NCBI GenBank assembly: GCA_015272515.1
Contig: JACYLN010000039.1
Span: 1-36,056 of the forward strand
Source of the DNA: Leptolyngbyaceae cyanobacterium C42_A2020_001
GTDB lineage: Bacteria > Cyanobacteriota > Cyanobacteriia > Leptolyngbyales > Leptolyngbyaceae
Direction of reading: 5' to 3'
DNA length: 36,056 nt
Part shown: positions 1 through 36,056 of the stretch, one piece after another
How positions within the stretch are numbered: position 1 is the stretch's first letter
Layout: every line of letters begins with the position of its first letter
Made by a program: the position numbers and the translations under genes
The notes under the pieces: generated by a model
The model's input: the letters and a program-made list of their open reading frames with translations, nothing else
Databases searched by the model: none
What the model was told of the DNA's origin: nothing

Positions 1-71
1 CTCCTGACTCAAAGAGGTTTTACTCCTATCCTCCCTTAAGAGACCAGTGCCAACAAATCTACTGTTCTCAT
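1..71 (-). pseudogene. Possible remnant of a cytosine-5 DNA methyltransferase N-terminus
   Basis: Twenty-eight bases downstream of the endonuclease stop, on the same strand, an ATG at 71-69 opens the reading MRTVDLLALVS and then stops at 38-36. MRTVDL is a very common beginning of m5C DNA methyltransferases, where it is followed by motif I (F-x-G-x-G-G). Shifting frame after the Val-Asp pair gives F-V-G-T-G, which fits motif I, so a small deletion in a TTTG repeat would explain the break. Only about 70 nt are visible, and the residues after motif I do not match well. HindVP-type endonucleases are expected to sit beside an m5C methyltransferase, which supports the idea. It could still be chance similarity. 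Confidence 0.3.
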
Positions 72-99
72 CGTAAAAGATTACAATCTAGAAACCTAG

Positions 100-1197
100 T
101 TAATCAAACAAGTCAGGAAAGTTGTAGATTATAGCATCAAATCTTCTCTCTGGACTCAATAGGTTTTGACCTCCACCTAAAATAATTCTTTTTATTTCAC
201 CTTTTTGAATTCTTGGTTGTCTTAGTGCATCAGATCTCATGTAAGCATGAGTCACTCTACCACTGACTGCAAAGGCTTTATCATTCCTCGTATTGTACGA
301 CAGTGTATCTATAATTCTTCTATGGCTGAATGAGCCGTTAACACTAAAGTCACACAACATTCTAAATAACCAAACAATTGTTCGAGTATGCCTTGCAATA
401 GATCGTATTCGACCAAATGCATTTACCTCTAGCTTGGCTAGGTCTATAAATAATCTTGTGAAAGCAAGATCACTCCAAACAAAAACGTCCAAACAATTCT
501 CTGAAAGTTTTGGAGATTTTCCTTCAGTTTTCCATATAGGCTGCATCAAAAAAGGTTTTTGATTCTCCAAAGCTGAAAGCGCGATTGAGTCTATAACATT
601 GATCATCTTGGGAATGTAAGGTATTACACAATCTGGCTCTGTCCAATCAGCAATTTCTGAGAAATCTTCACCTATAAGACTCCTGATGTAAAATGGGCTT
701 TGTCTAAAAGTTTCTACGATACTACACGCCAAATAAACTATAGTATCTGGTCTTACAACAATTTCACAACCATAAAAATCTTCTGATAAATCGCAAGTTG
801 TATTATCGGGCAAGGCTGTTAATTTGATTTCAATTGCCTGTAAGCAAGTCCCTGTATCCCTTGCTTGTGTAACTAAGTCAACTCCTGGAAGTGTTCCAAT
901 TAAATACTGTTGATATGGTGTAAATTGAGTTTCAAATGCATAGAAGAGATTATCCGATTCTGGGTCTATTCCGTAAAAACTAGCTGTGCTGATCTTTGAG
1001 TGTTAAACTCTTAGGTTTAAATCGAGTTTAATGTATACGTTGTCCAAACTGCGATTACTCAAGTATGAACAAAGAGAAGCAGGTAGAGAAGAATTAAAAC
1101 AGTTCTTTCCCCAGGCATCCCTCTGAGTAAAATCTCTATTTGAATGTTTTAATCCAAACAATCCTGGCTGTTGATTTGTTGTATTTTCCAGAAACAC
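100..1197 (-). pseudogene. HindVP-like type II restriction endonuclease, interrupted by one in-frame stop
   Basis: The reading runs from a GTG at 1197 to a stop at 100 in a single frame, except for a TAA at 1005-1003. The N-terminal part (about 64 residues) carries LFGLKHSNRDFTQRDAWGK and an FNSSLPASLCSYL stretch. The remainder carries FYAFETQFTPYQQYL, then GVDLV and AIEIKLTALPD, which together form a plausible PD-(D/E)xK core (Asp of GVDL, Glu-x-Lys of EIK). These segments are what I recall of the HindVP endonuclease family (cleaves GRCGYC in the type member). Both sides of the stop stay in frame, so a single substitution such as CAA to TAA explains the break. The downstream piece has no ATG near the break; a TTG at 813 lies after the putative catalytic residues, so a restart there would not give an active enzyme. 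The partner methyltransferase would lie to the left of the window. Family assignment is from memory of the motifs. Confidence 0.72.
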
Positions 1198-1827
1198 GAT
1201 TTTTAATCAGATACGCTCACTGCAATATTTTACTTTATGTAACTCAACCCAAGAGGACTGGTGCGTTTGTACTCAAGACGTGGCAAGTAGAATGGTGCGC
1301 GATCCACACAGGTAGCATTGATGCACTGTCCCACAGACAAGTTAAAGCGACCTAACGATCGAGTTGAACCGCACCAAGTAATCTACCGCTACGTTAACTT
1401 TAGTTGGCAGTGCGGTTAACCTCCCTAACCAAATTCCGCGTGTCGGTTCCAACGAGGTTGTTCTACAAGAACTGGATACAGATCTAGTGTTCCCAACAGC
1501 TAACATTTGTACCAGTTCTGTGGAACTATTAATAGGCTGAATATTTCTGCCTAAGATCCCGTTGTGGCTGAATAGACGGAACAATTCGGCATAAAATGCC
1601 ACATTTCCACTTCGGCAGAAAGTTTCTGCATATTTTCGATCGCTGCTCTTACTCCATCCCAAAACATCCACTTGCCTTACATCAAGAGTTTTGAAGACTA
1701 GCCACTGTTTGCTAGAAAATACGAGATTTGTTTGAGGCTAACCGGAAGAAATTACCGTAAATTAATGGGGTTTACCAAACTTTCTGTACTTGGCGATCGC
1801 ACCCCACAACTACCTGATTCAAGGGGT
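1198..1827. other. Gene-poor stretch between the endonuclease remnant and prmC
   Basis: About 630 bp with no gene I can support. The longest open frame is a 109-codon minus-strand frame at 1342-1671. It is Ser/Arg-rich, lacks a recognisable domain, and neighbouring frames contain equally plausible protein-like scraps broken by stops. This fits decayed coding DNA next to a decayed restriction-modification locus. One HIP1 octamer occurs near 1793. Confidence 0.5.
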
Positions 1828-2784
1828 TTAGCATCGATAAGCTGAGGCAAACCGTTGAATTCCGGCTAAGTCTGAATGGATTTGAATGTCACAATATTGC
1901 CCATTGGCTTCAAGTAGTGCTGCTACGCTGTCTGCCTGTCCTGCCATCATTTCTACCAGCCACACTCCCCCCGATCGCAAATACTCCGGAGCCGTTGCAA
2001 CCAGATGGCGAATGCAGTCCAATCCATCAGTGCCACCATCCAGCGCGAGGTGAGGTTCGTGTTGAGTCACTTCTGGCTGAAGTTCTAGCACTTGCTGACT
2101 GGGAATGTAAGGCGGGTTGGAGACAATCCCACTGAGTTGCCCTTTGAGGTGGGTCAGGGGTTCCAGCCAGTTCCCCTGATAAAACTGTATTCGCTCCGTC
2201 AGGTGGTAAGTGGCTGCATTTGCCTCAGCGATCGCCAATGCCTCGGCACTCGTATCCACTGCATGAATCGTGGCATCGGGAAACGCTGTTGCCAGCCCTA
2301 ATGCGATCGCGCCACTGCCCGTTCCTAAATCTGCCCACGCCTCCTCACCTCCTCTGACTTCTGACTTCTGACTTCTGACTCCTGATAACTCCAGCGCTAG
2401 GTCAACCATCAATTCCGTCTCGGGGCGAGGAATGAGAACGGCAGGAGAAACTCGCAGAATAAATTCTCTCCAGGAGACTTGTCCGACTAAATATTGGACG
2501 GGAACTCGTTGAATTAACCGTTGTTGCCAGAGGGATTCCAGGGTAGCAGCAGGGACATTTAGCCAAACCTGTTCTCGCTGTTTGAAGGAGCCAAGCCGTA
2601 GCTCTAACCGATCGAGATGGGCGATCGCTTGCAGCAACCAATCGGCTTCGGAGGGGGGAATGTGGTGAGCGATCGCTTTCTGCCGTGCCCATTGCCACCA
2701 ATTCCACAACGCCTCACCCGTAATAGCAAATTCTCGCCCCCTCTGTGGAGACGAGAACTGCTCAAATGGGTCAACCTTACCCAT
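1828..2784 (-). CDS. prmC: Peptide chain release factor N5-glutamine methyltransferase
   Basis: PrmC (HemK) methylates the Gln of the GGQ motif of release factors RF1 and RF2, using S-adenosylmethionine, in the cytoplasm. The 318-residue protein has an N-terminal helical domain (about 20-115), the IPRPETE motif (118-124), the SAM-binding motif I ADLGTGSGAIAL (151-162), an acidic motif around AVDTSAEAL (175-183), and the catalytic NPPY at 223-226. It is slightly longer than the usual ~290 residues, partly because a heptanucleotide repeat (2353-2380) inserts a low-complexity segment, about residues 134-147, between the helix after IPRPETE and motif I. The start is the ATG at 2784, about 24 bp beyond the stop of the upstream tic22-like gene on the same strand, so the two may be co-transcribed. 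Identity is secure from the motifs. Confidence 0.95.
   Translation of the reverse strand: MGKVDPFEQFSSPQRGREFAITGEALWNWWQWARQKAIAHHIPPSEADWLLQAIAHLDRLELRLGSFKQREQVWLNVPAATLESLWQQRLIQRVPVQYLVGQVSWREFILRVSPAVLIPRPETELMVDLALELSGVRSQKSEVRGGEEAWADLGTGSGAIALGLATAFPDATIHAVDTSAEALAIAEANAATYHLTERIQFYQGNWLEPLTHLKGQLSGIVSNPPYIPSQQVLELQPEVTQHEPHLALDGGTDGLDCIRHLVATAPEYLRSGGVWLVEMMAGQADSVAALLEANGQYCDIQIHSDLAGIQRFASAYRC
2353..2380. repeat. Four tandem copies of a heptamer (TCTGACT) inside prmC
   Basis: Four perfect head-to-tail copies of TCTGACT, followed by one degenerate copy (to about 2387). Read on the coding (minus) strand they encode part of SGVRSQKSEVRGGEE in PrmC. Because 7 is not a multiple of 3, any gain or loss of one unit would shift the frame; only changes of three units are neutral. 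Short tandemly repeated heptamers are a known feature of filamentous cyanobacterial genomes. Confidence 0.85.
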
Positions 2785-2808
2785 TCGTTACCACTCTCAA
2801 ACTTTTTT

Positions 2809-3609
2809 CTACTTCTTAGGAGCTGGGGCAGGTTTAGCAGGTGCCACTTGTGGCTTAGCTTGGGGCTGTTTGTTCCCACTCATAGAGCGCACAAATTCCA
2901 GTGATTCGCGGGGGGGAATCAGCATGATCTGATCGAGTTGCGGATCGTTCTTCGTTCGCATTACTTCGATCACGCCTTCCAAATTCAGTACTTGCACTTC
3001 CAGGCTGGAACCGAGCTTAGGATCTTGTTGCTTGAAGCGATCCATCAACGCCTGAAGTTCTTCTTTTTTGAAGAACATGGGAATAACTGCTTTCTCACCT
3101 TGCTGAATGGTCAAATAACCCTTGTCGGGACCGCCTCGCGCTACAAACAAAGGGGTGCCGCTAAATTGTTCCTTCTGTCCAGTTTGTTTAATCAACCCTT
3201 GAGCCGTGGTGACTTGTTGCTGAGAGGGCACAAAGGCGAAATCCAACTTGTCTTTCTTGTCTTTATTCGCCAAGTTCAACTGGTAAACTTCGGCCATCGA
3301 CACTGGCACTACACGTACATTTTTTGCCAGGTCTGGATTACGGGTTTTCAAGTTGTCCAAAAATGCTTGAGCATCTTTCTGGTTAATAAATACGCCAGCG
3401 ACTGGGTTCCCCTGCTGCCCTTTTTGGGGAGAAGCCACTAGAGGAGCGCCTTCGGAATTGGCAATGGTGAAGACAGGGATTGGGCGTAGTTTTTGCAGGA
3501 TTTGATCCTGGGTTAGCGCGAGCACTTCCAAAGAACCAGCCAGAACCGACCCTATCAGGGTTGCTCCAACCAGGCTAATGGTCGTACTCCAGCGAATCAA
3601 TGACTTCAT
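2809..3609 (-). CDS. Tic22-family protein with signal peptide
   Basis: Cyanobacterial relatives of the chloroplast import component Tic22 are periplasmic or lumenal proteins implicated in outer-membrane biogenesis. The 266-residue product begins MKSLIRWSTTISLVGATLIG, a typical signal peptide with a cleavage region near VLA-LTQ. It is followed by two similar alpha/beta halves: VFTIANSEGAPLV...VAGVFINQKDAQAFLDNL and PLFVARG...KAVIPMFFKKEELQALMDRF. This internal duplication is characteristic of the family. The tail is Pro/Ala/Lys-rich (QAKPQVAPAKPAPAPKK). I chose the ATG at 3609 because AGGAG lies about 5 nt upstream; a TTG 15 nt further out would place that Shine-Dalgarno inside the gene. It lies directly upstream of prmC on the same strand. 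Confidence 0.85.
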   Translation of the reverse strand: MKSLIRWSTTISLVGATLIGSVLAGSLEVLALTQDQILQKLRPIPVFTIANSEGAPLVASPQKGQQGNPVAGVFINQKDAQAFLDNLKTRNPDLAKNVRVVPVSMAEVYQLNLANKDKKDKLDFAFVPSQQQVTTAQGLIKQTGQKEQFSGTPLFVARGGPDKGYLTIQQGEKAVIPMFFKKEELQALMDRFKQQDPKLGSSLEVQVLNLEGVIEVMRTKNDPQLDQIMLIPPRESLEFVRSMSGNKQPQAKPQVAPAKPAPAPKK

Positions 3610-3981
3610 GACTGCTCCTGGCAAAACTAAGGGTTAGATAAGGATGCGAACGTGTACCTCTATGCCTGACGCTCATTAAACTGATAAGGCGGCATTGCTC
3701 GACTAAGAATTTGTGCTTATTCATTCTGCGACATTGGTCGCTTCTTGTAAATTCATCGCAACATTATAGGGTGATGCCCCTGCAAAAAATCAAACCTCTA
3801 AAAAATCCTTAGCAGGTGTGATCAAGAAAGAATTGCAGTTGGGCAGGCGCAGGTGAAGAGATTTCTACATTCTGACAACACGTCCCCAATTGTCAATGGG
3901 ATATCAATGCAACTTGACATCAAGGAGTTTTCAAGTAAGCTGACCACTCTAACCACAAGATTGTTCCAGAGCGAGGTGTAG
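3610..3981. promoter_or_regulatory. Divergent intergenic region between tic22-like gene and ABC substrate-binding gene
   Basis: This 372-bp gap must carry promoters for both flanking genes. For the rightward gene a TTGACA at 3914-3919 is followed after 16 bp by TAAGCT (3936-3941), a passable sigma-70-type promoter about 40 bp before the ATG. A small palindrome (GCGAC-attg-GTCGC, 3728-3741) sits nearer the leftward gene. No small gene or RNA structure was convincing. Confidence 0.4.
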
Positions 3982-5265
3982 ATGAAGCAGAGGGAACCGC
4001 ATTTACAACGATCGCGCTTATTCGCAATTCCAATTGCGATCGCCTTGTTAACCCTAAGTGCTTGCCAGGCTCAAAAGCCTGTAACTCAACTCAGAATTGG
4101 CACCTTGTTGCCTGTTACGGGGGATCTGGCTCAATATGGCAGTTCCATGCAAGACGGTGCACGCCTGCTGATCAATACAGTCAACCAGTGTGGCGGCGTA
4201 CTGGGGCAACCTGTGGAATTAATTACGGAAGATGACCAGACCGAACCTGCTGCTGGAGCCTCTGCCATGACGAAACTGGTGGAAGTTGATCGGGTTGCGG
4301 GCGTGGTAGGAGCTGCATCCAGTGCTGTTTCCAGTGCAGCAGTAGAAATTGCAGTCCGCAATCAAGTGGTGATGATTTCGCCTTCCAGCACTAGTCCTAC
4401 GTTTACCGAGCGATCGCGCAAAGGCGACTTTCAAGGGTTCTGGTTTCGCACCGCCCCACCCGACACTTTCCAGGGAGAGGCGCTAGCCAAACTTGCCCAG
4501 GCTCAGGGATTCAAATCCGTTGCCATCCTGGCAGTGAATAATGACTACGGCAATGGGTTAATCACCGCGTTTATTCCCGCTTTTGAAGCACTGGATGGCA
4601 AGGTAGTGAACAAAGCCAAACCCGTTCGCTACCCGCCCGATGCATCCGTATTCGACTCGGAAGTGGGAGCCGCTTTCAAGGCAGAACCCGATGCAGTCTT
4701 GCTAATTGCCTACCCCGAAACAGGCAGCTTGATTATGAAAACTGCCTATCAGCAGGGAGTGTTGGGCAAAAAAACGCAGATTTTGGTCACCGACGGTATG
4801 AAAGAACCCAACATTGCTGAAACCATTGGCAAAACTGACCAGGGACAATACATCGCCAACGGGATCTTAGGTACCTCTGCCAGTGCAGGTGGCCCAGGTT
4901 TGAACCCGCTACGAACGGTGTATCAGGCGAACTTTAAGCGGGAACCCAAAATTTACGATCCCAATACCTGGGATGCCGCCGCTTTGTTAGTCCTTGCCGC
5001 AGAAACGGCTAAGTCATCCAGTGGAACTGCCATCAAGGAAAAAATTTTAGAAGTTGCCAATCCGCCAGGGGAAGCGGTGACGGATGTGTGTCAGGCGCTT
5101 GAGCTCATTCGGGCTGGGAAGGCAATTAACTACCAGGGGGCAAGCAGCAATGTGGATCTCAATAATTTTGGGGATGTCACTGGAAGCTATGACATCTGGA
5201 CGATCGCACCTACAGGCAAACTACAGGTCGTTGGAGCCATTTCAGTCGCAGGCAGGCAAGAGTAG
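3982..5265 (+). CDS. ABC transporter substrate-binding lipoprotein (LivK-like, Peripla_BP_6 type)
   Basis: A periplasmic receptor of the branched-chain amino acid/amide/urea class. The 427-residue protein has a lipoprotein signal ending in LTLSAC (Cys 28), then IGTLLPVTGDLAQYGSSMQDG, the standard first strand of Peripla_BP_6 proteins. The ligand-binding region AASSAVSSAAVEIAVRNQVVMISPSSTSPTFT and the hinge SVAILAVNNDYGNGL also fit the family. The lipidated Cys would anchor it to the plasma membrane. No permease or ATPase gene lies beside it, so it is an orphan receptor and its ligand cannot be named; amino acids or short amides are the family norm. ATG at 3982, with a weak GAGG upstream. Confidence 0.88.
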   Translation: MKQREPHLQRSRLFAIPIAIALLTLSACQAQKPVTQLRIGTLLPVTGDLAQYGSSMQDGARLLINTVNQCGGVLGQPVELITEDDQTEPAAGASAMTKLVEVDRVAGVVGAASSAVSSAAVEIAVRNQVVMISPSSTSPTFTERSRKGDFQGFWFRTAPPDTFQGEALAKLAQAQGFKSVAILAVNNDYGNGLITAFIPAFEALDGKVVNKAKPVRYPPDASVFDSEVGAAFKAEPDAVLLIAYPETGSLIMKTAYQQGVLGKKTQILVTDGMKEPNIAETIGKTDQGQYIANGILGTSASAGGPGLNPLRTVYQANFKREPKIYDPNTWDAAALLVLAAETAKSSSGTAIKEKILEVANPPGEAVTDVCQALELIRAGKAINYQGASSNVDLNNFGDVTGSYDIWTIAPTGKLQVVGAISVAGRQE

Positions 5266-5321
5266 TCTGAGTGCATTTCTGATTCTTTAGCGATCGCCTT
5301 CTATAAAACCCAATGAATTTT

Positions 5322-5335
5322 GTATCAAAATGTAC
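5322..5335 (+). promoter_or_regulatory. NtcA-like site GTA-N8-TAC
   Basis: GTA TCAAAATG TAC matches the core consensus of the cyanobacterial nitrogen regulator NtcA, 70 bp before the ATG of the small gene at 5406. A TAGGGT (TAN3T type) follows after 17 bp, which is shorter than the usual 20-24 bp. Such a 6-base core occurs by chance several times in a window this size, so this is only a candidate. Confidence 0.25.
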
Positions 5336-5405
5336 TGTATTTATCTGGGAACTAGGGTAGAGCGCTAAATTGTATAGAGAAGTATAAATACAACGAATTA
5401 CTGCA

Positions 5406-5798
5406 ATGACATTCACCACAATTAATACTCCCGAACTGCGGCTTAAGCACTTAGCAAGTATGTCTGCCTCTCTCGCCCACCGCTTAGAGATCGCCAGAGC
5501 CAAGCATGACGAGAATCTGACTGCTCTACTAGAACGCGAGTATCAACAGTTGATGGCTGACTGCCAATCTACCTCAAGACCTTCTTGGGCTGAATCGGTT
5601 AACAACTGGCTTCAACGTCAGTGGGAAAATCTTGCCGATACTATGCCCAACTTCTATCAGCTTCAAATTCAAGAAGAGATTGCTGAAGGCGGGCGAAAAA
5701 GCTGGAAAGTTCACTATCCCAAAACCGGACAGACCCTCCAAACAGAATCTGAGACAGAAATGCAGACTTGGATTAAAGAGATGTATTGGAACGCTTAG
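5406..5798 (+). CDS. Conserved-looking hypothetical protein, 130 aa
   Basis: I do not recognise a named family. The protein is soluble, with no signal peptide or membrane segment. Residues about 10-50 are predicted helical and charged (RLKHLASMSASLAHRLEIAR and LLEREYQQLM), and residues about 60-125 look like a small mixed domain ending in KVHYPKTGQ...ETEMQTWIKEMYWNA. Composition matches the surrounding cyanobacterial genes. It has its own upstream region with a possible NtcA-like site and a clear terminator 28 bp after the stop, so it appears to be a single-gene transcript. ATG at 5406; no strong ribosome-binding site. Confidence 0.75.
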   Translation: MTFTTINTPELRLKHLASMSASLAHRLEIARAKHDENLTALLEREYQQLMADCQSTSRPSWAESVNNWLQRQWENLADTMPNFYQLQIQEEIAEGGRKSWKVHYPKTGQTLQTESETEMQTWIKEMYWNA

Positions 5799-5825
5799 GA
5801 AGCATCAGTCGATGGGATGAGATTG

Positions 5826-5867
5826 TGCCGGAGCTTGGTTAAACATAATCAAATTCCGGCATTTTCT
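5826..5867 (+). terminator. Rho-independent terminator after the 130-aa gene
   Basis: A long imperfect hairpin: TGCCGGA (5826-5832) pairs with TCCGGCA (5855-5861). An inner stem TTGGTTA/TAATCAA with one G-U pair closes a 4-nt loop, and TTTTCT follows. Position and orientation fit the gene ending at 5798. Confidence 0.75.
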
Positions 5868-5963
5868 ACGGCGATTTGAATAATGAGACCGTACTTTTGA
5901 TCGTTGAACCAGGACGTTGAACGACAACGCCCCTATTAACTGTAGCTTCGTATTCTTCTTAAA

Positions 5964-6037
5964 TCGGGATGACAGGATTTGAACCTGCGGCATCCTGCTC
6001 CCAAAGCAGGCGCGCTACCAAGCTGCGCTACATCCCG
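5964..6037 (-). tRNA. tRNA-Pro (anticodon UGG)
   Basis: On the minus strand the 74-nt sequence starts CGGGATG and ends CATCCCG plus discriminator A, giving a perfect 7-bp acceptor stem. The anticodon loop CTTTGGG with stem CCTGC/GCAGG places UGG as the anticodon. The T arm carries GGTTCAAATCC, and the D arm GCGCAGC-TTGGTA-GCGC is normal. The 3' CCA is not encoded (TTT follows), as is usual in cyanobacteria. Confidence 0.95.
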
Positions 6038-6125
6038 CAACCTTACTCAATCAGTATACCTCCTTCGCGGGGCGGTGAGTAGTCTCGTTAAGATGGATGA
6101 ATCTTAAATCATCGGAGGTACTCCC

Positions 6126-7117
<992 letters not shown>

Positions 7118-7127
7118 TCAGTAGCTA

Positions 7128-7349
7128 TTAGTATAGCCCCCATCCTCTTCTCCCCAATGCACCTTCTGTTTTCTCCCAGAATGTTCCTTCTGCTGCGAAT
7201 CCATCCATAATGGATTCACCACTCAGCCACAAGTCGATAGTTGAGACCTCGAAAAGGAGACTATATTCAATTAAAGTTAAGCTTTTTAGAAGATCAATCT
7301 CAATTTCAGCTATCCCACCTCCGTATTCAAAAGACTTACTCAACCGCAT
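7128..7349 (-). CDS. Possible small protein, 73 aa, divergent from the ACT-domain gene
   Basis: An open frame starting ATG (MRLSKSFEYGG) at 7349, preceded closely by GGGG, and ending in WEKTEGALGRRGWGLY. The middle reads like a genuine beta/alpha segment (AEIEIDLLKSLTLIEYSLLF) with normal amino-acid balance, better than the overlapping plus-strand reading. I recognise no family. It fills the otherwise empty gap between the GNAT gene and the ACT-domain gene. It may equally be non-coding. Confidence 0.3.
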   Translation of the reverse strand: MRLSKSFEYGGGIAEIEIDLLKSLTLIEYSLLFEVSTIDLWLSGESIMDGFAAEGTFWEKTEGALGRRGWGLY

Positions 7350-7368
7350 CCCCTGTTCCTTCCGAATT

Positions 7369-8094
7369 ATGGCTTTAGGCTTAAAGTCATCGACATTAGA
7401 GCTTTTGAAGCGCTTCAACCGAGCGTTTCCGCAGTTTTATGAGCAATTCGTTAGTAGCGAGATTCAGCTTCAAAATTTGAGGCTGGCTTATCATCTATAC
7501 AAAACGAAACAAGCTGTTATCGAACTCAAGCCCGAAGGCAGCAAGAGCGCGCTTCACTTTGCCTATCGAAACCAGTCATTTCTGTTGAGCGACATCTTTG
7601 GCGTGTTGGCAGCCTATGGCTTGACCATTCATAGCCTCAGTCTCTACGGGCAAATCTATCCGCCCATGCTGGTTTTTATCAAGTTGATTGTATCTCGCAG
7701 CGGCAAAGCCCTAACCGAAAAAACGGCTGAAAATGTTTGCCGTGCGATTCGAGAAGCGCTAGCAGGGCGGTTTGAGGTTGAAGAAATGCTGGCGGTTGAG
7801 TTTAACCTGGATGCCGGGTTAGAGCAGGTAGAAACCGAGTTTTATGTAGATCCGGTATTTCACCTGCCAGCGCTGCTGATTGAAGCAGACAATCAACCAG
7901 GACTGTTTTACAAAGTGATGTACGCCATCTGGCAAGAAGACTTGATGGTGGTGAATGCCAACTTGCTGGTTTGGCGAGGGCGCACTCGTCTGATTCTGTA
8001 TTTGCTGGGTCCTAACGAAAGCATCATTCCTGAGTATTTGGGACAAAAAATCGCAGAAGGCATGAAGCAGCGGTTACTGGGCAGACGGTTCTAG
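7369..8094 (+). CDS. Tandem ACT-domain protein (GlnD C-terminus-like)
   Basis: A 241-residue protein with an N-terminal helical part (LLKRFNRAFPQFYEQF) and two ACT-type domains. The first is near HFAYRNQSFLLSDIFGVLAA...LTIHSLSLYGQ, the second near PALLIEADNQPGLFYKVMYA...LMVVNANLLVWRGRTRLILY. The pattern 'D-x-P-G-L' followed by a second strand with V-x-x-A is the classic ligand-binding ACT signature and resembles the paired ACT domains at the end of the PII uridylyltransferase GlnD, but no nucleotidyltransferase domain is present. A sensor role for an amino acid is plausible but unproven. I chose the ATG at 7369 because the 53 codons upstream lack domain-like content. The next gene starts 24 nt downstream, suggesting an operon. 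Confidence 0.78.
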   Translation: MALGLKSSTLELLKRFNRAFPQFYEQFVSSEIQLQNLRLAYHLYKTKQAVIELKPEGSKSALHFAYRNQSFLLSDIFGVLAAYGLTIHSLSLYGQIYPPMLVFIKLIVSRSGKALTEKTAENVCRAIREALAGRFEVEEMLAVEFNLDAGLEQVETEFYVDPVFHLPALLIEADNQPGLFYKVMYAIWQEDLMVVNANLLVWRGRTRLILYLLGPNESIIPEYLGQKIAEGMKQRLLGRRF

Positions 8095-8118
8095 ACCTTC
8101 TCCTGATAGCATTGTGAA

Positions 8119-9012
8119 ATGCAGACCGTTGATCTCAGGGGGGTTCCTCACGCTTATGAGCTAACACCCCCAACTCCATCACGCAAGACTCTGGTTTTTA
8201 TCCACGGGTGGCTGCTGAGTCGCCACTACTGGAGTCTGCTGATTGAGCAGTTATCAACCGATCATCAATGCCTTGCTTACGATCTCCGGGGTTTTGGTAA
8301 TTCCTGCCTGCCGCCAGTAATTGATGATGTGGTGCCGTTGTCGAGTTATAGCCTGGCATCTTATGCCAAAGATCTGGCATCCCTGATCGAGCAGTTGAAT
8401 TTGACCAATGTCTGGCTGGTGGGACACTCGCTGGGTGGCAGCATTGCGATTTGGGGAGCTAGCCAGTTACCAGAATCAGTGAAGGGCGTAATTTGCATCA
8501 ACGCTGGAGGTGGAATTTATCTGAAAGAAGAATTTGAACGTTTTCGAGCGGCTGGGCGGCAGATTGTGAAATTACGTCCAAAATGGCTCTCACAGGTACC
8601 GTTTCTGGAATTGGCGTTTGTGCGATCGGGGACGGCGCGATCGCTGTCTCGTCAGTGGGCACGGCAACGCCTGGTAGATTTTGTCGTTGCCCATCCCGAT
8701 GCAGCATTGGGTGCGCTGTTGGAATCAACCACCGAAGTGGAAGTGCATCGCTTGCCCCAAATCGTCTCCAAGCTAGAGCAGCCTGTGTACTTCATTACCG
8801 GAACCCAGGACTCCATTATGGAGCCGCAGTACGTGCGCTATCTCGCCAGCTTTCATCGGTTGTTTGGGGAATGTGGTGACAACGTGTTTGAAATCTCTAA
8901 CTGTGGACATCTGGCAATGGTTGAGCAACCAGAAGCTGTTGCCAAAACGATTCAAACAATTCTTGCCAGCCATAATAGACTTGCCAGCCATAATAAAAAA
9001 GAGGAGTGCTGA
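8119..9012 (+). CDS. Alpha/beta-fold hydrolase
   Basis: A 297-residue serine hydrolase with a complete apparent triad: nucleophile Ser104 in VGHSLGG, Asp231 in ITGTQDSI, His264 in NCGHLAMVEQPEAV. The oxyanion region FIHGWLLSRHYW (27-38) and YDLRGFGNS (54-62) are standard. No signal peptide is seen, so it should be cytoplasmic. Substrate cannot be deduced; esterases, lactonases and thioesterases share this pattern. It follows the ACT-domain gene by 24 nt. The last residues carry an 18-bp tandem duplication (LASHNR, LASHNK), so the C-terminus is probably unconserved. Confidence 0.88.
   Translation: MQTVDLRGVPHAYELTPPTPSRKTLVFIHGWLLSRHYWSLLIEQLSTDHQCLAYDLRGFGNSCLPPVIDDVVPLSSYSLASYAKDLASLIEQLNLTNVWLVGHSLGGSIAIWGASQLPESVKGVICINAGGGIYLKEEFERFRAAGRQIVKLRPKWLSQVPFLELAFVRSGTARSLSRQWARQRLVDFVVAHPDAALGALLESTTEVEVHRLPQIVSKLEQPVYFITGTQDSIMEPQYVRYLASFHRLFGECGDNVFEISNCGHLAMVEQPEAVAKTIQTILASHNRLASHNKKEEC
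8963..8995 (+). repeat. 18-bp tandem duplication at the 3' end of the hydrolase gene
   Basis: TTGCCAGCCATAATA occurs at 8963-8977 and again at 8981-8995, separated by GAC. It keeps the frame and duplicates a six-residue unit at the hydrolase C-terminus. Confidence 0.85.
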
Positions 9013-9049
9013 ATTAGCAAAGAAGCTTTCGCAGGCGGCAGATACAGAT

Positions 9050-9919
9050 ATGTTTATCAATCCTAAAACTGATTTTGCTTTCAAGAAGATTTTTGGCTCT
9101 AAGCAAAGCAAAGATATTCTGATCAGTTTTCTGAACGCAATTTTGTATGAGGAGAAGCCAACCATTGAGGATCTGGAGATTCTCGATCCTTATCAAGCTC
9201 CCCGTATCAAAGGCATTAAAGACTCCTTCCTGGATGTTAAGGCGACGATCACTGGCAATAAGACTGTCATTATTGAAATGCAGGTGTTAAACGTGTTGGG
9301 CTTTGAGAAACGCGTTCTCTACAACGCCGTCAAAGCGTTCTCGATTCAACTAGACGTTGGAGACGACTACACCTTGCTCAATCCCGTGATTGCGTTGACC
9401 ATTACTGATTTTGAAATGTTTCCCAATACCTCCAAAATTATTTCTCGCTACGCCCTCAAAGAGAAAGAGGAACTAACAACCTACAGCAACGATATTGAAC
9501 TGGTGTTTGTAGAATTGCCCAAGTTTACGAAGGAACTGGATGATCTGGAGACGCTGACGGATAAGTGGTTGTATTTCCTCAAATTTGCAAATAAGCTCAA
9601 GAGCGTCCCGCCCAGCATGGAAAGCGTCCCTGCGCTCAATCATGCATTCAAAGTGGCACAACAGAGCAGGCTCACTCGCAAGGAATTAGAGATTTTAGAG
9701 AAACGCGAGATGTTTTTGCACGACAGTCGTAATGCCATCTTAAAGGCTGAGCAACAGGCGTTAGAGCGAGGACTGCAACAAGGACTACAACAAGGACTGG
9801 AGCAAGGACGACGGGAGCAAGCGATCGCGATCGCTCAACAGTTGCTCGATATCTTGGACACGGAAACTATCAGCCGCAAAACAGGATTGAGCATTGAAGA
9901 AATTCAAAACCTGAATTGA
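9050..9919 (+). CDS. Rpn-family PD-(D/E)xK nuclease (recombination-promoting nuclease/transposase-like)
   Basis: Rpn proteins are PD-(D/E)xK endonucleases linked to recA-independent recombination and, in some cases, phage defence. The 289-residue protein starts with the family signature MFINPKTDFAFKKIFG. The nuclease core follows: Asp62 in FLDVKA and Glu76-x-Gln78 in VIIEMQ, the D...ExQ variant typical of this family. After a helical middle, residues about 243-260 contain repeated Gly-Leu-Gln-Gln units (ERGLQQ, QGLQQG, GLEQGRREQ) and then a small helical C-terminal domain (ISRKTGLSIEEIQNL), as in many cyanobacterial members. The ATG at 9050 fits the family N-terminus; the frame is open further upstream but overlaps the hydrolase gene. 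It lies 37 nt after the hydrolase gene and converges on tsaD. Confidence 0.9.
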   Translation: MFINPKTDFAFKKIFGSKQSKDILISFLNAILYEEKPTIEDLEILDPYQAPRIKGIKDSFLDVKATITGNKTVIIEMQVLNVLGFEKRVLYNAVKAFSIQLDVGDDYTLLNPVIALTITDFEMFPNTSKIISRYALKEKEELTTYSNDIELVFVELPKFTKELDDLETLTDKWLYFLKFANKLKSVPPSMESVPALNHAFKVAQQSRLTRKELEILEKREMFLHDSRNAILKAEQQALERGLQQGLQQGLEQGRREQAIAIAQQLLDILDTETISRKTGLSIEEIQNLN

Positions 9920-9958
9920 ATTGTCTTTGATTTAACAGTAATCCAAGCTGCCTTCGCC

Positions 9959-10999
9959 TCACAGGTAAAGCTGCATCACGTCTGAAATTGGCATTCGTGA
10001 CTGGGCACCCAGGGTTAAAGGAGAGGTGTGCCCGTGGTTGAAATGGTCAGCAGCGGCGCAGGCAATCATGGCGGCGTTGTCGGTACAGAACTTGAGCGGC
10101 GGGAACAGTACGCGCAAATTGTGTTTTGCCCCCGCTGCTTGCAAATGTTGACGTAACCCACTGTTGGCAGCAACTCCACCTCCCACAGCGATCGTATCCA
10201 GTCCGTAATCTAACGCGCAGGCGATCGCTCGTTTGGTAAGGGCTTTTGCCACCGTTTCCTGAAAACTGGCTGCCAAATCATGTACGGGTAGTTCGGGTGC
10301 TTCCTGTTGCAGCTTTTGGGTTAGTCGCAGAACCGCCGTTTTCAACCCGCTGAAGCTGGAATCGTAGCGGTGAAAGCCGCCTTCTGGCAGCGACACCTGC
10401 CCTTCCGGCAATACAAAGGCTTTGGGATTACCCTGTTGTGCCAATTTGTCGATGATGGGACCACCGGGGTAGCCCAGGTTCATTAGCCGAGCTACCTTAT
10501 CAAACGCTTCTCCCGCTGCATCATCGCGAGTTTGCCCCAGTATTTCGTAGTGCCCGCAATCTTTCACATAAATCAAACTGGTGTGCCCGCCGGAGACGAG
10601 CAGGCAAATGAAGGGTGGCTCCAGGTTGGGTTCGCTCAGGTAAGAGGCATAGATATGCCCTTCTAAATGATGCACGCCCAGGAAGGGTTTTTGCTGCAAT
10701 ATTGCCAGGGTTTTCGCAGCGGTTAAGCCCACCAATAACGCTCCCACCAGTCCTGGTGCACAGGTTGCCGCAATTCCATCAACCTCAGACCAAGTGAGAT
10801 GGGCTTCAGTCAGGGCTTGGGCGATCGCTGGATTCAGTGTCTCCAAATGCTTCCGAGATGCCACCTCTGGCACGACCCCCCCATAGGGTTGATGGGTTGC
10901 AATCTGAGACGAAACAACACTACTCAAAATTTCACGGTTGTTTACAATTGCTACCGCGGTTTCGTCACAACTTGTTTCAATTGCCAAAATGGTTGCCAT
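9959..10999 (-). CDS. tsaD: tRNA N6-adenosine threonylcarbamoyltransferase
   Basis: TsaD (Gcp/YgjD/Kae1) transfers the threonylcarbamoyl group to A37 of ANN-decoding tRNAs, together with TsaB and TsaE. The 346-residue protein has [16 protein letters not shown] at the N-terminus, metal-binding His111 and His115 in HHLEGH, the LLVSGGHT nucleotide-binding loop, [19 protein letters not shown], and a C-terminal CTDNAAMIA motif with the third metal ligand. All key residues are present. The start ATG is at 10999. It is divergent from psaF, with a 166-bp shared upstream region; I recall the same tsaD-psaF neighbourhood in Synechocystis, which would make it conserved cyanobacterial gene order. Confidence 0.97.
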
Positions 11000-11074
11000 T
11001 TGCTGGTAATTTCATGAAGATAATGAGCTGCCCTCTGAGCTTAGATTCTGAACGGACTAGCTCAAATGCTTAAT

Positions 11075-11089
11075 GCTAAATAGTTTAGC
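11075..11089. promoter_or_regulatory. Perfect inverted repeat between tsaD and psaF
   Basis: GCTAAA (11075-11080) and TTTAGC (11084-11089) form a perfect 6-bp-arm palindrome around TAG, 77 bp before the psaF start and 76 bp before tsaD. It is a possible operator for either gene; it does not match the HLR1 direct-repeat site known for RpaB. Confidence 0.35.
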
Positions 11090-11165
11090 GAACCTGGCAT
11101 TACGAAAATGACCGCTCTTTATTTGTAAAACAGACATCATTCTTGAAACGAAGGGAAACAATTCC

Positions 11166-11651
11166 ATGCGACGATTGTTTGCTCTCATTCTTGCCGTTAC
11201 CCTCTGGTTTGGGTTTGCCCCAACCCAGTCTGCTGAGGCATTTAACCTGACCCCATGCAGTGAAAGCGCAGCATTTGCTCAACGAGCAAAATCTTCTGTT
11301 AGCCCAACGGCTCCTCAACGTTATGAGTTCTACGCTAAATCTGGCTTGTTGTGCGGTGAAGATGGCTTGCCCCACCTGATTGTGGATGGCAGCTTGAATC
11401 ACGCAGGGGAATTCCTGATTCCCAGTATCCTCTTCTTGTACATCGCTGGTTGGATTGGCTGGGCTGGACGCTCCTACATCCAGGCTGCGAAGAAGAGTGG
11501 CTCTGCTGAAGAGAAGGAAATCATTATCGATGTGCCTCTGGCAGTGAAGTGTTCTTTGTCAGGAGCTACCTGGCCCCTGCTGGCGCTCAAAGAGTTCACC
11601 ACGGGCGAATTGACCGCGAAAGACACTGAAATTCCTGTTTCACCTCGTTAA
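11166..11651 (+). CDS. psaF: Photosystem I reaction center subunit III (PsaF)
   Basis: PsaF is the plastocyanin/cytochrome c6-side subunit of photosystem I in the thylakoid membrane. The 161-residue precursor has a lumen-targeting signal (about 1-24, ending QSAEA before FNLTPC). Two lumenal Cys in LTPCSES and GLLCGEDG follow, then [18 protein letters not shown], a membrane segment around [15 protein letters not shown], and a stromal-side tail. Length and all landmark segments are normal. A Shine-Dalgarno-like GAAGGGAA precedes the ATG by about 8 nt. psaJ follows after 37 nt, making the usual psaFJ operon. Confidence 0.97.
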
Positions 11652-11688
11652 TTGTCGTCCTTGTTTGCCTCTTTTGGGAGAATTCATC

Positions 11689-11820
11689 ATGCAATATTTT
11701 GTGAAATATCTTTCCACCGCTCCGGTAATCACTGCCATCTGGCTTACTATCACAGCGGGAATTTTGATTGAGTTTAATCGGTTTTTTCCAGATCTACTTT
11801 TCCATCCGCTGGTTAAGTAG
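11689..11820 (+). CDS. psaJ: Photosystem I subunit IX (PsaJ)
   Basis: A 43-residue single-span membrane protein that binds next to PsaF in photosystem I. The translation begins [18 protein letters not shown], continues through the hydrophobic stretch [14 protein letters not shown], and ends LLFHPLVK, all typical of PsaJ, including the conserved Glu-Phe-Asn-Arg-Phe. GGGAG lies about 8 nt before the ATG. It is co-transcribed with psaF and followed directly by a terminator. Confidence 0.96.
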
Positions 11821-11841
11821 GTTCTAACCTCAGAAATAACT

Positions 11842-11880
11842 AAAAGCCCACGATTTGAACGTTTTCAGGTGTGGGCTTTT
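11842..11880 (+). terminator. Rho-independent terminator of psaFJ
   Basis: AAAAGCCCAC (11842-11851) is a perfect complement of GTGGGCTTTT (11871-11880). The 19-nt loop contains a small inner GAA/TTC stem. The stem lies 21 nt after the psaJ stop, with the T-run in its 3' arm. The symmetric A/T flanks could also serve gmk transcripts coming from the right. Confidence 0.8.
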
Positions 11881-11969
11881 ATTGTGGGTAATATCGCTAT
11901 CTTTTCCGCATCTGGCGATCGCATACTTCCCGCAAGGTAATCACTTTGCTCGTGGCGATATCGTACTCT

Positions 11970-12533
11970 TCAGCACACCGCAGGCGCAAACAGCGCTTCT
12001 TCAATCCGGTTGAGAGCTTTATCAAAATCATCATTGATGATTTGCAGATCAAACTCATCCGCTGCGCTAATTTCCTCCTGAGCACGTTGTAGCCTGCGCG
12101 CGATCGCATCCTCCGTATCTTGTCCTCGTCCTCGAATGCGACATTCCAATTCCACAATAGACGGTGGCAGAATAAAAATTCGTAGCGCCTCTGGAAAGGT
12201 TTTGCGAATCTGGCGTGCTCCTTCCAGCTCAATTTCTAAAATCACCCAGTGCCCTTGCCGAATCTGCTCCTCAACGACCGTGCGCGGCGTACCATACAAA
12301 TTCCCCGCAAACTCTGCCCATTCCAGCAATTCCCCATTGGCAATCATGCGTTCAAAGGTGGGACGAGTCACAAAAAAGTAATCGCTACCATGAATTTCAC
12401 CGGGTCGAGGCGATCGAGTTGTTGCTGACACCGAAAGGTAAAGCTCCGGATGCCGTTTGAGCAGCGATCGCAGGAGGGTTCCCTTGCCTACGCCACTCGG
12501 ACCTGTTAAAACAATCAATCTGCCCATGCCCAT
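11970..12533 (-). CDS. gmk: Guanylate kinase
   Basis: Phosphorylates GMP to GDP with ATP, in cytoplasmic purine nucleotide metabolism. The 187-residue protein has the P-loop GPSGVGKG (about 11-18), the GMP-binding [13 protein letters not shown], the conserved YFFV and [10 protein letters not shown] segments, and the lid RRLQRAQEE. Length is typical. Two in-frame ATGs begin the protein (MGMGRL); the inner one at 12527 could be the true start. It lies 129 bp downstream of remA on the same strand, a pairing I also recall in Firmicutes, and the two may form an operon. Confidence 0.95.
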
Positions 12534-12662
12534 GCTTGCGTTCCCTAATTTGAAGAAGGACTTTTTAATATTCTGTTAACGTTCACTTCATTTAGACAAG
12601 TAGGAAACAGTTTAATTGTCTGATTTCTGAATTTGCCCCCAATTTTAATGCCCAGATGCAAA

Positions 12663-12929
12663 TTAATCATCGGCTCCATGACCGTCCTTACTAGAAATAA
12701 ACCGATTGGCGACGGTCTCTGGCTGAATGGCAGACAGAATAACATGACCAGAGTCCGTTATGATCACAGCTCTGGTGCGCCGTCCATAGGTTGCATCGAT
12801 CAGTTGTCGGCTATCCCTAGCATCGGTAATGATCCGTTTGATTGGAGCCGATTCGGGACTGACAATCGCAATCACCCGATTCGCGGACACAATGTTCCCG
12901 AAGCCTATATTGATTAACTTGATGTCCAT
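12663..12929 (-). CDS. remA: RemA-family regulator (DUF370)
   Basis: An 88-residue protein with the almost invariant family sequence: start [19 protein letters not shown], then [37 protein letters not shown], and [16 protein letters not shown]. In Bacillus subtilis RemA is a DNA-binding activator of biofilm matrix genes. The cyanobacterial role is not established. I chose the ATG at 12929 because it gives the family N-terminus. gmk follows downstream, and an NFACT gene is divergent upstream, with a perfect 8-bp-arm palindrome between them. Confidence 0.93.
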
Positions 12930-12957
12930 GTTCGGCTGACTGCAAGATGGGATGAGG

Positions 12958-12975
12958 AGCATACGTTCGTATGCT
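12958..12975. promoter_or_regulatory. Palindrome between remA and the NFACT gene
   Basis: AGCATACG and CGTATGCT form a perfect inverted repeat around TT, 29 bp upstream of the remA start and about 50 bp upstream of the NFACT start. Placement between divergent genes, one of them a DNA-binding regulator, suggests an operator, but no factor can be named. Confidence 0.4.
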
Positions 12976-13027
12976 GTCGATCGTATCTGTAAAAATTTTG
13001 AGCCACAAGGTTAAATCGTCTTCTCCT

Positions 13028-14803
13028 GTGCAACCTGTAGACTTTACAACCCTGACAGCCATTTGTGCTGAACTGCGATCGCGCTGGTTACCCGCCCGCT
13101 TAGAGCAGGTTTATCAGCGCGATCGCCATACCTTGTTTTTGGGACTCCGGACTTTAGACAAGCGCGGTTGGCTGTTAGTTTCCTGGCATCCACAAGCTGC
13201 TCGTTTGGGTATTAGCGATGCGCCTCCTCGTAGCCCAGATACTTTCACCTTTAGCCAGCAGTTGCGTCACCAAATTGGCAACCTGGCACTGGTGGCAATA
13301 GAGGCGATCGCTCCCTGGGAACGGGCGCTGGATCTGCAATTTGCCCGTCGTCCCGGTGATTCGCCTTTGTGGCATTTATATGTGGAAATTATGGGGAAGT
13401 ACAGCAATGTGGTGTTGGCCAACCAGGACAACCAGATTGTGACAGCGGCTCATCAAGTCAGCGCTCAACAGTCCAGAGTGCGCCCCATCCAGACGGGAGA
13501 ACCCTACGAAATTCCTCCAGGTCTCGCCAATCCCAGTCCCAGCCTGTCCGAACCTTTTGAGCGCTGGCAGGAGCGAGTCAGCTTGGTACCAGGTGCGTTA
13601 AAGAAGAACCTTTTGAACACCTATCGAGGCGTGAGTTCGGCGATCTCCCTGACGCTGATTCATGCTGCCAACCTCGACCCTACCCAATCCACCCAAACTC
13701 TGGCTGAAGCAGATTGGCGATCGCTGTTTCAGCAATGGCAGCGCTGGCTCCAGGTGCTTGAGCAGGAGCAGTTTCAACCAGGCTGGTTGGATGAGGGCTA
13801 CACCGTTTTAGGCTGGGATGCCGTTACCCCCGTCGCCAGTGTTCAGGAATTGATTGATCGCTACTACCGCGATCGCCTGAATTTGCAAGAGTTCACCCAG
13901 CTTCACCATCAACTTCAGCAAAAATTGACCAACCTGCTCACCAAGTTGCACATTAAAGCCCAGGATTTTCGCAATCGCATGGCCCAGTCTGACCAGGCAG
14001 ATCGCTATCGGGAGCAAGCAGATCTATTAATGGCGCACTTGCATGAATGGCAGCCTGGAATGCCTGCAATTGCTCTCGCCGACTTTGCCACGGGAGAACC
14101 CATCACGATTCCGCTCAATCCAGAAAAAAATGCCGTTCAAAATGCTCAAGCCCTTTACAAACGCCATCAAAAATTGAAACGGGCACGCAGCGCGATTGCT
14201 CCTTTGTTGGAAGATGTAACCAACGAAATCGAGTACCTGGAGCAAGTCGAAGCCTCCCTGACTGAACTCAAGCAGTATGAAACCCAGGAAGATTTAGACG
14301 CACTACAAGAAATTCGCGATGAGTTGGTGCAGCAAAATTATTTGGATAAGCCAGAATACAGCAACCCTTCAGCCAACCGTGAAGACAGTGCCAGCCAGCC
14401 CTACCGCTACCAAACGCCTACTGGGTTTGAGGTGTTGGTAGGGCGGAACAATCGCCAAAACGATCACCTCACTTTTCGGACGGCCGGTGATTACGACCTG
14501 TGGTTTCATACTCAAGAAATTCCGGGAAGCCATGTGTTGCTGCGGTTAGAGCCTGGTAGTAGCCCAGAAACATCAGATCTGGAATACGTTGCCAATATCG
14601 CTGCTTTTCATAGCCGAGCACGACAAAGCGAGCAGGTTCCAGTGGTTTACACCAAACCTAAAAACGTCTACAAACCCAAAGGCGCAAAGCCAGGAATGAT
14701 TGTTTACAAGCATGAGCAAGTCATTTGGGGCAAGCCGCAGCAGCTTGCAGATGCCATCTTTCAAAAGACAGGGAAAATGTCAGGAAAGCGTGAAGATTTA
14801 TGA
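13028..14803 (+). CDS. NFACT family protein (RqcH/Rqc2 homolog)
   Basis: Bacterial RqcH binds stalled 50S subunits with peptidyl-tRNA and directs alanine tailing of the nascent chain in ribosome-associated quality control. The 591-residue protein has an NFACT-N domain beginning VDFTTLTAICAEL and RLEQVYQRDRHTLFLGLRT. A helix-hairpin and coiled-coil region covers about 260-450 (for example LHHQLQQKLTNLLTKLHI and EYLEQVEASLTELKQYE). The C-terminal NFACT-R (DUF814) domain has FEVLVGRNNRQNDHLTFR, DLWFHTQEIPGSHVLLR and YTKPKNVYKPKGAKPGMI. I chose the GTG at 13028 because the following residues (QPVDFTTLTA) match the family N-terminus; an ATG at 12971 in the same frame lies inside the upstream palindrome. 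A terminator occurs about 130 bp downstream. Confidence 0.9.
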   Translation: MQPVDFTTLTAICAELRSRWLPARLEQVYQRDRHTLFLGLRTLDKRGWLLVSWHPQAARLGISDAPPRSPDTFTFSQQLRHQIGNLALVAIEAIAPWERALDLQFARRPGDSPLWHLYVEIMGKYSNVVLANQDNQIVTAAHQVSAQQSRVRPIQTGEPYEIPPGLANPSPSLSEPFERWQERVSLVPGALKKNLLNTYRGVSSAISLTLIHAANLDPTQSTQTLAEADWRSLFQQWQRWLQVLEQEQFQPGWLDEGYTVLGWDAVTPVASVQELIDRYYRDRLNLQEFTQLHHQLQQKLTNLLTKLHIKAQDFRNRMAQSDQADRYREQADLLMAHLHEWQPGMPAIALADFATGEPITIPLNPEKNAVQNAQALYKRHQKLKRARSAIAPLLEDVTNEIEYLEQVEASLTELKQYETQEDLDALQEIRDELVQQNYLDKPEYSNPSANREDSASQPYRYQTPTGFEVLVGRNNRQNDHLTFRTAGDYDLWFHTQEIPGSHVLLRLEPGSSPETSDLEYVANIAAFHSRARQSEQVPVVYTKPKNVYKPKGAKPGMIVYKHEQVIWGKPQQLADAIFQKTGKMSGKREDL

Positions 14804-14824
14804 AAAAAGATTTGTGTATCTTGT

Positions 14825-14830
14825 TACAAT
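14825..14830 (+). promoter_or_regulatory. Candidate -10 element (TACAAT) for the small RNA
   Basis: TACAAT, preceded by TTGT, sits 22 bp after the NFACT stop. No good -35 is seen at the expected spacing, so the promoter is weak or activator-dependent. Confidence 0.35.
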
Positions 14831-14836
14831 AAGACC

Positions 14837-14968
14837 CTAGAGGGGATTAATAATCCTATGACCCGCTGCAAGTTTGGGAACGCGCAGATTGGGTTCCTCC
14901 ATTTGAGAGAACAACGCAGAAAACCATTGGAGCGATCGGTCAGTTTCTGGCTGGTCGCTTTTCTTTTG
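14837..14968 (+). ncRNA. Candidate small RNA ending in a strong terminator
   Basis: About 130 nt between a -10-like TACAAT and a very strong terminator. The interval contains a GGATT-aat-AATCC hairpin and a GGAAC/GTTCC hairpin (about 14877-14897), followed by an unpaired CCTCC that could pair with a Shine-Dalgarno. It is not explained by the flanking coding regions; it could also simply be the 3' UTR of the NFACT gene. It does not match the core sequences I know for 6S, SRP, tmRNA or Yfr1 RNA. A 52-codon ATG frame (14858-15016) runs through the terminator and is unlikely to be a gene. Confidence 0.4.
14931..14968 (+). terminator. Strong Rho-independent terminator
   Basis: AGCGATCGGTCAG (14931-14943) pairs over 13 positions, including three G-U pairs, with CTGGCTGGTCGCT (14947-14959). 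The loop is TTT and TTTCTTTT follows. It would end transcription of the NFACT gene and/or the candidate small RNA before the glycosyltransferase gene. Confidence 0.85.
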
Positions 14969-15063
14969 GACGATCGCGCATCTGTTCTAAAACAAGCTTG
15001 GACAATCCAGCTTTAGGCGTATACTGCTGGCATCTGGTGTGTAGGTCAATTTGGATTAACGTT

Positions 15064-16236
15064 GTGTTGAGCGATCGCCCATCCCTGGCGGGATTAAAAT
15101 TTGCGTTGGTTCATGAGTGGCTCACTCCCAAAGCCACGGGTGGCTCTGAGCTGGTGGTTCAAGAAATTTTGAAATGGATCGATGCAGACCTATATGCCCT
15201 GATCGATTTTGAATCCACCAATCCAGACAGTTATCTCTACAAACGGGCGATCGGTACCACCTTTCTGCAACACTTTCCGCTGGCAGGCAACGGGGTTCAA
15301 AAATATTTGCCGTTTTTGCCCTTCGCGATCGAGCAACTGAACCTGAACGATTACGATGTGATTCTCTCCTCATCTCACTGCGTTGCGAAGGGGGTGTTGA
15401 CTGGGTCGCACCAGCTTCATATTTGCTATTGTCATGCGCCCCTGCGTTACGCCTGGGACTTAACCTTTGACTATTTATACAGCAGTCGGGCAGGGCAAGG
15501 CTGGACAGGGGTGTTGACTCGCTATTTGCTGCATCGCCTGCGCCAATGGGATGTAATTAGCGCCAACCGGGTAGATTATTTCGTTGCCAATTCCCAAAAT
15601 ACAGCCCGTCGGATCTGGCGCTGTTACCGTCGTTCGGCGGAAGTGATTTATCCTCCTGTGAAAACAAAGCGATTCCAGTTTCAACCGCAGAAAGAAGAGT
15701 TTTACCTAACTGTTTCACGGCTTGTTAGCTACAAAAAAATTTCGCTAATCGTGGAAGCATTTAATCAATCGGGGCGATCGCTGGTAGTCATTGGCGAAGG
15801 TCCTGAACTGCCCCTGATCCGCCAGCTTGCCAAGCCAAATGTGCAGGTGTTGGGCTGGCAACCTGATGAGGTGGTGGAACAGTACATGGCTCAGGCAAAA
15901 GCCTTTATCTACGCCGCTCACGAAGATTTTGGTATTGCTCCCGTTGAGGCCCAAGCCTGTGGTACGCCAGTGATTGCTTTTGGGGCGGGTGGCACCCTAG
16001 AGACCGTTCGCGACCTGAGTCAGCATCCCGACAAAGCTACAGGCATTTTGTTTCCTCAGCAAACTGTGACTGCTTTAGTGGGAGCGATCGCGGCGTTTGA
16101 GGAGCATCAGCACTACTTTAAACCGGAGGTGATTCGATCTCATGCATTAACGTTCGATTCTGCAATTTTCAAGCAACGCTATCTCAATTTTCTGGAGTCT
16201 TGCTATCAAGAATTTCAGGCTAAGTTGCCACTTTAA
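15064..16236 (+). CDS. GT4-family glycosyltransferase (exopolysaccharide type)
   Basis: A GT-B fold retaining glycosyltransferase acting on a nucleotide-sugar donor at the cytoplasmic face. The ~390-residue protein begins LAGLKFALVHEWLTPKATGG, has a donor-domain start ICYCHAPLRYAW, the linker YFVANSQNTARRIWRCY, VIYPPV, TVSRLVSYKKI, VIGEGPELPLI and the EX7E motif EDFGIAPVEAQACGTPVIAF. This sequence pattern is that of mannosyl/glucosyl transferases in exopolysaccharide loci. The GTG at 15064 is my best start; a TTG at 14998 is possible but adds a non-conserved leader. An initiating sugar-phosphate transferase follows 118 bp downstream, so the two probably work in the same polymer pathway. Confidence 0.88.
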   Translation: MLSDRPSLAGLKFALVHEWLTPKATGGSELVVQEILKWIDADLYALIDFESTNPDSYLYKRAIGTTFLQHFPLAGNGVQKYLPFLPFAIEQLNLNDYDVILSSSHCVAKGVLTGSHQLHICYCHAPLRYAWDLTFDYLYSSRAGQGWTGVLTRYLLHRLRQWDVISANRVDYFVANSQNTARRIWRCYRRSAEVIYPPVKTKRFQFQPQKEEFYLTVSRLVSYKKISLIVEAFNQSGRSLVVIGEGPELPLIRQLAKPNVQVLGWQPDEVVEQYMAQAKAFIYAAHEDFGIAPVEAQACGTPVIAFGAGGTLETVRDLSQHPDKATGILFPQQTVTALVGAIAAFEEHQHYFKPEVIRSHALTFDSAIFKQRYLNFLESCYQEFQAKLPL

Positions 16237-16354
16237 CTTCACGTCTCTCGTTTTAGCCATCAAATTTTCACTGAATTGGAACTAAAGAGAGCGTAGAAGT
16301 GGTCAGTGGCTTTATGATCAGGACTGTGTGTGGTGTGGATACGCAAGGAGTAAA

Positions 16355-17059
16355 ATGACTGCTGAAAGTCAACTCGTCTCCGGCAAATCGCTTCGTGCAA
16401 TTCTCAGACGTGGTGTTTTGCCATATCTGGTGGATTCTCTGCACGGAGAAACTGCCAAGCGGACATTTGATATTGCCTTTTCGCTGACTGTTCTGGTTGT
16501 TTTTTCCCCTCTGTATTTGCTGCTAATCCTACTAGTTGCTATTAGTTCTCCCGGTCCAATTTTTTATGTTCAGGAGCGGGTGGGCAAAAAATATCGGCGG
16601 TTTGATTGCATCAAATTTAGAACAATGGTAGAAAATGCTGACAATGTGCTTGAGCAGATGATGGAGCGATCGCCTCGGTTACGTCGCGAGTTTCATGAAA
16701 ATTTCAAGCTCAGGCGGGATCCTCGGATTACTTGGATTGGTCGCTTTCTTCGGATTACTAGCCTGGATGAGTTCCCCCAATTTTGGAACGTTTTAAAGGG
16801 CGACATGAGTGTAGTGGGACCTCGACCTCTCGTTGTCGAAGAATTGCCCAAGTACGGTAAGTACATGGATCGAGTTCTAACGGCTCGACCAGGGATTACT
16901 GGCTTATGGCAGGTCTCTGGGCGCAACGACATTCCCTATCCCAGGCGAGTTCAGATTGACGTTTACTATGTCAATAGCCGCAGTCTTTGGATGGATCTTT
17001 GGATCATTGTGAAGACGATCGGGGTTGTTATTTTTCCCAAAGACAACGGCGCATATTAA
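16355..17059 (+). CDS. Initiating sugar-phosphate transferase (polyprenyl-phosphate glycosylphosphotransferase)
   Basis: This enzyme class transfers a hexose-1-phosphate from a nucleotide sugar to undecaprenyl phosphate, the first step of exopolysaccharide or O-antigen repeat assembly. The 234-residue protein has an N-terminal amphipathic part and one membrane helix (about 45-70, SLTVLVVFSPLYLLLILLV). The catalytic domain has YVQERVGKKYRRFDCIKFRTM, LDEFPQFWNVLKGDMSVVGP, RPGITGLWQVSGRND and the final YVNSRSLWMDLWII. It is the short form lacking the extra N-terminal membrane helices of WbaP. The ATG at 16355 is chosen because GGAG lies 5 nt upstream. It probably starts the repeat unit extended by the upstream GT4. 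Confidence 0.92.
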   Translation: MTAESQLVSGKSLRAILRRGVLPYLVDSLHGETAKRTFDIAFSLTVLVVFSPLYLLLILLVAISSPGPIFYVQERVGKKYRRFDCIKFRTMVENADNVLEQMMERSPRLRREFHENFKLRRDPRITWIGRFLRITSLDEFPQFWNVLKGDMSVVGPRPLVVEELPKYGKYMDRVLTARPGITGLWQVSGRNDIPYPRRVQIDVYYVNSRSLWMDLWIIVKTIGVVIFPKDNGAY

Positions 17060-17083
17060 ATTGGGTGGATTCAACTTGTAGTG

Positions 17084-17105
17084 CCGGGGAACTTCGCTTC
17101 CCCGG
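17084..17105 (+). terminator. GC-rich hairpin after the sugar transferase gene
   Basis: CCGGGGAA and TTCCCCGG form a perfect 8-bp stem with a CTTCGC loop, 24 nt after the stop. The following TATGTCGTCG is not T-rich, so it may be a poor terminator, an mRNA-stabilising hairpin, or a copy of a dispersed palindromic repeat. Confidence 0.45.
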
Positions 17106-17214
17106 TATGTCGTCGTGAAGATTGATCATAAACATTTCGTCCAAACGGTTGTTGATTCTCAAGAATTGTCTGGGCAAGCTGATAGCAGTTCTTCACACCA
17201 GGAGTTGGATTTGC

Positions 17215-18351
17215 ATGATGAGTGGCTTCGTTTTTCGCCAGTTTGCAGCAGTGACTGCGATTGCCGTCATGACAGTTGGCGCGATCGCTAACTTGGCATC
17301 TGCTGCTCCCCTCAAAGATGGAGACAAAATTAATGGTTTAGTGGGTAGAACTTCTCCCGGATTCCAGTTTAGGAACACCACTCGTGCGGGTGCACCTACT
17401 CAAACGGCTCGTGGGCAGGAGCACACCTTCACCGCTCAACGCGGCGACGTGATTGAAGTCTCGATTGATCCAGAAGATGGCAGCACCCTTAGACCTGCCC
17501 TGGTTCTGTTTGATCCAACTGGTAGACAGGTCGCTTATAGCGAGAACCCCGGTTTCTTCAAATACCAGGTAGTTCGTCCAGGCACCTATCGTCTCTTAGT
17601 TTTAGGCAGAAATAACTCGCTAGGGCGATACAGCCTGGAGATTGATGGGCTGAGTGCTGCGACCGCGATCGCCCCTGCGGATCAAGTGATGCAAAACACG
17701 CTGAAACTAAGAGTGATTGGCTGCGGCGTGCCTAATGTTGCTCGTATCAAAATTGGCACCGAAGAGCGCTGCACACGAGATATTGAGCCAGGCATTTACA
17801 CCTACGAAGAAACTTCTCGCAGTATTAAATTAGTAGATGCACGCCGCGATTTACTTGCCAGCAGACTTCAACTGAATGTGTTGGATCGTTGTCCATCTCC
17901 TGCCACGTCGGTTGCTCAAATTACGTTGACTGATGTCCAAGACGGCAAAGATTACACCTACTGTGCAACTCCCAATCGCTATGTGCAAGCGGGGGCTTAT
18001 CGCTACAACCCCACCACGGATGCGCTGACCCCCACCACGACTACCCAAACTCCGACGACTCCCACCACTCCAGTAACTCCAACATCTCCCACTACGCCAC
18101 CCGATGCAAGACGGCAATTATTACAGAACGAGTATGGGCTGACAGTACTAGATAACTGTCCCGCGGCCCGTACATCCTTTGTCGTTGTAAATTTCCCAGA
18201 AGGCAACCAGATATATCAGTACTGCGCCAATCCAAATCGTCTGGTACGGGCAGGAGAATATACGTACAACAATCAAACGGGTGCTCTCGATGTCGCTGCC
18301 AAACCCGTGAACTGCACGGTTACGATTGGCGGAATTTGTTTGGTTAAGTAA
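17215..18351 (+). CDS. Secreted PPC-domain protein with three Cys-containing repeats
   Basis: A 378-residue exported protein of unknown function. It has a signal peptide (about 1-31, ending LASAA), a PPC-like beta domain (about 55-145, with HTFTAQRGDVIEVSID, LVLFDPTGRQVAYSENP and YRLLVLGRNNSLGRYSLEI), then three related units of about 60 residues. They begin LKLRVIGCGVPN, LQLNVLDRCPSP and LTVLDNCPAA. Each has one early Cys, the second and third a later Cys (YTYCATPNRYVQAGAYRYN; YQYCANPNRLVRAGEYTYN), and the first an ERCTRDIEPGIYTYE version. A Thr/Pro linker (about 264-296) separates units two and three. The paired Cys suggest a disulfide per repeat in the periplasm or outside. The ATG at 17215 precedes the signal peptide. 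No neighbour suggests a partner. Confidence 0.75.
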   Translation: MMSGFVFRQFAAVTAIAVMTVGAIANLASAAPLKDGDKINGLVGRTSPGFQFRNTTRAGAPTQTARGQEHTFTAQRGDVIEVSIDPEDGSTLRPALVLFDPTGRQVAYSENPGFFKYQVVRPGTYRLLVLGRNNSLGRYSLEIDGLSAATAIAPADQVMQNTLKLRVIGCGVPNVARIKIGTEERCTRDIEPGIYTYEETSRSIKLVDARRDLLASRLQLNVLDRCPSPATSVAQITLTDVQDGKDYTYCATPNRYVQAGAYRYNPTTDALTPTTTTQTPTTPTTPVTPTSPTTPPDARRQLLQNEYGLTVLDNCPAARTSFVVVNFPEGNQIYQYCANPNRLVRAGEYTYNNQTGALDVAAKPVNCTVTIGGICLVK

Positions 18352-18396
18352 TAGCAATGGGTGAAAGGTTAAGCCAACTGCCCTTAGGACTGAGAG

Positions 18397-18437
18397 TGGC
18401 ACTTGGGATCTAAAGTTTTAAGGCTTACCAGGTGCCA
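18397..18437 (+). promoter_or_regulatory. Hairpin upstream of hemE
   Basis: TGGCACTTGG (18397-18406) pairs with CCAGGTGCCA (18428-18437), with one G-U pair; the 21-nt loop can itself partly pair. No T-run follows. It lies about 130 nt before hemE and 45 nt after the preceding stop, so it may end the upstream transcript or act in the hemE leader. Confidence 0.35.
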
Positions 18438-18564
18438 AACGATCCTGCATTAGGGGCGAACGCACGATAAAAACCATTGAAGATTCAGAAAACGCCATAA
18501 AACGGTTATCTCCGAATGGTAAGCTAACAAATGCACCTAAGAGAAGACGTAGGACGATAGTTAG

Positions 18565-19629
18565 ATGACCGGGTCAACCCAGGTTCCTTTCTTGCTGAGA
18601 GCGGCGCGTGGTGAAGTGTTAGATCGCCCACCTGTATGGATGATGCGGCAGGCGGGTCGGTATATGAAAGTCTACCGGGAACTTCGGGATCGGTATCCTT
18701 CGTTCCGCGATCGCTCTGAAAAGCCAGACCTCGCTATTGAAATTTCGCTGCAACCGTTCCGGGCATTTCAACCCGACGGTGTGATTTTGTTTTCAGATAT
18801 CCTGACACCGTTACCTGGTATGGGTATCCCATTTGACATCATCGAAAGTCGTGGTCCAATTATTGACCCGCCCATTCGTACTTGGGATCAGGTAAAGCAA
18901 ATTCGCTCCCTACAGCCAGAAGAATCCCTACCGTTTATTCGAGAGATTTTGCAGGCGCTCAGGCAAGAAGTGGGAAATCAGGCAACGGTTTTAGGATTTG
19001 TGGGTGCTCCCTGGACGTTGGCAGCTTACGCTATTGAAGGCAAAAGCTCTAAGGATTACACCGTGATCAAGAGCATGGCATTTAATGAGCCTGCCTTGTT
19101 GCACGAGTTTTTGAGCAAGATTGCTGATTCAATTGCGACTTACGTTCGGTATCAGATTGATTCCGGTGCCCAAATCATTCAACTGTTTGATTCGTGGGCA
19201 GGTCACCTCAGCCCGCAAGATTACGATACTTTTGCCCTTCCCTATCAACAACGGGTGATTCAACAGGTGAAGGCAACTCATCCTGATACACCGCTTATTC
19301 TCTATATCAGCGGTAGTGCTGGTGTTTTAGAGCGGATGGGGCAGTCTGGTGTAGACATCGTCAGTGTTGACTGGACGGTTGATATGGCGGATGCTCGTCA
19401 ACGTCTTGATTCTAATATTGGGGTACAGGGAAACGTTGATCCAGGTGTACTATTTGGGTCAAAAGAACTGATTCGCGATCGCATCCTCGACACAATTCGC
19501 AAAGCGGGTCGTTGGAAGCATATTCTTAACCTCGGACATGGTATTCTGCCAAGCACTCCCGAGGAGAATGCGGCGTTCTTCTTTGAAACTGCCAAGCAAG
19601 CCGAGCAGCTATTAGCCATTCACGCTTAA
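18565..19629 (+). CDS. hemE: Uroporphyrinogen III decarboxylase
   Basis: HemE decarboxylates the four acetate side chains of uroporphyrinogen III to give coproporphyrinogen III, in the common haem/chlorophyll pathway. The 354-residue protein has the signature [20 protein letters not shown] (residues about 22-41), [15 protein letters not shown] with the catalytic Asp, [27 protein letters not shown], and the C-terminal [18 protein letters not shown]. All core residues are present and length is typical. The ATG at 18565 gives the usual N-terminus; a ribosome-binding site is weak. Confidence 0.97.
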
Positions 19630-19788
19630 TGGAGTTTGGCAGTTGGTGTCATGGTTAACGGGTGATGTTTTGTAGAGTGTGCAGGTGTTTATGCTCGAAA
19701 GGCTTTCAGCGCCGATGTTTTACATATTCTTCGCCCGGCGACCCAATCAGTTTGAGGCTCACAATCTGCTATTCATCCTAAGCTCCCG

Positions 19789-20751
19789 ATGACATCCAAA
19801 CGGATTTTTGTGACTGGTGCGAGTGGCTGTGTAGGTCATTACCTGGTCGAAGCCTTAATTCAAGAGACAAACCACGACTTGTTCCTGCTGGTCAGAAATC
19901 CGAACAAGCTAAAAGTAGATTGTAATGCGCGTCCGGGTGTCACTGTTCTGCAAGGAGATATGCGGGAAATTGAGCAATTTGGTGATTTGCTCAAAACAAT
20001 TGACTGTGCGATTTTGGCGGCAACAGCGTGGGGTGGTCCACAGGAAGTGTTTGATATCAACGTGGTTAAAACGGTTCGGCTGTTAAACCTGCTTGATCCA
20101 ACGCTGTGTCAGCAAGTGATATATTTTTCAACCGCCAGTATTCTCGATCGCAATAACCAACCTCTCCGGGAAGCAGGAGAGATTGGGACAGATTACGTCC
20201 GCTCTAAATATGTCTGCCATCGCCAAATTGGAAAGTTAGCGATCGCCCCTAGTGTGACTACCCTTTTCCCCACATTGCTATTAGGCGGCGATTCGCAAAA
20301 GCCCTGGTCCCATATTTCATCGGGAATTTCAAAAGAATATAAGTGGATCAATTTTCTAAGGTTTTTCAGTATTGATGGCACGTTCCACTATATCCACTCC
20401 AAAGATGTGGCTCAGGTTGTTCGCCATCTGGTAGACAATCCTCCGGCAGAAGATGAACCACGGGAGCTGGTATTGGGAAACTCTGCCATTACAGCCGATC
20501 AAGCGATCGAAGATGCTTGTGCTTACCTCAATAAACGTATCTACTTCCGCATCCCCCTCACCCAGGGACTTTTGGATTTCATCTTTGGGTTATTGCGGAT
20601 CAAAATTGAAGCGTGGGATCGCTTCGCGATGAAGTATCGCCATTTTGTCCACAAAAATCCTGTGACACCAACCACCTACGGCTTACCAACGTATTGTTCA
20701 TCGTTCGCAGATGTTTTGAAGCTGAGCGGTGTTCCTCCTAAAAGACGTTAG
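19789..20751 (+). CDS. NAD(P)-dependent epimerase/dehydratase (extended SDR)
   Basis: A 320-residue cytoplasmic Rossmann-fold enzyme of the extended short-chain dehydrogenase family. Visible motifs are FVTGASGCVGHYLVEAL (cofactor loop G-x-x-G-x-x-G), LVRNPNKL, VTVLQGDMRE, the YFSTASI strand, and the YVRSK (Tyr-x3-Lys) catalytic pair near residue 139. The substrate is unknown; members act on nucleotide sugars or on steroid- and isoprenoid-type alcohols. It stands alone between hemE and a DUF2949 gene. ATG at 19789. Confidence 0.85.
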   Translation: MTSKRIFVTGASGCVGHYLVEALIQETNHDLFLLVRNPNKLKVDCNARPGVTVLQGDMREIEQFGDLLKTIDCAILAATAWGGPQEVFDINVVKTVRLLNLLDPTLCQQVIYFSTASILDRNNQPLREAGEIGTDYVRSKYVCHRQIGKLAIAPSVTTLFPTLLLGGDSQKPWSHISSGISKEYKWINFLRFFSIDGTFHYIHSKDVAQVVRHLVDNPPAEDEPRELVLGNSAITADQAIEDACAYLNKRIYFRIPLTQGLLDFIFGLLRIKIEAWDRFAMKYRHFVHKNPVTPTTYGLPTYCSSFADVLKLSGVPPKRR

Positions 20752-20782
20752 GGCATTCTGATTATTGAAACGACCTCGTTAC

Positions 20783-20800
20783 AAAGGCTAAGTAGCTTTT
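20783..20800 (+). terminator. Weak hairpin after the epimerase gene
   Basis: AAAGGCT and AGCTTTT pair (one G-U) around a 4-nt loop, 31 nt after the stop, and GTAAATTT follows. The position suits a terminator but the stem is short. Confidence 0.35.
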
Positions 20801-21001
20801 GTAAATTTACACGAACTGAAGCTACCACATCTGGGCTTTCTCTAGTTTCCTAAAACGGTTACTCCGCCAGATGTAGAAGCGTAACATTTGCGAGGGATAG
20901 TTTGTAAATAAACTTTAGAGTCATTTTCCAAAGGTTGTGGTTTAACGGAAAGACAACACCGCTTTGCTAACGACTCACTGGCAGGATTGGTACCGTTACA
21001 G

Positions 21002-21208
21002 ATGAAAGGTTCCGTCGTGAAATCTAACAGGGGCAACACTCAGCTTATTCACTTTTTGCAGGAAGAGTTAGACATTTCTGCAACGTCGATCGCGTTTGCG
21101 CTACGCCATAGCCAGCAAGACTCCGGCCCGCTGCCCATGATCCTTTGGCAATACGGGCTAGTGTCAATTGAACAGTTAGAGCAGATTTTTGACTGGCTGG
21201 AAGGATAA
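21002..21208 (+). CDS. DUF2949 family protein
   Basis: A 68-residue soluble protein of a family I associate with cyanobacteria. Recognisable parts are TQLIHFLQEELDISATSIAFAL, then PMILWQYGLVSIEQLEQIFDWL; the second half is the family's most conserved part. All helical, no membrane segment, function unknown. The ATG at 21002 was preferred to a TTG 15 nt upstream. Its upstream region (about 250 bp) is long for so small a gene and holds only short imperfect inverted repeats. Confidence 0.8.
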   Translation: MKGSVVKSNRGNTQLIHFLQEELDISATSIAFALRHSQQDSGPLPMILWQYGLVSIEQLEQIFDWLEG

Positions 21209-21233
21209 GTGAGTTGATTACCCAGTCTTGGTC

Positions 21234-21416
21234 TTACTGCCCAAACTCAACTCTTGCCTGCTCAACCAATTCAGCAGTGACAACCTCTAATTCGGCTTCA
21301 CGGGCTAAATACTCAATGCGCTCTCTTGCCTGAGCACGCACAAAAAATGGAATATTCTTCAATTTAGCTTCGGCTTCGGGTGTCCACTGCAATTCGCCCA
21401 ATCTAAAGTCATCCAT
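21234..21416 (-). CDS. Free-standing PCP_red domain protein, 60 aa
   Basis: The 60-residue sequence corresponds to the small C-terminal domain (PCP_red) found at the end of the light-independent protochlorophyllide reductase subunit ChlB. Landmarks are [19 protein letters not shown], then [20 protein letters not shown]. Here it stands alone, with none of the nitrogenase-like catalytic parts. Free-standing copies exist in other phototrophs, where the role is unclear; binding of a tetrapyrrole or of a partner protein is possible. The ATG at 21416 gives a protein starting MDDFRLGEL. It is divergent from crtQ, with an 8-bp-arm inverted repeat in the shared upstream region. Confidence 0.8.
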
Positions 21417-21432
21417 CGTCTTACTTTGCAAA

Positions 21433-21465
21433 ACAGTTGCCTGTGTGTAGTTTCGGTGCAACTGT
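21433..21465. promoter_or_regulatory. Inverted repeat between the PCP_red gene and crtQ
   Basis: ACAGTTGC (21433-21440) and GCAACTGT (21458-21465) are perfect inverted copies, 17 nt apart, just upstream of the PCP_red start. This could be an operator or part of the PCP_red 5' leader. Confidence 0.35.
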
Positions 21466-21614
21466 ACGCCTGTTCCTTTAAAATATGTAAAGCGATTGGG
21501 AAGCTCTGGTTGGGGCATATGCACATGCTGACTGAAGTCAAGAATCTTGCAAACGTGTGACCAACAACCAGGCTGATGATCCGTAGTCGAAGACCCAGGA
21601 TAGGCGAGAAAGAG

Positions 21615-23084
21615 ATGCGAGTTGCGATCGTTGGTGCAGGGCTGGCTGGTTTGGCGGCGGCAGTGGAACTTGCCGATGCGGGACACGAAGTTGAGATTTT
21701 TGAGGTGCGGTCTTTTGTGGGTGGCAAGGTTGGTAGCTGGGTGGATGCAGACGGCAATCATGTTGAAATGGGCTTGCATGTGTTCTTCAATAATTACGCT
21801 AATCTCTTTGCCCTGATGCGGAAGGTTGGTGCATTTGAGAATCTGCTCCCAAAAGAGCATGTCCACACCTTTGTGAATCGGGGTGGGCAAATTGGCAAAT
21901 TGGACTTCCGATTTTTGCTGGGTGCGCCATTTCATGGGTTGAAAGCATTTTTCACCACAGGGCAGTTGACGGTGAAGGATAAGCTGCAAAACGCGATCGC
22001 GTTAGGAACTAGCCCCATTGTTCCAGGATTGGTGAACTACGATGTCGCCATGAAGTGGATTCGTGCCCTGGATAACGTCAGCTTTGCTGATTGGTTTCGC
22101 AGTCACGGCGGCTCCCAAAATAGCCTCAAGCGGATGTGGGACCCGATCGCCCTTGCCCTCGGCTTCATCAATACAGAAGATATTTCTGCTCGCTGTATGC
22201 TCACCATCTTTATGATGTTTGCCGCAAAAACAGAAGCATCCCGGCTAAATATGCTGGCGGGTTCTCCAGCAGAGTACTTGCATCAACCCATCCTCAATTA
22301 CCTGGAAGCACGGGGCACGAAAATTCATACCCGCCGCCAAACACGCCGCATCTTATTTGAGGAGCAAGATGGGCAGACGCAAGTAACGGGGATCGCGATC
22401 GCCAAGGGTGACACCGAAGAGATCATCACAGCGGATGCTTACCTGGCGGCCTGTGATGTTCCTGGTATTCAGCGTCTTCTCCCAGCAGAATGGCGCAAAT
22501 GGCAAGAATTTGACAACATCTACAAGCTGGAAGCGGTTCCTGTGGTCACTGTACAGCTGCGGTTTGATGGTTGGGTTACCGAGATGAACGATCCAGAGCA
22601 ACGCCAACAGGTTGAACACGCTACCGGGTTAGATAATTTGCTCTACAGCGCCGATGCCGATTTTTCCTGTTTCGCCGATCTTGCCCTCACCAGTCCCAAA
22701 GATTACTACCGTGAAGGGCAGGGTTCTCTGATGCAGGTGGTTCTAACACCTGGTGATCCCTTCATCAAGATGGGCAATGATGCGATCGTGCAACACGCCC
22801 TCAAGCAAATCCATGACCTGTTTCCTTCCTCCCGCGAACTCACCCTAACCTGGTCGGGCGTTGTCAAACTTGCTCAGTCGCTCTATCGCGAAGAACCCGG
22901 TAAAGATCCCTACCGTCCCACCCAAAAAACCCCCATTCCCAACTTTTTCCTGGCAGGCAGCTACACCGCTCAAGACTACATTGACAGCATGGAAGGAGCT
23001 ACGATTTCGGGAATGCAAGCCGCGCAGGCAATTCTGGAGCCAACCGGGTACAAGGTGAAGGGGGAAGGGTTGTTTCGGTATTAG
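21615..23084 (+). CDS. crtQ: 9,9'-di-cis-zeta-carotene desaturase
   Basis: CrtQ (ZDS) desaturates zeta-carotene to lycopene isomers through neurosporene, in carotenoid synthesis at the membrane. The 489-residue flavoprotein begins [20 protein letters not shown], with the FAD-binding G-x-G-x-x-G. It continues with [20 protein letters not shown] and [34 protein letters not shown], and ends with [20 protein letters not shown], the second FAD contact. The substitution pattern fits ZDS rather than phytoene desaturase CrtP. The ATG at 21615 is chosen because it places the Rossmann motif at the N-terminus; GAGAAAGAG lies just upstream. An SRPBCC gene follows after 118 bp, a pairing I recall from other cyanobacteria. 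Confidence 0.93.
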
Positions 23085-23202
23085 GGATGGGGCATCGGGA
23101 AGAGAGAAGTTGCGGATTTAGACATGGACAACGTTTATATTTATTCCGGTGCGTTAACCTAGCGCTAACATTACCCTACACTCTGTTCTCTACTCCTTTC
23201 TT

Positions 23203-23661
23203 ATGTCCAACTGGCTCGAACATACCGTTCAAATCGAAATTGATGCCCCTATCGACCTGGTCTGGAGTCTTTGGTCTGATCTGGAACAGATGCCAAATTG
23301 GATGAAATGGATTGATTCTGTGAAAATTCAGGATAATGATCCCAAACTATCGCGTTGGAAGCTAGCAACTGGAGGATTGGAGTTTAGTTGGCTGTCGCGT
23401 GAGGTGAAAGTGGTTCCTCATCAAATCTTGCAATGGGAATCAGTAGACGGGTTGCCAAACCGAGGGGCAATTCGCTTTTACGATCGCGGCGAGGAGGGCA
23501 GCATTGTGAAAATGTCGGTCGCTTACTCGGTTCCTGGTTTTCTGTTTCAACTGATGGATAATTTGTTTATTGGACGAGTTGTAGAGTCAACCTTATACGC
23601 TGATTTGGAACGCTTCCGTGCCTACGCCATTAAGGCAAAATCGGCCAGTGATTCGTCTTGA
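23203..23661 (+). CDS. SRPBCC family protein (polyketide cyclase/START-like)
   Basis: A 152-residue protein with the START-like hydrophobic-pocket fold. It opens with the typical VQIEIDAPIDLVWSLWSDLEQMPNWMKWI (positions about 8-36), then the strand region WKLATGGLEFSWLSREVKV, LQWESVDGLPNRGAIRFYD, and a long C-terminal helix. Such proteins bind lipids or polycyclic compounds. Position directly after crtQ suggests a carotenoid- or lipid-related job, but this is inference. ATG at 23203. Confidence 0.85.
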   Translation: MSNWLEHTVQIEIDAPIDLVWSLWSDLEQMPNWMKWIDSVKIQDNDPKLSRWKLATGGLEFSWLSREVKVVPHQILQWESVDGLPNRGAIRFYDRGEEGSIVKMSVAYSVPGFLFQLMDNLFIGRVVESTLYADLERFRAYAIKAKSASDSS

Positions 23662-23811
23662 TTCTTAAACATTTATTTGACAACTTGACGCTAGATCCTG
23701 ACTGCTATTCTCAGTGAATTTTTAGAATGAAGGGGCAGTTCTCTAAGAATTGTGGTGGATGATGACGCTGTTGATCGGCATTATCCAAGCAAAACTGTTG
23801 AGGAAACCACT

Positions 23812-24894
23812 ATGACCGCAACGTTGTCTGCACCCCAATCGATTGAAGCGTGGCTTGGTGATGAGGCAGAGGATTTGCTGACTTACAAAGCAAAGGTTTC
23901 CAAAGACCTATTACATCTGCCAGGGTCGGATTTTGTTGATCGTGTGTTTGTTCAAAGCGATCGCAACCCTCAAGTTCTAAGAAATTTGCAACAACTGTAC
24001 TCAACGGGACGGTTAGCCAATACTGGTTATCTGTCTATCTTGCCTGTAGATCAAGGCATTGAGCATTCAGCCGCCGCATCGTTTGCGCCTAATCCCATTT
24101 ATTTTGACAGCGAAAATATCATTAAATTGGCGATCGCGGCTGAGTGTAATGCGGTCGCCACCACGCTGGGCGTATTAGGTAGCGTCTCGCGCAAATATGC
24201 TCACAAAATTCCTTTCATCGTCAAAATCAATCACAACGAACTGCTTACTTGCCCGAACCAGTTTGATCAGATTTTCTTTGCTTCAGTGGAGCAAGCCTGG
24301 AATTTGGGGGCGGTGGCGATCGGAGCGACAATTTATTTTGGGTCGCCAGAATCCACTCGCCAGATACAAGAGATTCGGCAAGCATTCGCCCGTGCCCATG
24401 AGTTAGGAATGGTAACCATCCTCTGGTGCTACTTACGGAATCCAGCCTTTAAGCAGGACAAAGATTATCACTTAGCAGCAGACCTGACCGGACAGGCAAA
24501 CCACCTGGGTGTAACGATTGAAGCCGACATCATTAAGCAAAAACTGCCAGAAGTCAACAATGGTTATGGGGCAGTGGCTCAGGCAACAGGTCATAGCTAT
24601 GGCAAAACCGATAAGCGAGTTTACACTGACCTCACCTCCGATCATCCCATCGACTTAACCCGCTACCAGGTGCTGAACTGCTATGCAGGGCGGGCAGGCT
24701 TAATTAATTCGGGTGGAGCCTCTGGAAAGAATGATTTTGCTGAAGCCGTGCGGACAGCGGTGATTAACAAGCGTGCAGGTGGCAGTGGACTGATTTCTGG
24801 GCGCAAAGCCTTTCAACGTCCATTTGAGGAAGGTGTGAAACTGTTCCATGCAATTCAGGATGTATACCTTTCACCTGAAATCGCGATCGCTTGA
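23812..24894 (+). CDS. fbaB: Class I fructose-bisphosphate aldolase (FbaB/DhnA type)
   Basis: Cleaves fructose 1,6-bisphosphate to dihydroxyacetone phosphate and glyceraldehyde 3-phosphate through a Schiff base, in glycolysis and the Calvin cycle. The 360-residue protein has [13 protein letters not shown] (about 74-86), FIVKINHNE (about 135-143), the Schiff-base region [11 protein letters not shown] with Lys near 242, and [36 protein letters not shown]. These match E. coli FbaB closely, not the metal-dependent class II enzyme. I chose the ATG at 23812 because GAGGAAA lies upstream and the preceding 20 codons do not look conserved. Upstream, a TTGACG and a TG-x-TATTCT give a possible extended -10 promoter. 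Confidence 0.93.
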
Positions 24895-25491
24895 ATCAAG
24901 GTTTTTAGTTCTCCAAACCGGAAAACCTAAAACCCGGACAACGTGAATCTACGTCAACCCCAGAAAATCTTTGTTAACCTGTGATGTCTTGCCCTGGCTT
25001 GGCTGACTAAGCCAGAAAAAGAAACCAGCATTCAGGAACGGATTTTCGGGGTTTTCTCATTAAGGAAAATAAAATTTGAAGTTTTAATAAAGAGTAGGTA
25101 TTTACATTGAGTTCAGAGACAATTTCAGGATAAATTTTCATCGTGTATTAGAAGGTTGGTACAACTAGGGGTGTTATTAAAACAGTACTGAAATTCCATC
25201 ATTGCAAGATTCTAAGTTGGTTTTAACTGTCAATTGGTTCTAACTTTAGAGAATGTGGCGATCGCTGCAACAGATCATTTTGTTTAACTTTATCCACTGT
25301 TTCTATTAGAAAACCTATAGAGTCAACGTCACCTGAATGTTGCAAATTTATGTATAGGTGATGCGGTCTTAGTAGTGTCCACATTTGAATCTTTTCGGCA
25401 ATATTTTTTTCGTTAAGCTAATAAGAAGTTTAAGTTTAGTAGAAACTCTAATGTCCGTTTGAAGATTTAGTTTTCAGAGGAACCATTAACG
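24895..25491. other. 597-bp intergenic region before the membrane-glycan cluster
   Basis: No protein or RNA gene seen. Base composition drops to a markedly AT-rich state here and stays so to the window end. A 7-bp-stem hairpin (CTGGCTT/AAGCCAG, 24994-25015) is followed by an A-run on the plus strand, so it is not an obvious terminator for the aldolase gene. One HIP1-like GCGATCGC occurs near 25259. The right end should hold the promoter of the acyltransferase gene; several AT-rich -10-like hexamers prevent a choice. Confidence 0.5.
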
Positions 25492-26580
25492 ATGAAAGAA
25501 CAGCAGCGTTTAGTTGGAATTGACCTGTTCCGTGGCTTTGCCATTTACGCTGTTATTCTTCTTCATATTGATGAAGGTGTGCAAAATGTACCTGCAGCAT
25601 GGTCAAAAATCACTGATTTTTCCTTGTTTGCGGTTCCTTTCTTTCTTGCTACAGCTTTTTATTTTGCTATCAATAAGCTCTATCAATCTAAAGAACCCTA
25701 TCCACTTCGGCAAAGATTGCTTCGCCTTTTAATCCCTTACGGATTCTGGTCTATTTTTTACTTAGTTTATAAGTCTGCTAAGTATGTTGCTGGTGGAGAC
25801 TCTGCTAAATTGGCAGAAATTTTTCAAGATCCACTTTCTATTATTTTCTTCGGGGGAGCTGCTTTTCATCTATATTTCCTTCCTCTACTAGCAACTGGAA
25901 CCCTGTTAATCAGAGTAGTGGAAAACTTGATTACAAGGAAGGTTTCTTTAAGAGGTTTAGGAATTCTGGCTTTAGTTAGTGTGCTGCTTTATGAGGCGGT
26001 TTTGCTGTCTGGCGATGGTCTAAAGACCCCAGAGAACATCGCATTTGAATCCCTCTTAACAGCTGTTTTCCCAACAGGCAATTCGATTCCATTGGTGCGG
26101 TTGATTTTAGTTGTCCTTTTCTGGGCTTTGAAATGTTTACCTTATGTGATGCTTGCAGCAGTTTTAACACATCCAACTTTTAATCAACGCTTTTTGAAGC
26201 TAGTCGGACGATATGCACTACTAGGAATAATTGTGTTTGTAATCCTTAATGGTTTTGGTTCTTTTGTGTTGCCGCCAGCCATTTACGAAGTTGCGAGAGG
26301 TTACACCGCTTTAATTGCCGCGATCGCCTTCTCATTCCTCTTAAAGGAAAACGCTTTAATTAGAAATTTAGGACTGTGCTCGTTTGGAATTTACCTAATT
26401 CATCTTCTTTTTGTTGAAGTTTTCCAATCTGTTTTTGTGCGTCTAAATCCCAACTATGTTAATGATCCAAGTATTGTCGTGTTTCTCCTAGCTTCAATGG
26501 TAATCCTGGTGCTCAGTTGGGGAATTACAGCACTTCTAATGAAGCGAAAGATGTTATCTCGGCTTCTCTTTGGCTTTTAA
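25492..26580 (+). CDS. Acyltransferase-3 family membrane protein
   Basis: These enzymes move acyl groups (often acetyl) across or onto surface glycans and lipids. The 362-residue protein has about ten predicted membrane helices. It opens with the family hallmark IDLFRGFAIYAVILLHID, whose Arg and His are the usual functional residues, and contains RLLRLLIPYGFWSIFY and the characteristic FHLYFLPLLAT (about 125-136). The end has FGIYLIHLLFVEVF, also typical. AGAGGAA lies about 10 nt before the ATG. It is the first gene of the AT-rich plus-strand cluster, and it probably modifies the glycan made by its neighbours. Confidence 0.87.
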   Translation: MKEQQRLVGIDLFRGFAIYAVILLHIDEGVQNVPAAWSKITDFSLFAVPFFLATAFYFAINKLYQSKEPYPLRQRLLRLLIPYGFWSIFYLVYKSAKYVAGGDSAKLAEIFQDPLSIIFFGGAAFHLYFLPLLATGTLLIRVVENLITRKVSLRGLGILALVSVLLYEAVLLSGDGLKTPENIAFESLLTAVFPTGNSIPLVRLILVVLFWALKCLPYVMLAAVLTHPTFNQRFLKLVGRYALLGIIVFVILNGFGSFVLPPAIYEVARGYTALIAAIAFSFLLKENALIRNLGLCSFGIYLIHLLFVEVFQSVFVRLNPNYVNDPSIVVFLLASMVILVLSWGITALLMKRKMLSRLLFGF

Positions 26581-26685
26581 TCTTTAAAGATTGTCTTCTT
26601 CAAAGAAGTGGATCGAACGTTTTTAAGCAGATTGTTGCAAAGTAGGCTTGTTGTAAAGTTCTTATCAGATAATTGAAAGAGACAA

Positions 26686-29600
26686 ATGATTATTGGAACT
26701 TCCCTTAGCAAACAGCTTCAGCAATATTGGAAGCACATCCACAAGTGCCGAGTAGATATTCTTATTCTTTTGATACTTTCGATTGCGATCGCCTCCATAT
26801 CATTTTTTGCATCGCAGAAAGTCCCAGAGCCAGTGATTAGCGATTTTTATGCTCAAGATGCTTGGTTTGGTAGTGATGTCCCAACCGTTTTTGGTAATTT
26901 AACTAGTCTTCAAAGTGATTTTGGTCGTAATAATAAACATCCTTTATTTCCTCTATTTGTATTTCCACCAATCTTTTTGATAGGGAAATTATTTCGGATT
27001 GAATCCATCTTAGCAGCCAAAATTGTGCTTGCCCTTGTTACTGCACTCTGGACTGGGCTGTTGTTTGTTTTATTTAGGTTGATAGGGTGTCGTCGGCTTG
27101 ATGCAACACTGTTTACGTTGGTCGGAGGGTTTAGCGCTGCTGCAATATTTTGGTTTGTTGTTCCAGAATCTTTTCCATTTGGTTCATTAACTATTTTGAT
27201 TGCACTTGTCTTTGTAGCGCTCACTCAATATCGTAAGTTTTCTCCAGCCTGGTATGTTGCATTAAATGTTGTAACTCTGAGTGTGACTATCACAAATTGG
27301 ATGGCAGGAATTTTAGTGACTATTGTCAATTATCACTGGAAAAAATTCCTGCAAGTTATGCTAATTACTTTTGGAGTAGCAAATGCCCTTTGGATTGTTC
27401 AACGGGTGGTTTTTCGCAATTCCGGTTACTCCTTTTCTTTACGAACGTTTATTGGCGAGAAGAAGTTTATGGCTGAACCAGAGCACGGGAGTGTGCTTTC
27501 AGCCATTAGCTCCTTTTTCTACCAAACAATTGTCATGCCAGCGGCACAGTTTACTGACTCTCCGGATAGACCAGGATGGCCCGATATCACTGGGAATACA
27601 CTAGCACCTGGTTCGGGAGGACTTTTTGGGACGCTCGCTGTTTTAGCCTGGACTGGGCTGTTGTGCTTAGGGATATGGGGTTTCTTTTCCACCAAACAGC
27701 ATCCCAAGTTGCGAATCGTCTTGGGTTTAACGATTCTTGGGCAACTCCTCATGCACAGTGTCTATGGTAGACAGGAGACATTCATCTATTCACTACACTT
27801 TGCGCCTCTGTTGATAGCCCTAGCCGCCTTCAGCGTGTTGACACGCCTGCGTTTAGTAGGGTTGGCGCTCGCTGGAGTGCTGGTTGTGAGTGCTGGTATT
27901 AACAATCGATCGCAATTTGACCAGATCACAACTGCCTTGCTGGATTATGGAACTCCACAGCAGCGGCTTGAATCTCAGATGCGTGTGCGCCCGTCCGATC
28001 CCTGGAGCCGTAGTGTTGGGCATGTTGTTTTAGCAACACCTGGGAGTGATCAAAATCATAAAGCATACTATGAGCCTGGTGGGAGTTTTAGCCCACTGCC
28101 AGGTAGTTTTGGCGTTTCTATTTGGCTGCTCAACAAAGATGGTAGTCTGCAAACAACGAGTGACGTTATTCCGTTAGATAAGATTCAGCAACAGTTTGTT
28201 GAAACTCCGAACAGCAATACGCCTGGAATCTTAGTAAATACAGAGTTTTATCAAGCATCCTGGTTGCCTGTAAATCCAGAAACATGGCAGTTCAATTTGA
28301 AAGTTCCAGCACAATCCGCCACAAAGCCTGCGATCGCAATTCGCAGTGTAGGTCCAGCCGGAGGAGCGATTTACTCTCTAAATTGGGATGGGCAGCGGTT
28401 GCTAATTAATGAACGCTGGTCAATCGAGGTTCCCGCTCAAGCCAAAGTGTATTTAGGCAGCGAACGTTCATCTGGATGGATCAAGCAGAAATCGAACGTA
28501 AGTCAGTGGAAAGACGAAAAAGGATGGGGAGTTGCGCGGATAGAATTGGGCGACGGAGAAGCATGGGAATTAGTAGTCGCAGATTCTGTCTCAGCACCCA
28601 AATCTATTCTGCGCGTGGCTGAAACATCAGCTAACTTAGTCCTGAATTTGCCGGATAAACAGTTTACAGACAGTCTCAATGCTCAAATTGAGCATCTCAT
28701 GATGGGGTTTGTTGGCGATCGCACTCGTCCTAGTGATCCTCTTAGCTATACCCTGCCTCGCTTTCGAGATGGCGCTTATCAGTTAGTGGCACTAGCCCGA
28801 TCTGGACAGTTAGAGGTTGCAAAACAGCTATCTACCTACTTTGCAGAAACAGACTTTCTAAATGGGATTCAGTCGGAAGCTGATGTTCCAGCCTTAGGAA
28901 TTTGGGCACTAGAAACAGTGGCAAAGCAGCTAAAGCAGCCAGATTACGACCAGTGGCTTTGGTCACACGTTCGGCGCAAAGCTGAGTTGGTCATGGATAT
29001 GGCATCCACTAATAGACCAGGTTATCCTGTGATTGAGAAATCGCAAACTCCGTTCTCGGAACATCAAGATTTTCTTACAACAGACATCGTCGCTGGCAAA
29101 ATGGATGGCAAGCCAGGATTGATTACGCTTGATACTAAGGCCAATTTCATGAGCTATCGAGCACTTCAAGATGCTGCTGCATTGGCTGATCGTTTGAATC
29201 AATTAACTGAAGCGAAACGCTGGCGTGAAAAAGCAAAACAAATTCAGGCAGCTTGGCAAAAAGGCTTCAAGAATAAGTTTTCAACCTCAGATGCAACATA
29301 CACTACAGGACTTTGGCCTAGTTGGATTGCATCTACTAACCAAAACGAGTTTGCTCAAACTCTTCAAAATCGTTGGAGCGAACAGCGTGACGAAGCTGGA
29401 CAATTGCGCCAATCACCTGCCAACCCTTACTTCAGTCTTGCTGAAACCCATCAGTGGCTATTTTTGGGCGATCGCGATCGTGTCTGGTCAACCTTAAAGT
29501 GGTTTTGGGAGCATCAAGCTTCACCAGGTCTGTATACTTGGTGGGGAAATTTTGATGGTCCCGAAGGGACTGCCCTACCTAAAAGCCTTTCCCACTGGCA

Positions 29601-29931
29601 CCGCTTTCGTGGGTGGGTCAATCCGCCCAATATCACCCCACACTATTGGACAACTGCTGAAATGGCGCTGCTGCAGTTGGATATGTTGGCATACTGTGAT
29701 CAATCTAAAAGCACACCGACCCTAATTATTGGTTCCGGAGTTCAAGAGCAATGGCTGAGCCAGCCTATGCGCGTCAAGGGGATCTTGGTTGAAGGAAATT
29801 TAGTGAATTGGACTTGGGATGGCAAACAATTAACTGTACAAATTCAAGGTGAAAAAATGCCTGTACAAGTTGGTTCTGCCTTTCCTCCGAACGTTCAAGT
29901 CAATGTCGTGACGATTCAAAAAACGGCATAG
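26686..29931 (+). CDS. Large membrane protein: GT-C-like half fused to six-hairpin glycosidase-like half
   Basis: A 1081-residue protein with two clear halves. Residues about 1-410 are polytopic (roughly 11 predicted helices). The first large loop holds SDFYAQDAWFGSD and KHPLFPLFVFPP, similar to polyprenyl-phosphate-sugar-dependent GT-C glycosyltransferases. Residues about 410-650 form a beta-rich soluble linker. Residues about 655-1000 look like an (alpha/alpha)6 barrel of the six-hairpin glycosidase kind: YTLPRFRDGAYQLVALARSG near 690 (compare the 'RDGA' opening of GH15-like enzymes), FMSYRALQDAAALADRLNQ, AKRWREKAKQIQAAWQKGF, and PHYWTTAEMALLQLDMLAY. The last ~75 residues are a small beta domain. 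Both assignments are from pattern, not from alignment. The soluble part should face the periplasm. ATG at 26686 after GAAAGAGA. Confidence 0.7.
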   Translation: MIIGTSLSKQLQQYWKHIHKCRVDILILLILSIAIASISFFASQKVPEPVISDFYAQDAWFGSDVPTVFGNLTSLQSDFGRNNKHPLFPLFVFPPIFLIGKLFRIESILAAKIVLALVTALWTGLLFVLFRLIGCRRLDATLFTLVGGFSAAAIFWFVVPESFPFGSLTILIALVFVALTQYRKFSPAWYVALNVVTLSVTITNWMAGILVTIVNYHWKKFLQVMLITFGVANALWIVQRVVFRNSGYSFSLRTFIGEKKFMAEPEHGSVLSAISSFFYQTIVMPAAQFTDSPDRPGWPDITGNTLAPGSGGLFGTLAVLAWTGLLCLGIWGFFSTKQHPKLRIVLGLTILGQLLMHSVYGRQETFIYSLHFAPLLIALAAFSVLTRLRLVGLALAGVLVVSAGINNRSQFDQITTALLDYGTPQQRLESQMRVRPSDPWSRSVGHVVLATPGSDQNHKAYYEPGGSFSPLPGSFGVSIWLLNKDGSLQTTSDVIPLDKIQQQFVETPNSNTPGILVNTEFYQASWLPVNPETWQFNLKVPAQSATKPAIAIRSVGPAGGAIYSLNWDGQRLLINERWSIEVPAQAKVYLGSERSSGWIKQKSNVSQWKDEKGWGVARIELGDGEAWELVVADSVSAPKSILRVAETSANLVLNLPDKQFTDSLNAQIEHLMMGFVGDRTRPSDPLSYTLPRFRDGAYQLVALARSGQLEVAKQLSTYFAETDFLNGIQSEADVPALGIWALETVAKQLKQPDYDQWLWSHVRRKAELVMDMASTNRPGYPVIEKSQTPFSEHQDFLTTDIVAGKMDGKPGLITLDTKANFMSYRALQDAAALADRLNQLTEAKRWREKAKQIQAAWQKGFKNKFSTSDATYTTGLWPSWIASTNQNEFAQTLQNRWSEQRDEAGQLRQSPANPYFSLAETHQWLFLGDRDRVWSTLKWFWEHQASPGLYTWWGNFDGPEGTALPKSLSHWHRFRGWVNPPNITPHYWTTAEMALLQLDMLAYCDQSKSTPTLIIGSGVQEQWLSQPMRVKGILVEGNLVNWTWDGKQLTVQIQGEKMPVQVGSAFPPNVQVNVVTIQKTA

Positions 29932-30460
29932 AAAATCTCAACTTAGAGTACTAATGCTCTGGCTTAATGTTCAAGATAGTAATTTTAGATAAAAAACAGC
30001 TTAATATGGCTTGTTTAAAACTCTGCCGAACTCATAATGGCACCGATTAATAAGTTATCTTCTTAGCAGTTCACACCCTGATAAATTCCACAGTAAGCAT
30101 TTGATTCTGGAGAATCGAGAACATTGGGAGTAAAATGTCGCGACTTAGCTTAATGAAAATCGCCGTATAATCTGCTACCAGAACTTGAATTGCGTAAGTT
30201 TAGATTTCTTATCTCAAAGTTTGAAGCTTCAATAAAGGGAAAACAGCTAACTTGCTCTACAGGAAATTTAACGGTATATCTACTGATAACACCCTACATA
30301 CCCTAGTTGTGCCAATATGAAACTTCCTAAAAAACTCAAATTGAAAGAGCAAATGCTTTCAGGCTCTTAACATTTTTATCTTAATGGTGAACCTATCTAC
30401 TAATTTGTATAGCCGCACTTCCGGGCACAGATCACTTTATAGCGTAATGTTGAGGGCGTA
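29932..30460. other. 529-bp AT-rich intergenic region
   Basis: No protein gene seen. It contains a perfect TATAAT at 30166-30171 without a good -35, and a weak terminator-like hairpin at 30345-30378; together they could bound a transcript of about 200 nt. The right end carries a 14-bp-period tandem duplication around the start of the next gene. Confidence 0.45.
30345..30378 (+). terminator. Weak terminator-like hairpin
   Basis: AAGAGC and GCTCTT pair around a 12-nt loop and AACATTTTTAT follows. It lies over 400 nt after the preceding gene, so it could end a small transcript from the TATAAT at 30166. Confidence 0.3.
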
Positions 30461-30468
30461 ATGTTGAG
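30442..30468 (+). repeat. Tandem duplication containing a 4-codon upstream frame
   Basis: GCGTAATGTTGAG occurs at 30442-30454 and 30456-30468 (period 14). The first copy creates ATG-TTG-AGG-GCG-TAA (30447-30461), whose stop overlaps the start of the following gene as TAATG. Confidence 0.7.
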
Positions 30469-32089
30469 AGAAGAGCAAAAGTTAAGCAAGCATTGGTTAG
30501 GAAAGGGCATTTCTAGTAAACAATGGCTCCTGATTTTAATCGCTCTTCTATTAGTTCTCGGTATATTTTTTCGAGTCATTAACCTTGATAAGAAGCCAGT
30601 GTGGGACGATGAAGCACACACGTTCTCAGTAATTTCAGGATATTCGGACTTGGAAGTTATTGAAAAATTTCCCGCTGCAACATCAGTTAGTGTTGGGGAT
30701 TTTCTGAAATATCAGTACCCTAATTCAGAGAGAGGGTTAGCCGATGTGCTCAAAAAGCTTTACACCGATGTTCATCCCCCTTTCTATTTCCTAACCGCAC
30801 GCTTCTGGGTTGAGCAGTTTGGTCATTCCATCGCAGCCTTGCGTAGTGTATCTGTATTCTTCAGCATATTGGCCTTGCCTTGCATTTACTGGCTGTGCTT
30901 GGAATTGTTTGAGATGCCATCAGTAGGCTATATGGCGATGGTCTTACTATCTGTTTCTCCCTTTCAAATACTTTATGCTCAAGAAAATCGACCTTACAGT
31001 TTATTTACTCTAGTCGTTCTTTTGTCCGGGGCACTATTATTACAGGCTTTAAAAAACCAGAACAAATTCGTATGGCTTGTCTACGCAGCATCTGTTGCTT
31101 TAGGAATCTACTCTCAACTATTTTTCGTTCTAGTTTTATTGGGTTATACCGTCTATGTTTTTGCGATTGAATCCTTTCGATTCACAAAGCGATTTTTCTC
31201 ATTTTTATTTGCGACTTTTCTAGGCTTTATTGCTTTCCTACCTTGGTTTGTTACTCTTTTGCTGAATTTTTCTCACTTTCAAGAAAAGTCTTCTTGGATT
31301 AAGGATAACAAGCTCACTATTCTAGGTGCTGTTCGGCTATGGTCCGAAAATATAAGTCTTTCATTTATTGATCCATGGGCGAGTGAGTATTTCGGTATTG
31401 GTCGGTTTAGTCTTTACTTTTTAATTCCATTTATCTTAGGTTTAGTCGGTTACTCGATTTATATTTTGTTCAGAAAAATTCCCAAACATGTCTATTTGTT
31501 TGTCTTTACTCTAATTGGCTCTACGGCAGTCCCTTTGATAGTTGCTGATGCTGTTTTAGGTGGAAATAGACAAATTTGGCCGCGTTATCTTGTTCCTTGT
31601 TTTTTAGGCTTCCAACTAAGCGTAGCCCATCTTCTTGCTACTCATGCTTTTCCATCTGATCTAGTTCGCCAAAATAAAAAACGTAAGTTTTGGACATTGA
31701 CAACAGTCGCCTTAATCACTAGTTCAATCATTTTTTGTACGATTATTTCACAAGCAAATTCTTGGTGGAACAAGTACGATGGTCAACTGATTCTTAATTT
31801 GACTCAGCAAATTAATCAATCTAAGTCTCCACTTTTAGTTGTAAATCGGGAATACCCAAGATCAGTTCTTTATTTTAGTTTATCTCCAAATGTCTTGCTT
31901 CAGTTTGTTGGAAATGAAAAATTGGATATTTCAATATTAGAAAAGAACCATGATGTTTTTTTGCTAAATCCTACTATGGCTTTAAGAATGGCTGTTGAGC
32001 AGAATGGATACAATTTGGAAACAATCTATAAAAATTCAGACTCAATCTCAGACCGTGTTGATGCGATTGATCTATTCAGAGTCAAGTGA
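30461..32089 (+). CDS. GT39/PMT-like polyprenyl-phosphate-sugar glycosyltransferase
   Basis: GT-C enzymes of this kind (PMT_2/ArnT-like) transfer a sugar from a polyprenyl phosphate to protein, lipid or glycan on the outer face of the membrane. The 542-residue protein has about 11 predicted helices. The first periplasmic loop holds KPVWDDEAHTFSVI with the expected acidic catalytic residues, then VHPPFYFLTARFWVEQFG, and the family-typical LLSVSPFQILYAQENRPYSLF (helices around residues 160-190). A soluble tail of about 110 residues follows the last helix. Acceptor unknown. ATG at 30461 overlaps the stop of a 4-codon upstream frame; there is no Shine-Dalgarno of note. The GT2 gene follows after 53 nt. 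Confidence 0.85.
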   Translation: MLREEQKLSKHWLGKGISSKQWLLILIALLLVLGIFFRVINLDKKPVWDDEAHTFSVISGYSDLEVIEKFPAATSVSVGDFLKYQYPNSERGLADVLKKLYTDVHPPFYFLTARFWVEQFGHSIAALRSVSVFFSILALPCIYWLCLELFEMPSVGYMAMVLLSVSPFQILYAQENRPYSLFTLVVLLSGALLLQALKNQNKFVWLVYAASVALGIYSQLFFVLVLLGYTVYVFAIESFRFTKRFFSFLFATFLGFIAFLPWFVTLLLNFSHFQEKSSWIKDNKLTILGAVRLWSENISLSFIDPWASEYFGIGRFSLYFLIPFILGLVGYSIYILFRKIPKHVYLFVFTLIGSTAVPLIVADAVLGGNRQIWPRYLVPCFLGFQLSVAHLLATHAFPSDLVRQNKKRKFWTLTTVALITSSIIFCTIISQANSWWNKYDGQLILNLTQQINQSKSPLLVVNREYPRSVLYFSLSPNVLLQFVGNEKLDISILEKNHDVFLLNPTMALRMAVEQNGYNLETIYKNSDSISDRVDAIDLFRVK

Positions 32090-32142
32090 TTGAGCTGTTA
32101 CCAGTAAGCTGAGCTGATAGGAATTTACTTTTAGGAGATTCT

Positions 32143-33165
32143 ATGATTGAACCATCAAGAGATGTTGAACTTTCTATTATTATTCCAATGTATAACGAGG
32201 AGGCGAATATTGATTATTTGTTTGAACGTCTCCTAAGTATTCTTGATGGCATGAATACAACGTATGAAGTAATTTGTGTTAATGATGGTTCAAAAGATAA
32301 CACCTTACAATGCTTAGTCGCTTACCATCAGCGTTTCCCCACAATTAAAGTTGTTGATCTATCACGAAATTTTGGGAAGGAAGTAGCTCTCAGTGCAGGG
32401 ATTGATCATGCAAGAGGGTGTGCAGTAATTCCAATTGATGCTGATTTGCAAGACCCGCCTGAATTAATCGTAGAACTTGTGGATAAGTGGAAGCAAGGCT
32501 ACGATGTTGTTTACGCAACTCGACGTTCTCGAAAAGGGGAAAGTTGGTTAAAGCGCTTTACTGCAAATGCCTTTTATCGAACGATTTCTCGAATTAGTCG
32601 AGTACCAATTCCCCGAGATACTGGAGATTTCCGTTTAATCGATCAGAAGGTTGCTGAAGCTCTTAAGCAACTGCCAGAGCGTACTCGCTTTATGAAGGGG
32701 TTGTTTGCTTGGGTAGGGTATCGTCAAACTTCGATTTATTATGATCGTCCCCAGCGTTACCGTGGCAAGAGTACTTGGAACTATTGGAAACTGTGGAACT
32801 TCGCGATTGATGGAATTGCATCCTTTAGTCTTGCGCCTCTAAAGGTGTGGAGTTACATTGGTTTGGCTCTGTCCTTATTGGCTTTTCTTTATGCTAGCTT
32901 TCTTGTGATAAGAACGCTAATTTTTGGAGTAGATGTTCCTGGCTATGCTTCGTTGATGGTTGTTTTACTGTTCTTAGGTGGGATACAACTCATAACTTTG
33001 GGAGTGATCGGTGAGTATATTGGTCGAGTTTATGAGGAAGTGAAAGGGCGACCACTATATTTAGTGAAAAACAGTTATGGATTTCATTCAACTTTATTTG
33101 ACAAGGAACAAGTGCCCCAGTCCTTAGCTCAAAAGCTTTCAATTCCTTCTCAAAGAACCCGATGA
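32143..33165 (+). CDS. GT2 polyprenyl-phosphate glycosyltransferase (GtrB/DPM1-like)
   Basis: Makes polyprenyl-phosphate-linked hexose from a nucleotide sugar at the cytoplasmic face. The 340-residue protein has the GT-A domain (ELSIIIPMYNEEANIDYLF, VICVNDGSKDNT, SRNFGKEVALSAGIDHA, VIPIDADLQDPPE with its Asp-x-Asp, TGDFRLID, RTRFMKGLFAWVGYRQ, RYRGKSTWNYWKLW). Two C-terminal membrane helices follow (about 232-255 and 263-288), then EYIGRVYEEVKGRPLY. This is the complete GtrB pattern. AGGAGA lies 6-7 nt before the ATG. It overlaps the next gene by 4 nt (ATGA, 33162-33165), so the two are translationally coupled. It likely supplies the donor used by the GT39 and GT87 neighbours. Confidence 0.93.
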   Translation: MIEPSRDVELSIIIPMYNEEANIDYLFERLLSILDGMNTTYEVICVNDGSKDNTLQCLVAYHQRFPTIKVVDLSRNFGKEVALSAGIDHARGCAVIPIDADLQDPPELIVELVDKWKQGYDVVYATRRSRKGESWLKRFTANAFYRTISRISRVPIPRDTGDFRLIDQKVAEALKQLPERTRFMKGLFAWVGYRQTSIYYDRPQRYRGKSTWNYWKLWNFAIDGIASFSLAPLKVWSYIGLALSLLAFLYASFLVIRTLIFGVDVPGYASLMVVLLFLGGIQLITLGVIGEYIGRVYEEVKGRPLYLVKNSYGFHSTLFDKEQVPQSLAQKLSIPSQRTR

Positions 33166-33809
33166 TGCCCAAGTTAAAGCGTCAGCTATTTCTACTCACA
33201 CTACTCTGTATTGCTGTAACAGCGCTTGGAGTTTATGTGATTGGTGGTATTGATCCAGTTCAGATTCAACAGCATCTTCAGAAACTTGGTGTTTGGGCAC
33301 CTGTTATCTATGTAGTTCTTTACATAGTTGCTACTTTGCTTCTGCTTCCATCAACAGCACTGAATCTAGCTGGAGGTGCACTCTTTGGTCTGTGGGTTGG
33401 AACTTTGTGGACTAGCATTGCTGCGGTGATCGCTGCAGTAGTTACCTTTTGGTTTACGCGCACCATAGGATACGACTTTGTTTCAAAAAGGTTTGTAGGA
33501 CAGTGGAAAGCGATTGATGCCGAGTTTAGATCAGGCGGATTGTTTTACATTTTCGCGATCCGTTTGTTACCGCTTATTCCCTATGGACTGGTAAATTTTG
33601 CTGCAGGGTTAACCTCCATTCGTTTTCGTGATTACTTCTGGGGCACGACTTTCGGGACGTTTCCTGGTGTCTTTCCTTTTGTGATGCTCGGTAGTTCTGG
33701 ATTAAAGGTGATGAAGACAGGAGATATATTACCGCTCCTTACTGCTCTAGGACTTATAGGTTTGTTGATGTTGGGAAGTACTTGGTATCGCCGTCGCTGT
33801 TCACGTTAA
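33162..33809 (+). CDS. TVP38/TMEM64-family membrane protein (DedA/VTT superfamily)
   Basis: A 215-residue polytopic protein. The VTT-domain core is recognisable: VVLYIVATLLLLPSTALNLAGG, then LFGLWVGTLWTSIAAVIAA, FWFTRTIGYDF, and the hallmark FYIFAIRLLPLIPYGLVNFAAG with FRDYFWGTTFGTFPGVF. DedA-superfamily members include carriers that return undecaprenyl phosphate to the inner leaflet; TVP38 members themselves are less characterised. Two successive ATGs (33162 and 33165) both stay in frame. The 4-nt overlap with the GT2 gene argues for a shared task, possibly movement of the lipid carrier. A short hairpin with AATCT/AGATT-like arms follows the stop but is weak. Confidence 0.9.
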   Translation: MMPKLKRQLFLLTLLCIAVTALGVYVIGGIDPVQIQQHLQKLGVWAPVIYVVLYIVATLLLLPSTALNLAGGALFGLWVGTLWTSIAAVIAAVVTFWFTRTIGYDFVSKRFVGQWKAIDAEFRSGGLFYIFAIRLLPLIPYGLVNFAAGLTSIRFRDYFWGTTFGTFPGVFPFVMLGSSGLKVMKTGDILPLLTALGLIGLLMLGSTWYRRRCSR

Positions 33810-33920
33810 GGATCCATTCTAAAAATCTAGAATGGTTTGAATTAAGTATTGGAAATCTCTTCTTTAAATATTTGTTTGATAATCGAAAAGTCGGCAACTT
33901 CTTTGAAAAACGGAAAGACG

Positions 33921-35378
33921 ATGATGGACCCTTTAGTAATTAAGGTTTTCGGGTTAATCACTTTTAGTTTTGTCATGACTTTGACCATTCTTTCTTTCTT
34001 TCTGACGGACAAAGTTCATGCTGAAAAAACTGAGTCTTCCCATGCGTCTCTCGCTGAAAAGATGACTCAAGCCTTTGCTAATAAAACTTTCAAAATTTTA
34101 CTGGTCTCTATTTGTTCGTTTACCATATCTGTTTATATCTTTTATACATTGCTGGAACTCTATGAATATTTTATCTATCCAACTTCGATTAAAAGTTTTA
34201 TTGACTTTAAGTGGTTTTATCTGGCAAGCAAAATGACTCGTGCTGGAATAAATCCATACGATTTTGATTCTGCTACATACTTGAAAGGCTTCAGAAAATA
34301 TTTTGAAATTAATTCAAATATGAAACCTGTGCCATTTGTTTATCCTCCTAATATCATTCCTATTGTTTTCCCTCTGAGTTATCTTAGTAGTGCGAATGCT
34401 GCTCGAATTTTTTTTATTATTAATTTAGTTAGTTTTGTGTTGCTGCTGAAAGGAGCAGTTAGCCTCCTAAATAAGAAGGATTTAGTTTGGCGGGTAATGT
34501 GCGTGCTTCTATGTTTATCAATTTTTGGAGCAACATTAAATTTATCTCTAGGACAGTTCTCATCTATTGCTGTTTGTTTTTTAGTCTGGAGCATTTTTTA
34601 CGCTAAGAAGGGGGAAAATGCTATAGCTGGGCTTCTCTTAGGAATTAGTACCATTAAACCAACCTTATCTGTATTATTTATTCCTTACTTTTTATTCAAG
34701 AAAAGATATTTATTGATATTTACTAGTCTGTTGACTTCTTCTGCTTTAGCAGTTGTTGGATTGTGGATGAGCGGGAACACGAATGTTCTGAGATTTTTAC
34801 GCTTATATAAGGATAATTCTAAGGTATTCTTTTCACACTTCTTTGAATCGCCTTACACTTCACCGACAAGGATTGATGCAGGGGTCATTCCTGCTGGGCT
34901 TTTTCCCGGTAATGTTGATTTGATCAATTTAATGTCAGCTTTGCTCATTGCTATTCTTTCTGCAAGTGTGGTCATTTTTATTTATCAGAATCGCAAACGC
35001 GGTCAATTTTTGTTGAGTTCAACCTTTTCTTATGCTGAAATTGCTTTGCTTGCGTGCTTGAGTTTAGTCATGGGTTATGCTCAACCACAAAATGCAGTGA
35101 TTTTGGTCTTTGTAGTAGTTTTTCTAATCAACTTTTGTCAATCTCAGCTTAAAGCATACTCAGGATTTGACATGTTTTGTTTATTTTTTATTGTTTTGTG
35201 TTTGGTAATGCATTCGCATATTGCTTATCGTTACTTCTGGCATATATATACTGCAACTGCAGGAGTAGCTCCTTTTGTGAGAGCAACTATCGGTTTACTC
35301 CCTAATTACGCAATTGTAAGTTTGATATTTTCCATTTTGACTTTAAAAACATCGACATTGGTAGATGCTACAGACTGA
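33921..35378 (+). CDS. GT87-like (DUF2029) membrane glycosyltransferase
   Basis: GT87 proteins are GT-C mannosyl/arabinosyl-type transferases using polyprenyl-phosphate sugars. The 485-residue protein has about 11-12 helices. After two N-terminal helices and a charged loop, the diagnostic first periplasmic loop reads DFKWFYLASKMTRAGINPYDF, followed by PFVYPPNIIPIVFP. Later come TLNLSLGQFSSIAVCFLVWS and LLLGISTIKPTLSVLFIPYF, the standard 'K-P' helix of the family, and MGYAQPQNAVILV. The ATG at 33921 was chosen (tandem ATGATG); the frame is open 72 nt further up, but without protein-like content. It follows the TVP38 gene by 111 bp. Confidence 0.83.
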   Translation: MMDPLVIKVFGLITFSFVMTLTILSFFLTDKVHAEKTESSHASLAEKMTQAFANKTFKILLVSICSFTISVYIFYTLLELYEYFIYPTSIKSFIDFKWFYLASKMTRAGINPYDFDSATYLKGFRKYFEINSNMKPVPFVYPPNIIPIVFPLSYLSSANAARIFFIINLVSFVLLLKGAVSLLNKKDLVWRVMCVLLCLSIFGATLNLSLGQFSSIAVCFLVWSIFYAKKGENAIAGLLLGISTIKPTLSVLFIPYFLFKKRYLLIFTSLLTSSALAVVGLWMSGNTNVLRFLRLYKDNSKVFFSHFFESPYTSPTRIDAGVIPAGLFPGNVDLINLMSALLIAILSASVVIFIYQNRKRGQFLLSSTFSYAEIALLACLSLVMGYAQPQNAVILVFVVVFLINFCQSQLKAYSGFDMFCLFFIVLCLVMHSHIAYRYFWHIYTATAGVAPFVRATIGLLPNYAIVSLIFSILTLKTSTLVDATD

Positions 35379-35446
35379 TGAACTCGGTACTTTAATGGAT
35401 TAAACATTTCAATCACAGTTAATCATAGAAGTGAGAGAGAATTACT

Positions 35447-36043
35447 ATGTCATTAATCGGCCATTCTGTTTCACCATATATAGTTTATTTGAGTTATTTC
35501 TTTCTCATTCTAGTTGGGCTGGGAGTTAACATTTTAGGTCGCAGACGATTTGGTTGTGAATGGAATTTGCAATTAGGTGTCAAAGTTTCTGCCATTCTGA
35601 TAGGCTTATTTATCTTCATCTTTGGTGCTCCCATCAACTTCTTTAGTGATTTTATGGTTGCTTACTATCCTGCGGGTCGTCTGGTGCTAGAAAATCCCTA
35701 TGGGCTTTACAACCTCAATGTTGTATTTGTGAATATCCCGATTATTGCTTTAATTTTTATCCCTTTCTCTTTTGTCAGTCCCCACTTCGCTATCGCTTTA
35801 TTAGTAATAGTTACTTCTTTAATTGCCATCTTAAGTTACAGGCTCTTATCGAGTTTTAGTAAAGTCACGGGATGGAAGATGTTAGCTTTATTCAGTCTAT
35901 TTTCAATTAGCGGCCCTTTAATTTATAGCTTCAAAGAAGGCAATAGTACTCACTTTGTTCTACCGCTCATCTTGATTGCACTGCTACTTTTACATAGAAG
36001 CCAACGAGTGCATCCCACTTTTGCGATGAGTATAAGTGCTTAA
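35447..36043 (+). pseudogene. Second GT87-like gene, apparently frameshifted near the window edge
   Basis: The 198-residue reading has the same landmarks as GT87/DUF2029 proteins: a first helix pair, the periplasmic loop FFSDFMVAYYPAGRLVLENPYGLYN, IPIIALIFIPFSFV, and SFKEGNSTHFVLPLILIALL. It then stops just where the family continues with a conserved 'GLA...KP' helix. Full-length members are about 400 residues or more. At the end, MSISA is followed by TAA-GCC-TAA; adding one base before the first stop would give A-L-S-L-I-F, as expected there. It may therefore be a one-base deletion, or a sequencing error, rather than a short natural protein. GAGAGAGAA precedes the ATG at 35447. Confidence 0.6.
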
Positions 36044-36056
36044 GCCTAATTTTTGA

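Follow-up and report, generated by a model that had tools for sequence, protein, structure and literature searches.

The main question raised by this locus is whether a single polypeptide chain joins a GT-C-like membrane half to a six-hairpin glycosidase-like half, as the original prediction proposed, and whether such a protein builds a surface glycan that it also trims or binds. The gene lies in a 36,056-nucleotide stretch of DNA from a Leptolyngbyaceae cyanobacterium (C42_A2020_001), referred to here as the window, and its features are collected in Table 1. In single-sequence searches nothing in Pfam or NCBIfam matched the window protein at E 0.1, and no PDB sequence did at E 10, so the prediction had rested on pattern alone. 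Profiles A1 and A5 gave nothing meaningful against the PDB either, only chance matches to ribosome-biogenesis and 14-3-3 proteins.

Table 1. Features of the fusion gene and its neighbors in the window
Feature	Position	Strand	Basis
Membrane acyltransferase (Acyl_transf_3), just upstream of the fusion	25492..26580	+	PF01757, 3e-20
Whole gene, GT-C transferase plus six-hairpin glycosidase-like module, 1081 aa	26686..29931	+	ORF, alignment, AlphaFold2
GT-C membrane half, residues 1–421	26686..27948	+	own structure model
Asp64, loop after helix 1, VWFxxD motif, candidate GT-C catalytic base	26875..26877	+	conservation
N-terminal beta-sandwich of glycosidase-like half, residues 442–650	28009..28635	+	model strands
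(alpha/alpha)6 six-hairpin barrel, residues 655–1003	28648..29694	+	12 helices, 658–1001, in model
Arg694-Asp695, equivalent of GH15 W-x-R-D motif, retained	28765..28770	+	hhalign, conservation
Degenerate putative general-acid loop, residues 776–815 (intact relatives GLIxGxMDxxxP)	29011..29130	+	row comparison
Degenerate putative base loop, residues 952–968 (WGNFDGPEG; intact WEGxGEEN)	29539..29589	+	row comparison
C-terminal beta domain, residues 1004–1081	29695..29928	+	model strands
Second GT-C type gene (PMT_2)	30461..32089	+	PF13231, 4e-12
GT2, possible polyprenyl-phosphate-sugar synthase	32143..33165	+	PF00535, 6.7e-34
VTT/DedA membrane protein	33162..33809	+	PF09335, 2.9e-26
GT87 family gene	33849..35378	+	PF09594, 1.2e-21

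The ATG-started reading frame is uninterrupted. Full-length homologues with 54–78% identity to the window protein were found in 8 further genomes of the 97 searched, with two copies in genome G038, and 19 fused homologues align with each other over their length, counting one (L041) that ends at its contig edge. The fusion is thus not a chance read-through, and the presence of GT-C and six-hairpin halves in one ORF is confirmed. The AlphaFold2 model of the full chain (mean pLDDT 89.0, pTM 0.84), compared with the PDB, gives the order GT-C (residues 18–421), beta-sandwich, (alpha/alpha)6 barrel and C-terminal beta domain, and both predicted folds were borne out, so that neither of the two refuting conditions set by the original prediction applied.

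For the N-terminal half, residues 18–421 of the whole-chain model matched the PDB structures of ALG12 (Z 24.2), Pmt1-Pmt2 (Z 22.0), AftB (Z 20.8) and ArnT (Z 20.2), in agreement with the GT-C assignment. Modeled alone (pLDDT 89.1, pTM 0.90), this half matched ALG12 with Z 23.9 over 326 residues at 3.2 Å, with further matches to AftB (20.9), ArnT (19.8), PglB (19.4), AftD (17.5) and EmbB (15.2), and the best 50 structural matches comprised only GT-C enzymes and the GT-C-like subunit of GPI transamidase. The model predicts the multi-helix membrane fold of the superfamily, with a first loop after helix 1. The conserved acidic residue of the first extracytoplasmic loop is present as Asp64, which is invariant in all 25 N-half rows (23 fused and two free-standing), as are His85, Glu258, His357 and Glu364. 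By analogy with GT-C enzymes, as described in the accessible text of PMC11127046, Asp64 is a candidate for the catalytic base.

The likely donor is suggested by the company that this half keeps. Decaprenyl-phosphate phosphoribosyltransferase (NF008978 above cut-off) was detected in 17 of the 20 genomes with the fusion versus 53 of 388 overall (Fisher p 1.4e-13, phylogeny ignored). Taking the N half as the trait, the counts are 16/17 versus 9/80 (p 3.9e-11, phylogeny ignored) and, within the window's own family, 11/12 versus 6/30 (p 2.9e-5), both comparisons assuming that all 97 searched genomes lie among the 388. All nine genomes with a free-standing N-half match in the 97-genome search carry the enzyme, two of them (G060 and G088) having only weak N-half matches. 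The two genes are also close: on the same contig and at most 11.1 kb apart in 10 of the 17 fusion genomes, and within 2 kb in 7 of the 9 with a free-standing N half. In cyanobacteria, HAD and SMR genes often share one operon with the phosphoribosyltransferase and the GT-C half, and the operons of L119 and L120 comprise phosphoribosyltransferase, HAD, SMR, acyltransferase, hexapeptide transferase and the fusion. Because the GT-C half travels with the phosphoribosyltransferase, often in one operon, pentofuranosyl transfer is its most likely activity. The window protein would then be a GT-C glycosyltransferase of the inner membrane whose donor is a sugar linked to polyprenyl phosphate, in this family most likely a pentofuranose (D-ribofuranose), which it adds to a surface glycan on the periplasmic side. 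D-Arabinofuranose may be the donor in a few relatives; it was dropped as a general donor since DprE1 occurs in only one of the 20 fusion genomes (G206), which makes it unlikely for most of them. Three indirect lines support the first proposal that the protein builds a surface glycan: its GT-C fold, its invariant Asp64 and the association of its relatives with the polyprenyl-phosphoribose pathway. Among non-cyanobacterial loci, no phosphoribosyltransferase linkage was seen in the available flanks of L065, L068, L081 and L073; L073 has an SMR-like neighbor, and L063 has a distant UbiA-HAD protein. We found no report of this pathway or of a pentofuranose sugar in cyanobacteria in the open-access literature.

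The window genome itself (99.98% complete, 149 contigs) yielded no phosphoribosyltransferase, its best match scoring 27.4 bits against a cut-off of 207, and nothing that matched the enzyme of the congener G002, in which the family model does detect the gene. The SMR gene, present in the operons of relatives, has only a weak match (E 8.4e-4). It is unlikely, though worth weighing, that the GT-C half of this strain instead uses a polyprenyl-phosphate hexose or other sugar, the fusion having been recruited by a different glycan pathway, with the donor perhaps made by the neighboring GT2. The undetected phosphoribosyltransferase would fit such a pathway, as would the genes next to the fusion, namely the GT2, the DedA gene and a further pair of GT-C type genes. 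The best NCBIfam match of that GT2 is PgfS (NF047588), at 279 bits below the cut-off of 500. However, G002, of the same genus, retains a phosphoribosyltransferase operon, 293 kb from a fusion whose product is 78% identical to the window protein, and in an assembly of 149 contigs the gene could lie in a gap. The acyltransferase-fusion order is the same in G002 (L123, by sequence similarity), and in L119 an Acyl_transf_3 gene lies two genes upstream of the fusion.

The C-terminal half is predicted to have the fold of a glycosidase. Against the PDB, residues 442–1080 matched GH78 (2okx, Z 22.1) and the GH15-type dextran dextrinase (Z 21.9), and also GH94, GH95 and GH65, the alignments to the last three families all beginning at residue 442 or 443. 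The hydrolase MmpH (7qsj) matched residues 651–1012 with Z 20.4 over 292 residues. The 12 helices of the barrel make six hairpins, as predicted for residues 655–1000, with helix 791–802 and some strand-like bits falling in a low-confidence stretch. Arg694-Asp695, at the start of the second helix, corresponds to the GH15 R-D motif and is kept in most fused and free-standing rows. A local hhalign run against 10 GH15 proteins (P 1.2e-4, probability 54.8) placed W-x-RDGAY onto the GH15 W-x-RDA and the GLIxGRMD loop onto the GxWExRG loop, with the Asp three residues off that Glu; a global run gave no result. The base-loop part of the local alignment was weak and of low confidence, and for this reason we name no single Glu as the base. 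Glu954 was considered as sole base and dropped, as L033, L037, L052 and L054 have Glu at that gappy-loop column with the motif absent. The window protein did not match the GH15 family model at E 1, and 7 of 19 relatives matched it weakly (best E 0.0013).

Intact copies of the putative acid and base loops (GLIxGxMD and WEGxGEEN) occur in 24 of the 43 rows of our tree, from Bacteroidota to Nitrospirota: 13 of 32 fused and all 11 free-standing proteins, counting L079 (FWEGNGEEN), which the automatic base pattern missed. Fused proteins with intact loops come from Leptolyngbya, Calothrix, Geitlerinema, Nitrospira and Methylophilales. Both loops are absent in the other 19 rows, 18 of which form one cyanobacterial clade that includes the window (SH-aLRT 100, with the loop columns excluded from the tree). 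All 18 lack both motifs; the window retains Asp807, a position that is D, E, M, Q or G in the clade. In the model, pLDDT block means fall to 34 within residues 776–815, and values are below 50 at residues 959–962 of the base loop. Left out of the 43 rows were near-copies of retained rows (the named loci L048, L049, L051–L055 and L058 and the unnamed L005, L039, L041 and L042), fragments (L040, L071, L085 and L089) and broken or partial sequences (L082, L083, L084 and L087). A pattern check of these rows found both loops in L084, L039, L041 and L042, the base loop in L085, L087 and L089, and no base motif in L005, L048, L049, L051, L052, L053, L055 and L058, as in their near-copies. In the separate C halves L082 and L083, outside the tree, the base loops are altered (WSEGTGEED and WWGGESEEN) and the acid-loop pattern is missing, so the loops can vary beyond the window clade as well.

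The halves also occur separately: the GT-C half in cyanobacteria and Methylophilales, and the glycosidase half in Bacteroidota, Verrucomicrobiota, Planctomycetota, Acidobacteriota and Spirochaetota. Within the 388 genomes of the class the C half is always fused, apart from pieces that are short or lie at a contig edge; the notion that it is only ever fused proved wrong, given the separate copies in other phyla. A sequence-only search with free-standing L075 gave no match. GH172 genes adjoin 4 of the 15 loci with a separate C half (L078, L080, L084 and L086, all Bacteroidota), assigned by a Pfam match on L078 and by BLAST cluster on the other three, some other loci having short flanks. A hydrophobic segment, identified by hydropathy scan and by eye, is present in at least 4 of the 11 free-standing copies (L074, L075, L077 and L079), and their sequences suggest that export is likely, if not established for all.

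Loss of the loops did not relax the constraint on the module. In five pairs from the loop-lost clade, dN/dS is 0.072 to 0.134 for the six-hairpin part, similar to the 0.076 to 0.156 of the GT-C half, and the domain is under strong purifying selection. The clade has lost the acid and base loops while keeping the barrel, the R-D motif and the flanking beta domains under strong selection. From this pattern we infer that the most likely role of the module is to bind the glycan, acceptor or product, and present it to the transferase, in the manner of the carbohydrate-binding modules of GT136 ORF12 and the Emb enzymes. In relatives the module probably still cleaves glycans. On balance, a pentofuranosyl GT-C transferase with a retired glycosidase as its acceptor-binding module is the probable description of the window copy. 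The earlier alternative of trimming or binding is thereby divided: trimming is disfavored for the window copy, both putative loops being degenerate in its clade, and binding is the better half.

A window protein that both builds with its GT-C half and trims with its six-hairpin half, through other acids such as Asp807, Glu731, Asp733 or Glu992, appears improbable. These four residues are present, the fold is shared with glycosidase families, the acid of MmpH is placed elsewhere than in GH15 according to the accessible text of PMC9883506, and L082 and L083 differ in their loops too. Yet loops that persist in 24 of 43 rows across such a span of phyla are gone from the window clade, position 807 varies there, and the model has very low confidence across the acid-loop stretch. 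Still less credible is a C half that is a decaying relic merely carried along; the lost loops would suit a relic, but the dN/dS values, similar to those of the GT-C half, and a C half that extends to the terminal beta domain in the clade rows examined disfavor it. An assembly or gene-calling artefact, for which we found no supporting point, is already refuted by recurrence of the fusion in 9 of 97 genomes, three of them single-contig (G002, G026 and G090), and in named records from several phyla.

The sister clade with intact loops may be truly bifunctional. A tentative extension, which we hold to be rather less probable than not, is that these proteins are self-editing transferases: the loop-intact chain would add pentofuranose from a mycobacterial-type lipid donor and hydrolyze that very polymer, and so control its length or its release, and the hydrolytic activity would have been silenced to an acceptor-reading module in the window clade. 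If so, pentofuranose glycan synthesis of the mycobacterial kind extends to cyanobacteria, and the free-standing relatives are a new glycosidase family, some beside DUF2961/GH172-type genes. Loop-intact relatives set against one disarmed clade offer a natural experiment in how a polymer-building enzyme gains a reader or an editor. A further consequence is a link between the surface glycans of cyanobacteria and the polyprenyl-phosphoribose pathway, known mainly from mycobacteria; on this view those glycans should contain pentofuranose.

The original prediction knew of no described example, and we likewise found no GT-C and glycosidase fusion, nor one under DUF6080, in the open-access literature, subscription papers and CAZy lying outside that scope. 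GT-C enzymes with small binding modules are already known, whereas here an entire glycosidase unit is carried; the accessible text of PMC11127046 describes C-terminal carbohydrate-binding modules in GT136 ORF12, EmbA/B/C and AftD. ORF12 of Citrobacter youngae O1 resembles the fusion, by description rather than sequence comparison, in being a GT-C enzyme that carries an additional extracytoplasmic domain at its C terminus, and three-component pentofuranose systems, which add the pentofuranose post-polymerization, share the phosphoribosyl-polyprenol synthase partner with the fusion family and have a flippase partner, for which that family offers a candidate. According to the same text, the extra domain of ORF12 is a beta-rich carbohydrate-binding module, in contrast to the whole six-hairpin unit of the fusion, and the flippase of the GT136 system is a MATE protein, whereas an SMR protein is the candidate for the fusion family. 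The mycobacterial EmbA/B/C, AftB and AftD share the GT-C fold and a decaprenyl-phosphate phosphoribosyltransferase in their pathway, and Emb and AftD also have sugar-binding modules; they differ in that the accessible descriptions give them no six-hairpin module and in that the window protein lacks a Pfam match at the threshold given above. Glycosidases of the GH15, GH78 and GH94 types share with the fusion the fold, the order beta-sandwich, barrel and beta domain, the W-x-R-D motif and, in relatives, a GH15-like acid loop; the window clade differs in its lost putative catalytic loops and in the joining of the module to a membrane transferase. The methylmannose polysaccharide hydrolase MmpH likewise has a six-hairpin barrel and acts in bacterial glycan remodeling; it differs, in the accessible text of PMC9883506, in being a single barrel that stands apart from any transferase, with Asp47/Asp50 and Glu262 as its catalytic candidates.

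The fusion gene (see the table) is an uninterrupted ORF encoding 1081 residues, and its product matched nothing in Pfam or NCBIfam (E 0.1) or among PDB sequences (E 10). An AlphaFold2 model of the whole chain, built from 36 aligned sequences, has a pLDDT of 89.0 and a pTM of 0.84, with pLDDT below 50 at residues 780–786, 788–812 and 959–962. The original prediction of a GT-C-like N-terminal half is borne out by structural matches. By VIA-align, residues 18–421 resemble ALG12 (Z 24.2), Pmt1-Pmt2 (22.0), AftB (20.8) and ArnT (20.2). Modeled separately (pLDDT 89.1, pTM 0.90), this half gave three Foldseek matches at E ≤0.001, all GT-C, and the 50 VIA matches listed were all GT-C enzymes or the GT-C-like GPI transamidase subunit (Z 13.0–23.9). 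The predicted six-hairpin glycosidase type of the C-terminal part holds as well, with twelve helices from 658 to 1001 and Foldseek matches of the whole model to GH94, GH15 and GH78 enzymes (E 8e-11 to 1.6e-8; TM-scores 0.28–0.35, normalised by whole-model length). Residues 442–1080 match GH78 2okx (Z 22.1) and dextran dextrinase 9ju0 (Z 21.9) by VIA-align, and also GH94, GH95, GH65 and MmpH (Z 20.4 over 292 residues).

Coordinates and composition of the loci discussed
Locus	Position	Feature
Window	26686–29931 (+)	Fusion gene
Window	30461–35378	Second GT-C type gene (PMT_2), GT2, DedA protein, GT87 gene; perhaps a distinct cassette for a lipid-linked sugar
L063 (Omnitrophota bin)	13001–13570	Second N-half copy directly after fused gene, cut by contig end
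L066 (MAG labelled Tatlockia, Legionellaceae)	909–3386	Fused protein, incomplete; clusters with cyanobacterial ones, e.g. Microseira
L068 (Methylophilales)	9866–11128	Free-standing GT-C half immediately upstream of fused gene
L081 (Methylophilales)	9965–11239	Free-standing GT-C half immediately upstream of fused gene
L082	2232–3932	Separate C half, altered base loop, no acid-loop pattern
L083 (Nitrospira RSF1)	9932–11203	Separate C half, altered base loop, no acid-loop pattern; 424–428 residues, matching 675–1074 only
L119, L120		Operon: phosphoribosyltransferase, HAD, SMR, acyltransferase, hexapeptide transferase, fusion
L124		Order of L119/L120 without acyltransferase and hexapeptide transferase
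L116, L117		Operon with bare GT-C half
L122		Operon with bare GT-C half; no SMR gene called
L121		Operon with bare GT-C half; no HAD gene

Matches to the window protein were found in 17 of 97 related genomes: its own, eight with full-length homologues (54–78% identity) and eight with the N half only (36–42% in six, 27–29% in G060 and G088). One genome, G038, has two full-length homologues plus separate N halves. With the C half as query, matches came from 20 of the 388 genomes searched in the class. They lie within ORFs of 1013–1134 aa, apart from pieces at contig edges (in G267 and, as a second piece, in G206) and a scrap of 45 residues in G099. Nineteen fused proteins align end to end with a mean column identity of 62%; one of the nineteen is cut by a contig end. 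A pattern and tblastn search, after which the ORFs were read, gave 43 loci of named relatives. Fused proteins occur in many cyanobacteria, in Nitrospira UBC2 (L065), Omnitrophota (L063) and proteobacterial (L073) bins, in two Methylophilales genomes and under the Tatlockia label, the last possibly a binning error. Separate C halves occur in Verrucomicrobiota, Planctomycetota, Acidobacteriota, Bacteroidota and Spirochaetota. Since both halves occur singly, the fusion unites two independently existing families. The free-standing GT-C halves of the Methylophilales share 56% identity, and the genes around them resemble housekeeping ones. Searches for a GT-C and glycosidase fusion and for DUF6080 yielded no description of the fusion among the open-access papers covered, most of them surveyed by listings.

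All 25 rows of the transferase half (23 from fused and two from free-standing proteins) share Asp64, which lies in the loop following helix 1, together with Trp60, Phe61, His85, Glu258, His357, Tyr360 and Glu364. An active GT-C enzyme would be expected to show such conservation; PMC11127046 describes the role of the first-loop Asp in such enzymes.

In the C half, most rows, fused and free-standing, conserve Arg694-Asp695, Asp723, Glu731, Asp733, Arg975, His986-Tyr987 and Glu992. Two loops diverge sharply: a putative acid loop, GLIxGxMDxxxP, ahead of the inner helix at 819, and a putative base loop, WEGxGEEN, linking the final pair of helices. When the profile was aligned with ten GH15 proteins (P 1.2e-4, probability 54.8), the first loop fell on the GxWExRG loop of GH15, with its Asp offset by three residues from the Glu there; the second fell, at low confidence, on the GEEGTF loop of GH15. 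In GH15 enzymes, these motifs carry the catalytic acid and base. For the GH15 enzyme G1d, whose loops lie outside the alignment, PMC9883506 gives Glu430 as acid and Glu628 as base. Of 43 rows, 24 have both loops intact (13 of the 32 fused and all 11 free-standing, counting L079 with base loop FWEG), and in 19 both are absent. The window protein keeps Asp807 but nothing else of the surrounding motif, and both putative catalytic loop motifs are missing. Among separate copies outside the 43 rows, L084 has both loops, and the base loop is visible in L087 and the fragment L085. The altered copies L082 and L083 are outside these rows as well; L083, mid-way along a long contig, looks like a bare barrel.

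On a C-half tree computed without the columns of either loop, by a quick method with 13 of 40 inner branches unresolved, 18 of the 19 loop-less rows, including the window, form one clade (SH-aLRT 100). The Omnitrophota row falls outside it, and two changes account for every loss. Five pairs within this clade have dN/dS of 0.072–0.134 in the six-hairpin part and 0.076–0.156 in the N half, with dS near saturation (1.4) for the window pair; the corresponding values for a single loop-intact pair are 0.093 and 0.160. Judged from these ratios, the putatively disarmed module is maintained.

Recurrent neighbors of the family are UbiA-type (eight loci), HAD (nine) and SMR (five) genes. The operons of L116, L117, L121 and L122 resemble those of L119, L120 and L124, with the bare GT-C half in the fusion's place. 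Three UbiA-type proteins tested were decaprenyl-phosphate phosphoribosyltransferases by NCBIfam (270, 253 and 249 bits; cut-off 207). This enzyme exceeds the cut-off in 53 of 388 genomes and in 17 of 20 fusion genomes (Fisher p 1.4e-13, kinship ignored), the others being the window's own, G099 (scrap only) and G267; in the 97-genome set, all nine genomes with a separate N half have it. Fusion and phosphoribosyltransferase share a contig within 11.1 kb in 10 of the 17, lie on different contigs in six and are 293 kb apart in G002. Separate N halves lie within 2 kb of it in seven of nine (2.2 Mb off in G095, another contig in G060). DprE1-like proteins adjoin two fusions (L060, 453 bits; L064, 472; cut-off 500), with a DprE2-like protein in L060 (188; cut-off 250), yet DprE1, present in 22 of 388 genomes, occurs in only one of the 20. 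Co-occurrence, operons and the rarity of DprE1 thus make polyprenyl-phosphate ribofuranose, sometimes arabinofuranose, the most likely donor of the cyanobacterial family. Searches for this pathway or sugar in cyanobacteria yielded no account among the open-access papers covered, again surveyed mostly by listings. The examined flanks of L065, L068, L081 and L073 held no gene of the pathway, bar an SMR-like gene in L073; L063, also non-cyanobacterial, has a distant UbiA-HAD protein.

Three other cyanobacterial loci (L092, L097, L101), in genomes without a C-half match, have DprE1-DprE2 pairs, adjoined by a phosphoribosyltransferase in L092 and L097; by sequence, they would encode the mycobacterial-type arabinofuranose donor pathway. 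A gene of 273–290 aa just precedes the free-standing GT-C half in L116, L117 and L122, with a weak, below-cut-off MptE-like match in L117, where a GT4-type gene follows the GT-C half. Both are possible further pathway parts.

Against a pentofuranose donor in the window strain itself, its genome lacks the phosphoribosyltransferase (best 27.4 bits with the family model; the protein of G002, of the same genus, also found no match) and has only a weak SMR match. Either the gene lies in an assembly gap or the enzyme is fed differently: the fusion's neighbors are a GT2, a DedA protein and two more GT-C type genes, and the GT2 may be a polyprenyl-phosphate-sugar synthase.

Of 15 loci with a separate C half, four, all from Bacteroidota, have a DUF2961-type gene next to it. 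According to PMC10115798, that family includes D-arabinofuranosidases, so the adjacency, thin evidence as it is, fits a pentofuranose substrate. In loop-intact relatives, one chain could both add and remove residues. In the window, a C half that keeps the R-D motif without either loop would instead be a glycan reader. PMC11127046 reports that the GT136 ORF12 module binds the acceptor backbone and that Emb enzymes and AftD also carry such modules; by analogy with these binding modules, the window's C half probably reads its glycan as the ORF12 module binds its acceptor.
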